The notes under the pieces: generated by a model
The model's database searches: none
Seen by the model: only the letters and a program-made list of their open reading frames with translations
Told to the model about the DNA's origin: nothing
Part shown: piece after piece, positions 1 through 64,000 of the stretch
Numbering within the stretch: position 1 is the stretch's first letter
Layout: every line of letters begins with the position of its first letter
Position numbers and translations under genes: made by a program
Assembly (NCBI GenBank): GCA_037783545.1
Contig: JBBELK010000992.1
Coordinates: 1,116,001-1,180,000 of the forward strand
Reading direction: 5' to 3'
Length of the DNA: 64,000 nucleotides
From: Henricia sp. BOLD:AAB3569
Lineage: Eukaryota; Echinodermata; Asteroidea; Spinulosida; Echinasteridae

Positions 1-145
1 GCTTTTTTAAGGTTTCAGGAGAGGGATTTTTAATGCAATATTTTATATATTTCTTCATTAAACATTAGTTCGCCGCTCAAGGGAGGGGTTGCAACCCCCT
101 TAAGACACCCACCCCCCCAGATCCACCACTGAGAGAGACACAAAC

Positions 146-226
146 ACGTTGACCATAGAGGGGCTTGAACTCACAATGTTCCAATTGTGAGCCCCGCTGC
201 ACACTCTCACTAGACCACACATGCTT
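146..226 (-). repeat. tRNA-like repeat fragment
   Basis: Minus strand GTGGTCTAGTGAGAGTGTGC then GTGAGTTCAAGCCCC resemble box A and box B. The stems are imperfect, so a SINE relic is more likely than a tRNA gene. The rest of 1-323 holds nothing else I can name. Confidence 0.4.
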
Positions 227-323
227 CTACGTTATTTGGAAATTTCACAGGAATTTCTTTATAAAAAGAATGTTAACTTTAAAATGTTTTTATGGAAAGA
301 CCTATATGATAATTATGACTCAC

Positions 324-1748
324 TCTGTTTGTAGTAGCCCCACAGTTGCAATCTGATTGCGGCAAAGGTTTGCCAGGATGTTGGCATGAACTTCAACTGG
401 CTAACGGTGATGTCCTCGAGGAAGTTAAAACTCGTCTTCTGCTTGGAGTTCTTGACTACAGGATCGAAGGCCAACACCTAACAAGACAGGTCATGAGAAA
501 CACATATAGAAAGAGCGAAACTGTTCTGAAATAACATGAAGATTCGAATGTCAAGAACAAGGGGCACAAATATCGGGATATAAAAACAACAAACAAACAA
601 AAACACAAATTGTACTCTGACTGACAGATTGAGGCGGCTGAGAGATACAACACATTTGTATGGCCACGATCTGGGCTGCTTTCGAGCGCGGCACCAGGGA
701 TCCCTGGTGCTCGCCCGAAAGCACGTTGGTGCACCAGATGGTGGCACCAACTGCTCTCGACCTCAGAGTCGTCGGGACAACTGGGAGACATGCGCAGTTG
801 CGCGTACTCACGCATGACTCAGCAAAAATGGCTGGCGCGTCGTAGAATAATTCTGGAAATTTGGGTTGATATTTTTAATGTTCAAGCTTCCACATCGAAA
901 CCAAACATTGTAAATATTTTCATGATTTATTTTCATCAGATATGTGATTTATTTAGTGGAAAACCAAGATTTTATTAGCGGGGATGTATATATATTTCTA
1001 ATGACCGTGGTGCACCAGGGATCCCGATAACGCTTTTAAGCACGATTGTGTGTACGCATTTGTGTGACGTAACGTTCCCAACGCCTGGGAGCACCAGGGA
1101 CGAGCGCTCGAAAGCAGCCCATATGATGGCCACGATCAGATGATGGCGACGCTCGAGGCATAAGAAGTATGATCGCGCCCGGCAAATGATGTTTACGATT
1201 TTCTACCTTATAAGTACGTGTATGAAAATTAAAACGTAGTGTAAAATAAAAAAAATATGTTTTGGTGTTGGAATGCATGCTTTGTTTTACTGTTGACCAT
1301 TGGGTGGTTGGAGATCAATGAATTCCAATGCGTTTTTTCATCTTCGCGTAAGTCGGATTTTCGCTTAAGTTGGATAAAATCACTCGCTCCCGTTGAATCC
1401 GACTTATCCAAGGTTTACTGTATTTACCATTATGTGATAAACTTACATCTGTGCCACTCGCCAATCTGTAATTCCCCCACGTTTTGTCCTTGGAATTCTC
1501 TTTGATCCGTAGTCGGAATTCCTTGACCCAGCCTTCGCCACGTCCTTTGACCTTAGCCCCACGGGCCTGGAGGGAGGTCAATACCACCTGTTGGTCAAAC
1601 GTCACCATGAGGAAGGGGCTTTGGTCCTTGGAGTCCGGGATCCAAAGGTTACGACCGGACGTTGCAGGATTGTAGTTCCTGTAAAAGCTGGATGGCTTGA
1701 ATGTTAGGTAACGGGAGGCCAAACGCTTAGGAATACTCATTGGATTGC
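324..1748 (-). CDS. Divergent discoidin-like domain 6 (exons 21-22), possible C-terminus
   Basis: Exon 21 (1447-1748) reads SRYLTFKPSSFYRNYNPATS, LWIPDSKDQSPFLMVTFDQQ, VLTSLQARGAKVKG, WVKEFRLRIKEN and ends LASGTD at a GTAAGT donor. Exon 22 (324-477) begins VLAFDPVV and ends with LKFMPTSWQTFAAIRLQLWG then YYKQ. Length and phase-0 internal intron match domains 3-5, although sequence similarity is lower. After YYKQ the genomic sequence is A-GTGAGT, a phase-1 donor like those ending the other domains. Read straight through, it gives S-E-S and then TAA at 313-315. I cannot tell whether the gene stops here or continues left of the window. No AATAAA signal is visible in the remaining 310 bases. Confidence 0.7.
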
Positions 1749-4700
1749 CTGGAATGAGAGAAATATACACAGAAACATGCAAGTATCTCAAAAATATATA
1801 AAATATACAAAATTAGCTGTATAGTGATGTCCCCTAACTTGGCACACTTCGACAACTCACTGCAAATCCATTCATATTGCAGCAAAATCCATCAGCATAT
1901 GAGGTTCAGGTTTTTTAAGCTTAATCCATAATTATATCCCTTCCAGAAAAACAGCCATTGACTTATTTTGGTACAAATGATACAAATAATGGAAAAACTG
2001 CGACCAATGCCGCAAAAGTTTAATAATAATAATAATAGGCAGTTCTTATATAGCGCATTTCAGAACCGACGGAACTCTCAATGCACTTTCTGCATTATTG
2101 CCCCTGGTCATTGGGCTCAGTAGTATCATTCCTTAATCCTTCTCAACTCCCTGTGGAGTATGCAGTCCCGTGCTGCTTATGCGCACAGGGACTAATCAAA
2201 CACATCAGCTTTCACTACCCTCACAGGTACCCATTTCCTCCTGGGTGGAGAGAGACAATTCATGGCAAAGTGCCTTGCCCAAGGGCACACGCACCATGGA
2301 CGAGCCGGGGTGAGATTCGAACCCACGATCTGTAGATTCACCAAGATCTTGGATTCAACACGCCACACTGCTCGGCTATGCTGCCCACTTTACTCACGAA
2401 AAATCGTCTGAGTGCGCCCTAGTGTGGCGCAGTCGGCGCTGATTGGCTGAAATGTCGACATTCATGCTACGGTGGCCCATGACGACCATTTGCATGCACG
2501 CACCGTGCGTACACAACACAACGCCGATAGACACAATTTTATTCATGTAAAATGCCTATTACAGGCTCTCGTGTATGACGTCATGTCAACCTGAAGCAAA
2601 CGGCGCTACCTTCAGATTCTGGTGAATTTCTCGTAAATGAATGATTCTTCTCCGTATTTAAGTTTTGGAATTTATGAAGGTACTTTATTTCCTTTTAATG
2701 CCAAGTGCATCAGATTATTTGCATGCTTGACATATACAGGGTGTCCCAGAAAAAAGAAACCGAGATTTATCGATGTTTAATCATACTTTAATCTCAATCT
2801 TGAATAATAAATGACACATATTTGGAAAGCTTAGTTCTTCATCTTTCATTTGATACCACTCATATGATACATACTTCACGCATGAATGAATAAAGACAAT
2901 ATGAAGCAGGGCTACCAAAAAGTTGTTTGCACAACGATACCTGAATTTCAAAGAAATAATCATTTCTAAAAAAATTCATTTCCTGCCATTTCGTATGATA
3001 CCTCAGTCAGGAAAAATGAGCCAGGGATGACAGAGATATCCTGCATTTAAATATGGATTGAATTTCCATGTTATTTTTAAAATCATCCGTTTTTTTCACA
3101 CCTGACCGATTTTTCTCATGAATGGATTCGGAGATGGTAACGTGTGCATTAAAAACGTGCGTGTTGAAACCCCTGAAATTCAGTTATCGTTGTGCAAATA
3201 ACTTTTTGGTAGCCCTGCTTCATATTGTCTTTATTCATTCATGCGTGAAGTATGTATCATATGAGTGGTATCAAATGAAAGATGAGGAACTAAGCTTTCC
3301 AAATGTGTCATTTATTATTCAAGATTGAGATTAAAGTATGATTAAACATCGATAAATCTCGTTTCGTTTTTTCTGGGACACCCTGTATAGCCTCTGGGTC
3401 ACTCCTTTAACATGCACTTAGTATTCACTTGACCAGATTAAATTGTATTGCAATGTGGTGCATGCTGCTGGTGTGAATCATATAATTAATACCGTGTTCA
3501 CCATAAGAGAGAATGGCATAAAGCAACCAGACTGTTGGTTGCTAGGCAATGGTGTGCACCACGTAGCAACAACAGCATAGTATGTGAAGAATTCTTGGCA
3601 CCAGCCATTATGTAAATGTTACGCACAGAAGTCCAATAGACCTGTTCAGGGTTTTTCCCACACACAATCGAATTAGCATATTCATGTTTTTTGGTACAGC
3701 GGACCTTTGACATGTATAGTTTGGTTCCCGAGTAGATGGCATTCCGCAATAAGCGATAGGATTAGGAACCGGTCTATACATGTCAAAGGTCCACTGTACC
3801 AAACAAATATGAATATGCTAATTCCATTGAGTGAGGAAAAACCCCGAAAAGGTTTATTGGCAACCAGCTTGAACACAGGTATCTGAGATCACTAGTAGGT
3901 CATACATACCTTGGTCTTTTTGTGGTTTTCTCTCTGCAAAGTAAACAAAAAAGTCAAGATTAAAAAATTGTCCAGTCGGGGCTGATTTAACAATGAAAAT
4001 ATTAAACCATTTGCTCTGTCGAAAACTTGAAACAAATTATGAGCCTTTATGGTCTTTTGTTTCAAATATTTTTCAAGAAATTGGTATTCAAGAAATTGGT
4101 GCTGTCCCCTTTAATCACAGGCCACAGTCTATTACTAAGAATTTGTGATCATGAGTGGCAATTTTTGATGCACAGGGTGTCGTACATAACTGGGACATTT
4201 TGGACCCCTAATTTTGGGAATTACCCATATACATGTAGATTGATTTGAGGCATGCTGGTCAAGTCGGGTCAAGTCAAGTAGTCACGAAAGTAAATTTGCT
4301 CAAGCTCATTTTAAAGTAAGACTAAATATAAACTTGCATTCGTGTAGGGTTTTTTCTCTTTTTTCTTTTGCTATAGCCAAAAATGTGCAGTATAGCGGAA
4401 TACAGAGGTGGGTGGAAAGTGAAATGTCACAAAATTCACTGCTATTGTCATGCAGTGCATTCCCCTTTTGCTTGGAGGATGGGAATGTGTCAATGCACTT
4501 TTTGACAATAGCAATGCATTTTGTGACATTTCACTTTACACCCGCCCCCGTATTCAGCTGTGCTGCACATCCCCCAATTGATCATAACAAATGACACATC
4601 ATCGTAAAGAGGAATAACAGGGCTTTCCAATGATATAAAATTCAAGGAAAATTATTTTGCAACAAGAGAGAAATCGTCAGTCAAACTTGACTTTCCGAAC

Positions 4701-7700
4701 TTTTTTTGAGGAGTTTAGATGAATCAAACATGAAATAATAAGCATCCAGCCATTAAACGTACTTGTTTTCTTCCCAATCAGGTTCAATTTGAACCCAATT
4801 TGATCTCTCCAATTCAGGGGAACAATACGCAGATCCTTGGCAATGATGGGCCTCCGCAGTTTGAATGTATAACGTCCTTTGGAGTTACGTGCATTCTTCA
4901 TGTTGAACACCTATGGAAATTGAAAAAAAAAATTGATTAATTTTTGAAAAAAAATTTGTCAACATAAATACACACAAATTCAGCAAGAAAACAATTGACC
5001 TTTTGCATGTTTCACGTAAAAAGGGTCAGGGGCGGTATTCACAAAACGACTTAAGTCATAAAATTTAGGCGCCCAATTAAATTTCATGACTTAAGTCAAA
5101 TCATAAAGTTAAAGGCACAGGCTCGTCAGCAATGCGCGCCGCCAAATTCGTGCCACGAAATACGCAGCTCCATAGCAAAGCATCGAGCTGCGTATTTCGT
5201 GGCACGAATTTGGAGCGCGCGCATTGCTGACGAACCTGTGCCTTTAAGTGGTATTCACAGCGCGTTTTTTTTTAGTGCCCCGCTTATTTTTGAGACTCAA
5301 GTTTAAGTGTGGTCTGACCTGTCTTAAGTGCATTTAACGCTGGGTCAACCGTCTGCCATTGCAGTGTTTTTCTGCCCAGCGTGTTATCGAGAAACTACAT
5401 ACCTTGCCCGAGTAGGGCAGCTGCTCTGACAATCCAAGAGGGGAGAGGCTCATTATTTATTTATAAATTCACTAGTGTTTATGTGTTGCTAGGCTTATCG
5501 AATCATACATCTGTGTACACAGGGGTTTATGGGGTACATTGTTGTCCTATTTTCCCTTTTCTTTAAAATTCCTCTGTGGGGTACCACTGTTCCTTTTGAA
5601 TTTCTTGATGGGGTACCATTGTTCCATTGTGTTTGGTACCCCACAAGTGTGTCCGTGTTAGACCACACGCGCGCGCGCTTAGTTATGTGTGTTGTTGTAT
5701 GTCGTTTGTACCAAAGAGTTCCCATATACGGTCAATTTAACCATCTATATGACACCTTCTTGAAGCAAATGTGACCATATCTGAAACTAAATGTCATGAA
5801 TTTAAAAAGGGTGTGTTTTCTGTGATAAATATTTGATTTATAAAAAGATAAACACACTATTTGCAGAATGGACAAGGCTATTAGCCTGCACCATGGCCCT
5901 ACACCCTGGCCTCTGGGACCGAATTTGTCTGTCGCGCATTGACTAGCCTACGTCTTTAACAATGTAAATCTGTGTTTGTATGCAATGTCGTTACAATTAA
6001 AAATGATACAAATTGAATTAAATCACCCCGACAGTCCCTAGGTTATCGTGCCTAAAATGAAGTTCATACATAGTGAGCGCTAATTGGGACAAGCCGGGCA
6101 GGGGTTTGGGGCATATCTTAAATGATCTCTGGGAGGGTTGGTTATCTCATTGAAGGGTTTATCTCTCCGTAGGGCTTGTTAAGCTCATGTGATAGCCAAT
6201 CCCAATCATTGAGGAACAACTGCAATACTGTGTTTCGAGACCACCAGTTGACTTTATAGCGGAGGTTCGAATCCCGGTGGAGCCAAGTCGTGTTTCCACT
6301 GCACCCAGATTCCCAATCTAAACTCATGGACATTTGTCCAGTTTTCTATCAAATTAATTCACCCCAGTGGTCCCTGGGTTATCGTCCTTAAAATTAACCT
6401 TTCATACTTGGTGAAATTAAACTTACTAAACTTACCTTTTTCCCATTTGGGAATTTATACAACTTGAACGTCTTCTGCTTTGCATTCCTGTACAAAACTT
6501 TGAAGCGCATCACCATGGCTATCTTGCCCTTTTCTAGTTTGATCGGAGTCATTCTGATCTTTTTTATTTCTTTCGGGGAATCAAATGAGACTTGGAAGAA
6601 TTGTTGGTCGTCATTCTTGGCAGTCACCCAAGATCCGTCGCTGGTCCGAGGGTCGTAGCCAGGGGCGTAAGAGGAAGATGTGTATTGACGGACAAATTTC
6701 TTGAGCGAGAAAGTGCGACCTGCCAAAAAAGAATGGAAAGTCATTCAGTAACTTGAAAACGTCAGTTTGAAATGCATGAATTTTAAATGCAATCAAACGA
6801 GACAATGCAGAGGATGACACAAAGGTGTCTTGTTTTATAATAAAATTACTCTTTTGTGTGGAATTGCCCTTCAATAGTTGCACCATTGAACACATAAACA
6901 TCCGTTATTTGTTTAAAGGCACAGGCTCGTCAGCAATGTGCAGGCGCCAAATTCGTGCCACGAAATACGCAGCTCCATAGCACAGGCATAGAGCTGAGTA
7001 TTTCGTGGCAAGAATTTGGCGCACGCGCGCATTGCTGACGAGCCTCTGCCTTTAATGCTTTTCATCTGATATCATTCAGTCTGTGTCCCATCCTCTTGCA
7101 ACAGTGCCCCTTTAACGCACTCCCTAACTCCTGCGTACAGTGGCCCTGTTGAAAAAGGCCCCATTTGGCGGTGGGACTAGCGACAGAAATCTTGTCGCCT
7201 CTGCTGGACCAATCAGGACGCTTGCATGTGCATTGCAGCACGATTGCAGACATTCAAATGTAACGCGCGCAGATTGTAAACACTGTGCATGCATGTGATA
7301 CATGTACTCGGTAATGCTGGCCGTTGTCCGCGTCGACGATTGGCTGCTATTTAAAGCATACTGAGGAATCCGTTCCATTACATTCGTCAGCATGCATCCC
7401 TGTTATTAATTTTAAAAACTGCGGAGTAAATTAAGATCGTCGTTTGAAAGTTTGGTAGGAATGGGACAGTCATAAGGAACGGAACCCAATACAATTTCTG
7501 GAAAGTATAGAAATTGTTTCTTTTCGGCATAATAACATGACCAAATTGATTAAATTACATCAAAATGACTCGGGCGTGATCGAGTTGGCTCAAGACAACA
7601 GCCAGCTCGCTCCACAGATTTGCGTGTATTTCCTCAGGGTATTGTCACGTCGCTTTGCAGAGTGGAAATTCCCTGAGATCCCAGGATGTCTGTGCCCATG

Positions 7701-10700
7701 CATTTTACAGCCCAGTACATCATTTTCAGTTAGCCAAAATGTTACTTCACGAGTTGACATGTAATGTTTGGTTCCCGAGTAGATGGCATTCCGCAATAAG
7801 CGATAGGATTAGGAACCGGTCTATACGTGTGAAAGGTCCACTGTACCAAAACATATGAATATGCTAATTCCATTGGGTGAGAAAAATCCCGAAAAAGTCT
7901 ATTGGCAACCAGTTGAACACAGGGATCTGAGATCACTAGCAGGTCATACATACCTTGGTCTTTTTGTGGTTTTCTCTCTGCAAATAAAAAAAAAAAAGGT
8001 CAAGATTAAAAAATTTTCAGCTTTTAAAGACTGTCTCGGGGCTGATTTAACAATGAAAATATTAAACCATTTGCTCTGTCGAAAACTTGAAAACCAGCTT
8101 TCAAGCGATTAGAAAAAAATCCACCATCCAACTACCCTATAGATTGATTTGGGTCAAGTCAGGCATGCTGGTCAAGTCGGGTCAAGTCAAGTAGTCACGA
8201 AAGTAAATTTGCTCAAGCTCATTTCAAAGTAAGACTAAATACAAACTTGCATTCGTGTAGGGTATTATTTTTTATTTTTTTATTTGTTTTGTTCTGGCCA
8301 AGAATACTCCATGTTCAAACAAAACTTAGTATAATGCTGAAATATAATTAAATCCACAGAATGACCAAAATAATTGCATAAAAGTTTAGTTTCACTTTTG
8401 ACAGACCAGTCAAAAAAATATTGAAGACCAAGTCAAGTCAAGTCATTTGAGGTTCGAGTCTCAAGTAAAGTCAAGTCAGTGAAAATCGGGACTCAAGTCC
8501 CGGGACTCGAGTCCCAAGTCTGAGTCATTACACCAGTGCATATTCAAGCACCACTGTACTGGATACTTGTACTAGATGAATTATAAATGAAATAGGCATC
8601 CAGCCATTAAGCATACTTGTTTTCTTCCCAATCAGGTTCAATTTGAACCCAATTTGATCTCTCCAACTCAGGGGAACAATACGCAGATCCTTGGCAATGA
8701 TGGGCTTCCGCAGTTTGAATGTATAACGTCCTTTGGAGGTACGAGCATTCTTCATGTTGAATACCTATTAAAATTGGAGAAATACACTTGATTAATTTTT
8801 GAAAAATAATTTGTTTACATCAAGAAGTCTCTTTGTCAAATCCTTTTTGAATCTTTGTTGAACAAAGCGATTTCTCTCGTGAGAACGGGGGTCACTGTCT
8901 GCAAAAACCCTACCAATGTAAACATTATCAAGAATGTCTATTTGATGAATCTAAATATAATGCTGAATATATCGTCAAATTTTTAGTACCAACTCATGAT
9001 CAAAATGTCCTGGCGTGCTGCTACAATAACACTATTATTGAGACAGTATGGCACAATTATGGGATGAAAGATATCACGTGGTCTTTATCCTGGTTCCATC
9101 TCAAGATCTCCGACACTCTGGACAGATTCTCCCCCAGTTGAACTATACAACCTCAGGTTTTCCCCCAAGAATACATTTTATTTATTTATTAACCACATCC
9201 AACAGCGGAAGAACCGCCAATTACAGGGATGGGATCAATTAACATAGATATACGAATAACTATCAACTTATAAGTTGAATTAGAAACTGCCAGAGACACC
9301 GGGGAATCCCTCCCCTTGCTCTTCACGAAAGAATGCTCTGGGATCTTTAGAGTGCGTTACCGAAACCTAACACACTGGACCAACGGCTTTACATCCCTTC
9401 CGAAGCACGGAACAAGTGTGATTAAGTGCCTTGCTCAAGAGCACAAGTGCCACAACCCGTCACGGCCCGGAATCGAACCCACATTCTAGTACTGGCACAT
9501 ACAGGAACTTGAGTTCGACGCACTAGACCGCTCGGCCATACCAATATTGCACCATACCAATATTGCATTTTAATAGTTTTTCTCTCCAGTTTCAAGGGAT
9601 GAATCTTCTGTGTAAATTATCAGTGGTTTCATAGAAAATGATTAACAATGTAAATCTGTGTTTGTATTCAATGTAGAAAATGTTGTTACAATTAAAAATG
9701 ATACAAATTGAATTAATTCACCCTGGCAGTTCCCAAGTTATCGTCCCTAAAATGAAGTTCATATATAGTGCACGCTAATTGGGACAAGCCGGGCAGGGGT
9801 TTCGGTCGTATCTTAAGTGATCTCTGGGAGGTTTGGTTATATCATTGAAGGGTTTATCTCTCTGTAGGGCTTGCTAAGGCCAAACAAAATAATAGTTCTG
9901 CTTCCGGTTTCCCGACCGACCCTATTTTTAGGCTGCGACCCTAAAAATATCGGAAAACAATGAATCTGTTAGAAAAAAAAAAATAATAAATAAATAAATT
10001 TCTAACGACGTGTTCTCTTATTGCTGTGTTCAAGCTATTGGACTTAGACCTCCTGGTTGCCTGTCGATGTGCCCCAGGCCAAAGCTGGATCAACTTGGCG
10101 CTGCATGTCTCTCCTGAACTTGGGTCTGCAAAATTGTGCCCTGCAGAGAGAGAGCTGCACTCAGGGGACAGAAAAGAAGTTGAAGACTTCTATTTACATT
10201 TGATGAGTGCTTTCAGTTTGACCATTGCTGTGCTGAAAATACATTATACCTGCTAGTCTACCGTACTACCCTCCTCAGCAGGAAATTCATTCTAGAGATA
10301 AATAAATCAGCCTACTTTTCATGAAAATGGCAGAACATGTATTGTAGAAGTTATTTGGTAGTCTTGTTTCCATTGTTTTACTGTTACCCTTAAGCCTTGA
10401 CTACACGCAGATGCCTCCATATGATTGTGCACAAAAAAAATTGGCAAAAAAAAAAAAATTCCCTACCTACCTACCCTATTTTGAAATGCCATGTAATCGG
10501 AAGCAGAACTATTTTTTTTTTTGGCCTAAGCTCATGTGATAGCCAATCCCAATCAGTGAGGAACAGCTGCAATACTGTGTTTTGAGACCACCAGTTGGCT
10601 TCATAGCTCAGTTGGTAGGCGGAGGTTTGAATCCCGGTGGAGCCAAGTAATTTTTTCACTGCACCCAGACTCCCCATCTAAACTCATGGACATCTGTCAG

Positions 10701-13700
10701 GTTTTCAATCAAATTAATTCACCCCAGTGGCCCCTGAGTTTTCGTCCTTAAAATTAACCATTCATACTTTGTGAAATTAAACTGAATTGTTAAACTTACC
10801 TTTTTCCCACTTGGGAATTTATACAACTTGAACGTTTTCTGCTTTGCATTCCTGTACAAAACTTTGAAGCGCATCACCATGGCTATCTTGCCCTTTTCTA
10901 GTTTGATCGGAGTCATTCTGATCTTTTTTATTTCTTTCGGGGAATCGAATGAGACTTGGAAGAATTGTTGGTCGTCATTCTTGGCAGCCACCCAAGATCC
11001 GTCGCTGGTCCGAGGGTCGTAGCCAGGGGCGTAAGAGGAAGATGTGTATTGACCGACAAATTTCTTGAGCGTGAAAGTGCGACCTGCCAAAATAGAATGG
11101 AAAGTCATTTAGTAACTTGAAAACGTAAGTTTGAAATGCATGAATTTTAAATGCAATGATCATTCGTGGAACAAAGACGGTGCAAGGATGACACAAAGGT
11201 GTCTTATTTTATATTCATAAATACCTTAGACAGTTTACGCATCTCTATTGGCTGAGAGCACGTTACGTGGCCAGTTTTAAATGGACGACAAAGACCGGTG
11301 ATAATGACCGGCCGGCTGGCTCACATTTGGAGTGACTAAAGGGGCGTTCACACTATCGCGGAAAAATCACACTGTTCCATTGGTTTGTACACAAACTGGT
11401 TTTTCGCTTGTGCGCGGCCTATCGCGACGCGCAATACGTTTTGAGCTGGGTCAAAGTTCAAATCTGTTGAACTTTGACCGCGGTGCGCTGACCTTTCCAA
11501 TGCGCAGCCAATGAGGTATCAGAGAAGCCCCAAGCTACCAGAGTGGAATTTTCTACTTTGGAATAATTGGCAATTGGGAGCTCATGCAATGCGGTGAGCG
11601 CAGCGCAAAAGTGTGATTTTTCCGCGATAGTGTGAATGCGCCTTAAGGCCTATTTCCAAATCTTGACTTGAGATCAGGCTCCGGCTCCGGCTCCATGTGG
11701 TTTACATGGAGCCGGAGCCTGAGCCTGAGACAAAGTCGAGATTTGGGAAAAGGCCTATAAGTCTAAATAGCAATAGTATTGAACACCGCATGAGTTTTTT
11801 CTGTGTAAAATTACTTTGTGGCAGAAATTGCCAACTGAATGGGTTTTTTCTTTTTGGTAGACAACATTTATACCATTTATTCTTACACAAAAACGATGCA
11901 TAGATTTGTTTTTATTACTGCATTTACGTGGTTGAAATTTCTACAAGGCAGTTTATCAATATTATTCTTTAGTTATGTAATGCTGTCTTTAAAGTCGTTA
12001 AAGGTCTTTCTCACTTTTTTCTTTTCGTCCTTGTACTCTAATCTTCATTCCAATATGTCCGATCCACTTGCGTGGCAGCAGACGGAGGCGTTTTGTCCTG
12101 AATGTAAACGGCATCTTGAATATCAACTTGCCATCTGGGGTAGGCTGTGCTATGTCCATGGTGAAAACCTGTAGGTTCATACGAGCAATGTCCATTGAAA
12201 ATGTATTTCACAAGAAATAACAGCCCTCAGGATGTTCTCCTGTAAGCCGCAATAAGGGTGGATACACACTATGCCTTTTCGCGCGTAGAAGTGACGCGCG
12301 TCGCTTTTAAAAAAGCAGTTTGGAGGAAATTTTAGTAAAATAGAGCACTAAAAATCACAGAAAGTGTTTATGAGATTCTGTGGTTTTTAGTACATCGCTT
12401 CAGTACACCGCTCTTTTTTTTTAAAACGACGTGCGTCACATTTACACGCGAAAAGGTCGAGTGTTAAACCACCTTAAAGGCCCAGTGTATCATTTGCAAT
12501 GACCCCAAAAAGTAATCGACGAGTTTACAGGGGAAAGATTGAATTAATAGCAACTATCCAATGAAAGGTTTTCGCTCAAAATGATATAATTTTACCAGAA
12601 AATAATCCGTAAAGATGAAATTATTTAGATCGTTTGCAAACGATTTACTTATTTTTGGTTCGCATCTACCGGTACGCGGTCCAAAATGCATGGGCGCTGT
12701 GTACTCCGTGTGCGTGTTCCAACGCGATGCATTTTTATGGATCGCGCGCACACGCAGTATATGATGTGCGCCACAGAGTGCATGACGCAAGCCACACCCG
12801 ATCAACTGAGAACGAATATTTGAAACACCCCGCTAAGACCAGGAAAATGCATATGGATTTTCATGTTTTTTTTAAACGTGGTACATTTGACAAAGCTGAA
12901 ATTTCTTCGGATGAGTTTGTTGATGTCTTTCTTTTGATTTATAATGGTTTTATTCGCAGAATCGCTCAAAAACAGATCATATACAGGGCCTTTAAAGATC
13001 ATTCAGTTGCACTTGATCACAACTGAGTCATGAGTGGAATAGCGCGATTTTGGTTAAATCCACAGGTTATGGGCCTTAATTCTATTCTGGTACGTCCATA
13101 GTGTGGGTGTTTTTGAACAAGCCACTTTACCATAAATTGTCTCTTATCCCAGAGTATATGGGCACCTACGACGGTAGTGAAAGGTGATGTGGTTTGATTA
13201 GTGCCTGTGTATAAGCTGCACGGGACTCCATGCTCCCTAGCTTTGTAGACGTTGTTTTTGTTCAGTACAGTACGGTAACATATTTGAAGCAATATGTAAT
13301 TTGTACTAATTGTGATAAATGACTGCATTGAAATAAATGTGTCTGAAATGAATCTAAAGACCGGTTCAATACAGAGATAAAAGTTGACTGCAATTCAAGT
13401 AGTTGTGATATTCCTATCGCATATTTGCAAAAGGAAAAATATTCTCCATGAGATAAACATTAAGCTTATCTACATATTCGTGCATGAACCGGCTTACAGA
13501 TCATAAAGTAATAAAATATCAGATGCTCTTACAGTTTTGCCGTTGGGCAGGACAACCGGCTTGAACTCATCTGATCCCTCCGGTTGGTACTGCACCTCTA
13601 GATCAGTCACCATAGCTTCCCCATCGTCGGTCAAAACAGGCGCGATGGTCACGTCGCTGATCTCCACAGGATCATCGAAGGTCATGTCCAAAAACTGGTC

Positions 13701-16700
13701 ATTGTCATCAGACGCTGCCACCCATGCATCATCCCCATCAGCAGGGTTGTATCCAGGCTTGGAAGATGAGACATTAACTGTTTTGATGACATCATCAAGG
13801 GGCTCAGGATTATCTCCTGATGGTTCGGGCTTATCTCCTGACGGTTCGGGCTTATCTCCAGACGGTCCGGGCTTATCTCCAGACGGTCCGGGCTTATCTC
13901 CAGATGGTCCGGGCTTATCTCCAGATGGTCCGGGCTTATCTCCAGATGGTCCGGGCTTATCTCCAGACGGTTCGGGCTTATCTCCAGATGGTCCAGGCTT
14001 ATCTCCCGACGGTTCCGGCTTATCTCCAGATGGTCCAGGCTTATCTCCCGATGGTCCAGGCTTATCTCCCGGTGGTCCAGGCTTATCTCCCGGTGGTCCA
14101 GGCTTATCTCCCGATGGTCCAGGCTTATCTCCCGGTGGTCCAGGCTTATCTCCCGATGGTCCAGGCTTATCTCCCGATGGTCCAGGCTTATCTCCCGATG
14201 GTCCAGGCTTATCTCCCGATGGTCCAGGCTTATCTCCCGATGGTACCGGCTTATCTCCTGATGGTTCGGGCTTATCTCCAGACGGTTCGGGCTTATCTCC
14301 CGACGGTTCCGGCTTATCTCCCGACGGTTCCGGCTTATCTCCAGATGGTCCGGGCTTATCTCCCGATGGTCCAGGCTTATCTCCCGATGGTCCGGGCTTA
14401 TCTCCCGACGGTTCCGGCTTATCTCCAGACGGTCCAGGCTTATCTCCCGATGGTTCCGGCTTATCTCCAGATGGTTTAGGTTTATCTCCCGATGGTCCAG
14501 GCTTATCTCCTGATGGTTTGGGCTTATCTCCTGATGGTCCGGGCTTATCTCCAGATGGTTCGGGCTTATCTCCCGATGGTCCAGGCTTATCTCCCGATGG
14601 TCCAGGCTTATCTCCCGATGGTCCAGGCTTATCTCCCGATGGTCCAGGCTTATCTCCCGATGGTCCAGGCTTATCTCCCGATGGTCCAGGCTTATCTCCG
14701 GACGGTTTGGGCTTATCTCCCGACGGTTCCGGCTTATCTCCCGACGGTTTGGGCTTATCTCCCGATGGTCCAGGCTTATCTCCCGATGGTCCAGGCTTAT
14801 CTCCCGATGGTCCAGGCTTATCTCCCGATGGTCCAGGCTTATCTCCCGATGGTCCAGGCTTATCTCCCGACGGTTTGGGCTTATCTCCAGATGGTCCAGG
14901 CTTATCTCCCGATGGTCCAGGCTTATCTCCCGATGGTCCAGGCTTATCTCCCGATGGTCCCGGCTTATCTCCAGACGGTTCCGGCTTATCTCCCGACGGT
15001 TTGGGCTTATCTCCAGACGGTTCAGGCTTATCTCCAGATGGTTCGGGCTTATCTCCAGATGGTTCGGGCTTATCTCCAGATGGTTCGGGCTTATCTCCTG
15101 ATGGTTCGGGCTTATCTCCAGACGGTTCGGGCTTATCTCCAGATGGTTCGGGCTTATCTCCAGATGGTTCGGGCTTATCTCCCGATGGCTCTGGCTTATC
15201 TCCAGATGGTTCGGGCTTATCTCCCGATGGTTCGGGCTTATCTCCAGACGGTTCAGGCTTATCTCCAGACGGTTCGGGCTTATCTCCAGACGGTTCGGGC
15301 TTATCTCCAGACGGTTCGGGCTTATCTCCAGATGGTTCGGGCTTATCTCCAGATGGTTCAGGCTTATCTCCAGACGGTTCGGGCTTATCTCCAGACGGTT
15401 CGGGCTTATCTCCAGACGGTTCGGGCTTATCTCCAGATGGTTCGGGCTTATCTCCCGACGGTCCGGGCTTGTCTCCCGACGGTTCGGGCTTATCTCCCGA
15501 CGGTTCGGGCTTATCTCCAGACGGTTCGGGCTTATCTCCTGATGGTTCGGGCTTATCTCCAGATGGTTCGGGCTTATCTCCTGATGGTTCGGGCTTATCT
15601 CCCGATGGTTCCGGCTTATCTCCAGATGGTTCGGGCTTATCTCCAGATGGTTCAGGCTTATCTCCAGATGGTTCGGGCTTATCTCCAGATGGTTCGGGCT
15701 TATCTCCAGATGGTTCGGGCTTATCTCCAGATGGTTCGGGCTTATCTCCAGATGGTTCGGGCTTATCTCCAGATGGTTCAGGCTTATCTCCAGATGGTTC
15801 GGGCTTATCTCCAGATGGTTCGGGCTTATCTCCAGATGGTTCGGGCTTATCTCCAGACGGTTCGGGCTTATCTCCAGTTTCGGCAGTTGTCAATTCATTC
15901 ACAGTCGGCCTGACTGGTGGCATATCTTCTTCGTCTGATAGAGGCTCTATTGATGAAATCATATTGACAAATTTGTGAATTATGAGTATGTCATCCCGTG
16001 AGTGGGCTTTTTCAGCATTGTAAATTCCTTTGATATAGTCAAGTCTATTCTTTTCTGACCTTTAGTCTAAGTCCGAGTCCATCTTCTCTAAGTCTAAGTC
16101 CAAGTCTAGATAACCCTTGTTGTGTGAGTATGAGTCTTTCAAGGCCAAGTCTGGCAAAAGTCATACATTGGTGGTAGATTTATTTGCATGGCAGGTCTAA
16201 AGGCAACATTTAGTTGCCTCTTTCTCAATTGCGTTACACGTAGATCGTCTTGGAATGTGGCAATTTTGAAAAAAAACATGCAGCTATGATCATACTTTTG
16301 TAAAAATGTATTTCTTACCAAAAACCTGGTTTATCTGTTGTAAATTTTAAGTTACATAGAAAATAAAAAATTGCCGTTATTGTTGCATTTACTTCGAATT
16401 CATACCCAAATCAAAGTGTGCCCTCCTATAGACCTTTATCACGGTGCGGCCATCTTCCCTTTTCTGCTCTTAAAATGAACGTAACCAAAGCAAGGCTTGC
16501 AGAAAAAAATAGTTTGGTCCCGTTTTGAAATTGTTCATTGTGTGCATCACAATGTCACAGGCGTTGCGCGATAAAGAGAGCGCGCAGCTGGAAAGTGATT
16601 CTCAACGGAAGATCACATGCGCCAACATACGCGCGGTAGCGCATTACTTTCGCACTGCACTGATCATACCCGACATGTATGACTATGCCATCGGGAACAA

Positions 16701-19700
16701 GACAAAGATAGATGCACCGTGATAAAGGTCTATTGTGTCTGTCATACTTCAAAAATGCCAGTTGGGTTTCCCCCTGTACACATGTGTAGGGGTTTTCCTT
16801 CTGTATCTAAAGATCAGCATTTCTTCATCGTCTTCTCTTCACAGGTTTCTTCAGGCTTTAGGGGCTATAGTGCCTTGGTCGCTTTTGAGGAATCCTTGGT
16901 TTCAGTACCAGAAAGAAGTACCGGTATAGACCTTTTGCACTTGTGGTCATGTCAGGAGGTAGATTAATTTTTCTACTTTCTATAATGTGATTGCCCCCCA
17001 AGATAGCCACCGTGCAATGGGTCTAAGTAGTAAATAACTTACCGACATGCTGGACACGGAAACCGAGTAGTTCAACGCGCATGGCAACACACTGATGCCA
17101 TGATACCGGTATGATCTTGATGGCACGGATGCAGATCTGACTGGGAAACAGGTGGCAAACAATGTCACTCCCGTCCATGTTGCTTTGGAACAGCTACGGG
17201 GGTTAGAAAAAAATGAATAGTTAGTGTGATTAATTCTGGGATTTATTGATCTTTTCAATCAAGTATTTGGATTAAAGACTTATCATTCTGTGAAACGGAA
17301 CAAGGTTGGGTAATCGGCACCGCCATACATGCTTAATGGTTACATTTATATAGCACACATACAGTTGAAGTCAGAAGTTTACATACATGTACACCACTAC
17401 CATCATCACCCAAAATGGTAAACAGGACTACTCAAACCATTGCAAGGTGTGCAAGCTGTGTTTTAAGTACTGCATGCACGTGAGGAATTCCACAAAATCA
17501 TGGCTTTAGTAAAGACTGTTACAAAAATGGTGACAACGCAAGTTTAAGCACACCGGTTTTAACACAGTTGAATGTAAACTTCTGACTACAACTGTACATG
17601 TACATGTATGTTCACTTGCGTTGCACATTGAACAATATTAAGGGAATAAAAGTGTGTTTTTAGGGATATACTACGGTTGTGACCCAGTGTTTATGGTTGT
17701 GCTACATTTTTCTATGGTCACTTGTGGGGTGTTATGGCCGAGCGGTCTAGTGCGTCGAACTTAAGTTCCTGTGCTAGTACTAGAATGTAGGTTCGATTCC
17801 GGGCCGCGACGGGTTGTGGCACCTGTGCCCTTGAGCAAGGCACTCAACCACACTTGATCCCATTCCTGTAATTGGCAGTCCCTCCGCTGTTGGATGTGGT
17901 GAATAAATAAAATAAAATGAAATTTTCGAACAGTTTGAAAATCAAGTTATGGAAAAAAACGAGGCTGTGGAATTGCGAGGGTTTATCCCGGAACACCTTG
18001 GTCATGCCATTGGCGTTTTCACAAAGTGGCAAATCCGTCAAAAACAGGGATTTTTTTAGCAATTTCTGCTTTTAGTATAATAGATTACTAAAGTGTGACG
18101 TCAGTTACCATGGCAATTGGGTCTAAACATTGGCTGGTAATCTGAAACGCCATTAGTAAAGAGCAGGGAAATAGTTCACTGGTTTTAGTGTATAGACCCA
18201 GTTAACTTGTCAACACACAAAGGGTGACGTTTTCACTTTAGTAGTCTATTTAGCTTTAATTGATGTTCGCAAAGTTTCTGCAAAGTTTCGAGACTTGAAA
18301 TTTGCCAAAAAACGCGAAACTAATGCCATTTTAAATTCACGATTTCACAAAGTGGTGAATCACAATTTGCAACTCATTAAAAATGATGCTATGTGCATGA
18401 ATGGAGTTTTTATGAAGTGTCTAGGGATAATCATGAAAAGAAACCGTGGGGCTCAGGCAACCCGATCTGTGAAAGTGAGAACTAGGCTTTATAATAGACT
18501 CCCATATGGAAAACTTTCCTGCTATTGTGGTCATAAAATAAAACCTGTGCTCCCAACGCAACTGACCTTCACAGAGTAACTGACCGCAAGTGTGGGTTAC
18601 TATAATGTACCATTTTCTAGAACAGGGGGTTTATTTCTATGTTTGCAGTCACAGGGCGAATAGTTCTATTAAATTTGACAAAAACCATGACAATTCTTAC
18701 AACATCGTTTTTTAACAATTAATGCTTTATTTGTTGACTTAAAGATAGTATACATGATTGGTAAACTGTTACAAATAGTTTTATCCCCCTGTGTGATTGA
18801 AGATATGCATGATTAAAACCAACCTAAGCAAAAACCAGCTCCGTACTTCGTCTAACTGTTGAGAAAACAGTCAAAAAAGGGGTTTGCAGTCATTTCGCCC
18901 CAAAACCACTTCGCCCTGAACCATTTCGCCCTGAACCATTTCGCCCTGAACCACGGCCTGTGCACGAAGTGGTTTTGGGGCGAGGTGGCATTTGGGCGAT
19001 GTATAGTGTTTGGACGGAGTATAATTTAGGGCGAAATGGCACTCGGGCGAAGTGGTTTGGGGTGAAATGGCACTTGGGCGAAATGGTTTTGGGGCGAATT
19101 GAATTTTCGTCTCATGAGACGAAAACTAATTGTTTTACTAATTTCTCAAAGAATATAGCACTTCAGACAAAACCATTTCAGGGGAAGTTTTCCACGGCCA
19201 TCATGTTTATATTGTGTAAGTTAGGCGTAAATCTGTGAACATTTCTGATTTTCGAGATACCAATCATGTATACTGCCTTTAAGGCAAAAAAAGGGCTCTC
19301 TCAAAATGACCACAATCAACCGAGTCCCTCACCCTTGTCCCAGTGCACCACACCCACTAAAACATGCACTGTACACATACAACTCCACATGAATTAAGAC
19401 GTTGGTCTCAGAGAGAAAACTATCTCCGATTTGACGAGGAAAGAGCCCTATCTTCCATATATTTTCTCATGCCGTGCAAGGGGGATTTTTAGAGCCTTGT
19501 TTGAGTGTTTGCTGTTCAGTTTAGTGAGAGGCTCCCCTGGATTTCCCCCAAAATATGCCTTGACCTCCATTGACTTTAAAGATTTTTCACTTTTTAACCT
19601 ATTTTTCAAAGAACAAGAGCCCTAATGTCTGTAGGTCTAAATGTACTGATATACACATCATATGAAAGAGAAACATCTCTACTTCATTATCTTGGGCGAG

Positions 19701-22700
19701 GGGCTGAGTTCCACGAAGGAATTTCTCGAGGACGAGTGATTATTTGCAGAGTGAGCTTGTTTTTTCAGCAAAAACAACGTGCTTAAGGGTGACCTCTGTG
19801 TGTGTGAGCAAATGCGCGCAATAATTCCATATGGAGAGGATTCGCCAAAACCTACTACTAGTGTTGTAATGACTAGGACTCCAGACTAGAGTCGACTTAA
19901 ATCCCGATTTTTACTGACTTGACTTGACTTGACTTGAGACTCGAACTCAAATGACACGAATGACTCGATTTTACTCAAACTGTTTTTATCTTGAGGCTGC
20001 AAAGACCAAATTGTATTACAGCACCACAGAACTCAAGACTAGGCCTAACTGTTGAGCTTTGTGGAGCATGCATTCTTGGCCAGAACAACAACAAAAACAC
20101 CTACACAACTGCAAGTTTAATAGCGTTTAGACTCATTTTGAAATAAGCTGGAACAAATTTACTGTCGTGACTACTTGACTTTCCCCAACTTGCCCCAACT
20201 TGGCCAACATGCCTGACTTGACTTGACTTGACTTGGCATGACTTGGCATGACTTGGCATGACTTGGCATGACTTGGCATTCAGAGGCAGTTTGACTTGAA
20301 TTGACTTGGGACTCGAATGCAGTTTGACTAGACATGACTTGGGACTCAAGCAGAGGGAGACTCGTTACAACCTTGCCCACAACCATACCATAACTGTTCC
20401 ATCAACGGCTTTGTAAGGCACAAACGTCTCCCCATCCACGCTAGTTTCCACGATAAACTGGCTGACGTAGGACTCCTGTGGCATCATACTGCCCTGTGTC
20501 AGTAAACCTTCTAAGTCCGTCAGGGCCAACAGGTCAATCTTCAGGTAGTAACGCTTCTCATTGCCGAGGGATGGTGTATGGGGACGGCACTCCGCCACCC
20601 AAGCTCGGTTTGGCAGGTTCAATCGACCATTCTGGGGCTGGTAACCCTGTCAACGAAGAGCAGAATGGTTTGCAACTAATAAGGGGATATTTCCACAAGG
20701 TTGTGCAAAAATGTTTCCAAAGCTCTCATTTTATGAAACTGGGTAATAATACAAAAGTTCTTTTAAATTAAATGTAAGTTATGGATATGTGCTTTTTGGG
20801 GGATAATGAATTAATTCGATACAAATGTGATGCAGAGAAAAACAGCTTGGCTCCATCGGGATTTGAACCATGGACCTTTTGCTTAACGTGTAGACACTCT
20901 ACCAATTGAGCTATGAAGCCAACTGGTGGTCTCGAAGCAGGATATTGCAGTTGTTCATCACTAATTGGGATTTCATAAAGCTGCTTGGGAGAAATATTTG
21001 CTTAATACAAAATATATTTGCTTTGCAAAATAACGTTACTCTGTTCAGATAATCATTAATTTGTTTCCAGTGAATTCCATATCATATAAGAGAAGGCCCC
21101 TTTAAAAAAAATGCATAGAGGATATTGACTGGCAGGGGATGATGAACAGATAGAGCAACTCAATCCTGTTCATCTCCTCTATCACTGGCTTATTTTTTAT
21201 ATTTTCACAGTTGCCATCTTGGCAATGTCCACATGCACTGGTGCACTCCAGTCCACGCTTGCTGCAGGTATCACTTTATAACGTTTTGCACTCTCCGGAG
21301 CAGTTGCAGTAAATCATTTGAATAAGTCGAGTTGTCACAAGATCCAAGATGACGACGTAAACGTTGTGAAGATTTGTTGTGTGAGTAAACCATGTTGTGG
21401 CAACATGTGATACAAACAAATAAAGGCTGCTTGTTTATTTCCAATGAATATTATGGGTTAAATAAAATTTGGTGCAGAAATTTGATAAAAGTGGCAAATA
21501 AATTGTGATTGGCATGATGTGAGATCCTGTTTGAGAGGATTCATTTGTTTCTGCACAGTGAAACATCTTGAGATCTGGATTCGGATCTGCGGCCAAACAA
21601 ACACGCCCTTGATTTTTCCACCAGCATACTTCTCTTAAGCCCATTGCACACCTTTGCGATTAACCAGCCAATTGGACACCAGACCACCGGAAAAATCAAA
21701 CAAGTTTGATTTGCTCCGGTCTATGGTGTACGATCAGACCGGCCCAAATTTTTCCAGCGCACACCTTTCCGGTATGTGGTCCGATGATCCAGTAAATCAC
21801 AAAGGTGTGCGCCAGGCTTTATATACATGTACAGTACCTTCATGTAAGAACTTGATGAAATCTGTGCACCATTGATCTCTCCAGACTGCATACCCAGGTA
21901 GTGCACACCCTCTACAAACCAAAATCACAAGACAGAGCATAAGTACCCATTGCACAAACCACAAATACCTAATGATTATAAATTGGTAAACTCAATCCTA
22001 TAACCGTCTGTAATCATTGGTTATTTTTGTATTAATGAAAAATTATATCAGTGATTTTAATAAACTTGTGTTGAGTTCAACGCTGTATATCTGCATTAAC
22101 AATGCACCATGAGTTTAATACGATGAGTCATACACTTTGACCAACAGCGCCCATTTTTTTCTGCTGTTTTGGAAATGGACATGAACTAAAGGCTCCCACC
22201 AAAAAGCTGTTTGGCTTTGTATGTATTCTATTAGCCAAATAGACAAGAGAAAGTTTGAGATTCTGTACCTTTAGTTTTAGCAGGTTATAACAAAATGGCG
22301 CTCTAAAAATAGTTATAGTCCAACATTGTCTACATCAGTGTCAACACTACACTGTATGTTCAGTCTAACTTCAAAACTAATAACTTCAGACAACGGAAAA
22401 ATATCCAAAGTTATTTATATTAATTTTGGAGGTGAAGTTGTTGTTGAGATAAATAATCCATTGAAGCAGACGTATACATGTACCGTAACACTTTGACCAA
22501 AAAAGGTATCATATTTAACACTAGAAAACATTGTTTTTGGGAGTTTTTTTCATAAACTTTTGCTCCACATCAACTCATTTGTGAGGGTCATGTGCACACA
22601 CCAAAAGAACAAGCAGCTCAAATTCTGGGGTAAAAATTAAATACTGTGATGAAATGACTTCTTCCTTTACATTTATAACCTGGGGCCAGATTTTATGGCA

Positions 22701-25700
22701 CCACTTAAACGTTGGCCAAAAACTGTTGTGCTAACATTACCGCTATTTCATGTGCGCTAAGTAACTGGCATTTTTGTGTCATTGCCTTCAGAATATTTAA
22801 CCTATGAAGCTAGCGAACGTTTTGCAGTGCTTATGGTTACAGTTGCCATGAAATAGCCGGTCGCACCATTATAAGGCTGTGCCTAACGAATCGAATATTC
22901 GAATAGCATTTTACCAAATCGAATATTCGGTCTTTCTGCTAGGAAGAAGTAAGGGCCAACGATAACGTCTGCAAAAAACCTCTTTGGGCGAGAGACTGCT
23001 ATGCAAGTAACAACATAAAGTTGGTTGTTTGCGCACAGATAATTTTTTGAGGCGGCAAATTCGGTAATAAAAAAGCTGCTGTATTCCTGTGAGCTGTGAG
23101 TTCGGATGTTGCAAAATCAATTAATTTAATGGAAAACTTTTTTGTCAGAATCTTAGGGAAAAAAATCACACATCGAATATCGAACATTCGATCGAAAATG
23201 AAACCGATTATTCGAATAGTAAATTATTTGAAAATGCATAAGCACAAAGTTGACTGCTAAACAGTGCCATAAAATTTACCGCTGATTTTAATTTGGCCAA
23301 GACCGACTTGTACAAGTTTCACTGACTGACCTTTCAATTGACAAGTTGCTCCTGGTAGAGGCGTGGCAACCCCGTAAACTTTGACCTCAGACACTTGTAG
23401 GTGGGTCAACTCTTGGGATTTATCAGGGTTAAGTTCAATGCTAACATAGCGGCCTACGGGTGGAATGCCGTCCATGCTGTGGCATTGAATCTGAAAAGTA
23501 AACCAAGATCCATAACAAATACTGTGTGTAGATACGTCTTTCCACAGTAACAGAGTACATTTTGGCAACCAAGACCAGACTTAAAGGCCCAGTGGATCAT
23601 TTGCAATGACCCCAAAAAGTAATCGACGAGTTTACAGGGGAAAAGTTCTGAAAGTAAAGATTGAATTAATAGCAACTACCCAATGAAAGGTTTCCGCTCA
23701 AAATGATATAATTTTACCAGAAAATAATTCGTAAAGATAAAATAATTTAGATCGTTTCCAAACGATTTACTTATTTTTGGTTCGCATCTACGCGGTCCAA
23801 AATGCATGGGCGCTGTGTACTCCGTGTGCGTGTTCCATACGCGATGCATTTTTATGGATCGCGCGCACACGCAGTATGTGCGCCACAGAGTGCATGACGC
23901 AAGCCACATAGTACCCGATCAACTGAGAACGAATATTTGAAACACCCCGCCAAGACCAGGAAAATGCATATGGATTTTCATGGGTTTTTTAAACGTGGTA
24001 CATTTGACAAAGCTGAAATTTCTTCGGATGAGTTTGTTGATGTCTTTCTTTTGATTTATAATGGTTTTATTCGCAGAATCGCTCAAAAACAGATCATCTA
24101 CAGGTCCTTTAAAAGAAAAATGTTGTTCCAAGGAGATAACCTGAACCACAACACACTATGAGCAACTAACGATGGAAATTTAGTTGTTTATAGTAACAAG
24201 GCCAACAAATAGTAGCAACCTGCATATGGCTGTCTAAAACATCCCTGTCAAATTTCACATGCAACTTATGTAACGTAGACAGAAACTCTTGGTCTGTCCA
24301 AGTTGTGGGAAATGTTTCAGACAAGCGTGTTTAGACAAGAAGACAAAGGACAGCAACATTATCTCCTTAGAACAACTGAATTTTAAAATGTATTTCTTTT
24401 ATTTTGAGACGAGATAAAGCCAAATATGACACCAAATGTCCAAATATGACACCAAATGTCCAATATAGTAAGAACTAAAATCAATTTGTGTGTGAATAAT
24501 TACTGTTCAAGGCCCATTAATTACATCAAAGTTTATCTCATCAAGTTAGCAAGAAAGTGTTGATAGCAATGGTAACAAACACCACATGGATTTATTTCTG
24601 CTCAAGATGGTACTTTCTAAATTAACAATAGAGCACTAAAGTGAAAACGTCACCCTTTGTGTATTGCCTTGGTTTTTGGGTCTACACTAAAACCAGTGAA
24701 CTGTTTCCCTGTGCTATACCAATGGACGTTTCAAATTACCAGCGAATGTTTAGACCCAATTACCATGGCAACTGACGTCACACTTTAGTAGTCTATTGAA
24801 GGTGATTTCTTTTGTTGTTAACACACACATTTTGTTCACTTAGATACAATGTGTTTGTTACCATTGCTATCAACACCTGAGTAAGGTTTTTCTTGTCAAC
24901 TCATGAAAAACACAATTGGGTCATTGCAAATGATACAATGGGCCTTTAAAAGGATAACTTGCGACTGCATTATAACAACAGGCTACTTTCAATGGTTATA
25001 TCAAATCTTAGATAACCAGGGGCCGATTTCACAAAGCACGAAGACGCGTTTTAGGAAGGGTCACTCTTCTTATCTTGGGACAATGGTATGGGAATTAGGA
25101 CGCACTGAACTCATCGTAACCTTTGTGAAATCAACCCCAGGTTATTTTAAAATGTATTGAACCCTCAACAGACTGAACGATCCAAACTGAGAAAAGATAG
25201 TGGGGAAACAATTTTTACTGATAATTTTCAGGAAATAATCTGGAAGTTTTATGGAAATAATTTCCAGCATTTACCTGGACCACGCTGCCTGGTTCCACTT
25301 TCCGTCTATAGATGGCGCTACATGGAGGATTGCTGTTTACGTCTGGGTTGTCGCCAACTCGGACGACAAAGTTGGTCAAGATTTTGGGTTCTGCGCACAC
25401 TGGAGAGAAAAAAAACAATTCATTTTACAGATCATACATAGTTTATAAATGCCTTAAAAAAGACTAAGGCCCACTTAAATTGTCGCGCTTATGCCGTGTC
25501 GAAATAAATTAAACTTGGCACGACGTTGGCACGATGTTGGTACGACGTTGGTACGACGTTAGCACAGCAGTGGCTTCAAACGTCGAACTTAATTGCAAAC
25601 TCCCAGTCAAGCTTAAATACATCCAACATGGTGGATGAGTATTGTGCACGTCATGGATGTTGTGCACGTGCGTTTTCCATTCTGTCCATTGTACGTCGCC

Positions 25701-28700
25701 ATTTTATTATTTTGATTTTGATGCACTTGTTTGTTGGTTATTTCTTTACTAACATACGCGCTGCGAGCATGCGCATTCTTAGTTGTAAACAAAATTGCGG
25801 ACCAACTTCGAACTGGAATTAAATTCGACACGGCAGAAGCACGACGTTTGAAGCCAAGCCGTGCTTGTGCCGCACTAAATTGAGTTAGCACGGCAGATCC
25901 TGTCGAGCTCAAATCTTCTGCCGTGTCGAACTCATTTTGCCGAGCCAAATGGCTTCAAACGTCGTGCTTGTGCCGTGTCGAATTTTAAAAATCAAGTTAA
26001 ATTTAATTCGACATGGCATAAGCGCGACGTTTGAAGCGGGCCTAACAGTCAAAATTAAAAATGGTTTGCTTAAGTCTGTATACTGGATTTGTAATGTTCC
26101 CAAATTTTAATCAACCATTACATTTTTTTTAATTTTTAAATTAAAATTCCTGAGATGTGCAATATGTTCTTGGTGCATACCAAGCAACAAATGAAGCCAA
26201 ACATTTTTCTCCATTTCTTGATTGAAAGCAAAAGTCAATCTGAAAGTGGGAATTTTCAGCACACAGAAGCTTTACGCAGTCATGAAGCTGTTATGTGAAT
26301 ATTTCAATGTCAACTTAATTACAAGAGAAATTTTCAAATTTAGATTAAACTGTAGAGTTGCATTTCTTTTATTGCTCGGTATTTTTACTTTGGTTTGAAT
26401 GGGTTATTTGTGCGTGGGATTTGCGTTCCAAAAAGTCATTTTTATTCGCAATTTTTGTCTAAGTTTCTCTGACCTTTGTAAACGTTAAAAACTAGATGCG
26501 ACTGAAAAAAATATTAGAAGTTTGGCAAAATGCGGGGTTGTAAGATGAATGTGAGGCGGTAAACATTTCAAAAAGGGGGAGGCAAGAAGTTAGGGGTGCC
26601 CCTTAAAAATCCATCGTAGTGGTGCTTAACAGCCTATTTTGTGTTAAAGGTAATATACAGGATTGGTAATTACCCTCGAAAAAAATGATTATCTAAAAGC
26701 TTACTTGTTATCAAGATGGGAATGGTAGTAATCATCCTGTAATTTTTTTTCATGAGAAAAACGGCGAAACTATTTGAATCTCCAAAGATTGTCTGTAGGC
26801 GATCTTTAGAGCCATTCATTCATGCACAAAAACCATTATCGGGTTTTGCATGTTTTCTGAAGTATTACTGCCTCAATGTATTTTTCTCGACCAAGGCTTT
26901 CAATAGACCGATCCAGTAAGCTCCGCCCATTTTGGAATTGACCAATCACAGCCTCAGGTTCCCAAAATGTTTGGTTACCTGAGACCTCAAAATGTTGTGC
27001 ACAGAGCTACGGCAAATGCAGCACGAGTGACGCAAAAACACCATAAACATCATTTTTTTATCAGCGCAGAGGAGGCTAGCAGGTTTAAAACGGATTGTAT
27101 AAGACTATCCTAACCAACTTTTAATCCCTTCATAAATGTGTTTTTGGTGTAAACGTGAAAAACTTACCAAAATTAGCTTGTCGTTTTGCTAAGTTTTGCA
27201 TTCACTTCCTTCTAGATGTGTCGAGATGTTTTTGTTCGATGGCGGGCGTTACACGTATTGCAGGCGTGTTGTACATGCACGCATACGACCGGATACCCAA
27301 GTGCACATTTTGCTTTCGAGCGTGCAGTTTCTGTGTGCGTGTGCGTGATTCAATACGCGCTGACCAGGGCGCGGACGCTGACGCACGGCACGGCCACGCG
27401 ACTCTACTGCACACGTGCATGGCACGTGTGGCATGTTGCTAGGCAATTTCTAAATGGGCGGAGCTTACTGGATCGGTCTATTACCAGAGGAAATCACGCC
27501 GTTCTTAACAGTTTACCAAACATGTATATTACCTTTAAGCAAACATCAGGCTATGGAAATTATTTACAGTAAGCGCTTGAAAAAGTATCCAAATTGTATA
27601 ACATCCAAATTGCAGTATGGCCCGCGCTCGGCCCGCACAACGAGCGCCCGTGCACTCGCACGCAGGGAGAGGGAGCATTAACCAAGTTGCGCAACTTTCC
27701 ATGGTACATGTAGGTTAAAAACACGCTCATTTCTTTTAAAAACCAAGTGCAGATGATGAAAAGGTGTTGTATATATAGATAAAGAAGCATGTCTTACGGT
27801 TGATATCTGCAAAGTAACTCACTTGACTGAAGATGTCCTTTAAGTAACGTACAACTCGTCTTGTACAGTAAGGACACCTTTTTCGCTAATACTTAAGCAG
27901 CTCTATGAGATTAGCCCCTGTTCTAATTATTAGTTTGGCTTTTCATAGTTGGGCAGTTGAAGGAGTACAGATGATAGAAGCTACCAGTACTTACATGCGA
28001 TTCCAGGATTGTTGATGGCCACAAAGTAGATCTGGTAGTGATCTTTCAGATCCACATACCACCAGGGTTGGGTTTGGACTTTAGTGATGGAAATTCCCTC
28101 ATCTGTTGGACCCAAAAAATATCACATACCGTACTCTTCCAAAAAATAAATGCAATTTTCTTAAAACATCAAGTCTTGATCAAAACAGAAGTTTGTTGAA
28201 TAGAGTGAACTTGTGGATAACAAGGCACTGATGAACCAGTCACTTTGGAAGCGCTTTCAGGACTGTTCCGTCTCAGTAATTTCGTCCAGATCCAAGTGGA
28301 CCTGTTTGAACAAAGTGATTCCTGTAGCTACTGAATGTGGCATATCCTTCTTTCTGGGAAAATCCTGTAGTTAAGGGCTCTCAGAAAACCCATTTTGTTG
28401 GTTTTTCAACCTGTTTAAACCTGCATTGGACGAGTTGACCTCTGAAGCTGCTCTTCTGAAAAATAGCTCTAGAAGTATTCTCAGAGAGTACTTCAGGCAG
28501 AGTGGCGCACCCTGCCTCAGATGCTCTTACGGAGGCTGGTTCGGTCAGCCTTGCCGATAAAATGAGATAAATCTATCAGACTCATTGATCTTTCAGCCAG
28601 AGTATGTTTTGCGTTTTGCATTTTTGCGTTTTTTTGGGCTTAACCATATAGTTCCCCTATTCAAGCTTCAAAAGTCAACATACAAACGCTGGTAATGTTA

Positions 28701-31700
28701 ATTGCTAAGTGGTTTGGCAAATTAAATTCAAGACAGTGTTTAATCCTTACGGTAGTGGGTTTGATTTCCGGCCGTGTCCATGGTGCGTGTGCCCTTGGGC
28801 AAGGTACTTTGCAGTAAATTGCCTCTCTCCACCCAGGAGCAAACAAGTTCTGCATGATTTTCTAGGTTAGGACGTGTATTAAACAGGAAATATATAGATA
28901 ATAGATAAGTTTACCATCTCTTCCATCGACGGCTCCGGCTGGGCCAAAGATTGGTTCAAAGGAGCTGGATTGTTGTGCCGGTTTGTACAACGCAAGGTTC
29001 TGGATTCTGCCTCTCTCTGATGTGGGAACTGGGGGACAAAATGAAAGTCAACTCAAATTAGTGATAAAATATTTTAAAGGACCATTGTATCATTTGCAAT
29101 GAACCTTAAAGAATTTGCACATGCGCTAAATCCTTTTAATTGTTGACATACGTGCGCGCTCAGATGAATGTAGTGCAATTTCGTTACACAACGCCATTAG
29201 TATACTTACATGTAGCACCTGCTGAATGGGCAGTGTGTGTTCGTTCACGAGTGTTTACAATACGCAGAATTCAACTACATAGTACATCGTGTTGTGCGCC
29301 TTCGTTTTGATGGGATGAAAAAACTCTTTTGAACGATGGCCGCACACCCGGTAATATTGATGTTTGCCGCCTTAAAAATACGGCAAACAGCGCCATTTCA
29401 AGTAAAAAGAAATGCATCAGGACAATATGGGCGTTGACAAGTACACCACTGCCAAAATAAATAAAGAATCATAAGGGATGGCAAAGATTGAATAGGATAT
29501 GCAAAACCCAGCGACAACATTTGAAAAAGTTAGCCCAACATTTTAAAGTTTTGCTGCGCATGCGCAAACCGCGACACAGCCCGGCCCTTTAAGCTTGGCA
29601 ATGCCCAACACACAAGACATTTCTTAAAATCTGGAAAAATAACTAACAGTTAGGCCTATTGCTAAACATTTCATTTTATTTTGAAGCACGCCATTAGTTT
29701 ATGAAATAATTACCCTCGGGTTGCTGTCCATAAAGCTCGACTCGCATGCCAATGCGATTGTAGTAGTCCCTGGGATGAAAGCGCACATAGCGCGTATGGA
29801 CGGGATTCTCCAAATTGTGATGTACAATTTCATCGCAGTCCGAGTTTCCTCTGAACAACTAAAAAGGGATTGAAAAACAATATTACTCTTCGTTGAAAAG
29901 TAATGTTTAAATGATTCTATCGGGGGATTTTATTATAATTTTAAAAAATAGACATACATGTACAGTGGTTGTACATGTATGTATCTTTAGCTTTTAGCAA
30001 AATGTAGGGAGATCTTTTTGTGTATTATGTTGTACATTTATTTATACAACATAAATCCTCGTGACTCAAAGAAGAACAAAAATTATGTGAAGTATCGGCT
30101 ACGATTTTTTTTTTAAATTCACACAAAAAAACTCGGGCCAATAGGAACATTGAATTATTAATATAATTATGTCTCATTTTGAAATTCTGGAGAAATGGAT
30201 ACCAATAGGTCCACTGCTTGAGGAAATATAATTTACAAACACACGTTTTTTAAATTAAAACATTTAATAAAATGTATTTCTTCACAAGCAAGCAGTTAGA
30301 GAATGATTGTCATTGTTATTTTGCTTCAATGGGCCTTATTAGACATTATGACGTCATTGTGACATCATTATGACGCTTGTACATGTACATTTCTATATGA
30401 GATTCTGACAGAGCCTTAGAGCTATTTTAGCTTACCATGCCTTTGCCGTCCCGACCTCCCTGCCCGTCTCCACCGTAGAAATTCCAGTTACTCCCGTCCG
30501 TGCTGTGCGACACGTGGTATGACGTCACCCACTCATCCGAATTGCCGGCCCGCCCCTGGCTCCCCACACCCGTCACGTGGGTTGGGTAAACCAGGTCAAT
30601 CTGCAGGAACTGATCGCGGTTGAGCTTCATTGGGGACCACCCTCCTGCCCCTGCATCCGATGGCAGCATGTTCAGACGGGCCCGGTGCGGTCCCATGTGA
30701 TCGTCAACGTACGACGAAGCAGTCAGCTGATTGTCCGGGATTCGGCCGGAACTCACGCCAAGTGGAACGGCGTTGGGCAGGACTGGTGAGGTGGACAATT
30801 ATTGCCAGTAGTTACATTTACATGGACATGTTTTCTTTTTTAAAGTCCCAATACATCATTTGCAGTTACCCAAAATTTTACTTCACGAGTTGACAAGAAA
30901 GAAATGACAAAGTATTGATTGCAATGTTGACAAACACCACATGTACATGAATTGTTATTTTTTTCGTGTAAAATTGTACCTTTGTATGTGGGAGAAAGTG
31001 CCAACTGAAGGTGGATTTTTAAATAAGTTGTCTGCAGACAACTTTTGTACTATTTATTCACACACACACAAACAAAATGCATGGATTTTTCATCAGGATT
31101 ACTGCATCTACGTGGCTAAAAAATCTACTATGCAGTTTTCTCGACATAGGCTTTTAATTACGAGTGGAAAAACGGCATTTTTACAGTTATATTGTTCATG
31201 GTTTTTTTTTTTGTTTTTTTTTTTCTCCTAACGATATTTTAAAGCATTTACTTTCTTTTAATGAAAAAAATCCCACAATGTATTTTGGACATCGGCAACC
31301 TTGTGAAAAACGCTGTTTTTATTACGGCCGTTTTTGCGCCTTGCCTAGACTTGCCCAAGTCTGACTACCCGTGTTTTGGTCTGTAATGCGCAGCGTTTCA
31401 AGATATCTGGAAATCCATTTCCAGATATTTTGAAATGCATTTAGACATATCTTAAATTCCTTTTCTCAAAAATGATTTAGATTATCTCGCATTAGATATA
31501 TCTTGAGAACGTTTTAGAGATATCTCTAATTCGACTTTAAGATATCTGGAAATCCATTTTGAGATTTAGAGATATCTTGAATTCGATTTTAAGCTATCTC
31601 GAAAACGATTTAGAGATATTTTTAAAATGATTCCAAGATATCTCTAAATCGAATTAAATAAATTTCGCAAGCATTTGGAGATATCTTGAAAATGTTTAGA

Positions 31701-34700
31701 GATATCTTGAACGCATTTCAAGATATCTTGAAAACATTTAAAGATATCTCTAAATACGTTTCAAGATTTAAGAAACTCTGTCAAGTAGCAAGCACCCTTT
31801 AAAGATATCTTGTAAAAATATCAGATATCTTGAAAGAATTCAAGATATCTTGAAATAAATAAAAGCAACACCTGTTACTTGAATAAATGCCACTCATGTG
31901 CGCCATAAGATAACTTGCCTGACATCATGTATATATACATTGTACATGATGAGGCATGAGGCAAGTCTAGTATACGTGGTTATCTTGTTTACATATAATT
32001 CTACGAGTCTCAGGTAATATCAAAGAATTGTTTTAAAAATTGTTGTTAACAAGACTTTGTACTTTTGATCTGTTCGGCTTTTTTATTTCCAACTCCCGTG
32101 TAAATTTCTGACCGTTATCTTACCCGGATCTCGATGGACATGAATCCCATAGCCTTCACGGCTCCTGCCTGCAAGAGATGATAAAGTAAAATGATGAAAA
32201 CACAACCAAAGTTTGGGAAATTAAATATATTTTCCATGATGGAACCGTTTTGTATATCTTCTTTTAAAAGAGGATAAACCATTTCAAATTTTGACTTTAT
32301 CATAAATAATATAGATTTTGGACAGCTTACCGATTTCTCTGTTCAACACATACGGTTCTCCAGCCGGGTCTAAAAGAAAGGAAAATTAAAATAGATTTAT
32401 CTGTGGTGGTTGTTTGTAAATAATATTATTGGTTATTGTTCTTAAAGGAGCGTGTTCAGATTTTTCCAGAAAATGAATTTTGTTTTAACCTAACAATCAT
32501 ATAAAATACATCCATAAAATACTATCCATGGGAAGAAAACAGGAAGTTTGCAATATCCAATTTGAATTTGGAAGCAAAAAGGTTGGTGTAAGATAAATTG
32601 GAACCAGATAAATTAGTTTACAAAACATCGGTGTTTTTTTTATATCCTTGAAAATATACGGAATGAGAGCGCGAAATTTCAGAATGGCAATGAGACAAAT
32701 ATTACAGATGATATGGTAGCATGAGGGACTGCAAACCCCATCCACATACATGCCCAAGAATCGAACCTGGTATGCAAGAGGTGCAGGGAAAAGAACTACG
32801 ATGCCAATCCGACCGCCCATCGTTACTTTGTAAGGTGGTGGGGGGGGGGTGGGGGTGCACTCGGCGTTTTGATCGCACGGGCATGCGCAGTACATGTAAA
32901 TTAAATGTACACACAAGACATGATGACATTACACTGTGTTTACATGTGCGGTTTCCTGTGGCCATATATTTGTCAGACTCTCGTAGAAATGCGCTCGTGT
33001 TAGTTAAAGCATGAAGACGTCATTATGTTAAGGTCTATTTCAAGGACTGCTGAAATGCTAAATAACTTCATGAACAGCATGAGGGGAAGACACCACCGTT
33101 AATTATGATGTAAAATAAATGAAAGGTAATTTTGTTTTTTACAAAAGCTTACAGAAAGAGGGCTGTTTTTAGACAAAACATAAGAATTAAAATGAAATTG
33201 TGGCCAGGTTTTTTTTATGGCTTACAACAAACAATATTGAAAACAATCCCAAACAGCCATGGGTTACAAAAGTCTCAGTAAGTTGAGCAAAATAGTGGAA
33301 TGTTTTGTGCACAGCAAAGTAAGCATAAAAACATTTTTCTTTTAATCCTCTAACTTTTTAAAGACTATCTAAATGGGGTATTTCCATAGAATAAATTTCA
33401 TTGATAAAAATACAATTTAAACTTACTATTCTTGCCGTCTTTGCAGCCATCGGAGGTACCGCACTGCGTGCACCGGTACGGGTCATTGGCGCACGGGCAC
33501 CCACTATTGATGCAGCATGCACAGGTATCGTTACCGGAGCCGCCCGGGCAGGGGCATTCCATGGCGCCGGTCCAGCCATTGACTACTCGGTCTTTGATGA
33601 CTGGATGAGCTGTTGAGGAAAAATATAATAATCTGGAAATAAATGTTATGACATTAAATGGGAATGGCTTTTGGAAACAGGTTTTCATTTCATAACACAG
33701 ATTTATATTCTTTTTGAAACGGAATCACATCAAAACATCTCAAGGAGCATGTCCAGATTTCCCCCGAAAATGAATTTCATTATAACCTGATATATTACAT
33801 ATAAAATACCTCCACAAAATAATATACATGGGAAGAAAACAGGAAATTTGCAATCTCCAATTTGGATGTAAAAGTAAAAAGGTTGGTGTAATCACTGCAC
33901 TGCTTGGCTGCGTTTGGGCGTGCAGTTCTCGTTACTCGGGAGTAATGCGTGCGCATTGCACTCGGGTCACATCGCGCGAACGGCAAGTCCTCAGTCCGCG
34001 TGCGCGAATGGCAATCAGTAAAGATGGCCGTCTCTTGCCATCACTGCACAAGAAATGCCGTTTCATTGCGCACAAGAAACTGAGGAAATACAGGCCGTAA
34101 GTCGTGAGAACCTTTGATGCCGTATAAAACAAACCTTAGTGAGTTTTTATTGTTTCAGTTATTGAGTTGACACGTTGAGCAAATTCACCAAAAATCCCAC
34201 CCATTTTCCACCATATTCGTACAAATCACATGACACTTGACAGGAGTATGAGCACACTCCCCATTTGTTGGGGAGTGGCGAGAGCATACTCTCACTGACC
34301 CGAGTGTCGTTAATCTTGCCGTTCACGCGCGCAGGAGTATAACTCGTGTTAACACGAGTACACGCCCGAACGCAGCCCTTATGTACATGTAACTGGATAA
34401 ATTAGTTTTTAAAACATCAGTGCTTGTTTTATTTCCCCCGTCCCCCCACATTATTTTCCCGAACCTTTTTCAAATTCAAGCTATCGTACTACAGTGAATT
34501 ATTAATACATGTACTTACGAGTGCCGCATGCATACTCTTGACCGCATCTAACGCAGACATCCTGGAATCCGATTGGACACTGGGCACCTCCCACGATGCA
34601 ACATGCACAATCTTGGCGCTTAAAGTCATATTGGCACGTGCATCCGGTTCTCTTCAGTGTCCAACGGTCAGCATATTGGCTGAATTCGGACAGCAGAGCT

Positions 34701-36820
34701 GGACAAAAGGAATGTTTAATGGGTATATTATATAAACGATGATCGAGTGGGGAATCAAAATGGCTGCACTACAGGTATGAACAAATATGGTAACCTAGGG
34801 CAGATACACATTGAGACTAGCTTTTCATCGTAAATGTGGCGCGTGACGCTTTAAAACAGCACAGAGCTAGAGGGAATTCAAGCGACAGGCGTCCAATTTT
34901 AATACGTCTCAAAAGGCTCAGTATCAATATTCAGTGTTTTTTTAACAATAATAAATGTGCTATTATTTTTTGCTTTAAAATGTTTTATTGGTGTTATTTA
35001 TAAAATTAAACCTGCTGTTTTTAGACTGAAGAACATTGCATGTGTGGTATCGTGATGCAACTCTCTTCATTTATATTCCGACAATCCTTAATTTTGTTTT
35101 CAAATTAGCCCAGATTTATATTTAATACGGTAGGAGTTGGGAAAATGATCAGAAATTGTTTTCTTTAAAATGACTCATCTATTGGAATGTGCAGATTTGA
35201 TGGAAAAGAAAAACAATTTCAATGGGAAAATTTTATTTTTGTTAGGAAACGCTTAAATTGTTTTTTATAATAATGGCTTCATCGGACCTTCTATGCGAAA
35301 CATATGAGACAGGCTGAAAATGTCTGTTTCCTCACATTTTTACATTTTTTCCACTCAAAATTTGCACATTCCAAATGAATCCAGCCCAGTGTGTGACCAG
35401 TTGCAAATCGTAAAATTCAGTAGGCCCCCTACGTGCTAGACGCGTGATAAGATTCTGCTAGATTCAACAAAAATCTGCTATTAAATCTAGCTAAGGTTAC
35501 CTCAGCCCTATTCCTTTATCATACGGTTTAATAGGGCTGAGGGAACTCGTCAACATGAACACGATATCTCAAAACATTGAAATCAAAATCGTCGGGTGTG
35601 CGCTTCAGTCGGACGGTCGGACGTAGGCGGTGCAGGTACGGATCAAGTGTGCACACCAGACTGTGCACAAAGCAATGAGCGTCATACCGAGCGAACTGAC
35701 AACCCAGTACGATATGCCTCCTTTTTTTCACTGAAATTGTAGGCTGAATCTTCATCGTGGCTTGTTATTTCCCTCAAGGACCTGCGTAGTGGTTATGTCT
35801 GACAAGGTTTGGGCGAGTCCCAGGGGGAATATTAGTGTGTCACAGGGAGAAAAGGTATTTTTTTAATATACATTGAACAAAGATTTTAAGGAAATTACCT
35901 CCTGGAATCAACAGATAATGTAATTTTAAGATATACTTCCCACTTGTACTTTTGTCGCAAATGTTGCTTTTCTGTAGAAAAATCACATTTTCTCCTTAAA
36001 AAATTGCCTTCAGTTAGTGCACAAGATAACCATTCACGCGCGCGCGCAGCGCCCTCTGTTGTCGCGCTTACACACAGACCACTGGTCGCATCATTTTGTG
36101 CATTATTTTATGCAGTAATTTTATCATTTATTTATCTCAGAAATGCAACATTTGCGACAGAAGTGCAAGTGGGAAGTACACCTATATCTTAGAATTTGAT
36201 GATCTGTTAATTGATTCCAGGAGGTAATTTCCTTAAAATCTTTGTTCAATGTATACGAAAAAAATACCGGAGAAAATTACACATTTTTATTTCAAATAAT
36301 TCAATGTTTGAGATATCGTGTTCATGTTGACAAGTTCCCTCAGGCTCAGCCCTAATGTAATAATTTAGATAACCACATGATAGAGTTTAAGGGCTGAGGT
36401 AACCTAAGCTACCTCAGCCCTAAATACTAGACCAGAAGCCAAACTTGTTTCTGGTTACGTGTCGCCAAAACGCGCCCCTGCTGCATGCTAGCTACTGGCT
36501 GCGCTGGATGCCGTGACTGGTTGGTCACGCTGATCGACCGTCACTTTAATCGCATAAAAATGCATGTTTCATTGAGAAATTGTATCCCAACCCTTATCGC
36601 TCACTTTTAAAAATGCACTTTCTCTGGACCCCTCATCGCTTGTTGGAAACTAGGCCTCGACCACTCTCTCCGACAAACTTCCAATTCTAAGATCGATCTA
36701 AAGACAGCAACCAAGAACCAAAGAGCGCGCCTACTTACCCTTTTCATTGGCAACCGGAGCCTGAGAGAGGGCGCCATTCAAAACTAATGCTAAACATAGC
36801 AGCAACTGCTGGCTTGCCAT
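324..36820 (-). CDS. Secreted multi-discoidin/fucolectin protein with 99 GDKPxPS heptads (22 exons, spliced)
   Basis: Exons in transcript order: 36739-36820, 34519-34698, 33427-33609, 32331-32369, 32124-32168, 30436-30782, 29714-29858, 28915-29028, 27995-28102, 25275-25399, 23280-23490, 21838-21911, 20389-20646, 17043-17193, 13533-15946, 12015-12168, 10800-11083, 8617-8764, 6436-6719, 4763-4910, 1447-1748, 324-477. Every junction has GT-AG and matching phase: phase 1 between modules, phase 0 inside discoidin domains. The product has at least 1,983 residues: signal peptide (1-20), Cys-rich modules (28-148), F5/8C (about 180-337), FTP (about 345-500), F5/8C (about 528-683), heptads (712-1404), then four divergent discoidin-like domains. 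No transmembrane segment is visible. Family knowledge: F5/8C and FTP modules bind glycans or matrix, and multi-discoidin secreted proteins serve as echinoderm adhesion proteins (sea urchin nectin, sea star footprint protein). An adhesive or matrix role is inference. The 3' end is uncertain: exon 22 ends at a donor-like site, but a stop also lies 9 bases beyond. Confidence 0.8.
660..1142. mobile_element. Inverted-repeat element (intron 21)
   Basis: GGCCACGATCTGGGCTGCTTTCGAGCGCG at 661 mirrors CGAGCGCTCGAAAGCAGCCCATATGATGGCCACGATC near 1101. CACCAGGGATCCCTGGTGC forms an inner palindrome at 691-709. Confidence 0.65.
1900..2690. repeat. Dispersed repeat, copy 1 (partner 54870-55385)
   Basis: Shares AACAGCCATTGACTTATTTT, CCTATTACAGGCTCTCGTG, GTCATGTCAACCTGAAGCAAACGGCG and GATGAAGGTACTTA-type sequence with 54870-55385. 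Each copy carries a different later insertion. Confidence 0.7.
2025..2390 (-). mobile_element. tRNA-derived SINE inserted in an older repeat
   Basis: Minus strand: tRNA-like head near 2390-2300 (GCATAGCCGAGCAGTGTGG and GGGTTCGAATCTCACCCC), then CTTGGGCAAGGCACTTTGCC, ending toward 2025 in GCGCTATATAAGAACTGCC and an ATT tail. It splits the repeat that continues at about 1900-2020 and 2400-2690. Confidence 0.75.
2735..3388. mobile_element. Foldback element with CAGGGTGTCCCAGAAAA ends
   Basis: TACAGGGTGTCCCAGAAAAAAG at the left and TTTTTTCTGGGACACCCTGTA at the right. Arms of about 210 bp encode the same short frame (ANNFLVALLHIVF) on opposite strands. Probable TA target site. No transposase. Confidence 0.9.
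3631..3861. repeat. Palindrome containing GGACCTTTGACATGTATAG
   Basis: CCAATAGACCTGTTCAGGG and ATTAGCATATTCATGTTTTTTGGTACAG at the left mirror CTGTACCAAACAAATATGAATATGCTAAT and AAGGTTTATTGG at the right. The right half is repeated at 7765-7905. Confidence 0.7.
4397..4559. mobile_element. Inverted-repeat element (intron 20/21 side)
   Basis: GTGGAAAGTGAAATGTCACAAAATTCACTGCTATTGTCA pairs with TGACAATAGCAATGCATTTTGTGACATTTCACTTTAC. GAATAC / GTATTC lie outside. The loop is about 60 bp. Confidence 0.75.
4763..6719 (-). CDS. Divergent discoidin-like domain 5 (exons 19-20)
   Basis: Exon 19 (6436-6719) and exon 20 (4763-4910) duplicate exons 17-18. Differences seen: Ser for Thr and Arg for Gly near the start, Thr for Ala after SWV, Asn for Ser before GKK, and Asn/Arg/Asn for Thr/Lys/Ser in the second exon. 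Lengths (284 and 148 bases), phases and splice sites are unchanged, so the copy appears functional. It contributes a second basic discoidin-like module. Confidence 0.8.
5109..5247. mobile_element. TTAA hairpin MITE, copy 1
   Basis: TTAA flanks. Arms of about 60 bp read AGGCACAGGCTCGTCAGCAA, ATTCGTGCCACGAAATACGC and the reverse, with a short loop. Confidence 0.9.
6913..7055. mobile_element. TTAA hairpin MITE, copy 2
   Basis: TTAA-AGGCACAGGCTCGTCAGC, CAAATTCGTGCCACGAAATACGCAGCTC, then the mirrored arm to CTCTGCCT-TTAA. Same family as 5109-5247, 49662-49802, 55194-55347 and the partial copy at 42056. Confidence 0.9.
8617..11083 (-). CDS. Divergent discoidin-like domain 4 (exons 17-18)
   Basis: Exon 17 (10800-11083) reads RTFTLKKFVGQYTSSSYAPG, SDGSWVAAKNDDQQFFQVSF, EIKKIRMTPIKL, MRFKVLYRN and ends KFPSGKK at a GTAAGT donor. 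Exon 18 (8617-8764) continues VFNMKNAR, KDLRIVPLSWRDQIGFKLNLIG. The predicted domain is basic and free of cysteine, unlike the N-terminal discoidins. It is nearly identical to domain 5, with about seven differences over 145 residues, and surrounding intron sequence is shared too, so the pair arose by a recent tandem genomic duplication. Confidence 0.8.
9168..9547 (-). mobile_element. tRNA-derived SINE, long form
   Basis: Minus orientation: tRNA-like head at the right (TATGGCCGAGCGGTCTAG and GGTTCGATTCCGGGCC), then CAAGGCACTTAATCACACTTG, a central GATGTAAAGCCGTTGGTCC block, and TGTTGGATGTGGTTAATAAATAA at the left. Confidence 0.8.
9879..10526. mobile_element. TIR insertion absent from the sister duplicate
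   Basis: The ends GGCCAAACAAAATAATAGTTCTGC and GCAGAACTATTTTTTTTTTTGGCC are inverted. The flanks are CTAAG and TAAGCTCATG. The duplicate locus near 6172-6190 reads TTAAGCTCATG with no insertion, so the boundaries and a TAAG-like target duplication are directly visible. Confidence 0.85.
11336..11648. mobile_element. TIR MITE with TAA flanks
   Basis: TAA-AGGGGCGTTCACACTATCG at the left and CGATAGTGTGAATGCGCCT-TAA at the right. TIRs extend through GCGGAAAAATCACACT. A three-base TAA flank fits PIF/Harbinger-like transposition (family knowledge). No frame inside. Confidence 0.8.
11646..11758. mobile_element. Hairpin element, AGGCCT/CATGGAGCC family, copy 1
   Basis: Arms of about 50 bp: GGCCTATTTCCAAATCTTGACT, then CTCCGGCTCCATGTGG, mirrored by CCACATGGAGCCGGAGCC-type sequence and AAGTCGAGATTTGGGAAAAGGCC. 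A second copy is at 50545-50656. Confidence 0.8.
12015..13796 (-). CDS. Divergent discoidin-like domain 3 (end of exon 15 plus exon 16)
   Basis: Residues after the heptads (KPGYNPADGDDAWVAAS, DQFLDMTFDDPVEISDVTI, VTDLEVQY) join, across a phase-0 intron (12169-13532), to exon 16 (12015-12168): VFTMDIAQ, FRTKRLRLLPRKWIGHIGMKIRVQG. Order and spacing match F5/8C strands: W-x-A, Q-F-L-x-M-x-F, V-x-x-V-x-V-x-Y, then R-x-R-L-L-P-x-x-W and I-G-M-K-x-R-V-Q-G. There are no cysteines. Exon 16 ends at GAAAAAA-GTGAGA in phase 1. Reading through the donor would hit a stop four codons on, so this is a possible alternative C-terminus, but the next exons fit in phase and homology, which favours splicing. Confidence 0.7.
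12253..12476. mobile_element. Palindromic MITE (intron 15)
   Basis: CCTTTTCGCGCGTAGAAGTGACGCGCGTCG pairs with the CGACGTGCGTCACATTTACACGCGAAAAGG side at 12427-12456. GGTGG / CCACC lie at the outer ends. It directly abuts the TTAA element at 12474. Confidence 0.75.
12474..12995. mobile_element. TTAA-flanked 0.52-kb element, copy 1 (intron 15)
   Basis: TTAAAGGCCCAGTGTATC to ACAGGGCCTTTAA. Second copy at 23581-24112. Both carry a similar 60-codon reverse frame, explained by shared ancestry of the element. Confidence 0.8.
13533..15946 (-). CDS. Exon 15: giant heptad-repeat exon plus start of discoidin-like domain 3
   Basis: This single 2,414-base exon begins with an acidic linker (PLSDEEDMPPVRPTV), runs through 99 uninterrupted heptads, then exits into VSSSKPGYNPADGDDAWVAA, the first part of a divergent discoidin-like domain ending LPNGKT at a GTAAGAG donor. 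Frame is intact over 804 codons, which is strong evidence of coding constraint for a 21-bp tandem array. The repeat region is hydrophilic, proline-rich and rich in Asp, Lys and Ser, so it is expected to be extended and disordered, a flexible spacer or load-bearing stalk. Ser and neighbouring Pro could be modified sites (inference). The opposite strand is also open (GLSPDG repeats) but has no supporting context. Confidence 0.8.
13797..15875 (-). repeat. Coding tandem array, 99 x 21 bp (GDKPxPS)
   Basis: Ninety-nine copies of a 21-bp unit in perfect register. Position 5 varies: Glu in nearly all of the first 40 or so copies (copy 20 is Gly), then a mixed Gly/Lys/Glu zone, one Val, and some GDKPGPP copies. 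The last copy has decayed to GDNPEPL. No copy has an indel. Confidence 0.95.
16427..16733. mobile_element. TIR MITE (intron 14)
   Basis: Ends ATAGACCTTTATCACGGTGC and GCACCGTGATAAAGGTCTAT are perfect inverted repeats of about 20 bp around 0.27 kb of moderately GC-rich interior. Confidence 0.85.
17043..21911 (-). CDS. Exons 12-14: canonical F5/8 type C (discoidin) domain 2
   Basis: Exon 12 (21838-21911) starts the domain with LGMQSGEINGAQISSSSYMK. Exon 13 (20389-20646) supplies GRLNLPNRAWVAE, KRYYLKIDL, an S-x-F-I-V-E-T-S-V-D-G strand and ends at GTVM. Exon 14 (17043-17193) continues LFQSNMDGSD and ends with AIKIIPVSWHQCVAMRVELLG. Phases are 1, 0, 0, 1. The exon 13/14 boundary falls at the same structural place as the phase-0 intron in domain 1. 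Domain 2 has an extra intron after the first strand. The domain ends about 30 residues before the heptad region. Cysteines are present inside (AECRP, IVCH, ICIR, QCVAM) but are not at the canonical end positions. Confidence 0.8.
17360..17596. mobile_element. Tc1/mariner-type MITE (intron 13)
   Basis: Left end TACAGTTGAAGTCAGAAGTT continues into TACATACA. The right end is the inverted form ATGTAAACTTCTGACTACAACTGTA. TA flanks both ends. The terminal sequence closely matches the Sleeping Beauty/fish Tc1 terminal repeat known from the literature. At 237 bp with no frame, it is non-autonomous. Confidence 0.85.
17728..17930 (+). mobile_element. tRNA-derived SINE, short form (intron 13)
   Basis: The 5' part is tRNA-Leu-like: TATGGCCGAGCGGTCTAG (box A) and AGGTTCGATTCCGGG (box B). 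Then comes TTGAGCAAGGCACT, and the 3' end is GTTGGATGTGGTGAATAAAT with an AAAT-type tail. A longer form is at 9168-9547. Confidence 0.8.
18080..18255. mobile_element. Small TIR element, copy B (intron 13)
   Basis: ACTAAAGTGTGACGTCAGTT at the left and GACGTTTTCACTTTAGTAGTCT at the right. Reverse-complement counterpart of 24625-24798. Confidence 0.7.
18735..19285. mobile_element. Foldback element with TTCGCCC tandem units (intron 13)
   Basis: Outer arms: AAAGATAGTATACATGATTGG at 18740 and CCAATCATGTATACTGCCTTT at 19260. The core (18889-19107) has several CATTTCGCCCTGAAC units, then the reverse form GGGCGAAGTGGTTTTGGGG. It can form a long hairpin. No coding capacity. Confidence 0.75.
19870..20345. 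repeat. GACTTG / GGCATGACTTG simple repeats (intron 13)
   Basis: Runs of GACTTGACTTGACTTG at 19915-19935 and 20215-20235, then about five copies of GGCATGACTT at 20233-20280. Related AAGTCAAGTC text is found at 4260-4280, 8145-8195 and 8430-8525. Confidence 0.75.
20845..20945 (-). repeat. tRNA-like SINE fragment (intron 12)
   Basis: On the minus strand: GGCTTCATAGCTCAATTGG, then TAGAGTG, and GGTTCAAATCCCGATGGAGCC. This gives box A and box B motifs and a mostly paired acceptor stem. The anticodon and T stems do not pair well, so I call it a tRNA-derived repeat and not a tRNA gene. Related copies (plus strand) are at 6225-6292 and 10562-10650. Confidence 0.6.
21646..21815. mobile_element. Short inverted-repeat element next to exon 12
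   Basis: GCACACCTTTGCGATT at the left and AATCACAAAGGTGTGC at the right, with further internal pairing (GACCGG/CCGGTC). It ends about 20 bp from exon 12 (21838-21911), on the donor side. Confidence 0.6.
22885..23220. repeat. ATTCGAA-rich segment (intron 11/12 region)
   Basis: Repeated TCGAATATTCG and ATTCGAATAG motifs at both ends, in a stretch otherwise without features. Probably an old palindromic element. Confidence 0.4.
23280..29028 (-). CDS. Exons 8-11: fucolectin-type FTP domain
   Basis: Four exons (28915-29028, 27995-28102, 25275-25399, 23280-23490) encode an F-lectin/FTP fold. It opens with NLALYKPAQQSSSF, continues with AGAVDGRDG, then QPWWYVDL, ITNFVVRVGD-like NFVVRVGDNPDV and NPPC, and closes with GRYVSIEL, LQVSEVKVYG. 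This is the order seen in eel fucolectin and pentraxin-like FTP domains, where the fold binds fucose through one His and two Arg residues. Here the sequence around WWYVDL and NNPGIALCAEPK lacks an obvious His-x-x and R-x-D pair, so sugar specificity may be changed or lost. A tail of about 30 residues ending LGQIKIS links to the next domain. Confidence 0.75.
23581..24112. mobile_element. TTAA-flanked 0.53-kb element, copy 2 (intron 10/11 region)
   Basis: TTAAAGGCCCAGTGGATC at the left and ACAGGTCCTTTAA at the right. Near-identical to 12474-12995 over its whole length, including GACCCCAAAAAGTAATCGAC and GGAAAATGCATATGGATTTT. Confidence 0.8.
24625..24798. mobile_element. Small TIR element, copy A (intron 11)
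   Basis: Same about 172-bp element as 18080-18255 in reverse orientation. It includes CTAAAGTGAAAACGTCACC, ACACTAAAACCAGTGAACTG and CCATGGCAACTGACGTCACA, with ends matching TAGACTACTAAAGTG. Confidence 0.7.
25464..26043. mobile_element. TIR element with internal CGTCGTGC/GCACGACG repeats (intron 10)
   Basis: Ends: TAAGGCCCACTTAAATTGTC and AAGCGCGACGTTTGAAGCGGGCCTA. Several internal copies of GGCACGACGTTGG and TGCCGTGTCGAA in both orientations make a partly palindromic, CpG-rich non-coding element. Confidence 0.65.
26645..27540. mobile_element. Nested TIR elements (intron 9/10 region)
   Basis: Outer inverted pair: TTAAAGGTAATATACAGG at 26645 and TATATTACCTTTAA at 27525. Inside, 26905-27483 has perfect inverted ends CAATAGACCGATCCAGTAAGC / GCTTACTGGATCGGTCTATT, about 30 bp each. 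The inner element has a GC-rich core with a short frame that I do not regard as a gene. Confidence 0.75.
28420..28860. repeat. Fragments of long-TIR element and SINE (intron 8)
   Basis: 28490-28530 contains CAGGCAGAGTGGCGCACCC, also found at 38173 (inverted) and 40440. 28740-28850 has GTGCCCTTGGGCAAGGTACTT and CTCCACCCAGGAG, the core of the SINE at 2025-2390 in opposite orientation. Confidence 0.5.
29074..29592. mobile_element. TTAA-flanked TIR element (intron 7)
   Basis: TTAAAGGACCATTGTATC at the left and GCCCGGCCCTTTAA at the right suggest a non-autonomous element. The interior has no long frame. It contains CpG-rich patches and is related in its first 25 bases to the elements at 12474 and 23581. 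Confidence 0.45.
29714..30782 (-). CDS. Exons 6-7: canonical F5/8 type C (discoidin) domain 1
   Basis: Exon 6 (30436-30782) holds the N-terminal part: PLGVSSGRIPDNQLTASS, the acidic-aromatic core, QFLQIDL, VTGVGSQGR and a W-V-T-S-Y-x-V-x-x-S-x-D-G-S-x-W stretch. After a phase-0 intron, exon 7 (29714-29858) completes it with LFRGNSD, the LENPVHTRYVRFHP strand and RIGMRVELYG. These are the hallmark motifs of F5/8C domains over the usual length of about 150 residues. The usual first Cys before PLG is replaced by Val, and no closing Cys follows ELYG, so the terminal disulphide typical of this fold is absent. Expected role: extracellular glycan, phospholipid or matrix binding. Confidence 0.85.
31385..31865. 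repeat. Degenerate AGATATCT palindrome array (intron 5)
   Basis: About twenty occurrences of AGATATCT or one-base variants, spaced roughly 20-30 bp, alternately followed by TGAAA/GGAAA and preceded by TTTCA/TTTAG. Because the core is self-complementary, the array reads alike on both strands. Confidence 0.7.
32124..32369 (-). CDS. Exons 4-5: short linker exons
   Basis: Two very small exons, 32331-32369 (39 bases) and 32124-32168 (45 bases), bridge the cysteine-rich modules and the first discoidin domain. With the acceptor CTCTTGCAG the phase stays 1-1, and the linker reads NPAGEPYVLNREIG then GRSREGYGIHVHRDPG, joining in frame to exon 6. A nearby alternative acceptor four bases downstream (GCAG) would give AVKAMGFMSIEIR, but that leaves the wrong phase for exon 6. 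Microexons are easy to miscall, so confidence is lower than for neighbours. Confidence 0.5.
32442..32725 (+). mobile_element. AAGGAGCGTG-family TTAA element, degenerate copy (intron 3)
   Basis: Begins TTAAAGGAGCGTGTTCAG, with GAAAATGAATTTTGTTTTAACC and AACATCGGTG as in the copies at 46931 and 44505. The right terminus has decayed into a stretch with a tRNA-like GAATCGAACCTGG motif near 32758. A G-rich run (32836-32855) follows. Confidence 0.55.
33025..33420 (+). mobile_element. Dispersed element copy abutting the exon 3 splice donor
   Basis: Resembles 48400-48985 along its length: GAAATGCTNAATAACTTNATG near the left end, CAGCCATGGGTTACAAAAGT in the middle, and AATTTCATTGATAAAAA at the right end. 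The right end runs directly into the ACTTAC (donor, reverse strand) of exon 3. Confidence 0.6.
33427..34698 (-). CDS. Exons 2-3: two cysteine-rich modules
   Basis: Exon 2 (34519-34698) and exon 3 (33427-33609) are symmetrical phase 1-1 exons. Both carry a related cysteine pattern: a C-x-C, then a CACC cluster (DCACCIVGG in exon 2, DTCACCINSG in exon 3), a Cys-Pro, a C-x-x-CG (CVRCG and CTQCG) and a final Cys. The arrangement suggests duplication of one small disulphide-stabilised module at the N-terminus of the mature protein. I do not recognise a named family. Donors are GTAAGT-type, and the acceptors are TTTGTCCAG and CCTCAACAG. Confidence 0.7.
33736..34430 (+). mobile_element. AAGGAGC-family element split by a nested TIR element (intron 2)
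   Basis: The left part (AAGGAGCATGTCCAGATTT, then GAAAATGAATTTCATTATAACC) and right part (CTGGATAAATTAGTTTTTAAAACATC) match the same family at 32442 and 46931. Between them, 33905-34378 is flanked by inverted GGCTGCGTTTGGGCGTG / CACGCCCGAACGCAGCC, a second element inserted into the first. Confidence 0.6.
35489..36426. mobile_element. Large imperfect palindrome (foldback) in intron 1
   Basis: The ends share AAGGTTACCTCAGCCCT and ACATGAACACGATATCTCAA in opposite orientation. Inner pairs also match: TTAAGGAAATTACCTCCTGG around 35888 against 36220, and CGCAAATGTTGC against GCAACATTTGCG at 35956 and 36147. The whole 0.94 kb can fold on itself. No coding capacity. Confidence 0.8.
36739..36820 (-). 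CDS. Exon 1: start codon and signal peptide
   Basis: ATG at 36818-36820 opens a classic secretory leader: MASQQ, then the hydrophobic core LLLCLALVL, then NGALSQ-A with a plausible cleavage after about residue 20. The exon encodes 27 codons plus one base and ends at a consensus GTAAGTAGG donor, so intron 1 (34699-36738) is phase 1. The start is supported by the signal peptide and by phase agreement with exon 2. The splice-site base position could be off by one. Confidence 0.75.
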
Positions 36821-36932
36821 TGTCTTCAAAAACGTCACTGGTGAAAAAAAAATTGAAAACAAAACTTTTAACAACAGGTACAAAAATTGACATTTCGCGA
36901 GCAGCAGCCGATATGTGGAAGACTGTTTTTAC

Positions 36933-36939
36933 ATTTATA
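36933..36939 (-). promoter_or_regulatory. TATA-like box upstream of the discoidin gene
   Basis: TATAAAT on the minus strand lies about 115 bp before the ATG and would place transcription start near 36905, giving a 5' UTR of about 85 bases. An alternative is that a TTTTTTTCACCAG acceptor at 36838-36850 joins an upstream noncoding exon. The two readings are exclusive, and the sequence alone does not decide. Confidence 0.35.
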
Positions 36940-37004
36940 TCCATACTTTCAAGGAATTTATTGATTAAAACAGTACTAGATATGAAAATTATTAATTAAA
37001 AACA

Positions 37005-37545
37005 AAACCTGTCCTACTTTTAATCTTCAATAACCTTGTCATTTTCCAACGGATTTAAACAAAAATTTCACATCATGTAAACAAGGCCTGACAAATTTAA
37101 CTGAGTGAGTTTCATCAGTTTTGTCCAAGAGGGTGAAGTTTAAAGGCCATACAAAAAAGTCAATTTCAGAATTCGCCACTTTCGACTTCGCCCCCTTCAA
37201 TGTTAGTATACATCGCTGGAGACGGTGGTGGAATGTGTGCTGCAGCCGAAAGCTAATATGAAGAAAGGCAGGATCACTCCAAATGTTATTGCAAACCATC
37301 TTGATCTTGAGGTGCAAAGGGACCTTGGACATAGATATTTTACTTTAAAAGTCGAAAGTGGCAAATTCTTAAATTTAGGGTTTTTTTTCGTATGGCCATT
37401 TAATCTCACCCTCTAGGACAAAACTGATGAAACTCACTCAGTTCAATTTTTCAGGTCATGTTTACATGATGTAAAATTTTGGTTTGAATCCGTTGGAAAA
37501 TGACAAGGTTATTCAAGATTAAAAGTAGGACAGGTTTTTTTTCGA
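37005..37545. mobile_element. Foldback element just upstream of the promoter
   Basis: Left arm (AACCTGTCCTACTTTTAATC, CATTTTCCAACGGATTTAAA, ACTGAGTGAGTTTCATCAG) recurs in reverse complement at 37380-37545. Arms of about 170-190 bp surround a short spacer. No coding capacity. It starts about 70 bp beyond the TATA-like box. Confidence 0.8.
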
Positions 37546-37659
37546 CACGTAGTATAGCTAGAAAATAGAAAATGACCTTCTTGCCCGCAACAGCTAAATG
37601 AGGAATGTCCCACATTTTAAAGTTTGGGTTTTGTGATGTGTACATCAGAACAAAGAGTA

Positions 37660-37770
37660 ATGGGCTAGTTATATTGAATTTGATTCCCCTATCTGATTGC
37701 ATGCAGACGTTTCGATGGGAAATACCGATTTGACTCCCCTATCTGATTGCATGCAGACGTTACGATATAG
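37660..37770. repeat. Direct duplication of a 41-bp motif
   Basis: CCCCTATCTGATTGCATGCAGACGTTTCGAT at 37686 recurs as CCCCTATCTGATTGCATGCAGACGTTACGAT at 37737, about 51 bp apart. Confidence 0.8.
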
Positions 37771-38435
37771 GAGAAAGATAAACTGGTTTTAAAACTTTCG
37801 GTTTTATTAATTTGTTTGCCTTGCCTTGCCACCAACCCGAACACACTTAAAAAACTCCTCTTAGTACTGAGAGCATGACTGTGCACACCCGTGGGAATTT
37901 TGTGGTGAAAGCAAACTACCACTTTAGATTGGTCGAAGGAACCCTAAGGAACTCCAAAACACATGTTGACAATCCTGGAAATTGCTGTGAGTCACCCTGT
38001 GAATTTTACTACAAAATTAGCAAAAATACATTTGTTTTGCTATATGGTAAAAAGGACACAAATTATACTCTATCCGAAAGTTTGAGCAGCCTAATTTTTT
38101 TAAATATTTTATCGGTAACATGTGTAAACACTTCTTGTGACAAGGCTAACTGCACCGGCCTCCATAAGAGCCCCTGAGGCAGGGTGCGCCACTCTGCCTG
38201 CCGGAAGTGCCTTCTATAGACGGGGTAGGCCTATATACAGTTGTATATTTATGGTGAGAGGGGGAATACCCTAACCCCCAACAAATTCTAACAAAAGGTG
38301 TCTCAATGGTTTCTGGTCCTACTGAATGTGGTGAATGACAGGAAATGTCCACCAAAATCAACCCACTGGAAATGGTTGAAATCTAGGTCAATTCCAAGAT
38401 GGCCGCCGAAAATCGCTGAAATGGCTGTAACTTCT

Positions 38436-38802
38436 TTAAAGGAGCGTGACCAGAGTTTCTGGAAAATAGTTTTCGATGTAACTTACCAATATTATCAAGT
38501 AACTCCCATACACACCTCCCATGTCCCAAAAACCCGAAAACATTCGCAATTTCCAGTAAAAAAATGAACAAAACTATCGAGTATGCATTCAGCGGATAAA
38601 CGTTGATACTGGAAAATTAGTTTACAAATAATCGGTGGATTTTCGACGATATCCTCGGAAATATGCGACCTAGAAGCGCGGAAGTTTCAGTTTCGTAATC
38701 AGAAAAATATAACGGATGTTATGATATAAAAATCTCATGACCCATAAGGTAAGTCCCGGGGAGTTATGGGTAAAAAAAAGTGATCTGGTCACACTCCTTT
38801 AA
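38436..38802. mobile_element. AAGGAGCGTG TTAA element, copy 1
   Basis: TTAA-AGGAGCGTGACCAGAG to GGTCACACTCCT-TTAA, 367 bp, almost identical to 45816-46183 and therefore recently active. Confidence 0.9.
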
Positions 38803-39169
38803 TATTTGGAGTAGTGATTTAAATGTCTACCCTATAGGTTTTCAGGGCCTGGGAATTTACTGGTATCCATAACATTTCAATCCAACCTTTGACAAACAAT
38901 AAAAACCAAAAACTCAAAATGGCGGTCATAAAATTACGTGGCATGGAATAGGTAGAGACAATATCTAACTGCTGATGTCAGATGTAGCTTCGTTTACTGG
39001 TCAGTAATGTACATAACATCACGCCCTCCTGTGGGATGGCTGGCTACATCAGCCACCATACGAGCCAACATTAAAACTTAAAACCTGCACGTTTAATACT
39101 GTTTTTGAGACGCGCGATTCAAGAGGTCAGCTCATCCCACGCAGGTATAATCAGGATAAAAACCCAACA

Positions 39170-40245
39170 AACATGGCCAGCCCAGCCCATTCTGAAGCCA
39201 TATCCCAACCCAGCCCGTGGCCAACCCTGCCCAAAGCCATCCTGGCTCGTCCCGAAGCCATCCCGGCCTGGCCCGAAGCCAATCCGGCCTGGCCCGAAGC
39301 TCTCCCAGCCCAGCCCGAATAAGACTTCCCAGCCCAGCCCGAAGCCTTCCAAGCCCAGCCCGAAGACTTCCAAGCCCAGCCCGAAGCCCTCCTAGCCCAG
39401 CCCGAAGCCCTAAAGCCCAGCTGGAAGCCCTCAAAGCCTAACCCGAAGCCCTCCAAGCCCAGTACGAAACCCTCCAAGCCCAGCCTGAAGCCCTCCAAGC
39501 CCAGCCCGAAGCCCTACAAGCCCAGCCCGAAGCCGTCCAACCCCAGCCCGAAGCCCTCCCAGCCCAGGCCGAAGCCCCCTCAACCCAGCCGGAAGCCTCC
39601 AAAGCCCATGCAGCCGGAAGCCTACCAAGCCCAGCCGGAAACCTTCCAAGCTCAGCCGGAAGCCTTCCAAGCCCAGCCGGAAGCCTTCCAAGCCCGGCCG
39701 GAAGCTTTCCAAGGCCAGCCGAAAGCCTTTCAAGCCCAGCCGGAATTAAGCCTTCCAAGCCCAGTCCGAAGCCTCACAAGCCCAGCCCGAAGCCCTCACA
39801 GCCAAGCCGAAAGCCTTCCAAGCCCAGCCTGCCGAGCCCTCCTAGCCCAGCCGGAAGTCCTCCCAGCCCAAACCGAAGCCCTGAAGCCCAGCTCGAAGCC
39901 CTCCCAGCCCAGCCCGAAGCCATCCCAGCCCAGCCCGAAGCCATCCTATCCCAGCCCGAAGCCCCAAAGTCCAGCCCGAAGCCATCCCAGTCCAGCCCGA
40001 AGCCATATCCCAGCCCAGTCCGAAGCCATCCCAGCCCAGCCCTGACCAGCCCAGCCCGAAGCCAACCAGCCCAGCCGCAGGCCAGCCCCAGCCCCAACCA
40101 CAACCCCAGCCCCATCCCCCAGCCCAAGCCCCAGCCCCTGCAGCCCCAACCCCAGCCCAGTCCCAGCCCAGCCCAAAGCCGGCCCAGCCCAGCCCCAGCC
40201 CCAGCCCAGCCCGCGGGCCAACCCGGGCCAACCTATACCCCAGGC
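39170..40245. repeat. CCCAGCCCGAAGCC minisatellite
   Basis: About 1.08 kb of imperfect 14-29 bp units built on AGCCCAGCCCGAAGCC, strongly strand-asymmetric (C-rich plus strand). Frames on both strands are open (PSPKPSQPSPKPS, LGLEGFGLG), but interruptions and frame changes argue against a protein. Confidence 0.85.
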
Positions 40246-40964
40246 CCAATACAGGACAAGGCACTGATCGACAACCACTCTGAAAACGCCTTCAAAATTT
40301 ACAGTTCCGCTGGTCCAGGTGTAGGCCTATATACCTGTGATTGATACGGTTCAGCATTGCGCGAGATGAGCTGACCTCCTGAATCGCGCGTCTCAAAAAC
40401 AGCCATATATGGAAGTGCTGGTTCTAAGGGATGCATTTCAGGCAGAGTGGCGCACCCTGGTGCAGTTAGCTTTGAAAGGAGAGGTGTTCGCACACATTAC
40501 TGGCTGATAAAACGTGTTACCTCCCTCGACCTCCTGGATTTTTCAGTCAGAAAGCTTCCGATTAGAACCGCATATGTACAAAACAATAAGAATTTTGCTA
40601 ATTTTGTTGTTACATTCACAGGGTGACTCGGAGCAATTTCCAGGATAGTCAACATGTGTTTTGGCGTTCCTCAGGGTCCCCTCGACCAATCTAAAGTTGT
40701 AGTTTGCTTTCACCACAAAATGCCCACGGGGGTTTATTTTGTTGCACGTGCTCCCCGACTATTCTGAGTGCTTGTCCCCCTCGATCACATGTGTACATTT
40801 GTGCATGTTTCTTGAAAAGGATTCTTCTTATCTGTCCAAATGTCTATGACCGAAGACGTGATGGTAAATCACAGATGAAGTAAGCAAGCCATGATGATGA
40901 GATGCCTTTACAAAGCCTTTACATAAACAACAAAAGTCAAACAAACATACGGACAGTCATAAAG

Positions 40965-41300
40965 ATATTATTAATTGTATTTCTTTCTGGTATCCATACC
41001 AAGGATTCCTCAAAAGTGCCAACTGCACTGTCACTCGCAAGCATGAGGAAACCCCATGGACAATTAGAAATGGCCAGAGACACCGGGGAATCCTCTTGCT
41101 CTTAACGAAAGAATGCTCTGTGATCTTTAAAGTGCGTTACCGTTACCTAACACACTGAACCAATTAACGGTCGGCTTTATACATCCCTTCCGAATGATGG
41201 AGCAAGTGTGGTTGAGTGCCTTGTTCAAGGGCAAAGGTACCGCAGCCGGGCGGCCGGGGGAGGTTCGAACCCGCAACCCCACGTGGGTTGCCAAACAGTC
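40965..41300 (-). mobile_element. tRNA-derived SINE copy
   Basis: TTTCTTTCTGGTATCCATACCAAGG, GGCCAGAGACACCGGGGAATC, GGCTTTATACATCCCTTCCG, GTTGAGTGCCTTGTTCAAGG and GGTTCGAACCCGCAACCCC, all in the order of the 61995-62365 copy. Confidence 0.8.
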
Positions 41301-42055
41301 ATATTTTTTTACTGTCAGCTTGTTTCGGACAGGCGGACACACATCTTCTTGTCACAAAGCCCGTTGCTCCCACACCGAGTTGTCCACATCAACTCGGTGT
41401 TGGAGCAACGGGTCTTGCGACATTTATTTTTACCAAATTTATCCTAAAATACTTTATTTCTCGCAGTGACAGTTTTTGCAACTGTTGCAGTTTTTATGGA
41501 GCAGGTATACAGGCAATCGATAATACAACGCACGTGCTGATAATGTATAGATAAATGAAGAAAAGCCGAGAGACCACACCCGGGACACAGCTTGCGCGTC
41601 AATTACAGTGTTAAATCGATTTTGTTGTTAGACTAGACCCGTGTCGTGGGAAACTGGCATATTGAATAAACAATGAGGAGCTTTCGATTGGACAACGGAG
41701 AACATCATTGGAAGTTACCCACAATTTTACTAAAAGTGTTAATAGCAATGGTAGCAAACACCACATGATTTGTTTTTCGTCTATGGCACCTTTGTGGCCG
41801 AAATTGCCAACTGAATGTGATCTTTAAAAAAATATTAATAATACAAAATAAAAAAATGAAAAAAGTCTCCAAAATTTGTTTTTGTTACCATTAATTCAAC
41901 ACATTAACAAAACACGCATGTATTACTGCATTTATTATATGTGACTGAAATTTCAGTTTATCAACATGACGTAAAGTCGTTGTTGCTGTTTGTAAAAGTT
42001 TGTATAGCGCACATGTCTACCCTAGGCCTATAGGGTACTCCTGGCGCTGTTGCCA

Positions 42056-42169
42056 TTAAAGCAGTCGCTGTTGCCATTATACGCAGCTCCGTGTAGCAAA
42101 GGCATGGAGTTGCGTATTTCGTGGCACGAATTTGGCGCGCGCGTATTACTGACGAGCCTGTGCCTTTAA
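42056..42169. mobile_element. TTAA hairpin MITE, partial copy
   Basis: The right arm is intact (GCGTATTTCGTGGCACGAATTTGG to GCCTGTGCCT-TTAA). The left arm is replaced by TTAAAGCAGTCGCTGTTGCC before ACGCAGCTCC. Confidence 0.75.
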
Positions 42170-42584
42170 CATTATCGCTGCCATCAGGAAATCACCACTA
42201 GAACATTTCGCTTCAACTAGGTGGCTACCTGGCCAAGGCGCACAATCCTATCAGCAGTTAGATTGTGGCGTCATAACAGCTCACCCGGCCGGGTGAACGA
42301 GGCAAATGAGATTAAGTGTACGGACACATACACGTTGGCACAAGTGGGGCTCGAACCCGTAGATCACGAGCACGGCTGGATACCCACTCTTTATGTATTG
42401 TCTTTATATTATACTTGTTTGGTAAACTGTTTAAAACCGTTATGGTGATTGAAAGCATAGGTCGAGAATACTGCCTTGTAGAAATTTTAGCCACATAGAT
42501 GCAGTATAATACTTCAGAAAACCTGAAAAATCCAAGTGCGGTTTTTGTGCATGGATGATAAATTTTTTTCTCATTTTCTCTAAA

Positions 42585-42945
42585 TGCAAAAGAGTGAAAA
42601 ACTCACTCTTTAAAAGAGTGACTCCCTTATAAAAGCACTCGGAAACAGTGAAAATCACTCTAAAATTAGTGAAATTCTGTAAAAAAGAGTGGCGATAACT
42701 CCAAAAAGAGTGGAAAAAAAACACTCGAAGGAGGAGCGATATGGAGGACAGCTCTTTTTCGAGTTGTCCTTTATATGGCTCCTTTGTGGAGTGGTTTTCC
42801 CACTCTTTTTGGAGTGATTGCCACTCGTTTTACAGAATTTCAATCCTCTTAGAGTGATTTTCACTGTTTCCGAGTGGTTTTATGAGGGAGTCACTCTTTT
42901 AAAGAGTGAGTTTTTCACTATTTTGCATTTAGAGAGTGAATGGGG
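42585..42945. mobile_element. Hairpin element rich in AGAGTGA
   Basis: GCAAAAGAGTGAAAAACTCACTCTTTAAAAGAGTGACTCCC mirrors GGGAGTCACTCTTTTAAAGAGTGAGTTTTTCACTATTTTGC. Arms are about 170 bp, and GGAGCGATATGGAGGACAGC/GTTGTCCTTTATATGGCTCC lies near the loop. Confidence 0.85.
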
Positions 42946-43335
42946 GCAAGTCAGACGAAATATTTTCTAAGGATGATTCCTACCATTACCATCTTGATAA
43001 CAAGTTTTTGGAGGGTAATTCCCAAACAAGAAGACTACCTTAAACAGTTTGTGAAGTGTTGCTGCATCTATCTGCATGTAGCTGAAATTGTTTACACAAG
43101 CTGATATCTTCTTTAGATATGTATGATTCTATTGCTTATAGAAAGCTTGAAAAATCCTTCAGAGAAAAATCCAATCATTGCTTTTGTGTTGAGTTGAATA
43201 TGGTAAACCACATTCAGTTGTTAATTTCTCATCATTTTGGTCAGAAATAAATTCATGCGTGTTTTTGGTACCATTGTTATATTTTTTTAGTAAATTGTTA
43301 TACTCTTTTAGTAAGGTTTTTCTTTTTTCTTGTCA

Positions 43336-43493
43336 ACACCCTAAAAACAGATTGGTTGAATTCAACCAATGTGGTTGGTAGATATGTGTTCAACCAATCT
43401 ATTGGTTAAAATATTTGTTATTTTAACCAATAGATTGTTTGGACACATATACCAACCACATTGGTTGAATTCGACCAATCTGTTTTTAGGGTG
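43336..43493. mobile_element. Near-perfect 158-bp hairpin
   Basis: CACCCTAAAAACAGATTGG at the left, mirrored by CCAATCTGTTTTTAGGGTG at the right, with ATTGGTTAAAATA / TATTTTAACCAAT near the centre. The arms, about 75 bp, differ by a few bases. Confidence 0.9.
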
Positions 43494-43889
43494 AACTCAT
43501 GAAAAAAAATTGGGGTCACTGGAAATGATGACGTATACTCTACCTTTAAAATTGTAAAACGTTTCATTTGTAAATGATGCAATGGGCCTTTTACGACGTG
43601 ACATTTGCCTCCTTTTGGACGCAATCCCTTATAAAGTATATAAACCAAGGTTTTGGACTCAAATTTATTGGTACAAAAACTGTATATCTAAACATATATC
43701 TCATTTTGTTCTATACTGTATACCATACGCCAAAAAAGGCGAATAATTGGGAGGCTATACAGTTATGGATTCCGATAAGTGATTTGTTTCAAGAAACATG
43801 CATACAATTCAAGGTGTAATTTAACAAACGATATATACGTGGTATACATTAACCATAAACGTATAGACGGTATTGATTAGCTGTCATCT

Positions 43890-44440
43890 TGAAACACAAA
43901 ATGAAATGCATGTCCTCAAGGAACAAAGAAACAAAGAACGAAGAAAACATGCCCTACAAGATGGCAGCTATTCGATACGGTATACTGTATTATAAAGAAC
44001 CAAAGAACAATTTTTCAAATAACTTCTTAGGGACTGACTCAAGAAAGAAGAAAGTTCATTTTAGTTTAAATTCTTCCTTCCCTCCTCTTTACCTTTCTTT
44101 TCTGGATGTCTTTCAGATCCTGTAAGGCCTTCTCATTTACACATTTTCATCCAAAAATATAATTCGGTAATATTGTGTTTTCGCTCGTGCATGATAACTG
44201 ATCGACTTCGTGTGTTGTTTGCATTTATTTGTGTGAGGTAAGAACTATTTCAACTGGTACAAGCTTTCACTTTTTGAAAATAGTGTCATTTTATTTACAA
44301 CAGAAATGCACACAAAAGAGGTCCGTGTTAAGTAAACGTTTGTCCGTTAAGTGGATCGCACTGGGCGTTTTCTGTATGGCAGTTGGTGCGAAAATAACCA
44401 TTATGTACTTTAAGTTTTGCGCATATATGGTGAACGTTTG
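43890..44440. repeat. Dispersed repeat, empty-site copy (partner 49400-49890)
   Basis: Shares TCCTCTTTACCTTTCTTTT, GATAACTGATCGACTTCGTG, ACTATTTCAACTGGTACAAG and CCGTTAAGTGG with 49400-49890. It has TTAAGTAAACG where the partner has a hairpin MITE. Confidence 0.75.
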
Positions 44441-44504
44441 TGAACGGCGTGTGTTTGCATTCGAATGGCTTTAGTTGCACTTATCGCGTGTAAGCGATTG
44501 GTAA

Positions 44505-45185
44505 AAACTGTAAGATTTTTCCAAAAAAAGGATTTCGTTCTAACCTAACAATCATACTCCGTAAAACACTATCCATGCATGGGAAGAAAACAAGAAATTT
44601 GCAATCTCCAATTTGCAATCTCCAATTCTGAAATCAAAAAGTAAGTAGTCGGAGTACAGTAATTACTGCACTGCTTTATTTAACCGGATAAATTAGTTTA
44701 CTAAACTTTAGTGGGTTTTGACGATATCCTTGGAAATACATGTAGGGGGCCTAAGCCTATACGGATTGAGGGCGCGGAATTTCAGAATGGTAATGAGAAA
44801 AATATGACACACGATATAATATATTAAAATATATTATTATTATTATTTCTTTCTGGTATTCATACCAATGATTCCTTTAAAGTGCCATTGCACTGTCACT
44901 TGCAAGCGTGAGGAAACCCACGAAGAATAATTAGAAATGGCCAGAGACACCGGGGAATCCCCTAATTGCGATTCACGAAAGAATGCTCTGGGACGGCTTT
45001 ACATCCCTTCCGAAGGATGGAGCAAGTGTGGTTGAGTGCCTTGCTCAAGGGCACAGGTACCGCAGCCGGGGAGAGGTTTTCACCTATGAATGCGCGGCGA
45101 GCCAATGACCCAAACCACTCGGCCACGGTACCCCCTTGATGAGGGAAAAAAGGAGTCAAAATGTGATCTGGTCACGCTCCTTTAA
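44505..45185. mobile_element. AAGGAGCGTG TTAA element carrying a SINE insertion
   Basis: Family sequence at 44505-44830 and at 45135-45185 (GTGATCTGGTCACGCTCCT-TTAA) surrounds the SINE at 44830-45135. The left terminus is missing. Confidence 0.65.
44830..45135 (-). mobile_element. tRNA-derived SINE copy
   Basis: ATT-repeat, then TTTCTTTCTGGTATTCATACC, GGCCAGAGACACCGGGGAATC, GTTGAGTGCCTTGCTCAAGG, and the tRNA-like head CCACTCGGCCACGGTACC at the right end. Part of the centre is deleted. Confidence 0.8.
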
Positions 45186-45815
45186 TCATTACTTCTTGCT
45201 CATATTCTTACTGGTTTTGAGAAAAAATGGGTGCGTTCGAACAATTCTCGTGGCTTCAATAATCAATCATATTCTTACATAGTAGGTGACGCGTGGAAGT
45301 TAATCAACGCACCGAATTATCTTTAAGGGGTAAGCGAATTCGCTACATAGTACTTACTCTTACTACAGCCGTAGAAACAAGACGACGTCCTGCATCGATG
45401 CGCTTAGCAGCGCACCCAGCAGCGAGAGATAGCTTCTATTTTAGCTAAGACGCAGTAAGCTTACTTCTGAAATGACCCGACGAGCGATAGCTACTATTAT
45501 ACTACAAGAAGTAATGATCAAATTGTTTGTTTTCCGCTTTTTATTCTGTAGAAATGAGAAGCTAACTACACGTCACGTGACAGTGCTTTAACGAGTCAAA
45601 ATCTGATTAACCATAAAGCGGTCATTTCCTTTAATGATTGCAAAACCACAATGATATTATTGATGTGTTTCAATATTTCGTGCAGCTGTGCGTGTTTCAC
45701 TAAAAACCATCGCAATTGTTTCGTTAGATCGTCGTTATAAACTGAACACTTTGTTACAGCTGTGGCTCCACACAAGAATAATGGATTTGAAGGACAGTGT
45801 AGCATGTGCCGTGTC

Positions 45816-46183
45816 TTAAAGGAGCGTGACCAGAGTTTCTGGAAAATAGTTTTCGATGTAACTTACCAATATTATCAAGTAACTCCCATACACACCTCCC
45901 ATGTCCCAAAAACCCGAAAACATTCGCAATTTCCAGTAAAAAATTTAACAAAACTATCGAGTATGCTTTCAGCGGATAAACGTTGATACTGGAAAATTAG
46001 TTTACAAATAATCGGTGGATTTTCGACGATATCCTCGGAAATATTAGGCCTAGAAGCGCGGGAGTTTCAGTTTCGTAATCAGAAAAATATAACGGATGTT
46101 ATTATATAAAAATCTCATGACCCATAAGGTAAGTCCCGGGGAGTTATGGGTAAAAAAAAGGTGATCTGGTCACACTCCTTTAA
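45816..46183. mobile_element. AAGGAGCGTG TTAA element, copy 2
   Basis: Differs from 38436-38802 at only a handful of positions (for example ATTAGGCC for ATGCGACC near 46044) and has its own TTAA flanks with unrelated surroundings. Confidence 0.9.
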
Positions 46184-46284
46184 CTTTTGTTCAGCCTTAC
46201 ATTATTTTATGGTGGCGTATGTATACAACTTAGGGACATCGCATACCACATATATTTTTACAAACAATTATTATTTACGATGTA

Positions 46285-46760
46285 GCACATTTTTTTCCCG
46301 CAAATATCTGTGCAAAATGTTTGCGATATCGCGCACTGTCTTTTCGCAAAAAATATTTGCAAATATTTGCGACATATAGGCCTAAGTCGCGCATTTTTTC
46401 CCACAAAAATCTTTACAAATATTTGCCTATATACGCGGGGCGTTTTGGATCTATCCAACACGAGTCGCCAGGAAAAGATGGGAAACTGGCTTTGAAGCCC
46501 GCCAGCTTCCAACAAGAAAAAACTACGCTAAAGCATGCCAAGTATAATATGAAAGTATATGCAAAAAAACTAGGGAAAAGTATTTGCAAAGATATTTGCG
46601 AAAAAAATGTGCGACATCGCAAATACATGTATACATGCTTTTGCAAAGAATGCGAAAAAATGTGCGACATCGCTAATATTTGCAAGGATTTGTTTTTGCG
46701 AAAAAAATGTTCGACATACCAAATATTTTCAAAGATGTTTGAAAGTAAATTAATTTTTAC
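46285..46760. repeat. Degenerate GCAAATATTTGCGACAT repeat tract
   Basis: Many copies of AAATATTTGCGA, GCGAAAAAATGTGCGACATCGC and related text at irregular 25-45 bp spacing. Reading frames here arise from the repeat. Confidence 0.65.
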
Positions 46761-46930
46761 AAATCACTAAAGTATTTTCGGCTTGCATAAAAAGCATAAG
46801 ACTGTCGCTGTGCGCAACGCTATACGCATCGTGTTTTGCATAAATTTACAAATGTTTAGCAGCATTTGTTTTCTTTGCAAAAATGGGTTACGAACCAAAA
46901 TCGTGTGTGACGCGTATAGGCCTAATACAT

Positions 46931-47287
46931 TTAAAGAAGCGTGTTCATATTTTTCTCCAGAAAATGAATTTCGTTTTAATTAGCGTAATAAAGAATCATA
47001 TAAAATACGTCCCCATATTATCCATGCTGGGAACAGGAAATTTGCAATCTTCATTTTGGATGTGCAAGTAAAAAAGGTTGGTGTGATTACTGCACTGCTT
47101 TATCAAACCAGATTAATTAATCAGTACAAAACATCGGTGGTTTTTTGACGATATCCTTGAAGATATACGGATTGAGACCGTGAAATTTCACAATGGATGG
47201 GAAAATACTTATGACAAATGATATAGGCATCAAAATCTCAACACCCATGGGCCGGAGCTCAAAATGGGATCTGGACACGCTCCTTTA
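46931..47287. mobile_element. AAGGAGCGTG TTAA element, diverged copy
   Basis: TTAA-AGAAGCGTGTTCATATT, GAAAATGAATTTCGTTTTAAT, ending GGACACGCTCCT-TTAA. Older subfamily shared with 32442 and 44505. Confidence 0.8.
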
Positions 47288-47756
47288 ACCGGTATTTGGT
47301 ACTTTTGCTAAATTGACTGGCAACCCATTTTGAAAAGCAAATAAATTTTGTGCTGAGCTTTATAAAAATTGTCCCAATAGACAAGTTTTTTTACAATCGC
47401 TTACACACATTGTGGGAAGTAATATTTCGTTGGACGAAAAACCAAACACGCGTCGAGAAATAATTTATACGAACACCTAAACTAATAACATCGATGTCAA
47501 AATAAAACATTGCATTCAAAATTCAAAACACATGTTTCAAGAGCACATACTTTTGCCAAATTTGCGCATACATTTCCCAAATAAATAAATAATAGTGGCA
47601 AGCTCCGTAAAACAGGAGACGCAATGCTAACGCACAAAGCTCAATGATATATCTTTGAGTATTTCCATTTCTGAGGTCACTATCGTGCAAAATACGCAAT
47701 TCTTGTTCAGAGAACCAAACAACAAAGAAAAAGGAAAGTTACGTCGTAATGCTTCT
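47288..47756. other. No gene seen
   Basis: AT-rich sequence without a long frame, clear repeat or splice-bounded exon. Confidence 0.5.
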
Positions 47757-48397
47757 TTATACCCCAGTCACAATTAGCTTGCGATGGGTTTGCGAGTAGT
47801 TTGCGACGGATTTCTAGGCATTTTCGGCCGGGGCCCCACGGGACTCCTTGCGGCTGCCGGGTCATTTTTGGGCATCGGGCGGGCATCGAGTTACTTTTAA
47901 CTCGGACTTAAAACCTGGTGCGGCGTTTCGCATCGCAAACTGATCGCCAATAAATCGGTCGATGCCTGGCCGATGTCCGGCAGGGCATCGCACACATCGG
48001 GCGGGCTCCGGGCCAAATTTGTGACAACCCAGACAATCCATATATCGGCCAGGCGCCGCCCAGGCGCCGTCCAGGCGCCGCCCAGACGCTGCTTAGACGC
48101 CGACCAGGCCCCGCCCGGCGTCCGGCCGACTTGGCGGCGCCCGGCCGGAAATTGGCCGGGGTATCGCAGTGACATAGGCAGGACATCGGCATGACATCGG
48201 ACGAGTGCCTGCCGGACACCGGCCAATAAACGGGCCAAGAAATCGACCCCATTCCGTCATGGCAGCGTGCGGGGCACTTTTAATTGTGACTGTGACCGCC
48301 CAATCGCGCGATCTTTCGCCGACCTCTACACGCCGGCCGATGCCTATAAATCGCACACGCCGCCCGGCCTCCGCTTTAATTGTGACTTAGGTATTAC
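47757..48397. mobile_element. GC-rich TIR element
   Basis: TACCCCAGTCACAATTA at the left and TTAATTGTGACTTAGGTA at the right. The interior at 47810-48370 is strikingly GC- and CpG-rich, with GGCGCCGCCCAGGCGCC-type short repeats (48050-48090), unlike the AT-rich surroundings. Frames across it are repeat-derived. Confidence 0.65.
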
Positions 48398-48399
48398 TG

Positions 48400-48985
48400 A
48401 ACTTAAAGGGCCCTGAAATGCTCAATAACTTTATGCACAGTTGTTGCTGCATATGAAGGATTACTTGTGTAGAAAGACAATACTACTGTTCATTTTAATG
48501 CCCCATAAATAAAAAGTGGCATTTTTTTACTTTAAAAATTTCTTCACATAAACTCAAAGAAAGAGGGCGCTGTTTGGGGCATGTCACTTTAGGAACACAC
48601 AGCAGAAAAGCAAAGAAAAAACATAGGACTTCAAACTAGAATTGTGGAACAATGCTGCAGTTTCCAGCCTTAGTTTTTTCATGGTTTGCAACAGGCAACA
48701 TGTAAAACAAACCTAAACTGTCATGGGTTACGAAAGTTTCAGCAAGTTTGAAAAAATTGTGGAAATTTTTGTGCACAGTTGAATGAGATTTTCCTGTGTT
48801 TTCCTAATGTGACATCACCACTTTGCTCATGCATATGTAAATTTTCATTAGCATAGAAATCAAAAACCTTGATTTTAACCCCCCAAACAACTTCCAAGTA
48901 GGGTTTTTATTATTGTAAATTAATGGACTAGTTCCACAGCACATATTTCATTGATAAAAACACCATTTCAGCCCTTTAAAGGTGT
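48400..48985. mobile_element. TTAA-type element, partner of 33025-33420
   Basis: CTTAAAGGGCCCTGAAATGC at the left, CATTTCAGCCCTTTAAAGG at the right. AGAAAGAGGGCGCTGTTTGG and CTGTCATGGGTTACGAAAG are shared with the intron 3 copy. Confidence 0.7.
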
Positions 48986-49399
48986 GGAATCAATCACAAG
49001 TCTCAAGCGACAGTCTCAAGTAGCTGGTTACACTGCTACATGTACAGTAATGACAAAGTTCTCAGCTTGAATGGCATTTCTCCAATAATTTTTGAGTATA
49101 TTATTACGAAAAAACAACAACGTATTTTCAAAACAAATTTTGCACAGGCCGATAGCTTGGGTAAGATTGCCTTAGGCCTATATCGTTTTCGTGACACACA
49201 CAATAGTGATTTAAAGTTCATCGATATGTGTATGAAAATTTGTCATTGTTTAGAACAACCAAACTTCACAAATCACAAGTAAAAAGCCTTCAAGTTCTGA
49301 CAGTCTTTCCGATTTGAGTTCTGGTACTGTTTCCTGAATCACATTTGATAACATTGATGACCGTGTCGGTATATCAGTAAGAGTGAGAGGTTATTTAAA

Positions 49400-49890
49400 A
49401 GGAAACAAATGCTCGTTTAGTTTCATTTCCTCCTCTTTATTACCTTTCTTTTTTTATGGAATCGGATCCTATAACTAGGCCTTCTCATCCCATGCATTTT
49501 CATCTAATAATGCAGTGTTTTGTTTTCGCATGACTTTGTGATAATTGATCGAATTCATGTGCTGTCCGCATTTCTTTGTGTGTTGTATGAACTATTTCAA
49601 TTGGTACAAGTTTCTACTTTTTGGAAGAAAGGTAATTTGATTTATACAACAGAAATCCATGTTAAAGGCACATGCTCGTCAGCATTGCGCGCGTGCCAAA
49701 TTCGTGCCACGAAATACGCAGTTCCGTGCCTTTGCTACACGGAGCTGCGTATTTCGTGGCACGAATTTGGCGCGCGCTTTGCTGACGAGTCTGTGCCTTT
49801 AAGTAAACGTAGTGTCCGTTAAGTGGCTTGCATTGAGAGTTTTTTGTATGGCAATTGGTGCGAAAACAACCAGAATTAACTGAAATGTTC
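49400..49890. repeat. Dispersed repeat interrupted by hairpin MITE
   Basis: Partner of 43890-44440. Continuity across the MITE at 49662-49802 is clear from GAAATCCATG before it and GTAAACGTAGTGTCCGTTAAGTGG after it. Confidence 0.75.
49662..49802. mobile_element. TTAA hairpin MITE, copy with known empty site
   Basis: TTAA-AGGCACATGCTCGTCAGC to GTCTGTGCCT-TTAA, element 49666-49798. The unoccupied copy near 44326 has a single TTAA, proving a TTAA target duplication. Confidence 0.95.
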
Positions 49891-50544
49891 TTTCCGTTGA
49901 AAGTTACATCGGCGCGGCTAAGGGAAACAACACCAAGTTAACAATAGCATATGGTTGGGTGGTCACAGTTGGGTCATTGAATCGCAATACTCGGGCCGGT
50001 GCGGGAAATATCATGTTGCGGGTGCGATATCCAGTCGTGTTTACCTGTGCCCTTTGGCAAGACACAGTTGCTCCATCCTTCGTGAAAAGTAAGGGGATCT
50101 CCAGGTGTCTCTTGTCGTGGGCTGCCAATGGCACCACCCGCCTAATGTGACACACCGTACCGGCTTACACCGGCTTACTGTTTACATAATGCAGCAATCT
50201 AGTATCCTTTGCAATAATATTTCGATGGTCGTTGTGAAAATAGGCATGGAATCAAAATGTCACGTAATTAACTAGAAATTTTTAAAATTAACAAAAGAGA
50301 CAAATGTTGGGCTATACGCTTTACCAGCCGTCGCGATGTATTATGTATCATGTGTTTGTAAATAAAGGTGGCGTTCGATATGGGTCGACACGTGGTTAAC
50401 CTCGATTCCTTGTTTTCCCTTGACTCATCACACCTTGCATGATCCCTCAGGTCAGCGCTGACTTGAGGAAGCACATCGAACGCAACGTTTTTGTGTCTTT
50501 AGCGCCCTGAATAGTTTTTCTTTTTCTTTTTTCTTGGGATATTA

Positions 50545-50656
50545 TGGCCTTTTTCCAAATCTCGACTTGGGCTCAGGCTCAGGCTCTGGCTCCATGTAAA
50601 CCACATGGAGCCGGAGACGGAGATCTGACGAAGTCGAGATTTTGAAAAAAGGCCTA
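50545..50656. mobile_element. Hairpin element, AGGCCT/CATGGAGCC family, copy 2
   Basis: GGCCTTTTTCCAAATCTCGACTT and CTGGCTCCATGTAAACC mirrored by ACATGGAGCCGGAG and AAGTCGAGATTTTGAAAAAAGGCC. Matches 11646-11758. Confidence 0.8.
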
Positions 50657-51339
50657 TTTATCGCCGCGAACGCGAAGCGAAGACACGAAAATCTGAGAGA
50701 TTCTCTCGTCCATAGAAACCCTTCTTATGAAATATGTTGGCAGATTTGTGTACAAATTGGAAAATACGTATAGGTCTACATAGTGTTCGTTTGACATTAT
50801 TTTCCAACAAGAAGAGAAACCAGCCGCGAATGACAAAAGCAACTCGCACTTCGCGCTGGTTTCTACGGCTGGAAATACAACTAACTCACAAGACCACGTG
50901 ACTTTTCGGAACCAGAGTCTGGTTCCGAAAAGTCACGTAACCTTGAATTTTTGAAAAATGCTAAAAAACGGCCAAATTTGACGGCGTCCTTTCAGGATAT
51001 ATCTAATTTACTAAAGGGGCGTTCGAGATGCTTACACCGTGTAACACCAACTTACACAGGAACGTTCTTTTAGCCATCACGTGATACACGAGTCTGCCCG
51101 GGTAGCAGGCTGCCCGAGCTCGCAGGGCGGGTCTGTGGTGTAATGCTTGGTGTCACGTAATGACGTCACCTAGCAGTAGTAAAACATGATGGACAGTTTG
51201 GAATTGCGACGTGAGTATCTTCAGAATCTTCAGAAATTTTTTATACTGCATGTAAACGCCTTGAGGGGCTTTCTAAACATGCAGGAACGTCATGCATGCA
51301 ACAGGCAGCCTAGATTTTAAAATGGGCTTTTTTGCTTAG

Positions 51340-53272
51340 TTTCTCCAGGTTAATAACATCAAGTCTAGATCTAAAATACTTCAAGTTAGTTGTCTCTTTC
51401 ATGTCAGCTGGTAGAAGATTCCATTCCGGTATGGTGAATGGGTAGAGTGAAAACTTATTATTCTTTTTAAATTGTTTGGATGATCATTTCTGGATTGTCT
51501 ACGGGTCATCTCCTCCTTTGTAAACTTAAGATGGTCAATGTTGGATGGAGCCAGGCGATTCAATTCTTTAAAGATGAGAATTAGGCGAAATTTTAAACGT
51601 CTAACATCCAGTTGTTCCCACTTTAGTTGTTGAAGAAGCTGGGTGACACTGGTTTCACGTTTATAATCATTTTTGACAAAACGTGCTGCTCTACGTTGTA
51701 CTTTTTCAACTGTTTCTGTAAAGGTCCGTTTATGTGGGTCCCATATGCTGCTGCAGTAATCTAATTTAGATCGGACAAGTGTCTTGTAGGCAGTGGCTTT
51801 GGTCTTTTCATCACAGCATCTCAAGTTTCTTTTCAGAAGACCAAGGATCTTATTTGCTCCTGAAGTAACTTGGTTGATATGTTTAGACCAAGAAAAGTCT
51901 TTTGTCAGTTTCACTCCTAGGTATGATAGATGGTCCACATCTTGTAAAATAACATCTCCCATTGTATACTGATGAGTAGTCGGTTTCCTTTTGTGTGATA
52001 TATGCATTGCGAAACATTTTGAAGCATTGAAGCTCATTTGCCAAGATTTCTCCCATTCACACAATGAGTTAATTTCTTCTTGTAGGGCAACACAGTCATT
52101 ATTTGAAGCGACTTCCCGATACAAAATACAGTCATCTGCAAATAAGCGAACTTGCGAATTTATCGAGTCCGGGAGGTCATTAATGTACACAAGGAAAAGT
52201 AACGGACCTAAAACTGTTCCCTGGGGAACTCCAGAAGTAACAAATGAATTTGAAGATTTTTCTCCATCAATCATGATGACAGTTTGGTCGCGCATGGTTA
52301 GAAAACAATTAATCCAGTCGTTGATGTTATTTCTGATTCCAAGGTGATGTAATTTGGCAAGTAAGCGTTTATGAGGAACTACGTCAAACGCTTTACTAAA
52401 ATCCATTATTATGAGGTCGACTTGGCTTCGTTTGTCAAGGATCCCGGCAAGATCTTCAGTTAAAACTGCCAATTGAGTTTCACATGATCTTTCTTTCCGG
52501 AATCCATGTTGACGGTCATTGAACAGTTTGTAGTTATCAACATGTCTCATTATGTGACTGTGTACAATATGTTCAAGTAACTTACAAATAATGCAGGTTA
52601 GGGAGACCGGGCGATAGTTGGCGGGACTCATCCTATCACCTTTTTTAAAGATTGGCGAAACATTTGCACTCAACCAATCTTTAGGTAGCTTCCCACTCTC
52701 CATCGACTTCTGAAAAATCTTCTGGAGTATTGGGGCGATTGATTCTGAGCACTCCTTCAAGACCCTGCCAGGGATATTATCTGGTCCGGAAGCTTTATTT
52801 ACCTTGAGATTCTGGAGCAATTTCAAGACTCCGGGTGTTGTGATGATTAAAGGAGATAAATATGGAACTGAGCTGTCACCAATATCAGGGATATTCGTCA
52901 GGTCTTCCTTTGTATAAGTTGAGCAAAATTGTTTGTTCATAGTCTCGGCCTTTTCCTTTGCACTAAAAATGGTGTGCCCAGCAACATTTAAGGCAGAAAT
53001 TCCAAACACTTCTTGCCTCTTTGTCTTAATGAAATTCCAAAATGGCTTAGGATTTTCAGATTGTAGGCTAGCGCCTATGACGTCCTTTACGTAGGTCTTG
53101 TACTGTTTCCTAATCTTTCTGTCAGTGCGACGTCTCAGAAGCTTGAACTGGTCCCAGAGTACTCTGCTATTTCTTTGACGAGCTTTCTTGTAGAGGCGCT
53201 GTTTTTTACGGATTTCTTTTTTTGTTGCACCGGTGATCCAAGGTTGACTAGGTCTAGATGAACGAAGAAAAA
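51340..53272 (-). mobile_element. 5'-truncated non-LTR retrotransposon
   Basis: Covers the RT frame and a short 3' tail. Its 5' end lies near 53265, just after the coding similarity stops. I could not identify a target-site duplication or the exact 3' end. Confidence 0.75.
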
Positions 53273-53279
53273 CACTTAT
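51399..53279 (-). CDS. LINE reverse transcriptase, 5'-truncated open frame
   Basis: The frame stays open from a stop near 53281 down to 51399, over 600 codons. It has non-LTR reverse-transcriptase blocks in order: NYRPVSLTCIICKLLE, QHGFRKERSCETQL, IMDFSKAFDVVPH, TSGVPQGTVLGPLLFLVYIN and the catalytic FADD box (VRLFADDCILYR), then a thumb-like SYLGVKLTKDFSWSKHI and a C-terminal tail. Upstream of about 53009 it continues through KKEIRKKQRLYKKAR and NPKPFWNFIKTKR, the linker between endonuclease and RT. The apurinic endonuclease domain is missing, so the copy is truncated and cannot move alone. The family looks like the Jockey/CR1/L2 group (inference). Confidence 0.85.
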   Translation of the reverse strand: MSVFLRSSRPSQPWITGATKKEIRKKQRLYKKARQRNSRVLWDQFKLLRRRTDRKIRKQYKTYVKDVIGASLQSENPKPFWNFIKTKRQEVFGISALNVAGHTIFSAKEKAETMNKQFCSTYTKEDLTNIPDIGDSSVPYLSPLIITTPGVLKLLQNLKVNKASGPDNIPGRVLKECSESIAPILQKIFQKSMESGKLPKDWLSANVSPIFKKGDRMSPANYRPVSLTCIICKLLEHIVHSHIMRHVDNYKLFNDRQHGFRKERSCETQLAVLTEDLAGILDKRSQVDLIIMDFSKAFDVVPHKRLLAKLHHLGIRNNINDWINCFLTMRDQTVIMIDGEKSSNSFVTSGVPQGTVLGPLLFLVYINDLPDSINSQVRLFADDCILYREVASNNDCVALQEEINSLCEWEKSWQMSFNASKCFAMHISHKRKPTTHQYTMGDVILQDVDHLSYLGVKLTKDFSWSKHINQVTSGANKILGLLKRNLRCCDEKTKATAYKTLVRSKLDYCSSIWDPHKRTFTETVEKVQRRAARFVKNDYKRETSVTQLLQQLKWEQLDVRRLKFRLILIFKELNRLAPSNIDHLKFTKEEMTRRQSRNDHPNNLKRIISFHSTHSPYRNGIFYQLT

Positions 53280-53909
53280 TTATGACACAAAATAGGAGGG
53301 AATAGGGCTATAAATACATTTTGCTGAATCGGTAGATGTCTGTGGGCATTGACAAAGTTTATAGCGGTACTTTAGGGCAACTATTTTTGTGTGGCGCCGG
53401 CTTCATTTTTCATCCCGAGTCAAACGATAACGGCGTTTATAAAGCCCCACCCGGCAACAACCTTTGACCACGTGTTCCCATAATTCAAAGCGAGACCCTG
53501 TGTCGTTCGTTTTGCATCTTCTGGGGGCTTCCCCCGGTGTAAACCCCACGTTACCCGGTGTAAGCGTCTCGAACGCCCCTAATAGTATGCTATTTCGAGC
53601 CCAAAATAGCCCAACAAAGCCGGTGTGTCCCTTTAACAATAGGGGGCGCACTTCAAAGCGCACATAAGCAAGGCACGTGGCGCGGCGCGCGTGTACTTGT
53701 AGACATCGCAAAGCCGTAGTCGGCCTATCTGCAATGTACAGCGCTAGCAGACAATGCATTGTGCATAGTGATTTGTGAATGATCAGTCGGATCATTTCTT
53801 TAGCTCTGTGATCAGACTTCTGAGCTCCAAGAGTCCGATTTGAGTCGTCGAATATTCTCTTTTGATCACTGCATTCCAATAGTTGCAAGCAAGCTTAAGA
53901 AGAGTGGAA

Positions 53910-53934
53910 ATGGCGACCAACGGTGATGTAGAGC
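53910..53934 (+). CDS. Possible first coding exon of a rightward gene
   Basis: GGAAATGGCGACCAACGGTG gives an ATG in strong context. The frame reads MATNGDVE and meets GAGC-GTAAGTAT, a near-perfect splice donor, after 25 bases (phase 1). The 250 bases upstream are unique-looking, include a CpG-rich patch at 53660-53700 (GTGGCGCGGCGCGCGTG), and contain no repeat I recognise. This is the layout of a promoter plus a short first exon. I found no convincing second exon before 64000, so the gene, if real, has a long first intron. Confidence 0.35.
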
Positions 53935-54869
53935 GTAAGTATACAGTCAGATTTCTTGGCTGATTTTCCAGACGATGGCAGTTTCTGACATTGACACCCA
54001 CCCGCCCCTCGTTGTATTTCTACGGGGAAACAAAAGCAATAGACATGTAAGGGGTTTTCCGCACAGCGGACGTAAAAATAAATGCACACTCGCCAGTTGA
54101 CAGTTGGGAACTTTCGCTAGATTGAGCGTAATCGCTCCATTGAGCGATTTTGCCCAATGGAGCTGCGCGGTTGTTCAAGCTGCCAGGTTCAATCGAGGCG
54201 ATAGCTCGTTTGGGCGTTGGTGGGAGCAGCTCATTTGGACGATTGAGCAAATTTAAAGTGATGGTTATAAAATATCCATTCACGGCAAAATCCATCAGCA
54301 TTCTACAGCTTAAAATACCAAGGGAATGAAATTTCATGTTTTGCGTCCGAGCAAATATTAAAACACATGCGGCATTTTTTCATTTTTCATTATTTTATTA
54401 TTTTTCATGAAATCTTTCAAATATAAAAATGAATATCACGGGAGACACCCAGCAGAAAACAAATGATATGTTTCATTAATACAGCTAAAGAAAAGGTAGG
54501 CTGACCCAGGACAATTTAGAAAAGATTGTCACATTCTCGCCAGAAATACTTTTGCAATGTGAAATGCACAGTAAATTAAGGCTAAAAAGGCTACATGTAT
54601 ATGGGCTAGCGCATACATCTATGCGCGGGGAACGCTAAAAATACAATCGGTAAAAATCACATTCCCATCAAATATTATCACTGAAGCATCTAGCTATTAG
54701 AAAAAAATTAAGATACATCTTTCATTCATTTTCGGGGAAATTCGGGGGCAGGAAACGAAACCAAGAATTTTTTTTTTTTAAATAATGAATTTGTTTTTCA
54801 ATAATGAAAATTTCAAGCGCTGATTCACGGGCATGCAGGCGGTCGACACAAAACATGAAATTTCATTCC

Positions 54870-55385
54870 CTTAGCCTAAAAACAGCCATTAACTTATTTT
54901 AGCCAAGTACAAATGACACAAATAATTGAAAATTGTTTAACCGATGCTGCAAAAATCCTCTGAGTGTTCCCTAACGTGGCGACTCAATGCATGATTGGTT
55001 GAAATGTTGAGAACCATGCCACGGTGGCCTGTGATAACAGTTTGTACGCACGCGCACGCACCGTGATACACCGCAGATACAATGTACAATGATTTTATTC
55101 ACGTGAAATACCTATTACAGGCTCTCATGCATGATGTCATGTCAACCTGAAGCAAACGGCGATGCCTTTACATTCCGGCAAATTTCTCGTAAATTAAAGG
55201 CGCAGGCTCGTCAGCAATGCGCGTGGGCCAAATTCGTGCCACTAAATACATACTATGTACGCAGCACCGTAGCAAAAGCATGGAGCTGCGTACTTCGTAG
55301 CACGAATTTGGCGCGTGTTCATTGCTGACGAGCCTGTGCCTTTTTAATGATTTTAGTTTTGAAATTGATGAAGGTACTTAATAAC
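54870..55385. repeat. Dispersed repeat, copy 2 (partner 1900-2690)
   Basis: AAAACAGCCATTAACTTATTTT, CCTATTACAGGCTCTCATGC, GTCAACCTGAAGCAAACGGCGATGCC and GATGAAGGTACTTA. Interrupted by the hairpin MITE at 55194. Confidence 0.7.
55194..55347. mobile_element. TTAA hairpin MITE, copy 5
   Basis: TTAA-AGGCGCAGGCTCGTCAGC to GCCTGTGCCTTT-TTAA with a slightly longer loop (TACATACTATGTACGCAG). Confidence 0.85.
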
Positions 55386-55709
55386 GTTATTCCCTTTTTC
55401 GTTTGCGTGGTCTCTACCTCTCGCTTCCCCACCTCCCCCCCCAAGGAAGCCACGCCCCTTCCGGAATTTTTGTTTTCCTCCAATCTAACCCCTGTTACAT
55501 GTACTGTAGGTGCGTCCTTGGTGGTAAATATTATTAAATCAAACTCAGTTCATGTTAGAGTAACTGTCTGTGAAAGGCTCTGGATTTGTTTAAAGCCAAC
55601 AATATATTTTTGTTGGACCAACCTGCTCCCTTCCTGTTTGGTAATTTTTAAAAAGATTGTTTTAATCAAATAACATTTTAATAGAATGTGTAATTACTAT
55701 CAATGCTAG

Positions 55710-56000
55710 AATAGGGCGACAAATCGTGTGTAAAAAAGGTATATTAGGGCGACCTGCTCAATAGGGCGACATTTTGGTGTCGCCCTAATATTTTTGAGTT
55801 TAAAATTAATTTTTTTAGGTCAAAAACCATTTTGTTTAGGTCGAGGACCATTTTTATGGGGACTGGAGCTGTTTCTCTTCGGTCTGTGACCATCTCCGGA
55901 AGCTTCGGGTAAAAAAATAAGGTGTCATTTTGAGTGACTCTTGCCGAAATTTCGGTGGTCCCCGGTGAGAGTCTTGCCGAAATGTCGCCTCGTTGCGGCA
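55710..56000. repeat. AGGGCGAC-motif segment
   Basis: TAGGGCGAC occurs at 55713, 55746 and 55770, with the inverted GTCGCCCTA at 55782, followed by TTAGGTCAAAAACCATTTT. Related to 59695-59895. Confidence 0.6.
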
Positions 56001-57451
56001 TTCAGAGTAGTTTAAATGTGTACACACATGTACGTACATGTAGTTAAAATAGAAATTGTTTCCTAAAAAGGTCACACAAAACAAGGACACTGCAAAAATT
56101 GGCAAAGACATTGTAGGAAATTGCCTCACTTTCTTGTAGGCCTAAGTTCCTGCATGCCCTGGGTTTGTACATCATGTACATGTACCAGATGGTCCACTAT
56201 GTTTTGAAATTTGACTTTTGAAAAGAACGGGACTTTCCCAGTGTTTCTGGTTTGGTTGCTTTTAAAGATAAAGTGTCATACTACATACTTTGTACATGTA
56301 CATTTTACACTTGCAATTCATAAATTATTTAGGGGCAATTCCATGATCAGGTGATTTCCACAATTTGCAATTATATATTTGCTTATAAACAGATAAACTG
56401 ACTTTAAATGATACATGTACATGTACACTGTAGCATATAAAAAAAGATTCTGCAAAAACATGATTGGTGTTGAATAGTTGTGGAAAATATACTGCAAATT
56501 TATTTTCGTGTGGGAAATGTCATACATTTTGGAGGCATGTGACAGCTGTAACGTGACTAACTGTAACGTTACTAAACACGATTTGTCAATACATGTAGTT
56601 CTTGAAACTGGTGAAAGTAGGTGTGACTTCGCAAATTTACAAAAACACATGCCAGTAAACAATCAATGAAAGAAATATAATGGTTCGTTTTAGTTGTGTC
56701 CCATTTGAGGAAACGTTTGGTTTCAAGACACACACTTTTTTCCATGTCCTTTTTTCGTAACGTTACGTTACTAACCAAGATTAAAATTGTTAATACAATT
56801 CACAAAATGGAGCTAATTGATTTTAGTTACATATACACGTATTACTGTCCAGTAGATGTTGGCGAGATGCATTAGTGGTACTAAAATTTACACAATAATT
56901 CTTTGTCATTTCATCATCAAGGATGTCCGGGAGTCAATATGTCCAGGAAGTTACTGCCTAGATAATAACGTAGAAACCATAGGGTGTGTGTGTTTACCAA
57001 GATAGGTTTATCTATGTAATGAAGGAAAGAGATCATAGGGCTATTAACCCTTTACAGAAATCTGCTTCTGGATCACTTAAGCAGTGTTCCCATTGGAATT
57101 CGTTGTTAAATTACCATGATTTTGTGGTAATTCCAACATTAAATCCAATCGGCACACACAGAAAGTCCATCCCTGTCAAGTTATGGCGGCCATGATGTAA
57201 AACTTACAGGCTGAGAGAGGTACATGTAGTTTTACAGAGCTGTATAAATTTCAGTTCAGTGGGAACAGTTTTGCCCTGTAAGAGATACAGTAAATGATTC
57301 GCTTACGTACCGGTACACGTACATGTACCGACATGTACATGTACATGTGTACAGCAGAGTTAAGTTGTGCAGAAACTTCAGAAAATTCTAACGGCAATGC
57401 ATTGTAAGATTTTAAAGCTAATCAACTTTCTGTGAGGTAGGCCTACATATG

Positions 57452-57888
57452 TGGGTAATTCCCAAAATTAGGGGTCCAAAAGTGTGACATGCTTTCTAAG
57501 ATTTACAAGTGTTTTTAATGATTGAAAGTGTTTTCCCAGTAGAAACAAATTATTTTTATTTGAACAAATGCCACTCAAATTGAATGTTTGTGTAGATGTT
57601 AATGCAAACTCATTCTACAGCCAATTGTTATTGGCGTAGGTAACCCGGGACACCAAACTCCTATTCAATACCATAGAAAAAATTATAACCCTTTATGGTC
57701 TTTTGTTTTGAATATTTTTCAGGAATCAGAAAACAAAATATTGAAGAAAATGATGCTGCCCCCTATAATCACAAGCCACAGTCCATTACTGAGAATTTGT
57801 GGTCATGAGTGGTGATTTTTAAAGCAGAGAGTGTCGTACGTAACTGGGACACCAAACATTTTGGACCCCTAAATTTGGGAATTACGAG
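57452..57888. mobile_element. TIR element with GGTAATTCCCAAAATTAGGGGTCC ends
   Basis: GGGTAATTCCCAAAATTAGGGGTCCAAAA at the left and GGACCCCTAAATTTGGGAATTAC at the right. Its right half (TTTATGGTCTTTTGTTT, AATCACAAGCCACAGTC, GTGTCGTACGTAACTGGGAC) also occurs at 4040-4230. Confidence 0.75.
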
Positions 57889-59690
57889 AAAGTCCAATGG
57901 GGGTGTGGCTTTACAAATACTTTGCTCAGTTGTGTATAGATCCCCTGTTGGCTTGAAATACACACACCCTCACACACACACACAGTACATCTACCACTGG
58001 GCCAAGACTAGCTACATACACTGTACACATCAACACTGGTTTAGTCCTTTCTATAGGCTAGTGTTTTGGGTTTTTTGGCAATTGAAATGTTCAGCAAATA
58101 TATATTTTTATGGCTGTAAAAATATTGAGTAAAAATATCTTTGGTCTCATAAAAAGTTTGAGTCACCAGACCTGTACCCGGTAGCTATAATCTTGTAACC
58201 AGTAAATATTTCCCTGAAATTCGAGACAGTGGTGGTTTTAATTTTACTGTATGACACAATTTGAAACCTTCAAAAGATCTCTTTTGACCTCTTGAATCAA
58301 TCATAACTAAGGGAGTGGCTGATCTGGATTGTTTCACTTTCCAGGTATCAGATATGCTGCATATTTCAGAAATTTTGAAATGTGGTTCCCCTTTGACCTG
58401 TACATATTCTGCTCTTGTTGAATTCAAACACAAACTGACATCAGTTGTATACCACAGAACACTGTGTGGTTGAACCGCCCACAGCACAAATTGTTCAACT
58501 TGTGATCTCCCACTGAGGATAGGTCAAAAGCCTCAAAAGCCACCTTTCGTGCTACATGTAGATTGGGCACTGCCATCTTCATCTGGGTTTGATTCAGAAT
58601 TTTTAAAAACTTTAATGAGGCAATTGTTTGCTGTCCATAATACACGTTGGCCTACTATATAATGCACCTTTCTGTTGAGGTGGTTTTAAAAAGTGTGCGC
58701 ACATTTTGTTTGTGCCATTAACTTCACTTTAAAAAAAGGGATTTTAAAGGTTTTCTAAAACATTGCTGCATCTACATGTATACAGTAGCCGTGTCCGTAT
58801 TGGACTAATTTTGGTAAAACTTAAGAGATCCCCATAAATTTTACAAAACACCCAAATTTGTAAAGTGTCAACTGTCGATTGTAAGAATTACATTGTAGAT
58901 TTTACATCGCTGGAAAATGCGGACTGGCATTGTAATGTAAAACCAATAGAACACACCTTGTGGTCATGTAACTTCTGTGTGGACCTGAATGACATGAGGT
59001 GACACGTTTTAATGTACATGGTGGAGGACATTCTGTAGGCCAAAAATAAATCCACCTGCGGATGCACAGAAGAAATACCACGATGGATTGTTAACAGTGA
59101 CTCACGAATCGTTTTACAAAAATGAGTCCATTGTGGACACAGCTTATGTTGCTAAATCTTCTGCAGGTTAGTGTACATTTGTACATTGTGTAATAGTGTA
59201 CCAGAATTCTTCTTTAAGATATACATGTACATGTATGTTGTTGGCAGTGTTCCAAGAAGTCATGTTTTGCAAATAATGCAATGGGCCTTGAAGATTATTG
59301 CAAATGATAGGCCTATATTTTTCTTACATTTTGTTGCATACTGTAGTTTTTGGGTCATCGAGTGTGATTGCATACTGGTACATGTATGTATGCATGTATG
59401 CCAAATCAGGAGGACTGATGTATATATGTGGGTAACAGTAATGGGGTACATTTCTGTAACATTCAAGATCATAGGTCCTAGTTCACTTTAAATGTCTTAA
59501 TGTCATTATAAACTGTCTGTCCACGTTACATACAGTACGTAATCATAGGAAAATTTGTACACAAGCTTTTCAAAAATGTATGTTGTGGGCAGCGATTTCA
59601 TACCTTTTTGGGCAAAAGTTATCTCCTGAGAACAAAACGAGGACGTTTCTTTTATTCTGAGATAAACTAAAGACAACTTACTCTTTCGCG
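57889..59690. other. No gene seen
   Basis: AT-rich sequence with a CA run (57960-57990) and ACATGTACATG runs. No exon with matching splice signals or long frame is supported. Confidence 0.5.
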
Positions 59691-59694
59691 TTTA

Positions 59695-59895
59695 GGTCGA
59701 CCGGTTATGGGTAAAAATGGCGTATTAGGACGACCGACCGCATTAGGGCGACCGATAGCCGGTCGTCCTAACGCCAAGTGCTTCAAAAACCATCTTTATT
59801 AGGTCAAAAACCATTTTTATTAGGTTCTTAACCATTTTTATTAGGTCACAAACCATTTTCGTCTAGGTCGCAAAACTTTTTTTCAGACAATTAGG
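59695..59895. repeat. TTTATTAGGTCAAAAACCAT tandem units
   Basis: Four to five units of about 24 bp (TTAGGTCA/TTCTTA then AACCATTTTTA) follow an AGGACGACCG palindromic block. Related to 55710-56000. Confidence 0.7.
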
Positions 59896-60544
59896 TCGAG
59901 AAAATGGGTGTCAATGAGTTTCTTTCCGACAATTTTGTGGTTTTAGTGGTCTCCGTAAGCACTCTACCCAAAAACGGTTGTTTGACATCTGAAAGGAATT
60001 ATTGACTTATTTTTCAAATGTACCACATTACTGTGGACAGACCCATGTAAAATATGGAACTTGTACCGGTACCGTATGCTCCAACTAAAGTTTCGTAAAG
60101 AGCATTTTTGTTGACAGATTTTTGCAGGAGGATACAATGTACATGTAGGCCTATCCTATTAAAGTTTTAATGTTTTTGTTTTTGTTTTTAATTTTTTGTT
60201 TTTGTAAATTGTTTTGGTGAAACCAGGACTAAACTGACAATATGCCCTTAAATTCTTTTGAAATTGTGATCTGCCATAAGGGTTATTCCATGAAGTTGGG
60301 ATAACATCGGAGACCTTTTTAGGCTACATACATGTACATGTAGTATATTTTTGTACAAGTACGAATTTCATTAATCAATAGTACTCGGAAATACCAGTGG
60401 TTTAATAATATGAAATAAAAACCTCCATTATTTGTAACAAAATGTAAGAGCATCAGTCAACTAAATGAAATTTTGTGCAAATATGCAGGTGTGACAATTT
60501 GTGTTCTTTAACAGATTTATTTGAACCTCTAAATGTACGACCCC

Positions 60545-61872
60545 AGGGAAAGACGGTGTCAGCAATTTTGTGATTAAACACATTCCGATGAAAATTCGTG
60601 AATTCCTTTTAATCATCTTTAACATGATATGGCATAATTCCCAATGCCCCAAACCATGGAAGGATGCTATACTCATCCCCATCCTTAAACCTGGGAAAAG
60701 TGCTACCAACCCAGTATCTTATAGGCCCTATCTCCCTCACATCCACCTTCTGTAAGCTAATGGAGCGTATGGTTAACTCATGCTTAACATAGTACATGTA
60801 CAATGTACCTAGAAACAAAGAATCTTATCTCTTCTAAACAGAATGGTTTCCGAAAGGGAAAAAGTACAAAAGACAACATCATCAACCTTGAAACCTCTAT
60901 CAACAAAGCTAAAGCTAACAAAGAAAGTACACTTGTGGTCTTTCTAGATATCGAAAAGGCCTACATGATTGAATAGAATTTAATCTAAACTTAAATCTTA
61001 ATATTACAGTTTTTGACATAATTAAGGACTTAATTACATGGTAGAATCACAAGATACATGGTACACACACATGTAGAATCACAAGATGGATAAACAATTT
61101 TCTTATATTAGAAAGAAAATTTCAAGTTAAAATAAACACCGCCCTCTCGAAACCTAGAATACTTGAAAATGGTGTTTCCCAAGTGAATGTACAGTAATTA
61201 GCCCCCTATTGTCAATGATCTCTCCCATAATTTGACCTATATACATGTGTCTCAATATAAAGCCCTTATTAAACCGCATCTTGAATATGGGTCATTCTAT
61301 AAATTTGGGGTCCAACGTGTGACATTTTTCTGTCCCCGTTACACCTGACATACTGCTATTTGCCATACAAGAATCATTAAAAATGCCTTCAAACCATATT
61401 TTTATGAATTGTATTTTATGTAATCACTCTTTGAAATAGAAGGCATTTAAAGAATATGTCCTGAATTTACAAAATACAACATTTTACAAGATGTCAGATG
61501 TAACCGGGACAGAAAAAGTGGACCCCAAATTTATACCGTAGAATGACCCATGGATATGAAGCATTCGACTCTGCCTCTGCAACAATTAAAAGCAAACTCG
61601 ATAGTATTCAATTTCAGGCACTTAAAATCTGTACTGGGGCCATCCAAGGTTCCGCCTTATTTAAACTCAGACTCGAATGTGGTGAACCTCCTCTAGCCTT
61701 ACGTCGTCGGTTTTTGGCAAATTTCTACTTCCTTAAATTTCAGAGCCATGAAAATCATCCTAACAAATGTCTAGAAAAAGACAACTGGCAAAAACATTAT
61801 TTTGCTAAGAAATGGTCTTATTCTCATCACAAAACCCCATTCGAGGCCAGAGTCTCTCTCAACCTTCCATAA
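60545..61872 (+). pseudogene. Reverse transcriptase pseudogene of the RNase-H LINE
   Basis: PGKDGVSNFVIKHIP and PKPWKDAILIPILKPGK open the RT. A one-base frameshift near 60729 is needed to reach ISLTSTFCKLMERMV, then QNGFRKGKSTKDNI and LVVFLDIEKAY. After LENGVSQ the frame is lost, and the catalytic FADD segment is missing, replaced by rearranged sequence. A later part (SIQFQALKICTGAIQG, LRLECGEPPLALRRRFL) is the region between RT and RNase H in Jockey/I/Ingi-type LINEs. The copy cannot encode an active enzyme. Confidence 0.75.
61283..61550. mobile_element. MITE inserted in the LINE
   Basis: GGGTCATTCTATAAATTTGGGGTCCA at the left and GGACCCCAAATTTATACCGTAGAATGACCC at the right. Removing it rejoins LINE sequence ending LEYG with that starting YEAFDSA. 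Confidence 0.85.
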
Positions 61873-61994
61873 ACACCTTCCCACTCTGGAACACCTTTCC
61901 TTTTTGGCACTTTTATAAACCCCTTATTTCATCAGAAATCCTATCCCGGGTGGCCCATGCGACATTCGTGATAAGGGCAGTATTAGCACTGAAG

Positions 61995-62365
61995 TAATTA
62001 TTATTATTATTATTATTTCTTTCTGGTATTCATACCAAGGATTCCTCAATAGTGCTCATTGCACTGTCACTCGCAAGCGTGAGGAAACCCATTAAGAATT
62101 AGAATTAGAAATGGCCAGAGACACCGGGGATGATCCCCCTTGCTCTTCACGAAAGAATGCTCTGGGATCTTTAGAGTGCGTTTCCATTACCTAACACACT
62201 GGACCAACGGCTTTACATCCCTTCCGAAGGATGGAGCAAGTGTGGTTGAGTGCCTTGCCCAAGGGCACAGGTACCGTAGCCGTGGGGAGGTTCGAACCTG
62301 CAACCCCAAGTTTTCACCTATGATTGCGAGTCAATGACCTAGACCGCTTGGCCACGGTACCCCAC
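61995..62365 (-). mobile_element. tRNA-derived SINE inserted in the LINE
   Basis: ATT repeat, TTTCTTTCTGGTATTCATACC, GGCCAGAGACACCGGGGATG, GGTTCGAACCTGCAACCCC (box B, reverse) and GACCGCTTGGCCACGGTACC (box A, reverse). Full-length copy of the family. Confidence 0.85.
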
Positions 62366-62394
62366 AACAACACGTCCTGGAACCATTTCCTTCA

Positions 62395-63130
62395 CATTTA
62401 CACTGATGGTTCCTTTAACCCCGCTCTAGACACAGTGGGTTGTGGAATTCATATACCACTTTAAAAAATTTATAAAGGTGTCCGACTTAATGATGGAATC
62501 TCATCTTTTTTAGCCGAACTGTTTGCCATTCTCTTAGCCCTTGAATGGGTGTCCGATGTCAAGCCCATGCGTACTTGCATCTTTAGTAATTGCTCAAGTG
62601 CTATTCAAGCCATATCAAAATCCCCTCCAGAAAATAAAATTGCTTGTGATATTCGTCATACTCTGATTAACATCACGCATCAATGTAACACTGTTTGCAT
62701 CGAGTGGATTCCTAGCCATTGTGGAATCGCAGGAAATGAAAAGGTAGACAGTGTTGCTAAGTGGACTACCCACAAACACAACATTGATCACTACCGGTAC
62801 ATCCCTTTCGCAGATACCGAAATCAAGCACCAACTAAAAAAAACAACTTCTTGACGAGTGCGAAAAATCTACCCCTAAACTCGATCCAAACAAACACTGT
62901 CAACTCAACCCTTCTTTTTCGTTTACAACATGGGCGAAAAAGCGCCCTCAAGAAGTTATTCTTCATAGCCTTCGCCTTGGCATTGGCAAAGGCCTCAAGA
63001 CATTTCTCCATTATTTAGGAAAACATCTGAATGGTATCTGCGAAACCTGTGGTGTGAGTGACGATGTTATACACTTTCTGCTTAGTTACAAAAAGTTTGA
63101 CAATCAAAGGCAATCTCTCCAACGTGCCTT
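62395..63130 (+). pseudogene. RNase H domain and C-terminal Cys motif of the LINE
   Basis: IYTDGSFN opens the RNase H fold. An in-frame stop follows soon after at 62461. Then come SSFLAELFAILLALEW (the conserved Glu), a degenerate CIFSNCSSAIQAI (the usual Asp is Asn) and WIPSHCGIAGNEKVDSVAK (His and final Asp conserved). The tail has LRLGIGKG, HLNGICETCGVSDDVIHFLL, a zinc-knuckle-like motif common in such LINEs. Stop codons and shifts show decay. Confidence 0.75.
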
Positions 63131-63300
63131 AAACCTAACGGACTTTCAGATGACATTGACTAAACTTCTTGGGCAGAAACAACATGTAGTTAGGAAGTCC
63201 TTAATTATGTCAAACTGTAATATTAAGATTTAAGTTTAGATTAATTCTTATTCAATCATGTATGGCCTCTGTGATCTTTATGATATATTGCGCATATGTA

Positions 63301-64000
63301 GGGGATTATGTGGAGTTAACGTTGGGCACAGTGCCGCCCCTCGTCACCCGGAGGAATACGGACCTGAAATGAGTACCAGGTGGGGCCCTTGCGCTCTCAC
63401 TTAGGAAACGGCCGGCCTTGCGGGACCCTTTGTGGCACTTGTGTGAAAAATTTCCGGCGTACCTCCCACCTCTAATCATATGCATTTTTCATTTGTTTCA
63501 TGAATATGTTTCATGATTTGTTACTTTCCACACGTTCCGTCGTTTCCGAGTCCATTTCAAGTGCATATTTTATTCTTTTGGATAGCACTTTGAACTATTG
63601 ACACTGACGGCATGCATCGCAGTAAACAGTTCATGGCACAAAGGGTATAACAACACGTGAAAATTCAAGTATGAATTTTCCAACTTTAATACAAACGATT
63701 GTTTAGATCGCAGACTGAGTGCTAATGTCAAATTCAACAAGATTACTTTCAGGGTTGGAGTGAATTGAGATAAATTAACGTGGCGTCCCCGTTACATCGG
63801 TAACCATCATTTTTTTCAAATAATTCAAAATTAATAAACTCCATCAAGACTGGAGACTCATAAAATTATCAGGCAAAGCAACCATATCGTGCAGCATCAT
63901 TATAGAGAACATGACTCTCTGCAGACTGGCGTAGTACTGTACAATGTAAATATATGCATTGTTTGTGTTGTTCTGTATACATGTACATGTATGCACATGT
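63301..64000. other. LINE 3' UTR remainder and unassigned sequence
   Basis: 63310-63480 (GTCACCCGGAGGAATACGG, GGCCGGCCTTGCGGGACC) probably belongs to the LINE 3' UTR. From about 63500 on I see only AT-rich DNA and a final ACATGTACATGTATG run. Confidence 0.4.

Follow-up and report, generated by a model that had tools for sequence, protein, structure and literature searches.

A run of 99 contiguous, in-register heptads occupies positions 13797..15875 on the minus strand of the window, the 64,000-nucleotide stretch of Henricia sp. DNA analyzed here. In minus-strand translation the run comprises 2079 nt and 693 amino acids with no indel, and it is contained in one open frame of 855 residues extending from 16061 to 13497. 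The same array was recovered independently by TRF (period 21, 98.5 copies, 0% indels), and its score of 2897 was the highest among the 52 rows obtained for the 64-kb window. Both results agree with the initial annotation, which had placed 99 uninterrupted heptads at exactly these positions. The units are GDKPEPS (53 copies), GDKPGPS (35), GDKPKPS (6), GDKPGPP (3), GDKPVPS (1), and GDNPEPL (1). Positions 1 to 4, 6, and 7 (GDKP.PS) are near-invariant; they differ only in the three GPP units and in GDNPEPL, the degenerate unit that closes the array. Position 5 accounts for almost all of the protein variation, with 54 E, 38 G, 6 K, and 1 V.

Prolines and glycines make up 29% and 20% of the array, respectively, and only two of the 693 residues are hydrophobic; Tyr and Thr do not occur among them. 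The predicted pI is 4.5 and the net charge is -49, or -0.07 per residue. Most of this charge resides in units 1-41, where position 5 is occupied by 40 E and 1 G (net -40), and the remainder in units 42-99, with 37 G, 14 E, 6 K, and 1 V (net -9). The annotation had described Asp/Glu and Lys as balanced and each heptad as having a proline pair. Neither description holds, since the charge is net negative and segregated along the array and the two prolines of each unit are not adjacent.

To place the array in a gene model, exon ends were assigned from approximate splice-site scores, computed with matrices whose values were themselves approximate, together with reading phase. The exons inferred within the window, all on the minus strand, are as follows, from 5' to 3'.

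36739..36820 (-), candidate signal-peptide exon, MASQQLLLCLALVLNGALSQ..., with a phase-1 donor
34519..34698 (-), Cys-rich exon 1, phase 1 to 1, no Pfam family
33427..33609 (-), Cys-rich exon 2, phase 1 to 1, no Pfam family
30436..30782 (-), canonical discoidin M1, first half (spliced module, 88.3 bits)
29714..29858 (-), discoidin M1, second half
28915..29028 (-), F5_F8_type_C_2 (NedA-like) module, exon a (spliced module, PF22633, 34.6 bits)
27995..28102 (-), F5_F8_type_C_2 (NedA-like) module, exon b
25275..25399 (-), F5_F8_type_C_2 (NedA-like) module, exon c
23331..23490 (-), F5_F8_type_C_2 (NedA-like) module, exon d
20389..20646 (-), discoidin M2, middle exon
17043..17193 (-), discoidin M2, last exon
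13533..15946 (-), heptad-repeat exon, phase 1 to 0, with an acidic linker, the heptad array, and the first half of discoidin M3; alternative acceptor at 15934
12015..12168 (-), discoidin M3, second half, phase 0 to 1
10800..11083 (-), discoidin M4, first half
8617..8764 (-), discoidin M4, second half
6436..6719 (-), discoidin M5, first half, a duplicate of M4 (26.1 bits to PF00754 by itself, under the cut-off)
4763..4910 (-), discoidin M5, second half
1447..1748 (-), discoidin M6, first half
324..477 (-), discoidin M6, second half

The series thus runs from high to low coordinates, starting with the signal candidate and the two Cys-rich exons and continuing through M1, the NedA-like module, M2, the heptad-repeat exon (which includes the first half of M3), the second half of M3, M4, and M5 to M6. 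A first exon of M2 was not found in the gene-model tabulation. The splice-site scores of the heptad-repeat exon are weak (-1.6 and 1.6). Between 34.6 and 64 kb, the candidate at 36820 was the sole putative signal peptide, as judged by hydrophobicity, start context, and a phase-1 donor.

M1 and M3 to M6 are each split into a phase 1-to-0 and a phase 0-to-1 exon and therefore form symmetrical phase-1 units. In an alignment with M3, M4 and M5 have first exons that begin about where the repeats of M3 end. In the gene model, the heptad array is therefore an interdomain linker that expanded in the 5' part of the first exon of M3. Because the array and half of a discoidin domain share this exon, skipping it would remove that half as well. 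Exon skipping had been raised in the annotation; given this arrangement, clean skipping is not a simple alternative.

Lectin-type modules within and beyond the window

Spliced modules of the window were compared with Pfam families. Against PF00754 (cut-off, 28.2 bits), M1 scored 88.3, M2, which was submitted without its first exon, 44.7, M3 32.4, M4 43.9, and M6 30.6 bits; M5 was not submitted in spliced form. The NedA-like module scored 34.6 bits against PF22633 (F5_F8_type_C_2; cut-off, 27.8 bits), a family that we take to be fucolectin-like. The earlier description of a discoidin-type protein that looks secreted agrees with the gene model. So does that of a long spacer ahead of a divergent discoidin module, the heptads preceding M3. 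A model of the M3 half-domain had a mean pLDDT of 71 and no PDB match at E<=0.001 (191 at E<=10); it is uninformative, probably owing to the intron that interrupts the domain.

The exon series continues past the window. A profile search with the window modules against 194 kb of the contig returned 38 matches at E<0.05, all on the minus strand, the last of them at about -56 kb (negative values continue the window coordinates below 1). The exons of one further C-type lectin domain, the tenth, at -58 to -68 kb, did not reach this threshold and were spotted by eye and confirmed by Pfam. Ten C-type lectin domains and three more discoidin domains were found outside the window, and 13 of the 13 submitted exceeded the Pfam cut-offs. 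The additional discoidin modules M7, M8, and M9 scored 37.7, 63.4, and 32.7 bits against PF00754 (cut-off, 28.2), the ends having been placed by eye for M8a and M9b. Against PF00059 (cut-off, 22.6 bits), the C-type lectin domains C1 to C5 scored 59.1, 42.7, 50.4, 61.2, and 27.3 bits, and C6 to C10 scored 33.0, 25.4, 37.3, 44.0, and 39.4 bits. Of these, C1, C2, C5, C6, and C8 were submitted without a third exon, C7 was represented by its first exon only, and the ends of C3a and C9b were set by eye; C3a, C9b, M8a, and M9b have no tabulated splice-site pair. Counted by stretch, every spliced module submitted exceeded the cut-off of F5_F8_type_C, F5_F8_type_C_2, or Lectin_C (six modules for the window, six for the stretch that follows, and seven for the last one), several of them being incomplete or having ends set by eye.

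The complete series spans about 105 kb and contains nine F5/8C domains, one NedA-like F5/8C_2 domain, and ten C-type lectin domains. From the signal candidate to the basic array described below, all 40 tabulated exons are free of stops and consistent in phase, and together they encode 5,586 residues. Since phase was used in choosing the exon ends, this consistency is not an independent test; it favors a single gene without proving it, and the series could comprise two or more genes. The tabulation contains no third exon of C2 and, for the third exon of C4, no donor, and no ends were fixed for the third exons of C5, C6, C7, and C8 or for the second exon of C7.

Sugar-binding C-type lectin domains carry an EPN or QPD tripeptide and a WND-like motif. 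Of the nine C-type lectin domains checked (out of ten, some incomplete), one has a canonical tripeptide: C4, with QPD and WHD. Near-motif variants were found in C2 (EPG) and C8 (EPS), and C1 has WND. Many of the C-type lectin domains, to judge by these motifs, may therefore not bind sugar. No hyaluronan-binding link domain was detected in the 19 modules given to Pfam, at E values up to 0.1. The footprint protein Sfp1 reportedly has vWF D, C8, TIL, and EGF domains; none of these was found among the exons given to Pfam.

The basic array and searches for further copies

The ninth C-type lectin domain is followed by an exon with a second repeat array.

-58259 to -65887 (minus strand), basic-array exon, 7,629 nt, splice-site scores of 12.1 and 8.6

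This exon lies in an open frame of 2,558 residues with a net charge of +1,076 over the whole frame. Its repeat is a Lys/Arg/Ser-rich 33-mer, KKVRKSKGKKTRKSKKRKSKTVSRDQSSSRSKS, which with its variants is present in about 70 copies over 2,429 residues and contributes a charge of +14.8 per unit. The exon ends with the first half of the tenth and last C-type lectin domain, and the second and probable third exons of that domain follow. The heptad and basic arrays thus have a common design, in which one exon runs from a phase-1 acceptor through the repeats into the first half of a lectin domain. A synonymous excess in the basic array was not significant (17 of 42 substitutions, P=0.07).

We searched the 740.7-Mb assembly for related sequences. 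GDKP(D/E)P, searched as a degenerate pattern at the DNA level, gave 53 matches on the reverse strand, all of them in the heptad array, and one on the forward strand, a lone unit on another contig; the reversed-pattern control gave 3 and 8 matches. All four matches to M3 lie in this exon series (M3 itself and M4/M5), as do all 65 of the matches listed for the basic repeat, which fall in its one frame. C4 was matched in at least 52 places. Four of these belong to this series; the remaining 48 show 21 to 36% identity, for the most part in single open frames spanning the greater part of the domain. A second gene with this architecture did not emerge when M3, C4, the basic repeat, and the heptad pattern were used as queries. 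The assembly also includes a 16,221-base contig with cox1, which has 11 in-frame TGA codons and is open under the echinoderm code, the one table applied; TGA encodes Trp in further mitochondrial codes as well, so this feature does not by itself identify the phylum. Two frames read as nad1 and nad2 are on the opposite strand next to inverted tRNA genes, an order that matches that of asteroids and makes a sea star the probable source, in agreement with the echinoderm origin assumed in the annotation.

Outside the assembly, a GDKPEP(S/T)GDKP pattern matched one stretch in a prokaryote genome collection and nine in viral contigs. All ten fall within an open frame of 254 aa that contains GDKPEPTGDKP(T/A)P and lacks a long array. 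Neither of two array pieces of 30 heptads matched a Pfam family at E values up to 1. At E<=10, the first ten heptads had two matches in the PDB, one to an adhesin fusion (0.0023) and the other to a SUMO-interacting-motif protein (0.84); we take both to be matches of composition. A full-text search of 5.39 million papers, in which most subscription journals are not covered, returned neither GDKPEPS nor GDKPGPS nor three overlapping strings. Within the same kind of coverage, and as far as the retrieved texts extend, it did not return the combination of 20 lectin-type domains, an acidic heptad array, and a giant basic array. Each of the domains belongs to a known family, and adhesives that combine repeats with a lectin domain are already known (apfp-1; PMC4912638).

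History of the heptad array

The coding frame of the array is fixed by its continuation: the GDKPxPS frame runs on into M3, which exceeds the PF00754 cut-off when spliced. To count substitutions, the 28 types of DNA unit were joined in a minimum spanning tree. In the GDKPxPS frame, 18 of the 34 substitutions are synonymous, compared with 11.5 expected (P=0.01). P values in the other five frames ranged between 0.06 and 0.90. Among these is an antisense frame, DGSGLSP, that is likewise open and in which 18 of the 34 changes are again synonymous (P=0.06); the test would thus not decide the frame on its own. A frame accident was nevertheless rejected, because it is the GDKPxPS frame that continues into a Pfam-scored domain.

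Identical units are neighbors in 32 of 98 adjacent pairs, compared with a shuffle mean of 9.6. This is the trace of recent local duplication, which homogenizes the array. The lack of indels had been read in the annotation as a sign of selection on register. The support for that idea is weak, since recent local duplication leaves just such an excess of identical neighbors.

The array might have grown without any particular function, slippage and unequal exchange having inflated a tolerated linker whose length and register are near-neutral. The likeness of adjacent units fits such a history, as does the presence of a second expanded linker in the same exon series, where the linkers of the other tabulated modules are at most a few dozen residues long, as estimated by eye. 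Against it stand the synonymous excess in the coding frame, the restriction of amino-acid change almost entirely to position 5, and the spacing of the units, which is irregular in 0 of 98 cases, compared with 8 of 71 in the basic array (Fisher P=0.0008, although the irregular spacings there may descend from a few events and are not necessarily independent). Near-neutral expansion thus explains the homogenization, and less well the fixed residues and the register; as an account of the array we consider it rather unlikely.

Another 21-bp tandem repeat of the window (39251-40212) was considered as a source of the heptads and rejected, its best circular identity being 11/21 (P=0.25, by shuffling) for one unit and 9/21 (P=0.97) for the other. 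That repeat sits within an element bounded by terminal inverted repeats of 45 bp, which match at 42 positions.

Proposed role of the encoded protein

We think it moderately likely that the heptads form a linker that has expanded greatly within a secreted multi-lectin sea-star scaffold of very large size, one that cross-links glycans. Given its content of proline and glycine and its two hydrophobic residues, the array should stay unfolded and extended, with a contour of roughly 215-250 nm if fully stretched. The extended stalk envisaged in the annotation is plausible. An AlphaFold2 single-sequence model of 20 heptads had no secondary structure (mean pLDDT, 65; pTM, 0.12), a kind of prediction that is poor evidence of disorder. 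The hydrated, mildly acidic stalk would space the lectin blocks so that each could bind glycans through its lectin-type domains, and the basic 33-mer block should bind polyanions such as sulfated glycans. A multivalent scaffold of this kind could cross-link glycans in a secretion (tube-foot adhesive or mucus) or in extracellular matrix. Sea-star footprints are reported to contain lectin-domain proteins (PMC9382459) and sulfated proteoglycans or polysaccharides (PMC6262867), and non-covalent cross-linking of the footprint by sugar-protein interaction has been proposed (PMC9382459, PMC6262867). According to PMC6262867, the sulfate-bearing molecules of marine adhesive secretions, including sea-star footprints, are not known with certainty. 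Echinoderms are also reported to have no vertebrate lecticans (PMC10381214), and this gene is a concrete candidate for a scaffold. The protein may act in the footprint, and connective tissue or mucus are equally open as its site.

More tentatively, the whole series could encode a single-chain, charge-segregated polyampholyte of about 6,000 residues, a glue or matrix protein with 20 lectin-type domains, an acidic stalk perhaps glycosylated at Ser-Gly, and a 2,400-residue block with a charge above +1,000. Such a protein could self-complex or cross-link sulfated glycans, and it would largely escape trypsin-based proteomics. A lysine before a proline is not a good cleavage site for trypsin. Each Lys of the heptad array sits before Pro, and the last unit is without Lys, so the array offers no good site; the basic block would be cut into fragments too short to identify. 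With both arrays nearly invisible to tryptic proteomics, a protein of this kind could be missed, and its lectin domains should be sought or other proteases used. It is a candidate for an unrecognized animal glue or matrix protein. The series also illustrates how phase-1 lectin modules can evolve giant low-complexity linkers inside a half-domain exon.

Lecticans such as aggrecan have lectin-type domains around a long Ser-Gly-containing stalk, and the exon series resembles them in this arrangement. The array might accordingly be a proteoglycan core in which up to 95 Ser-Gly sites carry chondroitin-type chains, forming a bottle-brush between the lectin blocks. Of the 99 units, 95 supply Ser-Gly-Asp: the array has 95 Ser-Gly sites, with Asp at +2 in all of them and Glu at -2 in 53, which gives 53 sites in a Glu-Pro-Ser-Gly-Asp context. 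Among orderings of the same seven residues, 3% yield a Ser-Gly with one acidic residue at -1 or -2 and another at +2, but 17% yield Ser-Gly as such, and Lys is at +3. The strict Caenorhabditis elegans attachment motif, given as E/D-G/A-S-G in PMC8418075, fails at 95 of 95 sites, where Pro is always at -1. The sulfated proteoglycans or polysaccharides of sea-star footprints (PMC6262867) are in keeping with a proteoglycan. Echinoderms are reported to be without lecticans yet to have sulfated chondroitin in crinoids, echinoids, and holothuroids (PMC10381214), but these reports do not name sea stars. Any chains on the array are putative, and the 19 modules, in which a link domain was not found, differ from lecticans in this respect also. 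Overall, a proteoglycan core appears improbable.

A role as a spicule-matrix protein is highly improbable. C-type lectin domains and a Pro/Gly-rich acidic repeat do occur in one exon series, as in the sea-urchin family (PMC5460417), but the urchin proteins are described there with one C-type lectin domain, and here there are ten, with discoidin domains and a basic array besides. The heptads are only weakly acidic, and the large basic array does not fit. As reported in PMC5460417, the Patiria miniata skeletal proteome is without C-lectin or acidic-repeat spicule-matrix proteins, apart from two weak single-peptide C-lectin candidates at lowered thresholds, and the P. miniata genome is without repeats resembling those of urchins. 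The mineral-binding segment suggested in the annotation is weakened by this report.

Returning to the scaffold, we compared the exon series with known adhesion proteins. Sea-urchin nectin, a secreted echinoderm adhesion protein of 984 aa with six tandem discoidin domains and a sea-star orthologue, Arub-27 (PMC10057474), shares tandem F5/8C domains with the series, which differs from it in its C-type lectin domains, its two repeat arrays, and its 5,586 residues. Sfp1, Sfp2, Sfp10, and Sfp11 are secreted sea-star footprint proteins with glycan-binding lectin, galactose-binding, or FA58C domains, and their descriptions in the accessible part of PMC9382459 do not match this architecture. Sfp10 is incomplete (747 aa) and might conceivably be identical with part of this gene. 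The adhesive protein apfp-1 of Atrina pectinata combines Pro/Lys-rich short tandem repeats with a C-type lectin domain (PMC4912638). Its repeats carry Tyr for DOPA chemistry, and the Tyr-free heptad array is set apart from mfp-1 and apfp-1 on this account. Coagulation factors V/VIII, neuropilin, and lactadherin share only the F5/8C fold family with M1, which matches the F5/8C domain of the factor VIII light chain with an E value of 7.6e-39.

Duplicated and repeat-bearing parts of the proposed multi-lectin gene

M4 and M5, two consecutive discoidin modules located 3' of the heptad array, are a tandem duplication that includes flanking intron sequence, and the paired pieces share 88 to 91% identity. 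Farther downstream on the same contig, C992, a 2,558-aa open frame is built from a 33-residue unit, strongly basic and repeated about 70 times, and terminates in half a C-type lectin domain. This frame is probably the 3' portion of the gene that carries the heptad array. Near the 5' end of the gene model, upstream of the first discoidin module, a Pfam search of two Cys-rich exons with E values up to 1 returned no family; the pair possibly represents an undescribed domain. Window coordinates are as follows, negative values continuing the numbering along the contig below window position 1.

6180-6839 and 10527-11213; around 4763-4910 and 8617-8764: duplicated pieces of M4 and M5
-65898 to -58225 (C992:1050102-1057775), minus strand: basic-repeat open frame (loci L026, L027)
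33427-33609 and 34519-34698: Cys-rich exons, CACC...C..C pattern

Tandem and dispersed repeats in the window

One further element has a tandem repeat of its own.

39100-40405: element with a 21-bp tandem repeat, flanked by terminal inverted repeats

The terminal inverted repeats are 45 bp long and match at 42 of 45 positions, and the 21-bp repeat is indel-rich and non-coding. Kinship between it and the heptad array was rejected, the sequences being unrelated.

Two non-LTR retrotransposon remnants, at 51402-53279 (minus strand) and 60525-63230 (plus strand), were called by eye from RNase H-like and reverse transcriptase-like motifs in translation. Judged by eye, an intronic tRNA match (35.1 bits, 20848-20920, minus strand) probably represents the head region of a SINE that derives from a tRNA. 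Dispersed repeats form pairs at 38436-38802 and 45816-46183 (97.6% identical) and at 12473-12996 and 23580-24113 (91.9%).

A probable mitochondrial concatemer in the assembly

Another contig, C955, contains COX1 in three copies, at 7592, 23813, and 40034. They lie exactly 16,221 bases apart, the size of the mitochondrial contig C2104, so C955 appears to be a mitochondrial-genome concatemer that probably arose as an artefact of assembly.
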